From Saccharofermentans sp. (GTDB taxonomy: Bacteria > Bacillota > Clostridia > Saccharofermentanales > Saccharofermentanaceae): 64,000 nt of DNA. Positions within the stretch are counted from its first letter, which is position 1; every line of letters begins with the position of its first letter. The notes beneath the pieces are model-generated. The model was not told where the DNA came from. It was given only the letters and a program-made list of their open reading frames with translations, and made no database searches. Both the position numbers and the translations under genes were made by a program. The stretch is taken from positions 1-64,000 of the forward strand of contig JAILMW010000011.1 in the NCBI GenBank assembly GCA_024692235.1, read 5' to 3'. Positions 1-64,000 of this stretch are shown piece by piece.

Positions 1-2317
1 TATCAGACAAACCCTTACGGGCACCGTGGGTGGAGATGAAGTATTCCAAAACCGAAAGGCCTTCTTGGAAGTTGGACAGAATCGGGTTCTCAATGATTTC
101 CGAACCACCTGAACCAGCTTTCATAGGCTTGGCCATCAGACCTCTCATACCGCAAAGCTGTGAAACCTGAGCCTCACTACCACGAGCGCCAGAGTGCAAC
201 ATCATATAGACAGGGTTAAATCCCTGATCGTCAGACGAAAGCACATCCATTACCTCGCGAGTCAGCTTGGCGTTGACATCGGTCCAAAGGTCGACAATCT
301 GGTTATAACGTTCGTTAGGGCCCATAAAGCCCATCTTCTCATATTCGCGGATTTCAGCTGCCTTGCCATTGGCCTCTTCGATAAGTTGACCCTTCACGGC
401 TGGCACAAGCACATTGCCCAGGTTGAACGAAAGTCCGCCTTTATAAGCCATGTAATAACCCATGTTCTTGATATCGTCAAGGAACTTGGTCGTGATGGCA
501 GTACCTTGCAGACGAACCATCTCGCCCACGATAGTACGCAAAGACTTCTTCGTCAACAACTGGTTGATGTAGCCAAAACCTTCAGGGACGACCTGGTTGA
601 AGACCACACGGCCCACGGTCGTTTCAATCTTCTTGGTTACAATCTGATCGTTTTCACGCACTTTAACCCTCACATTGATGACAGCGTGCATATCGGCACG
701 TCCTTCATTGTGAGCGATGATAACCTCTTCTGGTGAATAGAACGACATGCCTTCGCCCTTCACGGGATGATCGGGCGTACTCTTACGGGGCTTGGTGATG
801 TAATACAAACCAAGAACCATATCTTGTGAAGGCAGCGTGATAGGCGCACCATTGGAAGGATTCAAGATGTTATGCGAGGCAAGCATCAGAATCTGAGCTT
901 CGAGCACGGCAGCGTTACCAAGCGGTACATGAACAGCCATCTGGTCACCATCGAAGTCAGCGTTGAAGGCTGTACATACGAGGGGATGAAGCTTGATGGC
1001 ACGACCCTCAACGAGGATGGGCTCGAATGCCTGGATACCGAGTCTGTGAAGTGTAGGAGCACGGTTGAGCATTACAGGGTGATCCTTGATGATGTCCTCG
1101 AGGATGCCCCATACCTCAGGTGCCATACGGTCTACCATACGACGACCTGTCTTGATATTAGCCGTAAGTCCGTCTTCTACGAGTCTCTTGATTACGAAGG
1201 GCTTGAAGAGCTCGAGAGCCATCTCCTTAGGAAGACCGCACTGATGCATCTTAAGCTCGGGTCCTACTACGATAACGGAACGTCCGGAGTAGTCAACACG
1301 CTTACCGAGAAGGTTCTGACGGAAACGTCCCTGCTTACCCTTGAGCATGTCTGTAAGAGACTTGAGCTGTCTGTTGTTAGTAGCGGAAGTAGAACCTGTT
1401 ACTGCACGTCCTCTTCTGCCGTTATCGATAAGAGAGTCAACAGCCTCCTGAAGCATTCTCTTCTCGTTTCTTACGATGATGTCGGGAGCACCGAGATCGA
1501 GGAGCTTCTTAAGACGGTTATTTCTATTGATTACTCTTCTGTAAAGATCGTTAAGATCGGATGTAGCATAACGACCACCGTCCAGGGGTACCATGGGACG
1601 GAGCTCGGGAGGAAGGACGGGGAGTACGTCAAGGATCATCCACTCAGGCTTATTGCCGGAGTTCTTGAATGCCTCAACAACCTCGAGTCTCTTGATGATC
1701 CTTGCCTTCTTCTGGCCGGATGCCTCAGCTCTTGCTACGTTGAGTTCTTCTGCAAGTGCGTCAATGTCAACGTCCTGGAGAAGCTTCTTAACAGCCTCTG
1801 CACCCATTCTTGCATCGAATCCGCTCTTGCCGTATCTTGCAACATACTCTCTGTATCTTGCTTCGTCGATAGTCTCGCACTTTGTAAGATCCGTCTGTCC
1901 GGGATCGATTACGATATAAGATGCGAAGTAAAGTACTCTCTCAAGTGTCTTGGGAGGGATATCGAGCAGAAGGCTCATTCTGCTGGGGATACCTCTGAAG
2001 TACCAGATATGGGATACGGGAGCAGCGAGCTCGATATGACCCATTCTCTCACGACGAACAGTATTCTTTGTAACTTCAACACCGCATCGGTCACAGATCA
2101 TGCCCTTATAACGGATCTTCTTATACTTACCGCAGTGACACTCCCAGGACTTTGTGGGTCCGAAGATCTTCTCACAGAACAGACCGTCTGTCTCAGGCTT
2201 CTGAGTACGGTAATTTATTGTCTCCGGCTTCTTAACTTCACCGTGAGACCATCCCTTGATGACCTCAGGAGAAGCGAGCTTGATGCCGATTGACGTTAAA
2301 TGATTTGAATCATACAT
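1..2317 (-). CDS. rpoC: DNA-directed RNA polymerase subunit beta' (partial, runs off left edge; C-terminal part appears to come from another phylum)
   Basis: Manual reverse translation from ATG at 2317 gives [83 protein letters not shown]..., then [12 protein letters not shown], continuing to position 1. Absent from the ORF track because it has no stop inside the window. Confidence 0.95.
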
Positions 2318-2368
2318 ATTATTTGAAGTCTCCTTCCTTAGACGCTAGTTTAATTCCCAAAGTCCTTA

Positions 2369-5300
2369 TCAGATATCATCGTCGAAATCGTCGATGTCAC
2401 CGTCAAATCTGTCTTCGAGGATGGAACCGTCCTCACCTGCTTCAACGAATCCTGCATCGAGGATCGCCTGAGCATTGAGATCTGTCTCGTCAAACTCGCG
2501 CCTTGTGGCATCATCCATAACTGCAACGCTGTCGTCAGTGCTGCTGTCGGATGCTCTGTATTCTTTGTTATCGTCAGTGTGGAGCGTAACGTCGAGGGCA
2601 AGTGCCTTGAGCTCGCTCGTAAGAACGTTGAAGGACTCGGGGATACCGGATGCGGGAACGTTCTTTCCTCTGATGATCGCATCGTAAGTCTTGGAACGGC
2701 CTTCGATATCGTCGGACTTGACTGTAAGGATCTCCTGCAGTGTGTGTGCCGCACCGTATGCCTCGAGGGCCCAAACCTCCATCTCTCCGAATCTCTGACC
2801 ACCGAACTGAGCCTTACCTCCGAGAGGCTGCTGAGTAACGATGGAGTAAGGTCCGATAGATCTTGCGTGCATCTTATCGTCAACGAGGTGGTGGAGCTTT
2901 AAGTAGTACATGACACCGACTGTAACTCTGTTCTCAAAAGGCTGTCCGGTACGTCCGTCGTAAAGGATAGTCTTACCGTCGCTGTCGATACCTGCATCCT
3001 GGAATGCCTTTGCGATATCGGCCTCGTTAGCACCGTCGAATACGGGAGTTGCGATCTTCCAGTTAAGAGCTCTTGCAGCACGACCGAGATGTACCTCGAG
3101 GAGCTGACCGATGTTCATTCGGGAAGGAACGCCCAAGGGGTTAAGTACGATATCGAGTGTTGTACCGTCAGGAAGGAAAGGCATATCCTCCTCGGGAAGG
3201 ACTCTTGAAACGACACCCTTGTTACCGTGACGACCGGCCATCTTGTCACCTACGGAGAGCTTTCTCTTCTGAGCGACATAGACACGAACCATCTGGTTAA
3301 CTGAATTCTTAAGGTTGGGGTTGTTATCCTTTGTGAAGATATCAACGTCGATAACTACACCGTACTCACCGTGAGGTACATGGAGTGATGTATCTCTTAC
3401 TTCACGGGCACGATCACCGAAGATAGCTCTGTAGAGTCTCTCCTCGGCCGTAGGATCCGTCTCACCCTTAGGTGATACCTTACCTACGAGGATATCTCCG
3501 GATCTTACCTCGGCACCGATACGGATGATACCGTTCTCATCGAGGTTCTGGATAGCATCCTCACTTACGTTGGGAACTTCTCTTGTGATCTCCTCGGGTC
3601 CGAGCTTTGTATCACGAGCCTCACACTCATACTCCTCAATGTGGATGGATGTGTAGAGGTCATCTCTTACTATTCTCTCGTTAACGAGAACGGCGTCCTC
3701 GTAGTTGTAACCTTCCCAAGTCGTGAAACCGATGAGAACGTTCTTACCAAGAGCAAGCTCACCGTTATCTGTAGCGGGACCGTCGGCGATAATGTCACCG
3801 GCCTTGATCTCGTCACCCATGGAAACGATGGGACGCTGGTTGATACATGTGCTCTGGTTGGATCTCATGTACTTGGAAAGCTTATATGTATCTACGACAC
3901 CGTCTTCCCTTGTGATCCTGATCTCGTTAGCTGCAACGAAGCTTACGACACCGTCGTTCTTAGCTACCTGGCAGACACCGGAGTCCTTAGCCGCACGATA
4001 CTCCATACCTGTACCGATGATGGGAGCCTCGGGCTTGATAAGAGGTACTGCCTGACGCTGCATGTTGGAACCCATGAGGGCACGGTTAGCATCGTCGTTT
4101 CCAAGGAAAGGAATAAGGCTTGTAGAAACGGATACGAGCTGCTTAGGAGATACGTCCATGTAGTCGACCTCGGAAGGATCGAGCTGCAAGAACTCATCGA
4201 GGTGACGGCAGACGATCCTCTTGCTTGTGAAGTGACCGTCGTCATCGAGGGGCTCGTTAGCCTGAGCTACGTTGTAGAGATCCTCCTCGTCAGCTGTCAT
4301 GTACTTGACTTCCTTAGTAACAACACCGTTCTCCTTGTCGTACTTACGATAAGGTGTCTCGATGAAGCCGTACTTATTTACGCGTGCATAAGTTGCAAGT
4401 GATGTGATAAGACCGATGTTAGGTCCTTCTGGTGTCTCGATAGGACACATTCTTCCGTAGTGAGATGAGTGAATATCACGAACCTCGAAGGAAGCACGGT
4501 CACGTGAAAGACCACCGGGACCCAAAGCGGAAAGCCTTCTCTTATGAGTAAGCTCGGCAAGAGGGTTCTGCTGGTCACCGAACTGGGAGAGCTGTGAAGA
4601 TCCGAAGAACTCACGGAAAGCAGCGCTCAAAGGTCTTGTATTAACAAGAGAAGCAGCTGTAACCTTGTCGGACTCCTTATCGTCGATGGAAGCCATCCTC
4701 TCACGGATGTTCTTCTCAACTCTTGCCATACCCTGTCTCATCTGGTTCTGAAGGAGCTCACCTACGGAACGGATCCTTCTGTTACCCAAATGGTCGATAT
4801 TATCAAGTGTACCGATACCGTGACGAAGACCGATGTAATAAGAAACCATAGCGTAGATATCGTCTACTACAAGGTTCTTGGGCATGAGCTCGCCCTTTCT
4901 CTCATAGAGAACATATCCGAGCTCCTTAGCGATGTCAGCCTTCTTGCAGTTAGCTCTTACATCCTCGATGATCTCACGGAGAACGCTTACACGAACACGC
5001 TCGTTGATAGTAGTGCTCTCGAAGTCGAAGTCCTTAAGATCCTTCTCGGAGAAGGAAGCTCTGATAAACTTCTCGCAGTCAACTCTTCCGTTACCTACTA
5101 CCTTATGAGCATCCTCGGAATAAGTGATATGATCACCGATCTTGATCCTGGGATATACGTAGCAAGCGGAGATACCTGCATCCTCGATCTCTCTTGCAAG
5201 CTCTGCGGAAATGATCGCATCCTTCTTAGCGAGGACCTCACCGTCCTCGGTTACGATATTCTCTGCAGCCTTGTGGCCTGTAATTCTGGCAGCGAGACCG

Positions 5301-6136
5301 AGCTTCTTATTGAGCTTATAGATACCGACTCTTGCGAGGTCGTATCTTCTGGGATCGAAGAAGAGGTTGTTGAGGTGATTTGCAGCAACTTCAGCAGAAG
5401 CGGGATCGCCGGGGCGAACCTTTGCATAGAAGCTTACAAGAGCCTCTTCTCTGGAATGGGAAGTATCCTTCTCCATTGTGATACGAAGGCACTCTTCCTC
5501 ACCGAAAGCCTCGATGATCTCCTCGTTAGTAGCAAGACCAAGGGCTCTCAGGAATATAGTAAGAGGGAACTTACGTGCACGGTCTACACGCACGCTGATA
5601 ATGCCGTTCTCATCTTCCTCGAGCTCGAGCCAAGCACCTCTGTTGGGGATGATCTGAGATGTATACTCAGTCTCTCCTCTCTTACCGAGCTCTGTTCCGA
5701 AGTAAGCTCCGGGGGAACGAACGATCTGGGAGATGATGACTCTCTCGGCACCGTTGATGATGAAGGTACCGTGTTCCGTCATGATAGGAAGATCACCTAC
5801 ATATGCTTCCTGTTCCTTGCTCTCACCTGTCTCGGTGTTATGAAGTCTCAACTTGATCTTGAGAGGAGCAGCATAATTGCTGTCTTTCTCTCTGCACTCT
5901 TCGAGACTGCAGATAGGATTCGAAGGATCGAATTCTTTGTCAAGGAAATAGATTTCCCAAATATTCTGAGAGTCCGTTACCGGAGAGATCTCCTGGAAAA
6001 TCTGCTGAATACCCTCGTCAAGAAACCAGTTGTAGGAATTCTTCTGGATCTCGATAAGATTGGGTACTTCGATTACCTCGTTAATACGAGAGTAGGACAT
6101 ACGCACGGTCTTGCCCTGTTTGACGGGATGCACCAT
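2369..6136 (-). CDS. rpoB: DNA-directed RNA polymerase subunit beta
   Basis: 1255 aa; [65 protein letters not shown] and [15 protein letters not shown] motifs. Confidence 0.98.
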
Positions 6137-6334
6137 TCTCTAATCACCTCTTGCACATGCTTCGGAGCCCTTGAAATCAAGCGTTCCGAGCGACTTATTA
6201 CCTCGCGCGGCCTTATGACATATCATAAAAAACCACTTTCGTCAAGCAAAAAGGGCATAGTTACCCTTGCATAGTTTGACGCATTAAAAGATTATACGCA
6301 GGTTGTCTAACGATGTCAACAAGAATTTCACCCA

Positions 6335-6369
6335 TAAAGAAACTCCCCGTACGTCACCGTAGGGGGAGT
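6335..6369 (-). terminator. Rho-independent terminator downstream of the SurA/PpiC-like gene
   Basis: Minus strand ACTCCCCCTACG-gtga-CGTACGGGGAGT followed by TTTCTTTAT. Confidence 0.75.
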
Positions 6370-6398
6370 CTTATATCCTTTATTATCTCTTCAGATCA

Positions 6399-7940
6399 TC
6401 AGACTGAGTAGGAAGTCTTCTTGATGAAGTCGTAAGCGATAGCGTATGTAGGTGTTCCCTCTGCATAAAGAGCCGTAGACCAAGCTGTTGTCCTTGCGCT
6501 CCTGAGCTGCTTACGTGCAGTTGCCATCCACTCGGGACAACTCTCCTCGAAGAAGTAGAGTGTGAGAAGACGCTGATCCTGAGATCTTAAGATGTATGTC
6601 TGTCCGGGCATACGATCCTCGGCAAAGAGCCACTCACCGAGCTCGATGATGTACTGCTGCTGCTGTGTAAGAGCCTCGCCCTCTGTAGGCTCGATCTCGA
6701 ACTGATCCTTTGTAACACCCTCGTTGAAGCCGCCGTATACGATCTCGTAGTTAGATGTGGAGTGCTGCTTGATGAGGTCAAGGAAAGAAAGGGAATCTGT
6801 TACTGTTGCAAGATAACCTGTAGCTTCCTGTACGAGTGCCTCGTAAGCTGCAGAGACCTCTTCGGGAGAAGCTTCCATATCGGAATGCTTCTCGTTGATA
6901 AGAGTAAGTGTACGGTATGTAACTGTCTTAGCGTCATCTTCATATCTCTTGTCGAGTCTGATTACGAATACTCCGAGCTCACCGTCGATGACTGTGGAAT
7001 CGCCCTCTTCTCCATCAGTGAATACGAACTGGGTTACTTCCTGACCCATATAAGCCGTGGAAGAAGCCTGATATCCCTCAGCGTATGTGGGATCGTAATC
7101 TTCAGTAAAGCCTGCAGTCTCAGCTTCTTCCTCACCGAGGATCTCGATGACTGCTTCCTTGAATGCCTCTACGGAATCAGCCTCTGCTACCGTCTCTGCA
7201 TTCTCTCTTGCCTCTGTAAGATCGTATGTGCCGTCATCGTTCTCTTCTCCCTTGAAGAAGTAGTAGCTGAAGTCGGCCTTCATGTATACGGAAGGATCCT
7301 GGTCGTAAGCTGCCTGGAGCTCGTCTGCCGTTGCATACATATCGTACTGGTTAACGTACTGCTCATACTCCTTAGCGAGCATCTCGCGCTCTACGCACTC
7401 AAGATAAACTCTGGAAGTCATTCCGGCACCGTACATAGCCTCAAGATAACGATCTGCAGAACCGTAACCCTGAAGCTTAGCTGTGCTCCTTAAGTTATCG
7501 AGTTCCATCTGAGCCATTCTTGCAGCACCGGAGTGAGAAGCAAAGCCCGAAGCCTGTGCAGCCTGATTCATGATGACCATGTCCATTATCTCCGTAGCTG
7601 CCTGATCGAGGATCATCTGATAATATGTCTTTCCCGTTGTGGGATCTGCGACCTGATCGAGGTCCTGGATACCGGAAAGATAACCGTACTGTGCGTACTG
7701 ATTAAGTAACTTATAATAGTGGTAGTTTGTCTCTACAACCGAGATATTATCGATCGTCTGCTGCTGACCGTCTACGGTCTTCAGGATCTTAACACCGGTA
7801 CCATACTTGGGAATAACACCCGAAGTATAAATAAAGAATCCTATTACACAAAGTATAAGGACTACTACTACAGTGGACATGAGAAATCTGCTTCTCTTGG
7901 AAGCCTTGATACTCTTGTCACTCTTCTCGGACTTAGCCAT
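6399..7940 (-). CDS. Membrane-anchored SurA/PpiC-like foldase (predicted)
   Basis: ORF 6399..7982; likely start is MAKSEKSDK at 7940 with purine-rich SD. One N-terminal TM (FLMSTVVVVLILCVIGFFIYTSG), then a long soluble SurA-N-like region. Confidence 0.6.
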   Translation of the reverse strand: MAKSEKSDKSIKASKRSRFLMSTVVVVLILCVIGFFIYTSGVIPKYGTGVKILKTVDGQQQTIDNISVVETNYHYYKLLNQYAQYGYLSGIQDLDQVADPTTGKTYYQMILDQAATEIMDMVIMNQAAQASGFASHSGAARMAQMELDNLRSTAKLQGYGSADRYLEAMYGAGMTSRVYLECVEREMLAKEYEQYVNQYDMYATADELQAAYDQDPSVYMKADFSYYFFKGEENDDGTYDLTEARENAETVAEADSVEAFKEAVIEILGEEEAETAGFTEDYDPTYAEGYQASSTAYMGQEVTQFVFTDGEEGDSTVIDGELGVFVIRLDKRYEDDAKTVTYRTLTLINEKHSDMEASPEEVSAAYEALVQEATGYLATVTDSLSFLDLIKQHSTSNYEIVYGGFNEGVTKDQFEIEPTEGEALTQQQQYIIELGEWLFAEDRMPGQTYILRSQDQRLLTLYFFEESCPEWMATARKQLRSARTTAWSTALYAEGTPTYAIAYDFIKKTSYSV

Positions 7941-7988
7941 ACCTTTACCTACCTTAAAATATCTATCTGCCGTAAAAAGCAAAGTATA

Positions 7989-8651
7989 TTATAATTCGCC
8001 CTCTTTAATAATGCAAGAAAGCTCGTTCAAGCGCTTCAATACGACAGTTTGTGCATCCGACGTCATCTCATCCCTCGGCATCTTCGTCCAATCCACAAGG
8101 GCGAACTTCGAGCCCGCGTTATCGGCACACATCTTATCAGGAAGCGCATCGCCGACATATATCACCCTATGCGGGTCTTTTATCCCAAGCATCCCGCATG
8201 CCGTAAGGATCGGCTCGGCATCGGGCTTATGCTTCTTTGAATCTTCCTTAGTGACTACTATATCGAAGATATCCTCCATCCCCTGAAGCTTCATGGTGAC
8301 TTCCACGGAAGATCTCATCTTGGATGTGACTATCCCCTGAGGTATACCAAGACTTTTAAGGTACATCAGATCTTCTTTAATATAAGGGAACAAAGGGGCC
8401 TTGTCTTCACGAAGCAGCTTCTCGTTGATCTCAAGATATGTGTCAAAAAGAAGCTTCGCCGTAGCTTTGTCGTGCATTTCGAAAGCCTTCTCCAGAGGCT
8501 TACCGATATTTCCGAGGAAGTCCTCGTAAGGCCTTTTACACACGCCGAATACTTTCTCGTAGCAAAGCTTAAAGCTCTCCGTTATAAGAGGGATCGTATC
8601 TACAAGGGTGCCGTCAAAGTCGTAGAAGACGGCATCGTACTTATTCTTCAT
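7989..8651 (-). CDS. HAD-superfamily hydrolase, phosphoglycolate phosphatase-like
   Basis: MKNKYDAVFYDFDGTLVDTIPLITESF; GIVTSKMRSS; VIYVGDALPDKMCADNAG. Start moved from 8699 to 8651 because the 8699 start overlaps the upstream CDS extensively. Confidence 0.85.
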   Translation of the reverse strand: MKNKYDAVFYDFDGTLVDTIPLITESFKLCYEKVFGVCKRPYEDFLGNIGKPLEKAFEMHDKATAKLLFDTYLEINEKLLREDKAPLFPYIKEDLMYLKSLGIPQGIVTSKMRSSVEVTMKLQGMEDIFDIVVTKEDSKKHKPDAEPILTACGMLGIKDPHRVIYVGDALPDKMCADNAGSKFALVDWTKMPRDEMTSDAQTVVLKRLNELSCIIKEGEL

Positions 8652-9972
8652 CCTTTTCCTTCTCTTCCTTCTCCTCGGGGGAAGGCTCGGGCATAACATG
8701 GATCAGAACCTTTGAGATCCATCTCTCCTGTACATGAAGTACCTTTATGGAAAGATTCTTATAAGTTACTACGGGCTTTTCCCTCTCCTCGGGAACGCGG
8801 TCGAGAAGCTGTATGACAAGACCTGCTATAGTGTCGTACTCCTCATCGTCAAGCTCCATGTCAAGGATATCCTCAAGATCCGAGAGAGTCATATCACCTG
8901 CAACGATATAGTCGCCGTTACTGAGCTTAATAAGCTCCTGCTCCTCGTCGTCGAACTCATCGGTGATATTACCTACGAGCTCCTCGATCATGTCCTCTAT
9001 AGTACAGATACCCATAGTTCCGCCGTATTCGTCAAGGATGACCGCCATCTGCATACCGCATGTTTTCATCTCGTTGAAGAGAGACGAGATCTTACGGGTC
9101 TCGTGTACGAACAGGGGAGCTCTCATGAGCTTGTTCAGATTAAAAGTCTCTTCCGTAACACCAAGGAGGTCCTTTATGTGAAGGATACCTTCTATATCGT
9201 CTATGGTCTCCCTGTAGATGGGGATACGGGTATATCTCTCGTTCTTGGCGATCTTCATGACCTCTTCGAAAGGAGCATCTACGGGAAGAGATACGATCTT
9301 CTTCCTGTGAGTCATGATCTCGGATACTTCCTTGTCGTTGAACTCGAAGACGTTCTCGATCATCTCCTTCTCGGCATCCTCGATATTACCGCTCTCGGAA
9401 CCTACATCCACCATCATCCTGATCTCTTCCTCGGTAACTTCCTTATCGTTATCGTCGGGATCGATCTTGAACATGCGAAGGATCGTATTCGTAGAGAAAG
9501 TAAGGAACTTAACGAAAGGCTTGGCAATAATGCCGAAGAAACGTACTATCCTCGCCGCCGTAAAGGACCACTTCTCGGGATAGGTCTGAGCTACTCTCTT
9601 CGGGACAAGCTCGCCTAATACGAGAGAGAAGTAGGAGAGGATCACTGTGATAAGCACGGTACACAAAGGCTCCGCCCAGGACTTTGTCCCGGAAGGATCG
9701 ATCAAAGATGCTGCCTTACCTGCAAAGTTATTGGCGGCAAAAGCGGATGACAGGAATCCTGCCAGCGTAACGCCTACCTGTATCGTCGCAAGGAATGTTC
9801 CGGGATTATCCAGGAACTTTATGACCTTCTTGGCATTCTTATCGCCCTCCTCGGCCTGCTTTCTTATAATGGCGTCATTCAAAGATATGACTGCCATCTC
9901 CGTACCGGAGAAGAAGGCATTTACGAGGATAAAAAACACTACGACCAGAAGATCGACTATTGTACTTCCCAT
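8641..9972 (-). CDS. CNNM/HlyC-CorC family protein (DUF21, CBS pair, CorC_HlyC domain)
   Basis: 443 aa; N-terminal TM region, VGSESGNIEDAEKEMIENVFEFNDKEVSEIMTHRKKIVSLP, CBS repeats, DEYGGTMGICTIEDMIEELVGNITDEFD. Confidence 0.92.
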   Translation of the reverse strand: MGSTIVDLLVVVFFILVNAFFSGTEMAVISLNDAIIRKQAEEGDKNAKKVIKFLDNPGTFLATIQVGVTLAGFLSSAFAANNFAGKAASLIDPSGTKSWAEPLCTVLITVILSYFSLVLGELVPKRVAQTYPEKWSFTAARIVRFFGIIAKPFVKFLTFSTNTILRMFKIDPDDNDKEVTEEEIRMMVDVGSESGNIEDAEKEMIENVFEFNDKEVSEIMTHRKKIVSLPVDAPFEEVMKIAKNERYTRIPIYRETIDDIEGILHIKDLLGVTEETFNLNKLMRAPLFVHETRKISSLFNEMKTCGMQMAVILDEYGGTMGICTIEDMIEELVGNITDEFDDEEQELIKLSNGDYIVAGDMTLSDLEDILDMELDDEEYDTIAGLVIQLLDRVPEEREKPVVTYKNLSIKVLHVQERWISKVLIHVMPEPSPEEKEEKEKDEE

Positions 9973-9985
9973 TAATGTTTAATTG

Positions 9986-11425
9986 TTACCTCATCTCATC
10001 GAGAAGCTTCTGAAGGACAGTCCTTACAGCCTGAGGATCAGCCTTACCCTTAAGGCTTCTCATGGACTGGCCGATAAGGAACTGGAAGTTCTTCTCATTA
10101 CCTGCAAGATATTCGCCTACAGCCTTCTCGTTAGCTGCGAGCACGTCCTTGATTATAGGCTCGATGGAGCTTAAGTCGGATACCTGAGCAAGGCCGTTCT
10201 TCACAACATACTCCTCGGGGATCACATTCTCCTCTACGACCTTGGAGAGCACCTGCTTACCTGTCTTTCTGTTGATCTTACCGTCATTTACGAGCTTTAT
10301 GACCTCACCTACGGATTCGATCCTGAAGTCCAGATCCTCAACGGGCTTACCGGAATCGTTGGCGATCTTAAGAAGGTCCGTAAGGATCCAGTTGGATGCA
10401 TCCTTGGGATTGCCGCAGATCTCTGCTGTCTTCTCGAAGATCTTAACGAGAGCAACGGAGCCTGTGATGATATCGGAATCGTACTCGGGAAGACCGAGCT
10501 CGTTCATGTATCTTTCCTTCTTCTTGTCTGCAAGCTCGGGCATGTTGGCCTTTACCTGCTCTAAGTACTCTTCACTTATAACGATAGGCATAAGATCGGG
10601 CTCGGGGAAATACTTATAGTCCTGAGCATTCTCCTTGGACCTCATGGTATATGTCATTTCCTTCTCGTCATCCCAGCGGCGTGTCTCCTGTGTGACCTTG
10701 CCTCCGTCCTCGATAAGATCGATCTGGCGGTCACGCTCGTACTCGATGGCACGTGCTATAGCCTTAAGGGATGCGATATTCTTCATCTCCGTTCTTGTAC
10801 CGAACTCCTTCTGACCGACAGGTCTTACGGAGAGGTTGACATCGGCTCTCATGGATCCTTCCTGCATCTTGCAGTCGGATACGCCGAGATACTGCAGGGT
10901 ATCACGAAGCTTCTCTAAGTAAGCGATAACTTCCTCTGCGGATCTGAAGTCGGGCTCTGATACGATCTCGATCAACGGAACGCCGCATCTGTTATAGTCG
11001 ACAAGCGTCTTCTCGGTATATGGATCGTGAACGAGCTTACCTGCATCCTCCTCCATATGGATCTCGTGGATGCCTATGTACTTGGTGCCTTCGGAAGTCT
11101 TTATCTCCACCTTACCGTTACGGCAGATGGGAAGATAGAGCTGAGACACCTGATATGCCTTGGGAAGATCGGGATAGAAGTAGTTCTTACGGTCGAACTT
11201 GTTCTTCCTTGTGATCTCGCAGTTAAGCGCGGTTCCTGCCTTTACGGCGAACTCCACTACGCTCTTGTTAAGTGTTGGAAGAGTACCCGGCATACCCGAG
11301 CAGATCTCGCACACGTGTGTATTGGGAGCTCCTCCGAACTTGGTGGAGCAGCCGCAGAATATCTTGGACTTTGTGGATAACTCGCAGTGTACCTCGAGTC
11401 CTATTACCATCTCGTACTCAGCCAT
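9986..11425 (-). CDS. gatB: Asp/Glu-tRNA amidotransferase subunit B
   Basis: 479 aa; EMVIGLEVHCELSTKSKIFCGCSTKFGGAPNTHVCEICSGMPGTLP. Confidence 0.97.
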   Translation of the reverse strand: MAEYEMVIGLEVHCELSTKSKIFCGCSTKFGGAPNTHVCEICSGMPGTLPTLNKSVVEFAVKAGTALNCEITRKNKFDRKNYFYPDLPKAYQVSQLYLPICRNGKVEIKTSEGTKYIGIHEIHMEEDAGKLVHDPYTEKTLVDYNRCGVPLIEIVSEPDFRSAEEVIAYLEKLRDTLQYLGVSDCKMQEGSMRADVNLSVRPVGQKEFGTRTEMKNIASLKAIARAIEYERDRQIDLIEDGGKVTQETRRWDDEKEMTYTMRSKENAQDYKYFPEPDLMPIVISEEYLEQVKANMPELADKKKERYMNELGLPEYDSDIITGSVALVKIFEKTAEICGNPKDASNWILTDLLKIANDSGKPVEDLDFRIESVGEVIKLVNDGKINRKTGKQVLSKVVEENVIPEEYVVKNGLAQVSDLSSIEPIIKDVLAANEKAVGEYLAGNEKNFQFLIGQSMRSLKGKADPQAVRTVLQKLLDEMR

Positions 11426-11426
11426 A

Positions 11427-12890
11427 TCAGACGTTCCTCCTCTTGTGGAAATCGGTCTCCTTCTGGAATGCGGCCGTTATGCCGCAAAGGAGTTCCTCGG
11501 AATAGTGCTTACCTATAAGCTGCATTCCTACGGGAAGTCCCTGTCCGTCGAATCCGCAGGGAACGGAGATCGCGGGAAGACCCACGATATTGATAAGAAC
11601 GGTACAGATATCGCCTAAGTACATCTTAAGAGGATCCGATAAGCTCTCCCCTGCCTTAAGAGCAGTCGTGGGAGCAACGGGTCCTATAACAACGTCGTAC
11701 TTCTCGAAAGCCTTATCGAAAGCTTCCTTTATAAGTGCCTTTGCCTGGAGAGCCTTGTTGTAGTAAGCATCGTAGTAACCTGAGGATAAAACAAAGTTAC
11801 CGAGCATGATCCTTCTTTTTACTTCCATTCCGAAGCCTTCGGATCTTGCCTTGATATAAAGCTCCATAAGGTCATCCACACCCTCGGGACGGTAGCCGTA
11901 CTTGATACCGTCGTATCTGGAGAGGTTGGAACATGCCTCCGCGCAGGCGATGATGTAATAAGTGGGGATAGCATAATCAACGATGGGCATGGGGAATGTC
12001 TCTACGATAGCGCCCTTGCTCTCAAGAAGCTTAACGGCGTTCATGACCTGCTCCTTAACATCCTTGTCGATACCCTCACCGAAATACTGCTCGGGAAGAC
12101 CTACTTTCAATCCCTTTACGTCAAAGGAAGCCACCTTATCAAGATCGATGGGAGTAACTTCGGTAGAAGTCTGATCCTTCTCGTCGATACCGCAGATAAG
12201 ATTGAACATGGCAGCCACGTCCATGATATCTCTTCCGATAGGTCCGATCTGATCGAGGGACGAAGCGAAAGCAACAAGTCCGTATCTGGATACCGTGCCG
12301 TAAGTGGGCTTTAATCCCGTTACGCCGCAGAAGGAAGCGGGCTGTCTTATGGATCCGCCCGTATCGGAACCCAATGCGAAGTAAGCATTATCCGAAGCTA
12401 CGCAAGCTGCAGATCCGCCGGAAGATCCGCCGGGAACTCTGTTATCTCCCCAGGGATTATATGTGGGACCGAAGAATGAAGTCTCGGTAGTAGAACCCAT
12501 GGCGAACTCGTCCATGTTGGTCTTACCTAAGATGACCATACCCTCGGCCTTTATCTTCTTTATTACGGTCGCATCGTAAGGAGGGATGAAGTTATGAAGC
12601 ATCTTGGATGCACATGTTGTCTTGATCCCCTTGGTGCAGATATTATCCTTGATGGCAATGGGGACACCTGCGAGAGCTCCCGTGAGCTTACCTGCCTTTA
12701 TGTCCTCATCTGCCTTAGCCGCCTGCTCTAATGCATCGTCGCAGACGGTTATATAGCTGTTGTACTTCTTATTATCCTCGGCTATCTTGTCGAGAAATAC
12801 CTTTGTGATCTCTACGGAAGTAGTCTTTCCTTCCTTTATAGCGGCACCTGCTTCAAGGGCCGTCATCTTAAGTATCGTATCTTTATCCAT
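11427..12890 (-). CDS. gatA: Asp/Glu-tRNA amidotransferase subunit A
   Basis: 487 aa; amidase signature GGSSGGSAACVASDNAYFALGSDTGGSIRQPASFCGVTGLKPTYG. Confidence 0.97.
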   Translation of the reverse strand: MDKDTILKMTALEAGAAIKEGKTTSVEITKVFLDKIAEDNKKYNSYITVCDDALEQAAKADEDIKAGKLTGALAGVPIAIKDNICTKGIKTTCASKMLHNFIPPYDATVIKKIKAEGMVILGKTNMDEFAMGSTTETSFFGPTYNPWGDNRVPGGSSGGSAACVASDNAYFALGSDTGGSIRQPASFCGVTGLKPTYGTVSRYGLVAFASSLDQIGPIGRDIMDVAAMFNLICGIDEKDQTSTEVTPIDLDKVASFDVKGLKVGLPEQYFGEGIDKDVKEQVMNAVKLLESKGAIVETFPMPIVDYAIPTYYIIACAEACSNLSRYDGIKYGYRPEGVDDLMELYIKARSEGFGMEVKRRIMLGNFVLSSGYYDAYYNKALQAKALIKEAFDKAFEKYDVVIGPVAPTTALKAGESLSDPLKMYLGDICTVLINIVGLPAISVPCGFDGQGLPVGMQLIGKHYSEELLCGITAAFQKETDFHKRRNV

Positions 12891-12903
12891 TATGAGGCAC
12901 CCC

Positions 12904-13191
12904 TTATTCTACTGTCTTGGGAACAAGGAAAGATCCGTCCTTGCTCTCGGGAGCATTGGAAAGAATGTCATCCCTCATATCTTCATTGGTAACATTATCC
13001 TCGCGGAAGACGTTAGTCCTTCCGAACGCATGGCTCATAGGCTCTACGCCTTCTGTATCGAGCTCATTGAGCATATCGATATAGCCGAGGATATTGCTTA
13101 AGTCCTTCTTTGTCTTTTCTGCTTCCTCGGGAGTTAATCTGATCCTTCCGAGCTGCTGGAGATAATCTGTTAATTCTGATGTAATTTCCAT
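12904..13191 (-). CDS. gatC: Asp/Glu-tRNA amidotransferase subunit C
   Basis: 95 aa; LSNILGYIDMLNELDTEGVEPMSHAFGRTNVFREDNV; upstream of gatA. Confidence 0.95.
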   Translation of the reverse strand: MEITSELTDYLQQLGRIRLTPEEAEKTKKDLSNILGYIDMLNELDTEGVEPMSHAFGRTNVFREDNVTNEDMRDDILSNAPESKDGSFLVPKTVE

Positions 13192-13264
13192 AAAAAACTC
13201 CTTGTTCTTAACCTTAGGATTTTAACATGAGCGCGAAACTTAGTAAATGTGCTATATTAGCGGT

Positions 13265-14101
13265 ATGTCAATATCAAAGGTCAAAAAGATACTTATCGCC
13301 TTTCCCTGGATCATCGTCTTGATATCCGTCGCTGTCCTGGGTCTTTATGAGGCAGGCCTTATCACATTCAGGCAGAAGCATAAGTCACCTCTTACCGAGG
13401 TCGAGTTTATATTGCCCCTTATCCCCCTTGAAGATGTCACATATTCCCAGAACATGCTTCTTATCAACAGCGAGCATCCCCTTCCCGAGGAGTTTTCTCC
13501 CGACATAGTCTTCTACAGGGATACTGACGTTCCCATGAACAGTGCCATAGTCGAGAGCTACGGCTGTATGAGCGACTATATCCGAGAAGATCTTAGCGAC
13601 CGTCTCTATGTCTCAAGTTCCTACAGGAGCTTTGAAGATCAGGAAAGGATCTATAACGAAGAAGGTCCGGAGGTCGCAGCGCTCCCCGGCTATAGCGAAC
13701 ACCAGACAGGACTGGCTCTTGATGTCTATGCCATGTACTTCGCGGGATCAGCTTTCCCCGACTGCGGGGTAGGACAGTTCGTCATAAATAACTGCGCCCA
13801 GTTCGGATTCATCATAAGATACCCTTACGGGGCAGAGGATATCACGGGCTTCTCATACGAACCATGGCATATAAGATATGTGGGTCTTCCGCATTCTCTT
13901 ATCATCACGGAAGAGGGAATAACTCTTGAAGAATATATAGACCTCTTTGAGATCGGACGCTGGTACAGCTATGAGGATTATGTCATAGCAAGACTTCCCG
14001 AAGATGACCTGAGGATACCGACGGAGCTCTTCGAATATGAGATAACGGTAAGCCCCGATAATACGGGATACGTATTCGTTACGGTACATATAACAGAATA
14101 G
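13265..14101 (+). CDS. D-alanyl-D-alanine carboxypeptidase, VanY family
   Basis: N-terminal TM; LYVSSSYRSFEDQERIY, PGYSEHQTGLALDV, EPWHIRYVG. Likely start MSISKVKK at 13265 within ORF 13247..14101. Confidence 0.9.
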   Translation: MSISKVKKILIAFPWIIVLISVAVLGLYEAGLITFRQKHKSPLTEVEFILPLIPLEDVTYSQNMLLINSEHPLPEEFSPDIVFYRDTDVPMNSAIVESYGCMSDYIREDLSDRLYVSSSYRSFEDQERIYNEEGPEVAALPGYSEHQTGLALDVYAMYFAGSAFPDCGVGQFVINNCAQFGFIIRYPYGAEDITGFSYEPWHIRYVGLPHSLIITEEGITLEEYIDLFEIGRWYSYEDYVIARLPEDDLRIPTELFEYEITVSPDNTGYVFVTVHITE

Positions 14102-14110
14102 GGAAATAAC

Positions 14111-14144
14111 AAAAAGAGGACCGCATAATGCGATCCTCTTTTAT
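14111..14144. terminator. Bidirectional terminator hairpin between convergent genes
   Basis: AAAAGAGGACCGCATAATGCGATCCTCTTTT with A and T flanks, between genes ending at 14101 (+) and 14169 (-). Confidence 0.8.
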
Positions 14145-14168
14145 CAACTTATAAGATCTTCAGATATT

Positions 14169-15632
14169 TCAGTTCTCTTCGCCTTCTTCATCCTCTTCGG
14201 ATGCCTCATCTGACTTCTCGGAAGAGGGCTCATCGCCATCCTTCTTCTCGTCGTCATCTTCGGAAGGTGCCTGAGGCTTCTTCATTGCATTGCTGATGCC
14301 GAATACTGCCATAGCGATAACTGCGATGCCGCCGATGACTGCAAGTACACCCATGATGATATCCTTGGCATTGAGCTTGTTACCTGACTCTGCAGCGGTA
14401 AGGCCGATACCTGATGTAGCGGAAGGCTCTGTAGCTGAAGGAACTACGGGCTCTGCAGCCGTATACTCCATATCGGTATAGAACTCATAGGAACCCTCAT
14501 CGATAAGAGCAAGGATCTCCTCGCTCATGGCGTCTACAGCAAGCTGATCCTTAGTAGTCTGATCGACCTCTGTCGTGCCGAGATAACCTACTACGAAGTA
14601 ACCGTACTCGGGAGCGTAGATGACCTCGATATCGCCTTCTGCTCTATCCTCGGCATATGCCCACTCCTCGTAAGCGGGAACTACTGCACCTCTTGATACG
14701 GCGAACTCATCTCCGAACTGATAAGCACCGGGCTCACCTTCTTCATACTGGGAAGCACTGAATGTACCGTATACTTCGAACAGATCGAGGCTGAGCTCAC
14801 CTGTAGTAGAGTCTACGCACTGCTCGAAGAGCTCATTTGCAAGAGCTTCCTGCTCTGCCATAGTCTCTTCGTCTGTCTCCTCTTCAGGAGCCCAGAAGAG
14901 TGCATATCTTGTATTGGGAACCATGATATCCTCTTCAGCGAACTCATAGTTCTCGATATAGTCATCCGTGTAGAGCTCTGCGAGCTTGTAGTTATAGAGG
15001 ATATTCCTGAAATCAGCCTCCGTACAGGAAGGCCCGTAGTAAAGCTGAAGAAATTCGTCATTTGTCATTCCTGCTGCAGTAGCGGAAGGAGTAACGCTGT
15101 TGTTGATGATATCATCGATCTCGGCCAGCTGCTCCTCAGAGAGCTCAAGGCCCTTCTCTCTTGCAAGGGAATTGATGATATATGTGCTCTCCAGCATCCT
15201 CTCTGCATATACTACGAAGAACTCGCCGTAGTTGGCATAAAGATCAGCGTCTCCGTCAACTTCCTCATTCTCGATATCTGCAGTAACGGGAGCGCTCAGA
15301 TCGATCCAGCCTTCCGCAGTCATCGGATAGAGACCGTAATACTGTGCATAGTTGGTAAGCTCGGAAAAAGCATCTATGAAGTAGAAGTTAGACTCTGCAA
15401 TGGGGATAGCTTCTCCCTGGAAGTAATACTGGTGATCAAGATATCCGATGAGCTGGCTGCCGTAAGCAGTCTCGAAGCTCTGATCCGACAGGTCGATAGA
15501 CTGAGCAGTCGTCTGTCCGGGGGCGAGACTTGTAGTTGTCTCGGGTGTCTCATAGTTACAAGAGCACAAAGCTCCCATGACTACCGTAGTCGTCATCAAA
15601 GCGGCTGCGGTTCTTATTGCATTTCGTTTCAT
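14169..15632 (-). CDS. Lipoprotein with SurA-like region, C-terminal TM and acidic tail
   Basis: MKRNAIRTAAALMTTTVVMGALCSC lipobox; C-terminal TM IIMGVLAVIGGIAVIAMAVFGI; tail SEDDDEKKDGDEPSSEKSDEASEEDEEGEEN. Start taken at 15632 within ORF 14169..15665. Confidence 0.6.
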   Translation of the reverse strand: MKRNAIRTAAALMTTTVVMGALCSCNYETPETTTSLAPGQTTAQSIDLSDQSFETAYGSQLIGYLDHQYYFQGEAIPIAESNFYFIDAFSELTNYAQYYGLYPMTAEGWIDLSAPVTADIENEEVDGDADLYANYGEFFVVYAERMLESTYIINSLAREKGLELSEEQLAEIDDIINNSVTPSATAAGMTNDEFLQLYYGPSCTEADFRNILYNYKLAELYTDDYIENYEFAEEDIMVPNTRYALFWAPEEETDEETMAEQEALANELFEQCVDSTTGELSLDLFEVYGTFSASQYEEGEPGAYQFGDEFAVSRGAVVPAYEEWAYAEDRAEGDIEVIYAPEYGYFVVGYLGTTEVDQTTKDQLAVDAMSEEILALIDEGSYEFYTDMEYTAAEPVVPSATEPSATSGIGLTAAESGNKLNAKDIIMGVLAVIGGIAVIAMAVFGISNAMKKPQAPSEDDDEKKDGDEPSSEKSDEASEEDEEGEEN

Positions 15633-15683
15633 ATTACCTCTCCGTTTTAAATACATAAGTTGCATTATAACACAGTATTGTTT

Positions 15684-17423
15684 TTACCGTGCAACTACAT
15701 CGATAGACGCAGTATCCACGGTGCTTTCATTCTCTATTGTTATTCCTTCGCCGGGCTTCAGGTCGATCTCTCTTGTTATTACAGTGCCGTTGTCTTCATA
15801 AGATACACTAAAGCTTCCGCCGTGAGCCGATATTATCCTTATATCACTTACTGTCACCGTATGTCCTTCGGATATACCGTCGCTGTCGGTAACGATGGCG
15901 GTATCGCTGTCCTCATCGTAGAAGATGACGCCGGGATTGCCGAAGGAAGGCGCCGTGGAATAATACTCGTCAGGAGAACTTACCAAAGTCACGTCATACG
16001 GTGCCTCGCTCTCGTTCTCCAGCATTATCTCGTGGAACATCATGGAATCATGTACACCCTCGAAGTCGGGAGCATATATCATGTCATAACCTTCCTTGTA
16101 GCAATAGCTGTCTTTGGCCACGGCCAGGAAAGACTGGGTCCTGTACGAATATGTAATTGCAGTAGGTCCGATCTTCTCTGCTATAAGTGCATGGTTGATA
16201 CCGCAGGTCAGAAGGGCAGATGCAAAAAGTATTATTCCTGCCACAACGGGTGCGATCTTGCCTTGAGTCTTACCTGACAGCGGAAGATACGAGACTGCAC
16301 ATGTTATGAAGACTATCCAGCCGAAGTAGGAGATCGTCGTAGGCACATAACCGAACTGATGACCTTCAACGACCCACTGCTGATAGACGGATGTAAGGGA
16401 ATGAATAAGAGGAAAGCAAAGAGCTCCTACGATGCCGCATAATCCTATGACCTTGGCTTTTCCTGCCGCCTTCTCATCCTTCCTGCAAGATCTCATGAAT
16501 ATAAACATTCCGACACCTGCTGCAAGAGACACCAAAATATCTCTTATCGTGAAGCCGTCTGCCAGGATCCTTGATCTGACTCTGGGATGAACGAGATCTG
16601 CCAGAGGGAACATACCTCCCGAGAAAGCCCCTAAGGTAATTACAAAATCCTTGGGGTTACCCATTCGGGACAGATCCTCGACACCGTCCTGCAGCGGCAC
16701 TATCGGATGGAATATGACGAAGACTCTCATGGCAATAAAGAGTATTCCCGTTATCATGTGTGCATCAAGCGATATCACCAGATCCTTAAAGGAGAGCTTG
16801 CCTTTCTGCTTAGCCAGGGATATGGCAAGAACGAGATATACCGCGGCCACCGTAAGGAATGCCTCGTATGTCTGCATAGATTCATAGAACAGGAATGCAC
16901 TTACTATCTTAAGGAGAAGCCCGTTCTTCTTGCTCTCTTCAGACCTTATAAACAGCACAAGTCCCAGAAGAGCCAGCATAAGTCCGTACATGAAATCCAG
17001 AGGATAACATGTGATAAGACTGTGCCAGCCGTTTACCTGAAGAAGAGAAGCGAACAGAAGCGACATGAGAAGGCCGCTTTTTACCCCGATCCTTCTTCCC
17101 AGGACAAATGAGAGAAGGCATACGTTTATGCAGATAGGGATATACTGAAGCGCCCAGAATGCAAAAGGAGAACCTGACCCCAGCAGCTGATATCTGACTG
17201 CTACCACAAAGGGAAATATCAGGCCGAACCTGCCCCTTTGAAGACTGAAATCAAGAGTCCTTCTGAAGGCAAAACCGAAGTCGTATATCCTTCCGTAGAC
17301 GAACTCGCTGACGGAATCGGAACACGACAGGTATGAATATCTTAATGAATAAAGTACGGCCGCACAGACAACGGCTGCACAGACGGCAAGAACGATCCCT
17401 GAGCTGTTCTTCCCTTTTGGCAT
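15684..17423 (-). CDS. Polytopic membrane protein, possible GtrC-like glycosyltransferase
   Basis: 579 aa with multiple TMs; last gene of the rfb/gtr operon. Confidence 0.5.
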   Translation of the reverse strand: MPKGKNSSGIVLAVCAAVVCAAVLYSLRYSYLSCSDSVSEFVYGRIYDFGFAFRRTLDFSLQRGRFGLIFPFVVAVRYQLLGSGSPFAFWALQYIPICINVCLLSFVLGRRIGVKSGLLMSLLFASLLQVNGWHSLITCYPLDFMYGLMLALLGLVLFIRSEESKKNGLLLKIVSAFLFYESMQTYEAFLTVAAVYLVLAISLAKQKGKLSFKDLVISLDAHMITGILFIAMRVFVIFHPIVPLQDGVEDLSRMGNPKDFVITLGAFSGGMFPLADLVHPRVRSRILADGFTIRDILVSLAAGVGMFIFMRSCRKDEKAAGKAKVIGLCGIVGALCFPLIHSLTSVYQQWVVEGHQFGYVPTTISYFGWIVFITCAVSYLPLSGKTQGKIAPVVAGIILFASALLTCGINHALIAEKIGPTAITYSYRTQSFLAVAKDSYCYKEGYDMIYAPDFEGVHDSMMFHEIMLENESEAPYDVTLVSSPDEYYSTAPSFGNPGVIFYDEDSDTAIVTDSDGISEGHTVTVSDIRIISAHGGSFSVSYEDNGTVITREIDLKPGEGITIENESTVDTASIDVVAR

Positions 17424-17429
17424 GGCAGA

Positions 17430-18767
17430 TCAGGCCGCTTTTTTGGCCGTAGCACGAGAACCGAACTTCTCGATAGCTCTCTGGATGCAGTAATAGATGA
17501 TGACAAAAAGATATGTGCTCGCATCGATAATGATAGCGCAGTTAAGGTAATTCCACTCAAGAGGAGATCCGGGGCCGAGACCCTTAAGGTAATCGTAAGG
17601 TTTCGGAACCATGAGAAGAGCTGCTGCGATAACATAAGGAAGATCCTTCTTAGTAAGCTTCTCCTTGTCGGCAAACATGAGAAGCATAGGTGCGAACATA
17701 TAAGAAGACTGGTAAAGATATGCGTTGGGAGTTAAGTAGTTCATCATGGCTGTAACCGCAAAGAACTGCCTCCAGCGCTTCTTGTCTCTCGAAATGAAGA
17801 AGAATCCTACTGCCGTTATGACTACACCTGCAACAAGCCAGATAGTGTGGTTCTTCTGCGTCGATAATTCAACGGGGATACCGAACAGTCTCTCAAGATA
17901 GATAAGAGATCCGGTAATACCGATAGTAAAGTATCCTGCATTGACGCCTACACCGAATCCGCCTACGCCCTTTACGAACTCTACTACATTCTGAACGTAG
18001 CTTCCCTGGAAGAAGAAGATGGGCAGAAGAGTAGTCACGGCACCTGTGACGCCGCTTACTATGAGCTTCTTGATCTTTCCGTCAAAGAGGTAAAGACCGA
18101 GGATATATACGGGATAGACCTTGGTAGCGGCACAAAGCGCAAGGAACACGGGACCCCAGTAGCTGTCAGGACATTCCTCTTCCGCTACCGCCCACATCAT
18201 ATAAAGTACAACGGATACAACAAGGTAATTACCTCTGTCCACCATATAAAGAGAAGGAGCACTTAATACGAATGCAACGCCGAGGAAGAAATAGACCAGA
18301 TATGTCTTGGCCTTGGCTGCCGCCTCTGTCGTGCCGTTCTTGATGATCTGCTTACGCGCAAAGAATACGCAAACGCCTACTGCAGCGATAACGTAAAGTG
18401 CGATAAAGAATATAAACGATCTCCAGATGACAGGATCGTTGAAGGTATACTGAAGCGTATGGATGTCGAACTTATCGTAATCTCCCATATGAGAGAAGAG
18501 ATAAGCGAACACCAGGATAAGCGGAGGATAGTTGCTGAGCTTTGAGATATAAGGATCGAGGTCCTTGATCGCAAAGTTGATGGTGGCAAAGTCCTTATAC
18601 CTGTCGTTACGGAAGAATAAGAAGTTGGCACTGGGATACTGATGACCCATGATATGGATCCTCAGATAGTAATAGCACATCCACATAATGTACATACCGA
18701 TAAAAATGGTAAAGAATATGTGGAATCTTCCGATCTTATCTTTATTTAAAAGTAAGGGCTTTTGCAT
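17430..18767 (-). CDS. Integral membrane glycosyltransferase (GT87/DUF2029-like)
   Basis: 445 aa multi-TM; FALCAATKVYPVYILGLYLFDGK is typical of GT87-like proteins; abuts the GtrB-like gene at 18767. Confidence 0.6.
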   Translation of the reverse strand: MQKPLLLNKDKIGRFHIFFTIFIGMYIMWMCYYYLRIHIMGHQYPSANFLFFRNDRYKDFATINFAIKDLDPYISKLSNYPPLILVFAYLFSHMGDYDKFDIHTLQYTFNDPVIWRSFIFFIALYVIAAVGVCVFFARKQIIKNGTTEAAAKAKTYLVYFFLGVAFVLSAPSLYMVDRGNYLVVSVVLYMMWAVAEEECPDSYWGPVFLALCAATKVYPVYILGLYLFDGKIKKLIVSGVTGAVTTLLPIFFFQGSYVQNVVEFVKGVGGFGVGVNAGYFTIGITGSLIYLERLFGIPVELSTQKNHTIWLVAGVVITAVGFFFISRDKKRWRQFFAVTAMMNYLTPNAYLYQSSYMFAPMLLMFADKEKLTKKDLPYVIAAALLMVPKPYDYLKGLGPGSPLEWNYLNCAIIIDASTYLFVIIYYCIQRAIEKFGSRATAKKAA

Positions 18768-19723
18768 CAGTCTTCCTTTTTCTCCTCTTGGTCGAAATTG
18801 ATCCTCTCGGCTTCTACTACAAGAGGTCTGTTCATTACTCTGTCATTGATACTCAGGATATATTCACCGAGAAGTCCGATAAAGAACAACTGAACCGAAC
18901 CCAATACGAACATACCGATTACTACGGGAGCCATACCTGCGGGGAACTCGTTCCACCAGATGAGCTTTAAGATAAGGTATACGAATGCGGCAACAAGGCT
19001 CAATCCGGACAGGATGGCACCGCCAATAGTCGCGATACGAAGACCTACCTTTGTATATGAAGTGATGGAGAGCATGGCTGCATCGTAGAGACGATAGAAG
19101 TTATTGCTTGTCTTACCTGCTCTTCTCTGGGGCTGCTCGTAAGGGATCTCCTTACGCTCGTAGCCGAGCTCTGCAACGATACCTCTAAGGAAAGGCTTCG
19201 GGTCATTAAGGTCGCGAAGTACCTGTACGAAGTCCTTGTCGTAGAGACCTGAACCCGTGAAGTGCTCGATCTGCTCTACGTCGGAGAACTTCTTTATAAG
19301 CTTATAGTAGCAGGATCTCAAGAAATACATGATCTTGCTCTCTTTGCTCGATGTCTTGATTCCGATAACGATCTTGTAGCCGTTCTCCCACTCCTTAACA
19401 TACTTTGGAATAAGCTCGATAGGATCCTGGAAGTCACATACCATGGATACGACACAGTCACCTGTTGTCTGAAGTATTCCATAGTAGGGAGAATTGAACT
19501 GACCGAAGTTCTTCGCGTTGAAGATAGCCTTGATATGCTTATCGTTCTCGCAGAGCTTTCTAAGCTTCGGACGTGTAAGATCCTTGGAATCATTGTCTAT
19601 GAAGAGGATCTCATAATCGTAGTTAGGAAGATCCTTAGCGAACATCTCCGTCAATGCCTGTGCCATAGGCTCGACATTAAGCTCTTCGTTATAACAGGGT
19701 ATTAATATACTGATCTTCTTCAT
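18767..19723 (-). CDS. Polyprenyl-phosphate glycosyltransferase, GtrB/DPM1-like GT2
   Basis: 318 aa; ISILIPCYNEELNVEPMAQAL, LFIDNDSKDLT, DFQDPIELIPKYVKEWENGYKIVIG; two C-terminal TMs. Confidence 0.9.
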   Translation of the reverse strand: MKKISILIPCYNEELNVEPMAQALTEMFAKDLPNYDYEILFIDNDSKDLTRPKLRKLCENDKHIKAIFNAKNFGQFNSPYYGILQTTGDCVVSMVCDFQDPIELIPKYVKEWENGYKIVIGIKTSSKESKIMYFLRSCYYKLIKKFSDVEQIEHFTGSGLYDKDFVQVLRDLNDPKPFLRGIVAELGYERKEIPYEQPQRRAGKTSNNFYRLYDAAMLSITSYTKVGLRIATIGGAILSGLSLVAAFVYLILKLIWWNEFPAGMAPVVIGMFVLGSVQLFFIGLLGEYILSINDRVMNRPLVVEAERINFDQEEKKED

Positions 19724-20670
19724 TATGCTCTCTCCTCCTTATACCACTTTACGGTCTCTTTTATCGCTGCTTCGAAAGTATAGTCGGGAGTAAATCCCGT
19801 ATCTTCCGTAAGTGCACTTATATCCGCGCACAGATACATGACCTGACCGGGATAGTAATCCACCTCGCCAAAGCCGATATCGAGTGCGGGGTCCACCGCA
19901 TCGCGTATAGCAGTTATATATTCTCTTAAGGGGCGGACATTGCCGCTGCCCACGGTATAGACGCTGTTACCCTTTCCTCGCGTTGCAGCAAGATAAAAAG
20001 CCTTTGCAGCATCCTTGCAGTAGAGATAATCCCACATCTGTTCACCCTTGGTATAGGATGCTCTCTCACCCTTTGCCATCTTGGCGATACCGCTCATGAC
20101 CATGGTCTGCATACCGTCAAAAGGTCCGAATGTACTTAAGATCCTGACCCAGACATGCTTGATGCCAAGCTTTCCCGCCTCAAGTCTCGTAAGACGACCT
20201 GCGGCAAGCTTAGCCATGCCGTAGCCGTTCTCGGGATTACAGGGTGTGGTTCCCGACAACTTAGTGCCGTCAGGTACACGGCCGTACTCGGCCTGGGATC
20301 CTGCTCCGAGGAAACAGGAGCAACCGAGCTCCGCTGCTGCCCTTACGGCGTCTATGGAAGTCTTTATATTATCGAGCTGGATGTCGACATCATTTCGCGA
20401 ATCGCCATATGTGCCGTCCCACGCGAAGTGGAAGAAAAGATCCGCATGATCGATGCCTTCCTCTTTAAGATCGGAAGGAAGATAGGATATATCGTCAAGT
20501 GCGAGCTCTACCACCGTGATACGGTCATCGGAAGGAATATTGCAAAGACGAGAAGAACCGGGTCTTGCTACCGCTATGACCTCGTATCCTTCATCCAGGA
20601 GCCTGTTCGTCAATGCTATACCGAGCATTCCCGTGGCGCCTGTAATTACCGCTCTCTTGATATCAGACAT
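19723..20670 (-). CDS. NAD-dependent epimerase/dehydratase, possible CDP-abequose/paratose synthase (RfbJ-like)
   Basis: VITGATGMLGIALTNRLLDEGYEVIAV; YGMAKLAAGRL (YxxxK). Start taken at MSDIKRA 20670 within ORF 19723..20694. Confidence 0.75.
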   Translation of the reverse strand: MSDIKRAVITGATGMLGIALTNRLLDEGYEVIAVARPGSSRLCNIPSDDRITVVELALDDISYLPSDLKEEGIDHADLFFHFAWDGTYGDSRNDVDIQLDNIKTSIDAVRAAAELGCSCFLGAGSQAEYGRVPDGTKLSGTTPCNPENGYGMAKLAAGRLTRLEAGKLGIKHVWVRILSTFGPFDGMQTMVMSGIAKMAKGERASYTKGEQMWDYLYCKDAAKAFYLAATRGKGNSVYTVGSGNVRPLREYITAIRDAVDPALDIGFGEVDYYPGQVMYLCADISALTEDTGFTPDYTFEAAIKETVKWYKEERA

Positions 20671-21241
20671 TTTCCGTCTCCGCTGTCTCTTCAATGTTTT
20701 CTGCAGGATCCTTGTCCTTCTGTCTGTATGCCCAGAACTTGTTGATGACGAAGTTGATAGGCACGCTTATGACGAGCGTGATAGCAGGTGCTATATACTC
20801 GCTGATACCGAATATATCGACACTTATATAAGATACAAGGTTACTTACACCAAGACCTGTAAATGCATACGCCGCATAGGTCTTGAGGAGCGTCTGCCAC
20901 CAGACTCTCTTCTCTCCGTCTTCGCTCTCCTTGAATACGAACTTATTGCTGAGGATAAAGGCCCACAGAACAGACAATAACCAACCGACACAGTTAGCGA
21001 TGAACTTGTTCTTAGGATCCTCTCCAACCGTATGATTAAGACCGAAGATGGTAACGGCGATTATGCCGTAAGATACGATGGTATTAGTTACGCCTACGAG
21101 AGCAAACTTGACGAACTGCATGAAGGCCTGCTCCTGCTCGGGGGTAAGGGTCTTCTTTACGGGCTTAAGGATCAGCCTAAGGCAGAATAAGACAAATCTC
21201 TCGAAGACCTCCCAGATCTTAGAGCCGATACTCTTTTCCAT
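20663..21241 (-). CDS. GtrA family membrane protein (predicted polyprenyl-linked sugar flippase)
   Basis: 192 aa; FMQFVKFALVGVTNTIVSYGI, GWLLSVLWAFILSNKFVF, NFVINKFWAY: four-TM GtrA pattern. Confidence 0.9.
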   Translation of the reverse strand: MEKSIGSKIWEVFERFVLFCLRLILKPVKKTLTPEQEQAFMQFVKFALVGVTNTIVSYGIIAVTIFGLNHTVGEDPKNKFIANCVGWLLSVLWAFILSNKFVFKESEDGEKRVWWQTLLKTYAAYAFTGLGVSNLVSYISVDIFGISEYIAPAITLVISVPINFVINKFWAYRQKDKDPAENIEETAETENV

Positions 21242-21247
21242 CTGTAA

Positions 21248-30023: not shown

Positions 30024-32315
30024 TCAGTAATTCTCTTCGCACGCTCTAATAAATCCCGCGAACATCTCAGCTTCGGGATAGATATCCCTTATCTTCGTGT
30101 AGGGAGTATAACGCTCTGCATCTATAAGCTTGGATATATCAAGACCTGCGGAAACTATATCTTCCTTAAGAGCTTTGTAAAGGTCGGGCTTGTCCTTCAC
30201 CTTTATGACATAGGAGTTGATACCGATCTTATAACCCAAGTCTCCTCCTCGAAGGCTGAAGGCCAGTACCTTCTTTGCATTCTCCGAAGAATTGCCTATA
30301 TAGATATTGTAGATGCCGTCTTCTACCGCATATCTCTTAAGTTCCTCGTCCCATATGCAGAGGGAGACGGAACTGAACATTAAAGTGCCCTGTATCTTCT
30401 GCCCGGGCTGAAGATAGTATTTGCCGAATGCACGAAGTTCCTTAACGGGCTTTATTACCTGAGACTCTTCCTGCCCGACATAGAGCTGCACTACTTCCGC
30501 TCCGTCCATGTCACCCGTGTTCTCTATCTCAAACCTTATGACCATATCCTCGCCGACGGAGATATTACTCTTCTCTACAGAGAATTCCCCTATATCGAAA
30601 GTGGTATAGGACAGTCCGTATCCGAAAGGATATAAAGGCTCGATCTTCCTCTTCTCATAACCTCTGTAGCCGACAAAGATTCCTTCGCCGTAGTAAGATG
30701 TATCTCCTTCGGGGTAGTTAAGGTAAGAAGGCATATCTTCTATCCTCTTCGGCCAGGAGAAAGGAAGCTTACCTGAAGGGTTTCTCTTGCCGTACATAAG
30801 ATCGGAGAGAGCCTTGGCGCCCTGCATTCCGGGATAGAATACGCAGAATAATGCATCTATCTCATTTAAGTATTCGCCGAGGTCAACGGGACCCGGAGTA
30901 TTAAGGATAAGGCATATCCTTCCTGACAGCAGAGAATTACGCTTTACTTCAAGAAGTCTGTCCAGGACTCTTCTTGTCTCCTCGGGAAGCTTAAGATCTT
31001 TCCTGTCAGATCCTTCAGAGGAATTTACCGAGCAAAGGACTACCGCTACCGACATGGGCTCGGCGGAATATATATCGTCTTCGCCGTAATAGACATCGGG
31101 AAGCTCTTCGTCGAGCTTTGTATTCCTGCTCGTAAATACCTGAGCACTTCCCTGACCGCATGTAAGGAGCCTTTCGCTTCCGTAGAGGACTACTTTCTCC
31201 GTTCCTGACAGGGGGAACACGCCGTTATTTTCCAGCATCACTATACCCTGAACTGCTGCTTCGTAAGCGATCTTATCGCCTGTTTCCATTATCTCTTCGG
31301 CTTCGTCCTGAGTGATCTTGGGACGGTAGTAGTACTTAGTAGCAAAGTCCTGAACTCTGCCGAAGGCTTCGTTTAAGTGATCTTTTGTAAGTCTTCCCTC
31401 TTCTAATGCCTTAAGGATATCGTCGCTCGGCCAGGGGCCCGGCATAAGAAGATCTATTCCCGCTTCTATCGCCTGTCCGGAATCTCCCGTGCAAGCACCC
31501 CAGTCGGTCATGTTAACTCCCGTGTAGCCCCACTCCTGACGAAGTATCTTTCGAAGAAGCCACTTGTGTTCAGTGCATTTCGTGCCGTTTATCTTAGGGT
31601 ACGAAGTCATGACGGTAGCAGCGCCTGCCTGAAGGCACATCTTAAATGCGGGGAGGTATATCTCTCGTAAGGTCCTCTCGGATATTATCTGATTGATCGT
31701 ATTTCGCTTATATTCAAGGTTGTTGGCGGCATAGTGCTTGACGTTAGAAGCTATCCCCTGACTCTCAACTCCCTTTACAAGCTCTCTTCCCATTACACCC
31801 GTAAGGAAAGGATCCTCCGAATATCCTTCGAAGAACCTGCCGTTCCTGGGATCACGCAGTATGTTGATGTTAGGGGTACCCAGGAGACAGTCGATACCGT
31901 ACATATTGGCTTCCTGTCCCAATACTTCACCTGTCTTGGCAGTAACGGCGGGATTCCAGGTGGAGGCAAGTAAGATGCCCGGAGGATAGCAGCCGGGAGC
32001 TATGTCGGTAAGTCCCGTCCTCATCTCCTCGCTGCCCTTTATGTATCTTCTAAGTTCCTTCTCCCTGTCGGTGAGTTTTCTGTCCTCGAAGAAGAAGTGC
32101 GCGACATTATCCAGCTCCGTTCTCGTGTATCCGTTCTGCTCGCAGTATTCAGCATAGAGGTTAACGAAAAGCTGCTCGAAGTTCATGCCCGTGCCGCCGT
32201 CGAGCATCTGTATCCTGCGGATATCCGCTTCGGGGATCTCCGTCGTTCCAAAAAAATCGGCACCGCATAGAAGCGATGCCTTTTTTATTATGCTTATGCC
32301 GTCAGTCGCTTTCAT
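30024..32315 (-). CDS. Glycoside hydrolase family 3 (beta-glucosidase-like), FnIII-like C-terminus
   Basis: 763 aa; PGILLASTWNPAVTAKTGEVLGQEA, GVNMTDWGAC nucleophile region, GRICLILNTPGPVDLGEYLNEIDALFCVFYPGMQGAKALSDLMYGKRNPSGKLPFSWP. Confidence 0.92.
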   Translation of the reverse strand: MKATDGISIIKKASLLCGADFFGTTEIPEADIRRIQMLDGGTGMNFEQLFVNLYAEYCEQNGYTRTELDNVAHFFFEDRKLTDREKELRRYIKGSEEMRTGLTDIAPGCYPPGILLASTWNPAVTAKTGEVLGQEANMYGIDCLLGTPNINILRDPRNGRFFEGYSEDPFLTGVMGRELVKGVESQGIASNVKHYAANNLEYKRNTINQIISERTLREIYLPAFKMCLQAGAATVMTSYPKINGTKCTEHKWLLRKILRQEWGYTGVNMTDWGACTGDSGQAIEAGIDLLMPGPWPSDDILKALEEGRLTKDHLNEAFGRVQDFATKYYYRPKITQDEAEEIMETGDKIAYEAAVQGIVMLENNGVFPLSGTEKVVLYGSERLLTCGQGSAQVFTSRNTKLDEELPDVYYGEDDIYSAEPMSVAVVLCSVNSSEGSDRKDLKLPEETRRVLDRLLEVKRNSLLSGRICLILNTPGPVDLGEYLNEIDALFCVFYPGMQGAKALSDLMYGKRNPSGKLPFSWPKRIEDMPSYLNYPEGDTSYYGEGIFVGYRGYEKRKIEPLYPFGYGLSYTTFDIGEFSVEKSNISVGEDMVIRFEIENTGDMDGAEVVQLYVGQEESQVIKPVKELRAFGKYYLQPGQKIQGTLMFSSVSLCIWDEELKRYAVEDGIYNIYIGNSSENAKKVLAFSLRGGDLGYKIGINSYVIKVKDKPDLYKALKEDIVSAGLDISKLIDAERYTPYTKIRDIYPEAEMFAGFIRACEENY

Positions 32316-32319
32316 GTAC

Positions 32320-32754
32320 TTATTGTACTATAGCGAACTTCAATGTGCACTTAACAGCTGTCTTGCCGTCAACAGTTGCTTCAGCCTCACCTACTCCGAC
32401 GGGACCTCTTACCTGAGTGATCTTTGTCTCAAGTCTTACTGTGTCGCCGGGAAGGATCTGTCTTTTGAACTTACAGTTATCGATACCTGCAAATACTGCG
32501 ATCTTACCCTTGAACTCCTCCTGGGAAAGGATAGCAACGGCACCTGTCTGTGCGAGAGCCTCTACCATGAGAACGCCGGGAGTAATGGGGTAATCAGGGA
32601 AGTGTCCTCTGAAGAAGGACTCATCGTATGTGATGTTCTTATATGCGATGCAGTACTGGCCGGGCTCGTAGTCCTCTACCTTGTCGATAAGAAGGAAAGG
32701 ATGTCTGTGGGGGATGATCTCCATTATGCCCTTAAGGTCAAGTGAATTAGCCAT
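32320..32754 (-). CDS. fabZ: 3-hydroxyacyl-ACP dehydratase FabZ
   Basis: 144 aa; [46 protein letters not shown]. Confidence 0.97.
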
Positions 32755-32773
32755 TAGTTTGTCCTCCTTTGAA

Positions 32774-34009
32774 TTACTCTTCGTACTTCTTGATAAGGAT
32801 AGTAGCGTTATGTCCGCCGAATCCCAAGTTGTTGCTCATTGCGTAAGTGATATCTTTATGCTTGCCCTCGAAGAATGTGTAGTCGAGATCAAGCTCTTCC
32901 TCACTCTCCTTGGAACCTGCAGTAACGTGAACATAGCTGTTCTCGATCGCCTTTACCATAACGATGAACTCGACGCCGCCTGCGCCTCCGAGGAGATGTC
33001 CGATCATGGACTTGGTGGAGTTGATTGCTACGTTCTTAGCCTCGTCACCGAAAGCATACTTGATGGCTCTTGTCTCGAAGAGGTCGTTATGGTGTGTGGA
33101 AGTACCGTGAGCATTGATGTAGTCAACATCCTTAGGCTCGATACCTGCTTCCTGCATGGCGATCTTCATTGCCATACCTGCACCGGAACCGTCCTCTGCA
33201 GGAGATGTGATATGGTAAGCATCGTTAGTAGCACCGTATCCTACAACCTCTGCAAGGATCTTAGCGCCTCTTGCCTTAGCGTGCTCTAATTCCTCGAGAA
33301 CTACGACACCTGAACCTTCACCGATAACAAAACCGTCTCGGTCCTTGTCGAAAGGTCTTGAAGCCGTCTTGGGATCTGTGGAATTGGAAAGAGCAGTAAG
33401 GGAGATAAAGCCCTGTACTCCGAGAGGACATACAGCTGCCTCTGCACCGCCTGCGAGCATTACGTCAGCATCACCCCACTTGATTGCCTTGAAAGCATCA
33501 CCTATGGAGTGAGAACCGGAAGCACAGGCAGTAACGATATCTATGTTCTTACCCTTCATGCCGAACTTGATGGCGATATTAGCGGAAGCCATGTTAGAGA
33601 TCATCATGGGGATATAGAAAGGATTTACCTTCTTGCCTTCCATGAGCTTTGTATGCTCTCTCTCGTTTGCCTGCATGGATCCGATACCGGAGCTTACGAT
33701 AACACCTACACGGAAAGGATCTTCCTTAGTCATATCAAGACCGGACTGTTCTACTGCCTCACAAGCTGCAGCTACTGCATACTGTGAGAAGAGCTCCATC
33801 CTCTTAGCTGTCTTGAAGTCCATGTACTTTGTGGGATCAAAGTCCTTGACCTCACCTGCCATAGTTGCCTTATATCCTGTAGTATCGAACTTAGTGATGG
33901 GGCCGATAGCGACCTTACCTTCTACAAGTCCGTTCCAGAAGCTCTCAACATCGTTACCGAGGGGTGTGATAGCACCCATACCCGTAACTACAACTCTTTT
34001 TGTTTCCAT
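32774..34009 (-). CDS. fabF: Beta-ketoacyl-ACP synthase II
   Basis: 411 aa; [61 protein letters not shown]. Confidence 0.97.
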
Positions 34010-34038
34010 CTTATCTTTTTCCTCGTTCTTATTCTCGA

Positions 34039-34776
34039 TTACATGTGCATTCCGCCGTCTACGGAAAGGACCTGACCTGTGATATAGGAAGCATCATCTG
34101 ATACGAAGAATCCTACTGCATTGGCGATATCCTCTACCTGACCGTATCTCTTCAAGGGGATACCTGCGAGCATCTGCTCCTTGACCTTCTCGGGAAGAAC
34201 GTCAGTCATGGGAGTCTGAACGAATCCGGGAGCGATGGCATTACATGTGATGTTCTTACCTGCATACTCTCTTGCGGCACTCTTAGTGATACCGATAACG
34301 CCTGCCTTAGATGCAGAGTAGTTGACCTGGCATGCATTGCCCTGAAGTCCTACGATAGAAGAGATAGAAACGATGCGGCCGTACTTCTGCTTGCTCATTA
34401 CGGGAACTACTTCACGGAAGAAGTTGTATGTACCCTTGAGGTTAACTGCGATAACGGAATCAAAATCAGCTTCGCTCATCCTTACGAGGAATCCGTCTCT
34501 TGTGATACCTGCGTTGTTAACAAGTGCATCGATGGATCCGAATGTGGAAGCTACGTCTGCTACTGTCTCCTTAACGCTCTCGCTTGAAGATACATCGCAT
34601 CTGTAAGCCTTAGTATCAACGCCGTACTCCTTAGCGATCTCATCAGCTGTCTCCTGGGATCCTTCGATGGGGCATGCGTCTACTACTGCGATGTTATAAC
34701 CCATCTTTGCGAGCTTAACTGCGATAGCCTTACCGATTCCTCTGGCACTTCCTGTTACGATTGCTGTCTTAGCCAT
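34039..34776 (-). CDS. fabG: 3-oxoacyl-ACP reductase
   Basis: 245 aa; TGSARGIGKAIAVKLA, YSASKAGVIGITKSAAREYAGKNITCNAIAPGFVQTPMTD. Confidence 0.95.
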   Translation of the reverse strand: MAKTAIVTGSARGIGKAIAVKLAKMGYNIAVVDACPIEGSQETADEIAKEYGVDTKAYRCDVSSSESVKETVADVASTFGSIDALVNNAGITRDGFLVRMSEADFDSVIAVNLKGTYNFFREVVPVMSKQKYGRIVSISSIVGLQGNACQVNYSASKAGVIGITKSAAREYAGKNITCNAIAPGFVQTPMTDVLPEKVKEQMLAGIPLKRYGQVEDIANAVGFFVSDDASYITGQVLSVDGGMHM

Positions 34777-34794
34777 GTTACTTGTCCTCCGAAT

Positions 34795-35724
34795 TTATTT
34801 TGCAAGTTCTGCGATCGCAGCTGCGGCTGCGTCAATATCTTCTACTGTGGATACGTTGATCACGGGGATCTCGGGTACTGTCTTCTTAACAAATCCCGCG
34901 ATGGTCTTACCGGGACCGATCTCAACAAATACGTCTACGCCCAAGTCCTTCATCTTAAGAAGTGTCTGCTCCCACATAACGGAAGAAGATACCTGTGTCT
35001 GAAGAAGGTCTCTTATATTAGTCGTATCCTCTACTACTTCTGCAGTAGCATTTGCGATATAAGGGATCTTAAGGTCTGAGATCTCCGCCTTATCAAGCTC
35101 AAGTCTTAACTTATCACCTGCGCCCTTGAGCATGGGAGAATGGAAAGGTCCTGATACCTTAAGCTCGATAGCTCTCTTGGCACCCTTCTCGGATAATGCC
35201 TCCATACCCTTACATACTGCTTCCTTCTCGCCTGTGATAACGATCTGGCCGGGGCAATTGTAATTAGCTACTGATGCGCCTTCGATGGGAGCTACCGTCT
35301 CTTCGATAGTCTCCTTGGGAAGGCCTATGATGGCAGCCATCGTTCCCTGACCTGCGGGTACGTAAGAGCTCATGAGATTACCTCTGATCCTTGTAAGTCT
35401 TACAGCCTCATCGAAAGTCATGGCGCCTGCAGTAACAAGTGCGCAGTACTCTCCGAGGGAAAGACCTGCCGTGATGTCGGGATGGATGCCCTTATCTTCA
35501 AGAGCCTTGCTCATGATGGAGCAAGCAGTAACGAGTGCGGGCTGCGTGTACTCAGTTACATGGATATCTTCATTCTCTTCGAAGAGGATGTGCTCCATAT
35601 CAAAGCCTGCTGCGTCTGTTGCTCTCTTTACCATATCCTTGGCATAGTCGAACTTATCGTAGAAGTCCTTTGCCATGCCTACTGCCTGTACTCCCTGACC
35701 GGGATAAACAAATGCGATCTTCAT
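34795..35724 (-). CDS. fabD: Malonyl-CoA:ACP transacylase
   Basis: IAFVYPGQGVQAVGM, AGLSLGEYCAL; start MKIAF at 35724 within ORF 34795..35736. Confidence 0.96.
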   Translation of the reverse strand: MKIAFVYPGQGVQAVGMAKDFYDKFDYAKDMVKRATDAAGFDMEHILFEENEDIHVTEYTQPALVTACSIMSKALEDKGIHPDITAGLSLGEYCALVTAGAMTFDEAVRLTRIRGNLMSSYVPAGQGTMAAIIGLPKETIEETVAPIEGASVANYNCPGQIVITGEKEAVCKGMEALSEKGAKRAIELKVSGPFHSPMLKGAGDKLRLELDKAEISDLKIPYIANATAEVVEDTTNIRDLLQTQVSSSVMWEQTLLKMKDLGVDVFVEIGPGKTIAGFVKKTVPEIPVINVSTVEDIDAAAAAIAELAK

Positions 35725-35729
35725 ACTTC

Positions 35730-36665
35730 TTAACAAATCTCCTTTGCGTTCTTAAGGAGCTTATTTGCCTCCTCGAACATATCGTCGATGATCTTCTGAA
35801 CGGGTCTGATCTCATTGATCATTCCGGAGATCTGACCTGCCATGAACGTACCTGCCTTGGTATCGCCCTCGACAACAGCCTTACGAAGGGAACCTACGCC
35901 CAATGCCTCAAGCTCCTCAAAGCTTGCATGAGCCTCTTCGAGCTCCAAGTACTTAGCAGTAAGCTGATTTCTGATCTGTCTTACGGGAGCACCTGCTGCG
36001 CGGCCCGTAACTCTCGTAGATGTATCCTTGGCCTTGATGATCATCTCTTTGTAGTTCTGGTGGATATTAACTTCCTCGGAAGCGCAGAATACAGTTCCGC
36101 ACTGGACTGCCTCCGCACCGAGCATGAAGGATGCTGCGACACCTCTGCCGTCAGCGATACCGCCTGCTGCAACTACGGGGATATTAACTGCATCTACTAC
36201 CTGGGGAACAAGAGCCATTGTAGTGATCTCACCTACATGTCCGCCGGACTCCGTACCCTCTGCGATAACTGCATCGGCGCCGTCCTTCTCCATCTTCTTT
36301 GCAAGAGCAACGGAAGGAACTACGGGAATAACGATGATGCCTGCTTCCTTCCACATGGGAATGAACTTACCTGCGGAACCTGCACCTGTTGTTACTACCT
36401 TTACCTTCTCCTCTGCAAGTACTTCTGCGATCTGGGGAGCTCTGGGATTCATGAGCATAACATTAACGCCGAAAGGCTTGTCCGTAAGCTCACGGCACTT
36501 GTGGATCTGATCTCTGATCCAGTTCTCGTCTGCGCCGCCGCATCCGATGATTCCGAGTCCGCCTGCATTACTTACTGCAGCGGCGATGTGGTAATCAGCT
36601 ACCCAGGCCATACCGCCCTGGAAGATAGGATACTTAATTCCGATCATGTCTGTGATCTTTGTCAT
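35730..36665 (-). CDS. fabK: Enoyl-ACP reductase II (FMN-dependent, FabK type)
   Basis: 311 aa; KYPIFQGGMAWVADYHIAAAVSNAGGLGIIGCG, PVVAAGGIADGRGVAASFMLGAEAVQCGTVF. Confidence 0.92.
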   Translation of the reverse strand: MTKITDMIGIKYPIFQGGMAWVADYHIAAAVSNAGGLGIIGCGGADENWIRDQIHKCRELTDKPFGVNVMLMNPRAPQIAEVLAEEKVKVVTTGAGSAGKFIPMWKEAGIIVIPVVPSVALAKKMEKDGADAVIAEGTESGGHVGEITTMALVPQVVDAVNIPVVAAGGIADGRGVAASFMLGAEAVQCGTVFCASEEVNIHQNYKEMIIKAKDTSTRVTGRAAGAPVRQIRNQLTAKYLELEEAHASFEELEALGVGSLRKAVVEGDTKAGTFMAGQISGMINEIRPVQKIIDDMFEEANKLLKNAKEIC

Positions 36666-36686
36666 AGTGTTCTTGCTCCTTCCGAA

Positions 36687-37661
36687 TCAATAAACAAAAT
36701 AGTTGGCACCCCATGTAAGACCGCCTCCGAAGGAAGACATAACGATCTTGTCGCCCTTCTTGAGCCTGCCGTCCTTCTTCATCTCCGTTAAGAGGATCGG
36801 AATGGATGCCGATGATGTGTTACCTGTGTTCTGGATATTCATGGGGAACTTCTCGAGAGGTACGTTAAGCTTCTTAGCCGTAGCCTCGATGATCCTCTTA
36901 TTTGCCTGATGGAATACGAAGTGATCTATCTCATCCATCTTAAAGCCGTACTTAGCGGAGAGTTCTTCGATAAGAGCAGGGATCTCCGTTACTACGAATC
37001 TGAATACTTCCCTGCCGTTCATATACATGAATGTCGACTGCAAAAAGCCCTCTTCGTCAACTCTCTTAGGCTGCTTCATGGACTCGCAGTGAAGGCAGCC
37101 GCCTCTCTTCATGGAAGCCTTCATGATGAAGCTGTTCTTCTCGCCTTCCTCTGCACGGAGCACTGCGGCGCCCGCACCGTCACCGAAGAGGATACATGTT
37201 CCTCTGTCGTTCCAGTCTACAAAATTAGAAAGGCACTCGGCTCCGAGTACAAGAACAGTCTTTGCATTGCCTGTCTCGATAAAGCCCTGTGCCGTGTTAT
37301 ATGCCGCGATGAATCCGGGACAAGCCGAATTAACGTCAAAGCAAGCACATCCGTCTGCACCTATAGCACCCTGTACGCAGCAGGCGATACCCGGGAATGC
37401 CAGATCGGGAGTAGTGGAAGCTGCTACGATAAGATCGATCTCGGAAGGATCGATACCCGCATCCTCGATAGCAGCCTTTGCTGCTTTGCAAGCCATAGTG
37501 GAAGCCTTATCCTCCACCGCGTCAGCTATATGACGCTGCTTGATGCCCGTTCTCTCGGTGATCCATTCGTCATTTGTCTCGACCATCTTGGAGAGGTCGT
37601 CATTAGTAAGTATCTTCGGAGGCAGATAAGAGCCAAGTCCGATGATTTTTCCGGTCAACAT
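36687..37661 (-). CDS. fabH: Beta-ketoacyl-ACP synthase III
   Basis: 324 aa; TNDEWITERTGIKQRHIA, ACFDVNSACPGFIAAY, FVFHQANKRIIEA, NTGNTSSASIP. Confidence 0.97.
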   Translation of the reverse strand: MLTGKIIGLGSYLPPKILTNDDLSKMVETNDEWITERTGIKQRHIADAVEDKASTMACKAAKAAIEDAGIDPSEIDLIVAASTTPDLAFPGIACCVQGAIGADGCACFDVNSACPGFIAAYNTAQGFIETGNAKTVLVLGAECLSNFVDWNDRGTCILFGDGAGAAVLRAEEGEKNSFIMKASMKRGGCLHCESMKQPKRVDEEGFLQSTFMYMNGREVFRFVVTEIPALIEELSAKYGFKMDEIDHFVFHQANKRIIEATAKKLNVPLEKFPMNIQNTGNTSSASIPILLTEMKKDGRLKKGDKIVMSSFGGGLTWGANYFVY

Positions 37662-37682
37662 AGAATACCGCCTTTATAAATC

Positions 37683-37697
37683 CTTTGATAATCAAAG
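37683..37697 (-). promoter_or_regulatory. FabT-like operator palindrome upstream of fabH
   Basis: 15-nt palindrome CTTTGATAATCAAAG directly adjoining the predicted -10 of the fabH promoter. Confidence 0.6.
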
Positions 37698-37724
37698 TAT
37701 TACACAACGGTGTTTTGCCGTCAA
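37696..37724 (-). promoter_or_regulatory. Predicted sigma-A-type promoter for the fab cluster
   Basis: Minus strand TTGACG (37724-37719), 16-17 nt spacer, TAATACT. Confidence 0.55.
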
Positions 37725-37773
37725 TAGAAACATTGGGGCAGAAATCGGGTATTGGCCGATATAAAAGCTTATA

Positions 37774-38664
37774 TCAGAACAACTGAAGCTGAGCCCATGC
37801 TCCTTCAAGAGGAACATCCGTCATCTTTATTATCCCGGCCTTTGTAAGTTCGTTCTCGCTCTCATAGGAATTCTTATTCACTTTGGCGGGAGCAAGGTAG
37901 CACCTTACTTTAGCTTCCGTTGCACGACGAACAAAATCGGGCAATGTCTTGCTGTTCTGCGTGCCCGAATGGTATGCCTCGATAAGCACCATATCGTACA
38001 AAGAAGGATCTATCGTCTCGTAGGGGAATCCCGGCACGTTAGGTACCGTAAGTATCTTGGGGATGCTCTCCTTCTCGAGAAATTCCATGACGGACTTACG
38101 ATCAAGGAATACTTCCGTACCCTTCACGGCAAACTTCTTATGGTCTCCGTTATAGTCCGCATCCGTCGCCTGCCATGCGGGAACAAAAGTGGAATCTTCC
38201 ATGAAGGAATCGCAGAAGACGATACCGAAGGTCTTGCGGCCGGCTTCGCTTAGGGCACCTGCCCCCAGGAGTGCCAGTGAGAACTTAATATTCTTGATGG
38301 CATCGGTCTTCTGATCGTCAGGAGGAAGCTTACTTCCCGTTATTACTACCGGTATATCCAGGAAGGACAATACTCGTACGGCCAGCTGCGCAAAGTATGC
38401 GGCAGTATCCGTTCCGTGAAGAATAAGGACTCCGTCGGGACGATCCTTCTCCACTTCAGCAATTATCGCGCGGAATGCCGCCTTGTAGTCAGCAACTGTC
38501 GCATCTTCCGAAGAATATGTAAGAGGACTTATCTTACGAAGGTTAAATCCCGCTCCTGCCTTGTTCCAGAACTTATCGTTCACGGTAGAGCCGAGCTTTA
38601 TATTCTTTCCTTCAATATGTGATCCGATGGTGCCTCCCAAGAGGCATACGAGAATGTTGTTCAT
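37774..38664 (-). CDS. L-asparaginase (type I-like)
   Basis: 296 aa; LLGGTIGSHI, GVLILHGTDTAAYFAQLAVR, PVVITGSKLPPDDQKTDAIKNI. Confidence 0.88.
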   Translation of the reverse strand: MNNILVCLLGGTIGSHIEGKNIKLGSTVNDKFWNKAGAGFNLRKISPLTYSSEDATVADYKAAFRAIIAEVEKDRPDGVLILHGTDTAAYFAQLAVRVLSFLDIPVVITGSKLPPDDQKTDAIKNIKFSLALLGAGALSEAGRKTFGIVFCDSFMEDSTFVPAWQATDADYNGDHKKFAVKGTEVFLDRKSVMEFLEKESIPKILTVPNVPGFPYETIDPSLYDMVLIEAYHSGTQNSKTLPDFVRRATEAKVRCYLAPAKVNKNSYESENELTKAGIIKMTDVPLEGAWAQLQLF

Positions 38665-38987
38665 TGCTTGGTACTCCTGTTGTAGTCATCCCTGGAGGCA
38701 CGCTCGAGATCCGTCCCGGAAAGGTAATCCTTCAGACGCTCCATTATCCGTTCTTCCTCCTCGTCTGCAAAGCCTCTAAACACGACTTCGCTTATATCCG
38801 AATCCTGAAAATACAGATGACGATTTCCTATACCTTCAGGGTACAGTACAGCCGCATAATCGAACATCTTGGGCTTATCCCCCTTCTTCAGTACGACAGA
38901 GATCGCACGTCCGGTTATCATAAAACGCTTATCATTACCTGCTACCTTAACGATCGTACCCAAAGGCTTATAATCTATCATCTGCAT
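38661..38987 (-). CDS. DUF4176-like protein (family linked to T7SS/LXG loci)
   Basis: 108 aa; LGTIVKVAGNDKRFMITGRAISV...MFDYAAVLYPEGIGNRHLYFQDSDISEVVFRGFADEEEERIMERL resembles the DUF4176 pattern; 4-nt overlap with asparaginase. Confidence 0.7.
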   Translation of the reverse strand: MQMIDYKPLGTIVKVAGNDKRFMITGRAISVVLKKGDKPKMFDYAAVLYPEGIGNRHLYFQDSDISEVVFRGFADEEEERIMERLKDYLSGTDLERASRDDYNRSTKQ

Positions 38988-39002
38988 CTTAGCTCTCCTT
39001 AG

Positions 39003-40850
39003 TTATGCCGGTTCACCGACGATTCCCAAGTCGTTCAAACGCTCTTCGTCGTATCCGTCTGTATCCATGGAGGACTGCTCATATGAACTTGACTCAATAT
39101 CCTGATCCAACATATCAGCTACCGTGCCGGCAGTACTAACAGAAGTTAACGACTGAACGGTATCAGCTTGAACAATTGTTAAAAAACTAATTGCGGTCTC
39201 ATCCGATATGGCTGCTGAATATCCTCTGTCACAAAGACCCATTGCTCTGGATACAAGAGCACTTGCAGAAGCACTTGTCATCCCTAAATTTACAAGGACA
39301 TTAACCACTCCATCTTGACTCATCTTCCTCAACAGCAACAAGAGCAGGTATTCTAACTCATTCATTGTAGCGGTAGGAGTGAATCTTGCAGCGTTCGCGA
39401 TAATGGAACCATAAGATGCAAGGCTTCTTGCCGTGCTATATGCATCCTCATCACCGTGATAATAATATTGCAACAATGGATTAAAGCCGCTCGCTTCAGG
39501 ATCGCCCCAATTAAGGTTGTAAAACTCAGTGGCCTCTTCAATAGTATCTGAAATTTGGAAAGCTATAGGAAAACTCTGACCGGTGATGAACACACCTTCA
39601 GCAACACCGGATAATAACGCTGCACCTTCCCAGATACCGTATACTCCACATACAACAGCGAACACACCAACGATCAGATCAACCTGATTGTTTGAGTTAC
39701 GAATATCTCTGGCAACCTCAGTATTAACCTCTCCAGCGTGAGTTGCAGCGAGGCACATATCGCCCATATATTCTTCCTCATTGATCTCTCTAACCTCTTC
39801 AAACGTCTCCTGGTAACCGTCTATACCGATCACATCTGTTGTGGGAGGATATATGTAATCGTATCTTCCCTGAACATTAGCAATAACGGAATTAATAAAA
39901 TCGACAAGTTCAAAAATCGGACGTTCTGTCTCACTCTGATCCGCAATCAATGTATCTTCAATCTCGTCAACCTTGTCGATCATACTCTGGGTAGTTTCAA
40001 CCAGAGCATTATACTTATCTGACAGTTCTCTGATACCCGGAATAGTATCATTGAAGTCGTACTCATAAGCGGAATCAATATATAAGTTCATTGTACTAGA
40101 GACGATATATGTGTGCTTTCTGCGCATATAGTCGCCTTTAGCATCCAAGGCCTGTATAAACTCTTCCATCTTTGCCTTATAGAAAACATAATAATCCCCG
40201 TTGTACGTCAACAACGAACTGTTGGAATAGCTATTCCAATAGTGGGATATATGCGCAAAGAACGTCTGCGCAACGGTTCTTATTCCCTGGCAAACATTCG
40301 TATGAATTTCATAAAAATACCCTAAAGTAGCTTCAGATGCTTCACCACTGAAATTAGGTGTGGATCGAAAAGATGTTATCATACCAATAAGCGTATTTGT
40401 GTGATCTATCAATTCAAAGAGATTCTCAATAATATTGGCTGCCATCATATCAAGATCATGAATTCCAAATGACCAATCCGGATACATATGAGCGGCTGTA
40501 CCGACTGTATATTCAACCGTTTGGGGATCGACCAGACAATCCAACAAGATAGACCACCTGGTTTCAGTTGAATGAATATCATCAAAAGCTAATACATTTC
40601 CGCAAGCACTATCAAAAAAGTAAAATGCACACGCCGTATCTGCTATATATCCCAGATCCCTCTTGAACAGCAAAATGTATTTGGAAATGATATCTCTGAA
40701 ATTATTATATGCATCAGGCAGATACTGTAAGCCCGCTGCAGTGTGTCCTGTCGTAGTTCTTAATATCGGGAGTGCCAATTCCTCTGCAGCTTCCCTCAAC
40801 CCGGTCATTTCTTCCAATAATTCATCTTCATTAACAACAATATTCGACAT
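39003..40850 (-). CDS. Predicted LXG-like T7SS substrate with unassigned C-terminus
   Basis: 615 aa without Sec signal; ASEATLGYFYEIHTNVCQGIRTVAQTFFAHISHYWNSY aligns by eye with the 713-aa protein; central hydrophobic LIVGVFAVVCGVYGIWEGAALLSGVAEGVFI; FNPLLQYYYHGDEDAYSTARSLASYGSII resembles LXG pre-toxin regions. Confidence 0.6.
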   Translation of the reverse strand: MSNIVVNEDELLEEMTGLREAAEELALPILRTTTGHTAAGLQYLPDAYNNFRDIISKYILLFKRDLGYIADTACAFYFFDSACGNVLAFDDIHSTETRWSILLDCLVDPQTVEYTVGTAAHMYPDWSFGIHDLDMMAANIIENLFELIDHTNTLIGMITSFRSTPNFSGEASEATLGYFYEIHTNVCQGIRTVAQTFFAHISHYWNSYSNSSLLTYNGDYYVFYKAKMEEFIQALDAKGDYMRRKHTYIVSSTMNLYIDSAYEYDFNDTIPGIRELSDKYNALVETTQSMIDKVDEIEDTLIADQSETERPIFELVDFINSVIANVQGRYDYIYPPTTDVIGIDGYQETFEEVREINEEEYMGDMCLAATHAGEVNTEVARDIRNSNNQVDLIVGVFAVVCGVYGIWEGAALLSGVAEGVFITGQSFPIAFQISDTIEEATEFYNLNWGDPEASGFNPLLQYYYHGDEDAYSTARSLASYGSIIANAARFTPTATMNELEYLLLLLLRKMSQDGVVNVLVNLGMTSASASALVSRAMGLCDRGYSAAISDETAISFLTIVQADTVQSLTSVSTAGTVADMLDQDIESSSYEQSSMDTDGYDEERLNDLGIVGEPA

Positions 40851-40866
40851 ATTCCCCTACCTCCAT

Positions 40867-41415
40867 TTATCTAATTAAATTCAAAATATTTGAAGAAATG
40901 TCGCTCATTGTATCCGAAATAGTAGATCTCAACGACTCAAGATCTGAAGCAAGTCTGCTAACCTCTGCTGAGACTTCATCTCGATAACCGGCAAATAAAT
41001 AGATATTCTCATTGATATCATCACGACACGCAATCGCCTGAGCTTTGGTATTTTCAACTTCATCCTCATATGCGATTGTCATGGATTTCAAAAGCGTAGG
41101 AGAATCATCACAATAACAATTACTGAATAGATTTTCAATGAACAGGCCTTGACATGTGTGTTCTACTTCAGCATTCATACAATTGGGTAAATACTCTAAT
41201 TCATCATATACGTTAGAATGTATCTCGTTCTTATACTCTTCAAGAAATTCAATATATGCATCAAGCAGATCTTTCTTTGCAGTTAACTCTTCTATGCGAG
41301 TGCACCACTCATTGTACGCATTGACTGCTGAATTATACGCATCTTGCGCTTGTGATAATAAACTATTATTCCCAGAATTTCCCGGGTGTGGCATATTAAT
41401 TCCCTCACAATTCAA
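40867..41415 (-). CDS. Helical small protein upstream of LXG-like gene (Lap-like role proposed)
   Basis: 182 aa, predicted coiled coil (EWCTRIEELTAKKDLLDAYIEFLEEYKNEI), no signal peptide, 16 nt upstream of the LXG-like gene. Confidence 0.5.
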   Translation of the reverse strand: MNCEGINMPHPGNSGNNSLLSQAQDAYNSAVNAYNEWCTRIEELTAKKDLLDAYIEFLEEYKNEIHSNVYDELEYLPNCMNAEVEHTCQGLFIENLFSNCYCDDSPTLLKSMTIAYEDEVENTKAQAIACRDDINENIYLFAGYRDEVSAEVSRLASDLESLRSTISDTMSDISSNILNLIR

Positions 41416-41471
41416 ATAATTTGCTATATTAATTTAGTGTATAATATAACAAAAACCGTTTACGAGGCTAT

Positions 41472-42257
41472 ATGAAAAAAGAAACAAAATCTTTTGTGAT
41501 AATTTCCTTATCTTTGCTAATTTCTTTTATAAGCACAGGATGCATACCACATCCTAGACCTACACAAACACAATATGACCCCACCGAATATAGTTCGGTC
41601 GCTAGCGAGATCCTGGATTCGATGCAAAACGGTGCACACGGTCTGGACTCCGATCTTCCCTGGTATACAGATATTTGCGGCTATGTGAATGATGGCGTCT
41701 ATTGTAACGAGAATCTCATGTTCTCGATCGAGATCCCTGAAGATTGGCATGTTTATTCCTTGGAAGAAATGGGAGAATACGGAGTCCCGTCATCCACTGC
41801 TCGATTGGTTTTCGACGCCGAAGCAGACCACAGGATCGACCCGGGCGATGAGGTCTACGATCTTATGTGCGATGACTCTGAAGGCCATCGCATCAGCGTA
41901 TTATTAAATTTTTGGGGTTATAATCCTCCATACGATGTCCTAACAAGGACACATCTCAACAACATCATGCGCGACAGCAGGACCGAATTGGAAGCGGATT
42001 CTACAGTCTCAAGAGTAACTAGAGATGACCCGACTCTTGTCGAAGTCAACGGACAACTTGTATATACGATCAATTGGACTATTCACCATGAGGATGGTTC
42101 CGAGACATATCGAACTGAGATAATCGACTTTTACCAATCGTCTACAAGAGTTGTAGCCATTGAATATAATTCTCCGGAAGAGCTGGAAGAGTATATGTCC
42201 CTTATCACGTATCAGGCTGATAACACATTCCCTTCTACTGAAGAGACTTCCTCATAA
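41472..42257 (+). CDS. Lipoprotein of unknown function, divergent from the LXG-like locus
   Basis: MKKETKSFVIISLSLLISFISTGCIP lipobox; FSIEIPEDWHVYS segment seen in PsbP/DUF1795-type domains. Confidence 0.6.
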   Translation: MKKETKSFVIISLSLLISFISTGCIPHPRPTQTQYDPTEYSSVASEILDSMQNGAHGLDSDLPWYTDICGYVNDGVYCNENLMFSIEIPEDWHVYSLEEMGEYGVPSSTARLVFDAEADHRIDPGDEVYDLMCDDSEGHRISVLLNFWGYNPPYDVLTRTHLNNIMRDSRTELEADSTVSRVTRDDPTLVEVNGQLVYTINWTIHHEDGSETYRTEIIDFYQSSTRVVAIEYNSPEELEEYMSLITYQADNTFPSTEETSS

Positions 42258-42990
42258 GATCGCGCAGCTCATCTTCATCGTAGCTTCCGCACATGATATC
42301 TATATGCATGGGGACAAGATCCTTGAACTTCAGATATGCATGATCTTCCATGAGGTCCGAATAGAACTTCTCTCTGTCTCCGTCACACATGATGCTGCTG
42401 GCGGTCTCCGTAGTGAATATGGACTTTCTGAACAGCAGGTTCATGTTGAGAGTGAAGCCTTCGGAATATAGGATTATATGAAGGACATAGTATGTCTTAA
42501 GGTCTGAATAGCGAGTTCCTTCTAATGAATCGTATTCGATATTTTCGCCTTCCTTGATGTGTGCGTCGGTTATCTCCTTGAATATCCTTACGGCTTCCTT
42601 AACCGTAACATCCTCAGGGCGTGCCTCCTTAAGCTCTCCCGCAAGAGGAAGATATCTGTTGCCGGGTCTGTCGTAAGGCCACTCGGGAATACCTGTAAGC
42701 GATTCAACCAGCTTAGCGATATCTTCGTAAGGAGTATTGCTCCTTAATCCGGAGTATAAGAGCTTGGAGCATTCGTCGTCTCCGTCCTTGACGGCTGACA
42801 GACACTTGACGGTCTCCATGACGGATACGATAAGATCGAATGCCAGAAATGCTACACCTACCGCAAGATATGCAGTGTTTATCCTGCTAAGGATAAGTCC
42901 GAGCAGAAAGATCACAAGACAAAATCCCAGCCTGAAGAAGAATGTGCTGATAAAAAGACCGAATACGACCTTGAGATAGAACTTGTTCAC
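42235..42990 (-). CDS. Membrane protein of unknown function
   Basis: 251 aa, two N-terminal TMs then a soluble domain; 3' end overlaps the convergent lipoprotein by 23 nt. Confidence 0.6.
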   Translation of the reverse strand: MNKFYLKVVFGLFISTFFFRLGFCLVIFLLGLILSRINTAYLAVGVAFLAFDLIVSVMETVKCLSAVKDGDDECSKLLYSGLRSNTPYEDIAKLVESLTGIPEWPYDRPGNRYLPLAGELKEARPEDVTVKEAVRIFKEITDAHIKEGENIEYDSLEGTRYSDLKTYYVLHIILYSEGFTLNMNLLFRKSIFTTETASSIMCDGDREKFYSDLMEDHAYLKFKDLVPMHIDIMCGSYDEDELRDLMRKSLQ

Positions 42991-43043
42991 CTAAATACTC
43001 CTGCGGTTAGTTGATGCAGGAGCATTATATCACAGGGAGAGCG

Positions 43044-46000
43044 TTACCATTTCCACTCTTCGAAGAATCTCTTCACGCCTGCTCCTCCGCCTTCGGCCTG
43101 CTCACCCTGAAGCTCTGCCTTGCGCTTGCCGTACTCGTTGATGGCAGCCATAGAGATAAGGATCACTCCTACTACCAGGAGGTATACGAGCCATGCCTTG
43201 CTTGCCCAGAATGTGGCGGATAAGTATATGGCGATGGCGATTATCGCGATGACCGAGAGTAAGAACCAGGACTTGTCCTTGGCGATAAAGGCGTAGATGA
43301 AGATAGCGACCGATACGATACCGGTGATAAGAAGATCTGATATCTCTCCTGTAGCAGCGGCACTTATTCCTTCTATCGCAAGACAGAATGAGACCGTTAC
43401 GATCCAGATGACTCTCATGGTGGATTCCTTACCGGGCTTTATGACGTTCCTTATTATGAATACGTCAAGAAGGATAAGGAGCATTACGACTTCACCGCTT
43501 ATTACATCCGGAAGATCTTTTACTAACGGAAGGCTTAAGATCGCCAGGCACATAAAAGACGTGGAAATGGAAAGAAGTATCGCCTTGGCCTTGGGGAATC
43601 TTATCGCATGATTAATAAGGATAAGAGCGATCGTAAAAAGTATCGCGAACAGCGCTATGTCAGAGTTGCTGTTGTTGCTTGCCGCATTAAGCGGGAACAA
43701 TATGGATACATACGTCAGGTAATCAAGATATAAGGGCTTGGTATATACCTTCTTATGAAGGAGAAGTCCGAGGCCTATAAGAAGTACGCCGATCACGCAA
43801 GCGAATATGTAATAACCGCCGACAGAAGATAGTGCATCCATTATATAGAACGAACCTATAAGGATAGGTACGATCGCTACTACAGTATTCTTCTTGAGGT
43901 ACATAAGTACGACAAACAAAGAAGCTACGGCTACACCGATCCACGGGCTGACCTCCATAGTCTCATTCCATATGCAGTACAGGGAGCCTATAAGGCAGGA
44001 AGTAATATCGGCAACAGCTATATACTTGCCGATGACTTCGTGAGATCTGATCTGAGGGATAAGACCTGCTGCTATGACTACACTGTAGAAGATGATGCCG
44101 GGGAAGTGTTCAGGTCCGATGAATACGGCACTTATAAGCATAGATACCGAGCAAAGCGCGAATACTACTGCAGCACAGGAACGTATGTCGGGATGCTTGC
44201 CGGGACGTGCTATGTATCTTGAGATCAGTGCAGCAAGAGCAGCAATGATCAGAAGCGAAGATACAACGATCCTTACAGGGCGCGTAGAAGTAGCAGCATC
44301 TATAAGCATACAGACTGAACATGCATAGTAAGCATAAGAAGCCCAGGCTGCCATGGTCTTGCCCTTTATCTTGGGGATAACTACCGCGCATGCGATATAG
44401 CAGATAAGTGCGATCGCGCCTCCGAATACCATGGGAAGATCGGTATTGCCGCGATAGAAGATAACTGTTCCGACTGAATAGAATAACGTCGAAGAGAATA
44501 TTCCGCCGGCAATAAGAGATGCGATCTTAACCTCCTTGCGGTTATCTTTCCTGAAGGCACATACTGCCATAAGAAGTACCGATGCCGCGATAAGCACGAT
44601 GCTGACAACATAACGAGCTGCTAACTGATCGTCGAAGACCAGCTTTCCCATAAGAGCTGCTACAAAGAATACGGCGGGATAAGCAAGGTCGGTGACTGCA
44701 TTTCGAAGTTTGGAAAACTCGGTGAAGATATAGAAGACAAGAAGACATATACCGAATACCGCCATCTCGGTTTCTACTCCGGACGAGGAAGGGATATCAG
44801 CGAATGTAGTTGCATACAAAGATATGAAGGCGGCGATCGCGGGTGTTATATAGCGCTGCCACTTGGAGCCTCCGAAGACGACTCTTATATAAAGGCTTGC
44901 AAATACCATAAGAAGGCAGAGCATGTATATGACGGATCTCGGATCTCCGAATGCGGCTGCCATAAAGGCCATGGCAGTGTAGTGGCTGATGGCAGAAAGA
45001 ACGCGTGATACCTTAGTTGCTGTCTCCTTCTCCGTTATTGACATACGGACGGAGCGAACGATGGCGGAAGTACAGATCGCCAAATACATCAAGTGACCCG
45101 AGAGCGTAGGGAAAGCGCTGACGAATGTCGCGAACATGAATGCATAGGAACAGATCCTTAAGGAGGGATGCTTCTGTCGCTTGTAGTTGCAAAGGATATA
45201 AAGGGCCAGCGCAGATGTATATGCCATCGCCGAAGCCGAATAGAGAACACCCGTATTGATGTGATCCGGAAGCTTAGTTCCGAGCATGGAGGCAATGTTC
45301 TGCAAAGCCTTGCCCAGGGTGTTGTCGTAGAAGATGCCGGTGCCTGCGCAGTACACGAGAGCAATACTTGTAAGAGAGGCTACAGCCGAGAGTATATAGC
45401 TTACGATCCTGTTCTGCCCCTTGGAGAAAGCCGAATACCCTGCCACAAGCGCAGTTACGAAGATAACTGAGAGCGTCACATAGTAGAAACTTGTAAATTC
45501 GGGTCTGTATTCTATCCATCCTGCGAAGATGCCTCCGACAAGAGAGAAAGTAAGGATAAGATCTGATGCTATGGAATTCCTCTTTATAACCTTAAGGAGC
45601 ACGAAGAATGCAGTGATAAGAAGAGCATATACCATAAGAGGATATGTCCTGTCGTTGTACTCGTACTTTGTAAAGGATGTGGCATAAAGCGAGAATATAA
45701 GCATCGCCACGGGTGCAGCATATCCCATCCACTTCTTCTTGCCGATAAGAAGAGTCGCGATAACAAGGCCCAGGCCGATTATTACGGGGATATTTTCGAA
45801 GTTCCATAAAACAAGGAATATCGCGCCCAGGGATACATATGTGATAACTTCGGAATAAAGCTTAAAGAACTTGATCTCTTCGCTCTTCTTACTGTGCGAG
45901 AATAACGTTGCTGCCAAAGATGCCGCGGACAGTGCCGAGAAACAGCATCCGACCCTGTCGTAGAACCCGGATGCGAACTGAGCCGCTACGAACAGAAGCG

Positions 46001-46781
46001 TCCAGGTAAATCCGAGATACATTATGCCGTAGTATGCACCTGACTTATAGATCTTAACTCCCACATAACCTGCAAGTCCGAACAGGAGCGCCGCACATGC
46101 AGCTACTATGGCACCTCCGTTCCCTGCGAAAGAGAACCACTCGCCGATAAGCTTCATGGCACCGATGCCGCAAGTGACTACAGGAAGCAAGAGCGATCCT
46201 AATGTATAGAAAGCAAAGCCGGTCTGCTTAAGCTTAAGGACCTTACCTGATAAGTACGATAGGAAGAATACCAGAGCTACTACTCCGATAAGCACTCCCG
46301 CTCTTACACCGTCGTTCATGAATCCCCAGGATGAGGATATAAATACCGCACCCACTATGGTGATAAGAAGTACGCCGACGGCAAAAGATATATTGATACT
46401 GCTGAACTTGACTTTTTCTTTGGGCTTCGAAGAAGGCTTGGGCAAAGGCGCAGGTGCACTTACGGGAGCAGGTCTTTGAACTGTTGCCTGATCCTTTATG
46501 GCAGCTGCAGGCTGAACCTGAGTCTTTACTTCCGGCTTTTGAACCGGAACTTGTACCTTGGGAGATTGAACATTATTCTGAGAAGAAGCAGAAGGCTTAG
46601 CCTGAGAAGATTTATTCATCTCGCCTATCTGCCGCCTTAAGGCATCTACCGTATTCTGATAATGACGAAGCCTCTTGGTCTTAGAGTTGTTATTAACAAG
46701 CAGGACTACTATGGCTATGGTTGCTCCCAAGCCATACATGAACTGAAGTATTATAAACAAGATATAACCCAGATCGTCCAT
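43044..46781 (-). CDS. Very large polytopic membrane protein (SCO7613/DUF2157-like)
   Basis: 1245 aa; N-terminal TM, Pro/Lys/Gln-rich linker, then a long series of hydrophobic segments. Confidence 0.7.
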   Translation of the reverse strand: MDDLGYILFIILQFMYGLGATIAIVVLLVNNNSKTKRLRHYQNTVDALRRQIGEMNKSSQAKPSASSQNNVQSPKVQVPVQKPEVKTQVQPAAAIKDQATVQRPAPVSAPAPLPKPSSKPKEKVKFSSINISFAVGVLLITIVGAVFISSSWGFMNDGVRAGVLIGVVALVFFLSYLSGKVLKLKQTGFAFYTLGSLLLPVVTCGIGAMKLIGEWFSFAGNGGAIVAACAALLFGLAGYVGVKIYKSGAYYGIMYLGFTWTLLFVAAQFASGFYDRVGCCFSALSAASLAATLFSHSKKSEEIKFFKLYSEVITYVSLGAIFLVLWNFENIPVIIGLGLVIATLLIGKKKWMGYAAPVAMLIFSLYATSFTKYEYNDRTYPLMVYALLITAFFVLLKVIKRNSIASDLILTFSLVGGIFAGWIEYRPEFTSFYYVTLSVIFVTALVAGYSAFSKGQNRIVSYILSAVASLTSIALVYCAGTGIFYDNTLGKALQNIASMLGTKLPDHINTGVLYSASAMAYTSALALYILCNYKRQKHPSLRICSYAFMFATFVSAFPTLSGHLMYLAICTSAIVRSVRMSITEKETATKVSRVLSAISHYTAMAFMAAAFGDPRSVIYMLCLLMVFASLYIRVVFGGSKWQRYITPAIAAFISLYATTFADIPSSSGVETEMAVFGICLLVFYIFTEFSKLRNAVTDLAYPAVFFVAALMGKLVFDDQLAARYVVSIVLIAASVLLMAVCAFRKDNRKEVKIASLIAGGIFSSTLFYSVGTVIFYRGNTDLPMVFGGAIALICYIACAVVIPKIKGKTMAAWASYAYYACSVCMLIDAATSTRPVRIVVSSLLIIAALAALISRYIARPGKHPDIRSCAAVVFALCSVSMLISAVFIGPEHFPGIIFYSVVIAAGLIPQIRSHEVIGKYIAVADITSCLIGSLYCIWNETMEVSPWIGVAVASLFVVLMYLKKNTVVAIVPILIGSFYIMDALSSVGGYYIFACVIGVLLIGLGLLLHKKVYTKPLYLDYLTYVSILFPLNAASNNSNSDIALFAILFTIALILINHAIRFPKAKAILLSISTSFMCLAILSLPLVKDLPDVISGEVVMLLILLDVFIIRNVIKPGKESTMRVIWIVTVSFCLAIEGISAAATGEISDLLITGIVSVAIFIYAFIAKDKSWFLLSVIAIIAIAIYLSATFWASKAWLVYLLVVGVILISMAAINEYGKRKAELQGEQAEGGGAGVKRFFEEWKW

Positions 46782-46869
46782 GAATCAATCGTAACACACG
46801 TGTTTAGAAAGTGCAAATTTACACTTTTACGATATGATTACAACTTTTTCACGGACGATCCGCGGAGCT

Positions 46870-48489
46870 TTATCTCTCTGATGTCCTGTATTCGTTAAGG
46901 ACTATAACAGTACTTATCTGATCTTCTTCACGAGATTCTCTGATAGTATAGCTGTTGCACATATAATCACTGTTATCCTGATCGTAGAATCTGAACTCCA
47001 GCTCGGAATCCTTTAATGTGCTTCCGTCGGGAAGATCGTTAGCATTAACAGTAAACTCTTGTGTACTTCCGCTTGAGATAACGGGAGATCCGTCGGCATT
47101 ACACATACCGCTTACCATCTCTCCGTCTGCGTATAACTCCACATAGCCGATATCTCTGCTGCTCTGATTCTCTGCATATACGGTGAATGACCCTCTCTGC
47201 GTAAGTCCTGCTTCACCGTGATATCCGACGACCGTAAAGACGCCGGAGATGATGCTCATAAGGACATAAGATGCGGCCGTAAATATTATCCATGCTCTTA
47301 CATGGTTCTTACCCTTGATAACAGATATGATCACGGTTACAGCAGCCGCCGCAAGGATCACCGTTCCCCACATGGCAAGCATCCTCTTAGGCGTATAGCC
47401 GAAGGTATTAAAGTACATAAGAAGCTTACTTAAGGATACGACGGCAAAGAGGATGCTCTCTGTCATAAGAAGAGCCATAAGTCCCTTAGAGACTTTCCCC
47501 TTACCTTCAGCTCTTCTCTCGAATATATTAACTACGACATATACGAGCATATTGATAGCCATTATGCCTACAAGTTCAAAGAAGCCTCTTCTTGCATAGT
47601 CTACGACATTAAAGCCATCGGGGATCATTCCCATAAGACCTCCGAATATATATCTGAACTCTACGACGAAGAACAGAATATACATAGCGGCAAAAAGACC
47701 TGTTATAAAGCTCATGGCAAGTGAAGATACATTTCTTCTCCTGGAAAGAGCCTCTTGGCACTTCTTCCCCGCTTCGCGCTCCTTATCTCCATTGCTCTTG
47801 GAAGATCCGGAGACAAGTCCGTAGAGGAAGAGGCAGACAGGGCATGCGAACAAGAGTCTTAATATACATCTTGCAACGACATCAGCCCTCAGATACTTAA
47901 AGATATCAAGTGTTGTGAGGATCTTCTCGATGATCTTTTCAAAGTCGCTGTTTATCTTGGATAAAAGGACCATGGCAACTATGAAGAACGGGAGAAGTAT
48001 CAATACCGGGATGATCCAGGAGAAAGATACTTTCTTCTTCTCCTGTCCCTCTTCCTTATTACGAAGATCCTTGGATTCGATTATATATTCGCCCATATTC
48101 GCGAACGACCCGACAAAAGCACCTCTTGCAAGGTCGAGCCATATATAAGATCCGGTCTTCTTATCTACAAGGATATCGTTAGATATAAGGACGGAATATA
48201 TCGCACACAGATGTATACCCAGCATAGAGAGATCGAAGGAAGGAGCGATCCCCGAAGTAAGAGATGTAAGTACCATTACCGCGTACCAGAAGAAAGATCT
48301 CCTGTCAGTCTTCTCTCTTCTTCCGTGAAGTACGATCTCGTTCCAGGCGATAAAGAGAATGCTGAAGATCGTGGGGAAGATCCATATATGTTCAGGCTGC
48401 TTCCAGGGCCATATCAGAAGTAAATAAAGGTATGCAAGAGGATAGGCGAGCATGAGGCCCGCCCTCCTTAATGTTATCTTGTTGTCCAT
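46870..48489 (-). CDS. Polytopic membrane protein, DUF4173/DUF4153-like
   Basis: Multi-TM; GFNVVDYARRGFFELVGIMAINMLVY. Start MDNKITLRR at 48489 within ORF 46870..48534. Confidence 0.65.
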   Translation of the reverse strand: MDNKITLRRAGLMLAYPLAYLYLLLIWPWKQPEHIWIFPTIFSILFIAWNEIVLHGRREKTDRRSFFWYAVMVLTSLTSGIAPSFDLSMLGIHLCAIYSVLISNDILVDKKTGSYIWLDLARGAFVGSFANMGEYIIESKDLRNKEEGQEKKKVSFSWIIPVLILLPFFIVAMVLLSKINSDFEKIIEKILTTLDIFKYLRADVVARCILRLLFACPVCLFLYGLVSGSSKSNGDKEREAGKKCQEALSRRRNVSSLAMSFITGLFAAMYILFFVVEFRYIFGGLMGMIPDGFNVVDYARRGFFELVGIMAINMLVYVVVNIFERRAEGKGKVSKGLMALLMTESILFAVVSLSKLLMYFNTFGYTPKRMLAMWGTVILAAAAVTVIISVIKGKNHVRAWIIFTAASYVLMSIISGVFTVVGYHGEAGLTQRGSFTVYAENQSSRDIGYVELYADGEMVSGMCNADGSPVISSGSTQEFTVNANDLPDGSTLKDSELEFRFYDQDNSDYMCNSYTIRESREEDQISTVIVLNEYRTSER

Positions 48490-48494
48490 GTGAA

Positions 48495-48701
48495 TTAATC
48501 CTCTTGGTATTCCAGGATATCTCCGGGCTGACAATCCAGCGCCTTACAGATATCGTTCAATGTGGAGAACCTGACTGCCTTAGCTTTCTGGTTCTTGAGT
48601 ATAGAGAGATTGGCGGGTGTGATGCCGACCTTCTCTGCGAGGTCTCCGGAGGAGATCTTACGCTTTGCCATCATGACATCGAGATTAACTATAATAGCCA
48701 T
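48495..48701 (-). CDS. XRE-family HTH regulator (YozG-like)
   Basis: 68 aa; MAIIVNLDVMMAKRKISSGDLAEKVGITPANLSILKNQKAKAVRFSTLNDICKALDCQPGDILEYQED. Confidence 0.93.
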   Translation of the reverse strand: MAIIVNLDVMMAKRKISSGDLAEKVGITPANLSILKNQKAKAVRFSTLNDICKALDCQPGDILEYQED

Positions 48702-48716
48702 ATCATTCTCCTCCTT

Positions 48717-49175
48717 TCAGATAGTAAGATCAAGATCGTTCTTCATGACGATAGCCTTGTCGAAGACGACCTTTACCGATAATACGATAAGTGCCATGAA
48801 CCATGCCACAAGTGCCAGGAATGCTGATTCGCCCCATACGAGTCCCAATACTGCAAATGCAACGCCTGCGCCGATAAGGGAGAATACGATGTAGGACATG
48901 AGCTTCGTGTTCTTGGTATCGAAGACGACATCCTTGCTCATATTGGCCAGGAGCTTATAGACACTTATAAGGACTACATAAGCCAGTACGGTTACGGCGT
49001 AATAGACGATGGTAAATATCGTATATGCCAGCTGGTCGTCTCTTCTTGCCCATACATTGCAGATGTACCTGGCTGAAGTCCAGCCTACCGCATCTGCGAA
49101 CACTACCAAAAGAATGAAGAAGATCGTGGCGACTTTGGACCACTTGATGATCTTGTTGTTATATTTGCTTTCCAT
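48717..49175 (-). CDS. DUF2975-like membrane protein
   Basis: 4-TM protein directly upstream of the small XRE regulator, a common pairing; start MESKYNN at 49175. Confidence 0.75.
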   Translation of the reverse strand: MESKYNNKIIKWSKVATIFFILLVVFADAVGWTSARYICNVWARRDDQLAYTIFTIVYYAVTVLAYVVLISVYKLLANMSKDVVFDTKNTKLMSYIVFSLIGAGVAFAVLGLVWGESAFLALVAWFMALIVLSVKVVFDKAIVMKNDLDLTI

Positions 49176-49278
49176 ATCAAAAACCTCCTGCATAGAGTAA
49201 TAAGCATGCTCTTATAGCATCATAATACTCTTCGTTTTATCGAAATGCAAGAGGTTTTTATTGTTTTTCGATATATTT

Positions 49279-50088
49279 TTACTGAGCTGCGAAAAACGTA
49301 CCTATATCATCCTGGTTGAGGATCTTCTCCAATACCAAAGGTTCGGAGCTCTGAGCGATAACTCCGTTGATACCGCGGGAGGTTACTTTCTGCATTGCAG
49401 TTACCTTCGTATACATTCCCCCGGTACCGAGCTTACTGCCTGCACCCTTGGAAAAGCCCAGCATCTCATCTGTTATCTCGTCAACATAGGAGATACGCTT
49501 GGCATTATTATCTTCTCTGGGATTGCCGTCATAAAGACCGTCGATATCGGAAAGGATTATAAGAAGGTCGGCATTAACAAGGCATGCCACGCTTGCTGAG
49601 AGCGTATCGTTATCGCCGAATGTACCGTTGTGCATGATCTCTGTAGTAGATACTGAGTCATTCTCGTTGATTACCGGGATAAGCTGACGCTCGAGCATAG
49701 CCTCTATAGTATTCGTGATATTGGATCTTGTAAGCTTGTCCGTAAGATCGTCCTTGGTAAGAAGGATCTGTCCGCAGACATACTGATACTCTGCGAAGGA
49801 TCTGGAATAAGCATTCATGAGCTCGCACTGTCCGACTGCCGCTACGGCCTGCTTCTCACGCATCTCCGTAGGTCGCTCCTGAAGATTAAGGCAACCTACG
49901 CCTACACCGATCGCACCTGAAGTTACAAGGATAACTTCCTTTCCGCTGTTGCAAAGGTCTGCTATGGAACGGCAGAGCTTATTGATACTTCCGAGGTTCA
50001 TCCTGCCGTTAGCATATGTGATGGAAGATGTTCCAACCTTAACTACAATCCTTCTGGCGAAGTTGATCGCCATTCTCGATCCGCTCAT
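49279..50088 (-). CDS. proB: Glutamate 5-kinase (kinase domain only)
   Basis: 269 aa; RRIVVKVGTSSIT, ILVTSGAIGVG, VINENDSVSTTEI, FGDNDTLSASVA, GTGGMYTKVTAMQ. Confidence 0.93.
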   Translation of the reverse strand: MSGSRMAINFARRIVVKVGTSSITYANGRMNLGSINKLCRSIADLCNSGKEVILVTSGAIGVGVGCLNLQERPTEMREKQAVAAVGQCELMNAYSRSFAEYQYVCGQILLTKDDLTDKLTRSNITNTIEAMLERQLIPVINENDSVSTTEIMHNGTFGDNDTLSASVACLVNADLLIILSDIDGLYDGNPREDNNAKRISYVDEITDEMLGFSKGAGSKLGTGGMYTKVTAMQKVTSRGINGVIAQSSEPLVLEKILNQDDIGTFFAAQ

Positions 50089-50160
50089 CTTATTTCCTCT
50101 TTTGACCTGTTATAGCCTGTAGAGTATATACTCTTGAGGTCAAAAATACAAATCAGAGCC

Positions 50161-51300
50161 TTATGCGCTTGCCTTGACCGTATTCCAGAGTTCTGCATAC
50201 TTCTCCTCGATCTCGGAAGATGAGTAGTATACCTCAAGAGTCGCAAAGATCTCAGGTGTGGGATAGTAATAGACATTACCGGCCACCTCCGGATCGAGCA
50301 TCTCCTTGGCAGCGGTATTAGGTGTGGAGTAGCCTACATATTCGCAGTTCTCGAGAGCGATCTGAGGATCGTACATAAAGTTTATAAAGTCATGAGCACC
50401 CTGATAGTTCTGCGCATTACTGGGAATGCACATCATGTCGACGGACCAGTTGGAACCTTCGGGAAGAACGAACTTAAGATCGATGTCCGTCTTGCCGAGC
50501 TCCTCTATCCTGTCGAGCATTACGATATGGTCTCCTGACCATGCAACGGAAGCCTCGAGTTCTCCTGATGCCATCTTATCCTTAAGATTATCTACACCGT
50601 ATGCGGGAGAGAGGTCCTCCTTCTGCGAGATGAGAAGATCAAGTGCTTCCTGAAGCTCATTTTCATCCATCGTATTGATGGAATATCCGAGATAATTAAG
50701 AGCCACACCGATGGACTCTCTCATTGCATCGTACATACCGATCTCGCCTGCGTTATCTTCGTTAAAGAGTACGTCCCAGATAACCGCAGGGTCAGTAGTT
50801 CCGTCGGGAAGCGTGATCTTATTGGCATCGTATACAAGCCCTACCGTACAGTACATATAAGGAACGGCATAGTCCAGGACCTCATCGGAGAGTGCCTGGT
50901 CGTTAGAATACTGAAGATCGTTGAATACGGGATCCATATACTGCGTAACATTGGGGATAAGGCTCCAGTCGATAGGCTGTATCCTCTCCTCGTTTATAAG
51001 ACGGCATACCATATATTCGGAAGGTATTATGACGTCGTAAGTGTTATTGAGGTTAGGGTACATGGTCTCATTTGTCTCGAACGTCCTGTAGATGACCTTG
51101 TACTGAGGATATGCGTCCTCGAACTTTGCGATGGTATCCTCTGCTATATATTCGCCCCAGTTGTAGATGATGAGTTCCTGTTTACCGCCTTTGGAACAAG
51201 CCGTTACCATGGGTGCCAGCATTGCCACTGAAGCTATACCTGCCATTGCTCTTAAAGCAAACTTATTCATAACTACCCTCCCTGTGTTGTCTTCTTTCAC
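50161..51300 (-). CDS. potD: Spermidine/putrescine ABC transporter substrate-binding lipoprotein
   Basis: 379 aa; lipobox AMLAPMVTACSK; ELIIYNWGEYIAEDTIAKFE; last gene of the pot operon. Confidence 0.93.
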   Translation of the reverse strand: MKEDNTGRVVMNKFALRAMAGIASVAMLAPMVTACSKGGKQELIIYNWGEYIAEDTIAKFEDAYPQYKVIYRTFETNETMYPNLNNTYDVIIPSEYMVCRLINEERIQPIDWSLIPNVTQYMDPVFNDLQYSNDQALSDEVLDYAVPYMYCTVGLVYDANKITLPDGTTDPAVIWDVLFNEDNAGEIGMYDAMRESIGVALNYLGYSINTMDENELQEALDLLISQKEDLSPAYGVDNLKDKMASGELEASVAWSGDHIVMLDRIEELGKTDIDLKFVLPEGSNWSVDMMCIPSNAQNYQGAHDFINFMYDPQIALENCEYVGYSTPNTAAKEMLDPEVAGNVYYYPTPEIFATLEVYYSSSEIEEKYAELWNTVKASA

Positions 51301-52097
51301 TTTAACTTATTCTTGCTCTTCTTTATCTCTGACAGATTGGATAATACCAGAAGTATTATCACTGCCGCAAATAAGATGGCTGTTAAGGCGTTCATCTTGG
51401 GATTAACGCCGAACTTTGCCATGGAATATATCTTCATCGGAAGCGTCTGCGTGGAGCTGTCCACATTGAAGTTGGATATAAGATAATCGTCCACCGACAT
51501 GGTAAATGTCAGCATAAGAGCGGATAAGATACCAGGCATTATCTCGGGTATTATTACCAACCTTAATGTCTGCCACCCCGTAGCACCGAGATCCATGGCA
51601 GCCTCCGAGAGATTCTTATCCAGCTGCTTTATCTTGGGATTTATGGACAATATGGCGAAAGGCACACAGAAAGCAATGTGCGCGCAGATAAGCGTAAACT
51701 GTCCTTTCTGAACTCCGAGGAAGGAGAACAGGAGCATAAATGCGATACCTATAACCAGCTCAGGCATTACATTAGGGATGTACGTAAGGTTCATGAGAGC
51801 CGTCTGCCATCTCTTCTTTAAGTACGCAAGTCCAAGGCAGCTCATTACACCGAATATTGTAGATACCACAGAAGCTATGGCGGCGATCTTGAGCGTCGTA
51901 AGAAGGCTCTCCAGAAGCTCCGCTCCGTCAGAACCGGAGAATAGTCCCGTGTAGTTTCTTATGGTAAAGCCTCCCCAGAGAAATGACTTCGGGATGCTGT
52001 TGAAGGAATAAACGATAAGGATAACTATGGGCAGATACAGGAATATAAGTATCAGCGCGATATAGATATCGGGTATAAGTCTTTTTAAGAATCTCAC
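51297..52097 (-). CDS. potC: Spermidine/putrescine ABC transporter permease PotC
   Basis: 266 aa; YLPIVILIVYSFNSIP, LGATGWQTLRLVIIPEIMPGILSALML. Confidence 0.93.
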   Translation of the reverse strand: MRFLKRLIPDIYIALILIFLYLPIVILIVYSFNSIPKSFLWGGFTIRNYTGLFSGSDGAELLESLLTTLKIAAIASVVSTIFGVMSCLGLAYLKKRWQTALMNLTYIPNVMPELVIGIAFMLLFSFLGVQKGQFTLICAHIAFCVPFAILSINPKIKQLDKNLSEAAMDLGATGWQTLRLVIIPEIMPGILSALMLTFTMSVDDYLISNFNVDSSTQTLPMKIYSMAKFGVNPKMNALTAILFAAVIILLVLSNLSEIKKSKNKLK

Positions 52098-53530
52098 AAT
52101 ACCATACCTCCCGATCCTGATGCTTCCTTGTCCTGATTACGGAGAACGCCCATAGTGATGAGCACGAATATAAGAAGGATAAGGGACAACACATTACCTG
52201 CCTGCTGATAGGTGGTACTCTCGTTCAGGATAAACGACTGGACCGTATTACCTATAGTTGTCTTGGATCCTTCGGAGATGATATCGGGGATCATGTAGAA
52301 GGTCATGGAAGGCATAAATACCATCTGTATTCCGGAGATGACGCCCGGGAGCGACAACGGGAATATGACCTTGGTAAATGTCTGCACCTTATTGGCACCA
52401 AGATCCTCAGCGGCCTGGGAAAGAGCAGAATCGATCTTTACCAGAACGGAATATATGGGAAGTACCATAAATGGCAGGAAGTCATTGATCATTACAAGCT
52501 TCGTTATGATATCCGACAATATCGGGTTCTGAAGGAACATAACAGGCTCCTTAAGTATCCCGGCGGACATCATCACGGTATTAAAGACTCCGGTCTCCGC
52601 AAAGAATGCTCTCCATGCATAAGTCCTGAGCATTGTATTCATCCACATGGGAAGAACGAAGAGCAGGAGAAGCTTACTTGAAGTCTTATGAAGTCTCTTT
52701 GTCCTCTCGGCAAGGATAAAAGCCAAAGGATAAGAGAAGATAAGACATCCGATCGTTGTCCACACGGCATAATCAAGACTTCGAAGGAATACCGAGAAAT
52801 ACTCCTGCAAGGTGACTTTCGCTCCGTAGAATGACGTGGTTACGTTCTTATTGGCAAAGAGCGTCTTAAAGCCGTCCATATTGAACTCGTATCCGCCCGC
52901 TGTCTTCGCAAAGAAAGCTCTGAATAGGATAAGGAGCAAAGGAAGTATCGTGAAGACGCCGATCCAGAGTATATAAGGATAAGCCAGGAGCTTCATGTTC
53001 ATCTTAAGTCCCAAAGCCCCGTAAAGAGCCGCTATGATACCGGCGATAAGAACGACACAGAGAAGATTGCCGCCTAAGGTCTGGACCACATAGAGCCTTT
53101 GCACGGTCATATGCGTGCGGGACAATGTCTCGACTGTAATAAGATTAGACAGCGTATATACATGAACCACAAATCTTGCAGCAAGCAAGACCAGTACGGA
53201 GAAGCACCCCCACCTCTTCTTCACGGGATCATCCGAATATAGCTGGAATGCCAGAGCCAGCGTAAGAGCTGCAGCACTAACTATTATGGTAATAGTAAAG
53301 ATCCAGGCACCGAATACTCCGAAGTCAAGATCTACCGTAGTATCTCTTAATACGACAGATACCTTGGGATCTAATATCAACGTAAAGAGCGAATAAAGTC
53401 TTTGCCTCTTATACTGAACAAAGAGTTCGAACATTGGGATAAATACGGATACCAGTGACAGAAGCGCCGATATCAGCATTACTGCCGCATGAACGGGAAG
53501 CAGAGACAATCTCTTCTTAAGACCTGTCAT
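52094..53530 (-). CDS. potB: Spermidine/putrescine ABC transporter permease PotB with extended N-terminal membrane region
   Basis: 478 aa; C-terminal part has EDLGANKVQTFTKVIFPLSLPGVISGIQMVFMPSMTFYMIP; about 190 extra N-terminal residues. Confidence 0.88.
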   Translation of the reverse strand: MTGLKKRLSLLPVHAAVMLISALLSLVSVFIPMFELFVQYKRQRLYSLFTLILDPKVSVVLRDTTVDLDFGVFGAWIFTITIIVSAAALTLALAFQLYSDDPVKKRWGCFSVLVLLAARFVVHVYTLSNLITVETLSRTHMTVQRLYVVQTLGGNLLCVVLIAGIIAALYGALGLKMNMKLLAYPYILWIGVFTILPLLLILFRAFFAKTAGGYEFNMDGFKTLFANKNVTTSFYGAKVTLQEYFSVFLRSLDYAVWTTIGCLIFSYPLAFILAERTKRLHKTSSKLLLLFVLPMWMNTMLRTYAWRAFFAETGVFNTVMMSAGILKEPVMFLQNPILSDIITKLVMINDFLPFMVLPIYSVLVKIDSALSQAAEDLGANKVQTFTKVIFPLSLPGVISGIQMVFMPSMTFYMIPDIISEGSKTTIGNTVQSFILNESTTYQQAGNVLSLILLIFVLITMGVLRNQDKEASGSGGMVL

Positions 53531-54696
53531 TGCTGCTCCTCCGCTGCCGTATCGTCCGAATTAACACCGAATCCTCCGGGAACCGGCGAGAACTGTGACT
53601 TCCTCATGATATGGATATCGTCAGGGTCGAACGTAAGTCCTACTCTCTGTCCTACCGTAACGGGATCAACGTCGTGGATCATCCACATGACGCCGTTGTC
53701 GCCTTCTACCATTATCTCGTAGTGTACGCCCTTGAATACGATACTTACTACACTACCGTTGATATAGTCGTCATTTTCTTCCTTGACATAGATATCCTCG
53801 GGTCTTACAACGACATCTACCTTGTTGACCTTGCCTTCTTCCATCTCAGGGAATAAGGGATCCACGCACTCGAAAGTACTTCCGGCGAATGTGACCTCAA
53901 AATCCTTCTTCATGGTGCCGGGAATGATATTGGACTCACCTATGAAGTCCGCTACATAAGCATTCTTAGGCTCGTTATAGATATCGATGGGAGTTCCTAT
54001 CTGCTGGATGATGCCGTCCTTCATGACGATTATCGTATCGCTCATGGTAAGGGCCTCTTCCTGATCATGCGTTACATATACGAAAGTGATACCGAGCTCT
54101 CTTTGCATCTGCTTAAGCTCGATCTGCATCTCCTTCCTCATCTTAAGGTCAAGAGCTCCCAGAGGCTCGTCAAGAAGCAGGACTCTGGGCTGATTGATGA
54201 TGGCTCTTGCTATGGCGACTCTCTGCATCTGGCCGCCTGAGAGCTGATCGATATATCTCTTCTCGTATCCTGCAAGACCTACTGTAGATAAAGCCTTAGA
54301 TACTCTCTCCTTAACTTCCTTCTCGGGAACCTTCTTCAAGTGAAGGCCGAAAGCTACATTGTCGAATACATTAAGGTGCGGAAACAATGCATACCTCTGG
54401 AAGACGGTATTGATGTGTCTCTTATGAGCAGGCACCTTAAGAAGGTCGTCACCTTCAAAAGTAACGGTGCCGGAATCCGCAGTCTCAAATCCCGCTATGA
54501 TCCTAAGAGTCGTGGACTTACCGCATCCTGAAGGTCCTAAGAGCGTTATGAACTCATTATTCCTTATATAAAACGTTATATCCTTCAGGACCTGATTATC
54601 CTCAAAGCTCTTGTTTAAGTCTTTGATCTCAATGATATGCTCACTTCCCGTCTCATCGGGCAGGAGCTGTCCCTTCTTCTTAGCCTCTTCTTCCAT
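53527..54696 (-). CDS. potA: Spermidine/putrescine ABC transporter ATPase
   Basis: 389 aa; LLGPSGCGKSTTLRIIAGFE, LSGGQMQRVAIARAIINQPRVLLLDEPLGALDLKMR. Confidence 0.95.
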   Translation of the reverse strand: MEEEAKKKGQLLPDETGSEHIIEIKDLNKSFEDNQVLKDITFYIRNNEFITLLGPSGCGKSTTLRIIAGFETADSGTVTFEGDDLLKVPAHKRHINTVFQRYALFPHLNVFDNVAFGLHLKKVPEKEVKERVSKALSTVGLAGYEKRYIDQLSGGQMQRVAIARAIINQPRVLLLDEPLGALDLKMRKEMQIELKQMQRELGITFVYVTHDQEEALTMSDTIIVMKDGIIQQIGTPIDIYNEPKNAYVADFIGESNIIPGTMKKDFEVTFAGSTFECVDPLFPEMEEGKVNKVDVVVRPEDIYVKEENDDYINGSVVSIVFKGVHYEIMVEGDNGVMWMIHDVDPVTVGQRVGLTFDPDDIHIMRKSQFSPVPGGFGVNSDDTAAEEQQ

Positions 54697-54706
54697 AAGC
54701 CCCCCG

Positions 54707-55597
54707 TTACCACATATTTAAAAACTCTAATATCAGAGAATTAGTGTCTATTCCTGTTATACTCTCAGACGGCCAGGAATGGTAGCCGTTATCTACCAAA
54801 AGATGCCATACCTGAGGTTCTTTGTCTCCTGATCCGTATCTTGTCAGCGTCGAATTGTTGCCGACTGTCTCTTCACTAAGAAGATCAAGTCCTTCCGCCT
54901 CCGCCCAATAGCTTATAACATCTTCTATAGGTGGCGCAATGGCCGAACCCGAAGAGCCTGCTTCTCTTCTCGGAATTATATCATCGTTACTTCCGGATAT
55001 CTGGAATATTCCCACATCCGATCTCTCGTTTTTCTTATCCCACATTGTCAAAGGCATTACCCCTGCTACGCTTACTATAGCTTCGAAGATATCGGGAGCT
55101 TCCACGGCAAGCCTGTAGCCCATAAAGCCTCCGTAGCTGAACCCCGCTACGAATGTGCGCCCGGTATCAAGCTTATATTCATTCTCAAGGTAGGTTGCCA
55201 GAGATACAAGAAACTCAGTATCGCGATTCTCGCCGTCTGCTGTACCCGCGTTCCAGCCTTTGATCGGAGATGTACTTGCTTTATCAACCGCGCCATCCAC
55301 ATAACATACTGCGTACCCTTCCGGAACTGCCATCTCATCAAATTCGGTGGTTCTTCTCATCGCATCTGCACTCTCGCCTGCTCCGTGAAGCATCAGGACA
55401 AGCGGTGCATCCTTGGTCTTATCGGGAAGACATAAGATAAATTCGTGCTCTATATCGTCAAAGGTACATGAATACCTGTTATCTTCGATATGTGTCACAT
55501 CAGATAAGGGAATGATATCTCTTTTCTTTGCACAAGAAGATACCATTGCAGATATGATACCTGCTACAAGTATGAGACTTACTATCTTTTTAACCAT
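54707..55597 (-). CDS. PHB-depolymerase/feruloyl-esterase-like alpha/beta hydrolase lipoprotein
   Basis: Lipobox AGIISAMVSSCAK; PLVLMLHGAGESADAM; FVAGFSYGGFMGYRLA (GxSxG). Start MVKKIVS at 55597 within ORF 54707..55675. Confidence 0.8.
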   Translation of the reverse strand: MVKKIVSLILVAGIISAMVSSCAKKRDIIPLSDVTHIEDNRYSCTFDDIEHEFILCLPDKTKDAPLVLMLHGAGESADAMRRTTEFDEMAVPEGYAVCYVDGAVDKASTSPIKGWNAGTADGENRDTEFLVSLATYLENEYKLDTGRTFVAGFSYGGFMGYRLAVEAPDIFEAIVSVAGVMPLTMWDKKNERSDVGIFQISGSNDDIIPRREAGSSGSAIAPPIEDVISYWAEAEGLDLLSEETVGNNSTLTRYGSGDKEPQVWHLLVDNGYHSWPSESITGIDTNSLILEFLNMW

Positions 55598-55657
55598 AGA
55601 CGTCTTCTCCTTACTTCTGCCTTCCCCAATTATATATGAAACAGACATTTTCCACAT

Positions 55658-55686
55658 ACAAAAAGGCCGCCTCATAAGAGACGACC
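55658..55686 (-). terminator. Rho-independent terminator after tuf
   Basis: Minus strand GGTCGTCT-CTTATG-AGGCGGCC followed by TTTTTGT. Confidence 0.8.
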
Positions 55687-55718
55687 TTCGTTGTTATCAA
55701 ATTATCTGTAAGTTCAGA

Positions 55719-56921
55719 TTACTCGATGATTGTAGAAACTGTACCAGCACCTACTGTGTGACCACCCTCACGGATAGCGAACTTAAGACCCTGCTCCATA
55801 GCGATGGGAGTGATAAGCTCAACAGTGATTGTTACGTGGTCACCAGGCATGCACATCTCAGCACCTTCGGGAAGGTGAGCAACACCTGTAACGTCTGTTG
55901 TTCTGAAGTAGAACTGAGGACGGTAACCATCGAAGAAAGGCTTATGACGGCCACCCTCTTCCTTTGTAAGAACGTAAACCTGGCCTGTGAACTTTGTGTG
56001 AGGTGTGATTGTACCGGGCTTAGCAAGAACCTGGCCTCTCTCGATCTCCTTACGGTCGATACCACGGAGAAGAGCACCGATGTTGTCACCAGCCTCAGCC
56101 TGATCCATCTGCTTACGGAACATCTCAACACCTGTGATTGTTGTAGCCTTAGGCTCATCCTGAAGACCAACGATCTCAGCAGCATCACCAACCTTAACGA
56201 TACCTCTCTCAAGACGGCCTGTAGCAACAGTACCACGACCTGTGATTGTGAATACATCCTCAACAGGCATAAGGAAAGGCATATCTACGGGACGCTCGGG
56301 TGTAGCGATGTAAGAATCAACTGCAGCCATGAGCTCAAGGATAGGAGCGTATGCAGGATCGTTTACATCAGTAGATGTGCACTCGATAGCTGCAAGAGCA
56401 GAACCCTTGATAATAGGTGTATCATCACCGGGGAAGTCGTATGTGCTGAGGAGCTCACGGATATCCATCTCAACGAGCTCAAGAAGCTCTTCGTCATCAA
56501 CCTGATCGCACTTGTTCATGAATACAACGATGTAAGGAACACCAACCTGACGAGCAAGAAGGATGTGCTCTCTTGTCTGAGCCATAGGACCGTCAGAAGC
56601 AGCAACTACGAGGATAGCACCATCCATCTGAGCAGCACCTGTGATCATGTTCTTGATATAGTCGGCGTGGCCGGGGCAGTCAACGTGAGCGTAGTGACGT
56701 GTCTCTGTCTCGTACTCAACGTGAGCTGTGTTGATCGTGATACCACGAGCTCTCTCCTCGGGTGCGGAGTCGATGTTACCATACTCCTTGTACTGAGCGC
56801 CGCCCTTGAAGGACAATACCTTTGTGATAGCAGCTGTAAGAGTTGTCTTACCGTGGTCAACGTGACCGATGGTACCGATGTTTACGTGAGGCTTTGTTTT
56901 TACAAACTTTTCCTTAGCCAT
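55719..56921 (-). CDS. tuf: Elongation factor Tu
   Basis: 400 aa; [46 protein letters not shown]. Confidence 0.99.
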
Positions 56922-57108
56922 TTGAATTTTCCTCCTAAGAAAATTATTTAAGATTCCATCTTATTTATTTTCCGCTTGGGTGACGCGATAGCACCTATTT
57001 TACAATTTTTCTTGTACTCTTTCAAGTATATGTAATGTGCTACGCGCCGCCTTCAGCTTTGAAAACATTGTTTCCGATATGTATCGGATAAACCAAGAAG
57101 AAAGATGA

Positions 57109-59175
57109 TTACTTCTTGAGGATCTCCTCCATGATGCTCTTGGGTGTCTCTGCAAAGTGTGAGATCTGCATTACGAATGTACCACGGCCCTGTGTTGTGG
57201 AACGAAGTGCAGTTGCGTAACCGAACATGTTTGCAAGAGGAACCTCAGCATGGATCTGCTGAGAACCGTTAAGAGGCTCGATGGTCTTGATCTGACCACG
57301 GCGGGAGTTAAGACCGCCGATAACGTCACCGAGATACTCGTCAGGTACTTCAACGTCAACCTTCATGATAGGCTCGAGGAGGCAAGGATCACCCTTTGCC
57401 ATACCTGCCTTGAATCCCATGGATCCTGCGATCTTGAAGGCCATCTCGGAAGAGTCGACATCGTGGTAGGAACCGTCATAAACAGTAACCTTAACGTCAA
57501 CAACGGGATAACCGCCGAGAACACCTGCCTGCATAGCTTCCTGAACACCGGCATCGATAGGAGCGATGAACTCCTTGGGGATGGATCCGCCGACCGTCTC
57601 GTTGACGAACTCATAACCTGCACCGGGCTCCTGGGGCTCAAGTCTGAGCCAGCAGTGACCATACTGACCGTGACCACCGGACTGACGTACGAATCTACCT
57701 TCAGCCTCAACAGTCTTACGGATAGTCTCCTTATAGGAAACCTGAGGAGCACCAACGTTAGCTTCAACCTTGAACTCACGGAAGAGACGGTCAACGATGA
57801 TATCGAGGTGAAGCTCACCCATACCTGCGATGATAGTCTGTCCTGTTTCCTGGTTAGTATATGTCTTGAATGTAGGGTCCTCTTCTGCGAGCTTCTGAAG
57901 AGCAACGATCATCTTCTCCTGGGAAGCGCGGCTCTTAGGCTCGATAGCAACCTCGATAACAGGCTCGGGGAACTCCATGGACTCGAGGATAACGGGATGA
58001 TCCTCATCACAGAGCGTGTCACCTGTTGTTGTATCCTTCAGACCGATTGCAGCTGCGATATCACCGGAGAATACTTCTGTGATCTCCTTACGATCGTTAG
58101 CGTGCATCTGAACGATACGACCGATCCTCTCCTTCTTACCCTTTGTGGAGTTAAGAACATAAGAACCGGACTCAAGGATACCTGAGTAAACTCTGAAGAA
58201 GCAGAGCTTACCGACGAAGGGGTCTGTAGCGATCTTGAATGCAAGAGCGGAGAAAGGCTCTTCATCGGATGCGGGACGCTCCTCTTCCTCGTCTGTATCA
58301 GGGTTAACACCCTTGATAGCGGGGATATCAACGGGAGAAGGCATGTAATCTACGATAGCATCCAGGAGCATCTGAACACCCTTGTTACGAAGGGATGTTC
58401 CGCATGTTACGGGGATAAGCTTACATTCGATAGTTGCCTTACGAAGAGCAGCCTTGAGCTCGTCAACGCTGATCTCCTCACCGTCAAGATACTTCATGGT
58501 GAGCTCATCGTCTGTCTCGGCGATCTTCTCTATCATTTCTTCTCTCTTAGCGTTTACGAAGTCTACCATGTCAGCAGGAACCTCACGGTCCTCATACTGC
58601 ATGCCGTCATCGCTTGTATAAACCTCAGCACGAAGTGTCATGAGGTCGATGATTCCCGTGAAGTCATCTTCCTTACCGATGGGAACCTGGATAGCAACGG
58701 ACTCGTTCTTGAGACGATCCTTGATCATGTTGACAACATTAAAGAAGTCAGCTCCGATGATATCCATCTTATTAACGAATACCATACGAGGTACGCCGTA
58801 GTGCTCAGCCTGTCTCCAAACTGTCTCAGTCTGGGGCTCAACGCCTCCACGAGCGGACATAACCGTAACGGCACCGTCGAGAACACGTAAGGAACGCTCA
58901 ACCTCAACAGTAAAGTCAACGTGACCGGGAGTATCGATGATATTGATACGATGCTCCTTCCAGGGTGCTGTTGTAGCAGCGGAAGTGATCGTGATACCTC
59001 TCTCCTGCTCCTGGACCATCCAGTCCATTGTAGCAGCACCGTCGTGAACCTCACCAAGCTTACGGTTGATACCCGTATAGTAGAGGATACGCTCGGTCGT
59101 TGTTGTCTTACCTGCGTCGATGTGAGCCATGATACCGATATTTCTTGTCTTTTCGAGTGAATACTCTCTCTTCAT
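57109..59175 (-). CDS. fusA: Elongation factor G
   Basis: 688 aa; [47 protein letters not shown]. Confidence 0.98.
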
Positions 59176-59197
59176 CGTTTCAATGCTCCTTTAGTGT

Positions 59198-59668
59198 TTA
59201 CCATTTGTAATGTGCGAATGCTCTGTTAGCATCAGCCATCTTGTGCATGTCTTCCTTCTTCTTGAATGCACCGCCTGTACCGTTCATAGCATCGATGAGC
59301 TCGTTAGCGAGACGCTCACACATTGTGCGCTCACTTCTCTGACGTGCATATGCAACGATCCAGCGAAGACCAAGTGTCTGACGTCTCTCGGGTCTTACCT
59401 CGAGAGGTACCTGATAGTTGGCACCGCCGACACGTCTAGCCTTACACTCAAGCAAAGGCATTACATTCTCAAGAGCCTTGTTGAATACTTCGATAGGCTC
59501 TTCGCCCGTACGCTCCTTGATGATATCAAAAGCGTCGTAGCAGATTCTCTGTGCAAGTCCCTTCTTACCGTCCAACATAACGTTGTTGATGAGCTTACTT
59601 ACTCTAACATCGTTATACAAAGGATCGGGGAGAACTTGTCTTACTGGGATATTGCCCTTTCTTGGCAC
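59198..59668 (-). CDS. rpsG: 30S ribosomal protein S7
   Basis: 156 aa; [42 protein letters not shown]. Confidence 0.98.
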
Positions 59669-59826
59669 TGTACTTCCCTCCTTACATGATTATCAGATTT
59701 CTGAAACCATAGGTACTCACGTTTCAGTTTTTTGTCTTTGGACACGTGTTGTGCGTCAGTAGGCAAAGTCCCTTATATGAACAATGTACTGATCACTATT
59801 CTGTCCAATCCTACTTTAAGATAGGA

Positions 59827-60258
59827 TCACTTCTTTACCTTAGCAGCCTTAGGCTTCTTTGCACCGTACTTGGAACGAGCCTGCATACGGTTAGCAACAC
59901 CTGCTGTATCAAGAGTTCCTCTGATGATGTGGTAACGTACACCGGGAAGATCCTTAACACGTCCGCCTCTGATGAGAACAACAGAGTGCTCCTGCAAGTT
60001 GTGGCCGATACCGGGGATATAAGCTGTTACTTCATATCCGTTGGTAAGACGTACTCTGGCAACCTTACGAAGAGCTGAGTTAGGCTTCTTAGGAGTAGTT
60101 GTCTTAACTACTGTGCAAACACCACGCTTCTGGGGAGAGAAAACATCTGTTTCCTTCTTATGAATCGTGTTAAGGCCGAACTGCAGCGCAGGTGAGTTGG
60201 ACTTCCAAGTCTTGTCATGTCTGCCGGACTTGACTAATTGATTGAACGTAGGCATCAA
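59827..60258 (-). CDS. rpsL: 30S ribosomal protein S12
   Basis: 143 aa; [84 protein letters not shown]. Confidence 0.99.
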
Positions 60259-60448
60259 TACATCTCCTTTCTAAAATCTTTATCTCACGGGAAAAGCACG
60301 CCAAAAAAGCGCAGACTTCCCCTGCGAGCAATTAAGTATAGCACCGCACCCCCGAAAATGTAAATAAAAAAGTTGCTTTTGGTATATAATATTTCGCAAA
60401 AACGGCATTTCGAGCACGAAATGCACCCCGCTTCAAGGAGGACAGCAC

Positions 60449-64000: not shown

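What the first reader, a model, noticed from the sequence alone, without database searches (positions are those of the whole stretch)
37774..41415. Second orphan LXG-like locus with a DUF4176-like protein
182-aa helical protein, 615-aa LXG-like protein with a central hydrophobic segment and pre-toxin-like FNPLLQYYYHGDEDAY, then a DUF4176-like protein. DUF4176 is a family I associate with T7SSb/LXG loci. Two LXG-like loci about 12 kb apart, with no EssC/EsaA/EssB/YukD-type genes between them, indicate dispersed effector islands.
Basis: partly seen in the sequence, partly recalled or inferred. Interest (0 to 1): 0.75.

Follow-up and report, generated by a model that had tools for sequence, protein, structure and literature searches.

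The report
Mobile LXG toxin module, fused targeting domain
A rumen-type gut bacterium carries an inserted gene set for a probable secreted antibacterial (LXG) toxin with its chaperone; it is a known kind of system, but in this genus the toxin's targeting helper seems to be built into the toxin protein, and the secretion machine that seemed missing probably just fell into gaps of the genome assembly.

Summary
Window 38661-41394 (minus strand) encodes a 175-aa helical protein (ATG 41394, not the 182-aa TTG frame), a 615-aa LXG-like protein and a true DUF4176 protein (72.7 bits, cut-off 25). Alone, the 615-aa protein misses Pfam's LXG cut-off (18.9 vs 26.5); as a family, residues ~130-340 are LXG (profile-profile E 5e-18; solved LXG structure 8gmh, E 1e-4). 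The asparaginase-like gene at 37774 is core flank: relative KHP2 has a 48-bp empty site where the window carries ~4.4 kb (38665-43045). So this is an inserted effector module, one of at least four dispersed LXG loci.

"Orphan" is not established. EssC, EssB and EsaA are absent from the assembly, but it is a fragmented, MEGAHIT-like MAG that breaks exactly where KHP2 carries its complete T7SSb operon.

The unusual part: these LXG proteins carry a ~110-aa N-terminal domain before LXG that resembles WXG100/Lap1 proteins (Prob 71%, 0 of 400 shuffles), and each has one small partner gene, whereas canonical LXG loci examined have two. I read this as a targeting factor fused to its toxin: a genus-restricted variant, unproven structurally.

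The parts
38665..43045 (.). Inserted module (about 4.38 kb) between the asparaginase-like gene and the 1245-aa membrane-protein gene; absent in KHP2 (48 bp between the same two genes), replaced by other genes in G017
   Evidence: window 30500-38664 and 43046-50000 match G001:C7:88474-96625 and 81469-88423, adjacent in G001; G017 has 1251-aa + 226-aa genes there; GC 0.42 against 0.46-0.49 in flanks
40867..41394 (-).
   Evidence: ORF; Shine-Dalgarno before ATG 41394; 21-22% identity to the gene in the same position beside DUF4176/LXG in G001 (135 aa) and G017 (139 aa); no significant profile match to the Lap2 set
39003..40850 (-). 615-aa LXG-family effector protein
   Evidence: Pfam LXG 18.9 bits (below cut-off); 22.8% to KHP2 592-aa LXG beside T7SSb (E 4e-16); family profile hits solved LXG 8gmh_B
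40521..40850 (-). N-terminal extension, residues 1-110: WXG100/Lap1-like predicted helical hairpin, FYFFD at residues 76-80
   Evidence: hhalign to WXG100 set Prob 71%, E 3.7e-5, 95 columns, 0 of 400 shuffles reach it; predicted helices 8-33, 39-62, 67-87 at low confidence; D/E conserved at the aligned position in 12 of 12 members
39831..40463 (-). LXG domain proper, residues ~130-340
   Evidence: hhalign of residues 120-340 of the family to canonical LXG N-termini Prob 99%, E 5e-18; 8gmh_B aligns to profile 133-296
39426..39686 (-). Glycine-rich hydrophobic segment plus pre-toxin-like motif (residues 389-475)
   Evidence: 35% identity over 83 aa with a 456-aa LXG protein (LXG 52.2 bits) of Lachnospiraceae AC2029; a related FN...G...Y motif in LXG proteins L103, L104, L107
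39006..39425 (-). C-terminal 140 residues, putative toxin tip; no recognised domain
   Evidence: no Pfam or NCBIfam match
38661..38987 (-). DUF4176 (Ltc-type LXG toxin chaperone); stop overlaps the asparaginase start codon (ATGA)
   Evidence: PF13780 72.7 bits; solved DUF4176 9dcs_A E 2e-16; overlap
41472..42257 (+). 261-aa lipoprotein (signal peptide ending FISTGC), divergent; possible immunity or accessory gene inside the insert
   Evidence: a C-terminal fragment (44% over 45 aa) lies on small contig C23 beside homologues of the genes following EssC in KHP2
42235..42990 (-). 251-aa membrane protein with hydrophobic segments at residues 16-64, inside the insert; candidate immunity gene (inference)
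   Evidence: no family match over cut-off
24999..27424 (-). Second module: 713-aa extension-LXG-CHAP protein with 88-aa partner
   Evidence: absent in KHP2 and G017

Best explanation
The locus is a horizontally variable type VIIb secretion (T7SSb) effector module. The 615-aa protein is an LXG-family polymorphic effector; the DUF4176 protein is its cytoplasmic Ltc-type chaperone; the 175-aa helical protein is its separate Lap-type partner. The first ~110 residues of the effector form a WXG100/Lap1-like domain that takes the place of the second targeting protein normally made from its own gene. Expected path: DUF4176 holds the effector's flexible middle in the cytoplasm; the fused domain and the 175-aa partner bundle with the LXG shaft; the bundle is recognised by EssC and exported; the glycine-rich hydrophobic segment and C-terminal tip act on a neighbouring cell, perhaps on its membrane. 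Shown here by computation: gene content, LXG and DUF4176 homology, insertion, co-occurrence with EssC in relatives, statistical resemblance of the extension to WXG100 proteins. Inferred: secretion, chaperone role, replacement of a Lap by the fusion, toxicity and target. The machinery is probably present in the organism but lost from this assembly.
For: DUF4176 72.7 bits, solved DUF4176 9dcs E 2e-16. LXG: family profile vs canonical LXG E 5e-18, vs solved LXG 8gmh E 9.8e-5. In KHP2 the same trio (DUF4176, helical 135 aa, LXG 592 aa) lies directly upstream of WXG100-EsaA-YukD-EssB-EssC; in G017 a DUF4176-helical-helical-LXG-like-nuclease set adjoins EssC. LXG (PF04740, E<=1e-3) occurs in 4 genomes of the relatives set; the three other than this genome all have full EssC, against 7 of 98 overall (hypergeometric p about 2e-4, my arithmetic). 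Insertion/empty site. Orthologous LXG genes elsewhere in this genome are intact with dN/dS 0.15, 0.16 and 0.43 against KHP2. Extension resembles WXG100. Literature: DUF4176/Ltc chaperones bind LXG toxins (PMC13355648; PMC11322744); Lap pairs needed for export (PMC9600955).
Against: The 615-aa protein by itself is below Pfam's LXG cut-off. No EssC, EssB, EsaA or WXG100 over cut-off in the held assembly, although the models for EssB and EssC detect KHP2's strongly. No recognisable toxin domain and no proven immunity gene. Structure predictions were too poor to test the fold (pLDDT 31.6 and 51.5; Foldseek nothing). The extension matches no Pfam or PDB family credibly by sequence. The 175-aa protein has no significant profile match to Lap2 proteins.
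Confidence: 0.72

Rival explanations
1. True orphan: this lineage has lost (or never had) T7SSb machinery and keeps LXG modules as relics, as cargo exported some other way, or for the immunity genes only.
For: No EssC, EssB or EsaA in an assembly rated 99.5% complete. On C23 the gene preceding the 97%-identical post-EssC genes is a 221-aa membrane protein, not EssC, so the island differs from KHP2's.
Against: Contig C28 stops ~440 bp past the point where KHP2's T7SSb island begins and the right flank resumes on 2.3-kb contig C11 and on C19. 141-bp contig-end overlaps fit a MEGAHIT metagenome assembly, in which variable islands are often lost. LXG genes are intact and constrained. All other sampled LXG-bearing relatives have EssC.
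Confidence: 0.15
2. The N-terminal extension is a lineage-specific elaboration of the LXG shaft that does not replace a Lap protein; the second partner is encoded elsewhere or not needed.
For: No credible sequence match of the extension to Pfam or PDB; direct profile match to the Lap1 set is weak (Prob 11%, E 0.003); the FxxxD motif is strict in only 3 of 12 members.
Against: Full-length collinear match to WXG100 proteins (Prob 71%; 0 of 400 shuffles), of similar strength to the Lap1-WXG100 match in the same test (Prob 85%). All 12 extension-LXG genes have one small partner gene; all 7 above-cut-off canonical LXG genes examined, plus the LXG-like nuclease of G017, have two. The two groups are also phylogenetically separate, so this contrast is not fully independent evidence.
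Confidence: 0.35
3. The 615-aa protein is a secreted structural or accessory LXG protein without a toxin domain.
For: Only 140 residues follow the pre-toxin motif and no toxin family matches; KHP2's 592-aa homologue likewise has no recognised C-terminal domain and sits beside the core operon.
Against: Paralogues carry PG-hydrolase domains (CHAP, NlpC/P60), and a comparable locus in G017 carries a nuclease; the hydrophobic segment resembles the organisation of membrane-active LXG toxins; the insert contains a lipoprotein and a membrane protein that could be immunity.
Confidence: 0.3

Closest known systems
T7SSb LXG toxin modules of Streptococcus intermedius (TelA/B with Lap3/Lap4 and DUF4176; TelC/D with Lap1/Lap2)
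   Same: Small helical partner(s), LXG protein and DUF4176 in one operon; LXG domain homologous to a solved LXG domain (8gmh)
   Different: Only one small partner gene; an extra ~110-aa WXG100-like domain precedes LXG; the gene set is an insert with no essC in the held assembly
S. aureus TspA with lapT1-lapT2-DUF4176 (SACOL2601-2603)
   Same: LXG effector with a DUF4176 partner, encoded away from the ess locus
   Different: Two separate Lap proteins in S. aureus; no N-terminal extension described
Listeria monocytogenes dispersed LXG hotspots (reviewed in PMC10765036)
   Same: LXG genes at several chromosomal sites away from the T7SSb locus, variable between strains
   Different: Distant lineage (Bacilli) and different neighbouring genes
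KHP2 (Ruminococcaceae bacterium) T7SSb operon with DUF4176-135 aa-592 aa LXG
   Same: Same trio, same extension-LXG architecture, same genus
   Different: Directly upstream of esxA-esaA-yukD-essB-essC instead of an isolated insert; gene order differs

Membership tests
LXG effector family (PF04740) | LXG-type helical domain homologous to PF04740 / solved LXG domains | tested here: met
   Single sequence only 18.9 bits, below the 26.5 cut-off; the family of 11 matches canonical LXG at E 5e-18 and solved 8gmh_B at E 9.8e-5
LXG effector family (PF04740) | LXG domain at the extreme N-terminus (usual, not strictly defining) | tested here: not met
   Domain starts at residue ~130 in the 615-aa protein and at ~138-145 in most relatives, against 5-26 in canonical ones
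LXG effector family (PF04740) | Pair of cognate WXG100-like partner genes next to the LXG gene (usual, not strictly defining) | tested here: not met
   One partner gene in 12 of 12 extension-LXG genes; two in 7 of 7 canonical ones examined
LXG effector family (PF04740) | Export by T7SSb (EssC-dependent) | not testable with these tools
   Needs an essC mutant secretome
T7SSb-bearing organism | EssC, EssB, EsaA, YukD in the genome | tested here: inconclusive
   Absent from the assembly, but the assembly breaks at the syntenic T7SSb site of KHP2
DUF4176 / Ltc chaperone | PF13780 domain over cut-off | tested here: met
   72.7 bits against 25; 9dcs_A E 2e-16
DUF4176 / Ltc chaperone | Binds and stabilises the cognate LXG toxin | not testable with these tools
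   Known for other members (PMC13355648, PMC11322744)
WXG100 superfamily / Lap1 (for residues 1-110) | Two-helix hairpin of ~100 residues | tested here: inconclusive
   Profile match to WXG100 Prob 71%, 0 of 400 shuffles; helices predicted, but pLDDT only 51.5
WXG100 superfamily / Lap1 (for residues 1-110) | YxxxD/E or FxxxD export motif near the end of helix 2 | tested here: inconclusive
   D/E conserved 12 of 12 at the aligned place; F at -4 in only 3 of 12, including FYFFD 76-80 here

The most novel reading that the evidence does not exclude
In this rumen genus the T7SSb targeting factor has been permanently fused to its toxin: a WXG100/Lap1-like domain precedes LXG in a whole family of effectors (at least 12 genes in three species), so each toxin carries half of its own export signal and needs only one separate partner. 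This would be a natural covalent version of the Lap-LXG pre-secretion complex.
Probability: 0.5. Interest if true: 0.55.

Novelty: new variant of a known kind. Interest (0 to 1): 0.42.

Why it matters
How T7SSb recognises LXG toxins is an open question; a review notes speculation that all LXG proteins may need a pair of WXG100-like partners (PMC10765036). A natural fusion would show which partner sits where in the complex and give a single-chain construct for structural work. The locus also shows rumen Clostridia carrying exchangeable toxin modules with clean empty sites, including one locus where a relative keeps only the putative immunity lipoproteins. It is also a caution that 'orphan' secretion effectors in MAGs may reflect assembly gaps.

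Tried and rejected
Window asparaginase as part of the module: rejected by synteny. The C37 FtsK-like 473-aa protein and the 983-aa C35 protein as EssC: rejected, since they match only single ATPase stretches. AlphaFold of the full 615-aa protein with three sequences: useless (pLDDT 31.6). AlphaFold of residues 1-114: pLDDT 51.5, and Foldseek to PDB gave nothing below E 2. Lap1-specific match of the extension: weak; column shuffles of the Lap1 set gave a few absurd scores (~132) that I treat as a numerical artefact, so I rely on the WXG100 comparison, which had no such outliers. The match of the extension to a designed TIM barrel is four copies of one weak repeat and was rejected. HlyE, FapA and W_rich_C Pfam hits are below cut-off and treated as spurious. 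A 609-aa protein in L102 with one small neighbour was left out of the canonical set because it has no LXG match.
Full report
WHAT IS THERE. On the minus strand the window encodes a small helical protein, a 615-aa protein and a DUF4176 protein in one tight block. The small protein most likely starts at the ATG at 41394 behind GAGGGA, giving 175 aa rather than 182. The 615-aa protein has one hydrophobic, glycine-rich segment (389-410) and FNPLLQYYYHGDEDAY at 456. DUF4176 is unequivocal: 72.7 bits against a cut-off of 25, and solved DUF4176 structure 9dcs matches at 2e-16. The DUF4176 stop codon overlaps the start of a 296-aa asparaginase-N-domain gene.

IS IT LXG. The 615-aa protein alone scores 18.9 bits, below Pfam's LXG cut-off of 26.5. 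It is related to a 592-aa protein of KHP2 (E 4e-16) and to above-cut-off LXG proteins of G017. With 11 family members, residues 120-340 align to the N-termini of canonical LXG proteins at Prob 99%, E 5e-18, and the family profile finds the solved LXG domain 8gmh_B at E 9.8e-5 over profile positions 133-296. LXG homology is therefore established, at a shifted position. Residues 396-475 match (35%) a 456-aa LXG protein of Lachnospiraceae AC2029, and the FN...Y motif recurs in LXG proteins with other C-termini, so 'pre-toxin-like' is reasonable. The last 140 residues match nothing.

THE LOCUS IS AN INSERTION. Window 30500-38664 and 43046-50000 are adjacent in G001, which is Ruminococcaceae bacterium KHP2 (contig FWXP01000003 is G001:C8 by length and content). 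Only 48 bp separate the 1245-aa gene's stop from the asparaginase start there. G017, of the same genus, has a 1251-aa and a 226-aa gene at the spot instead. The insert, 38665-43045, thus contains DUF4176, the LXG gene, the helical gene, a lipoprotein and a membrane protein, with GC 0.42 against 0.46-0.49 in the flanks. The asparaginase is core. The second window locus behaves alike: KHP2 lacks the 713-aa LXG-CHAP gene and its 88-aa partner but keeps the two paralogous lipoproteins (77%), and G017 is empty. Two further loci, C10 (719 and 687 aa, NlpC/P60-like C-termini) and C28 (748 aa), have KHP2 orthologues with dN/dS 0.16, 0.43 and 0.15. Dispersed LXG loci are already known in Listeria and S. 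aureus (PMC10765036).

IS IT ORPHAN. No EssC, EssB or EsaA is found in the assembly, while the EssC and EssB models detect KHP2's at 1411 and 273 bits. However, contig C28 is collinear with KHP2 up to the start of its T7SSb island and ends ~440 bp later; the right flank resumes at base 1 of the 2.3-kb contig C11 and continues on C19; homologues of the genes after EssC lie, 97% identical, on the 3-kb contig C23. Contig ends share exact 141-bp overlaps, as MEGAHIT leaves with k=141 (my knowledge), so this looks like a MAG. LXG (E<=1e-3) occurs in 4 genomes of the relatives set, and the other three all carry EssC. I conclude that the absence is more likely technical than biological, with loss not excluded.

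THE UNUSUAL PART. In canonical loci (L102-L108; seven proteins over the LXG cut-off) the LXG domain starts at residue 5-26 and two small helical genes accompany it, as Lap pairs do; the LXG-like nuclease gene of G017 also has two. In this genus, 12 LXG genes, including the 615-aa one, have about 110-145 residues before LXG and one small helical gene each. A profile of the extension aligns full length with WXG100 proteins (Prob 71%, E 3.7e-5, 95 columns; 0 of 400 shuffles), about as Lap1 proteins do (Prob 85%), but only weakly with Lap1 itself and not with Lap2. A D/E is conserved 12 of 12 where WXG100 and Lap1 proteins carry the end of the export motif; here it reads FYFFD (76-80), against F77/D81 in LapD1 (PMC9600955), though F is present in only 3 of 12. 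Among 392 genomes of the class, full-length matches occur only in the genus. I propose a fused targeting factor. It is not proven: predicted structures were too poor. The literature searches found no description of such a fusion, within an open-access library only.

MECHANISM. DUF4176 (Ltc) chaperones bind a disordered stretch of LXG toxins and stay in the cytoplasm (PMC13355648); a DUF4176 protein forms part of the TspA complex (PMC11322744). By analogy the 615-aa protein is held by DUF4176, bundled through its own N-terminal domain and the 175-aa partner, and exported by EssC. Membrane action of the C-terminal half is a guess from its glycine-rich hydrophobic segment, as in TelE (PMC10434224). 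The 251-aa membrane protein or the 261-aa lipoprotein may be immunity.

VERDICT. A member of a known effector class by homology, with a genus-restricted architectural variant that deserves a structural test.

Noticed in passing
22789-27424: LXG713-CHAP module with two paralogous lipoproteins (49% identical): full in this genome, lipoproteins only (77%) in KHP2, nothing in G017. Looks like a peptidoglycan-hydrolase toxin with lipoprotein immunity genes and orphan immunity in a relative.
   Followed up: partly
G000:C10:107171-112018 (L034): Two tandem extension-LXG genes (719 and 687 aa) with NlpC/P60-like C-termini, each with a small helical partner; G017 has two different LXG genes at the same site.
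   Followed up: partly
L030:6618-9702 (G017): Beside EssC: DUF4176, two small helical genes, and a 547-aa protein with a colicin DNase/tRNase-like C-terminus followed by a DUF4272 protein, a possible immunity family.
   Followed up: no
L046 (G000:C23, 2989 bp): Genes following EssC in KHP2 are 97% identical here while the surrounding genome is about 90%; one contig end carries part of a lipoprotein like the one at window 41472-42257. Suggests exchange of T7SSb-island genes between strains.
   Followed up: partly
L128:9996-14448 (G017:C5): The insertion site of the window module is occupied in G017 by a 1251-aa apparently secreted protein and a 226-aa protein: a variable hotspot between the asparaginase-like and 1245-aa membrane protein genes.
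   Followed up: no
G043, G032, G048, G052: Genus members with EssC matches over the family cut-off but no Pfam-detectable LXG protein; their effectors may be too divergent for the model.
   Followed up: no
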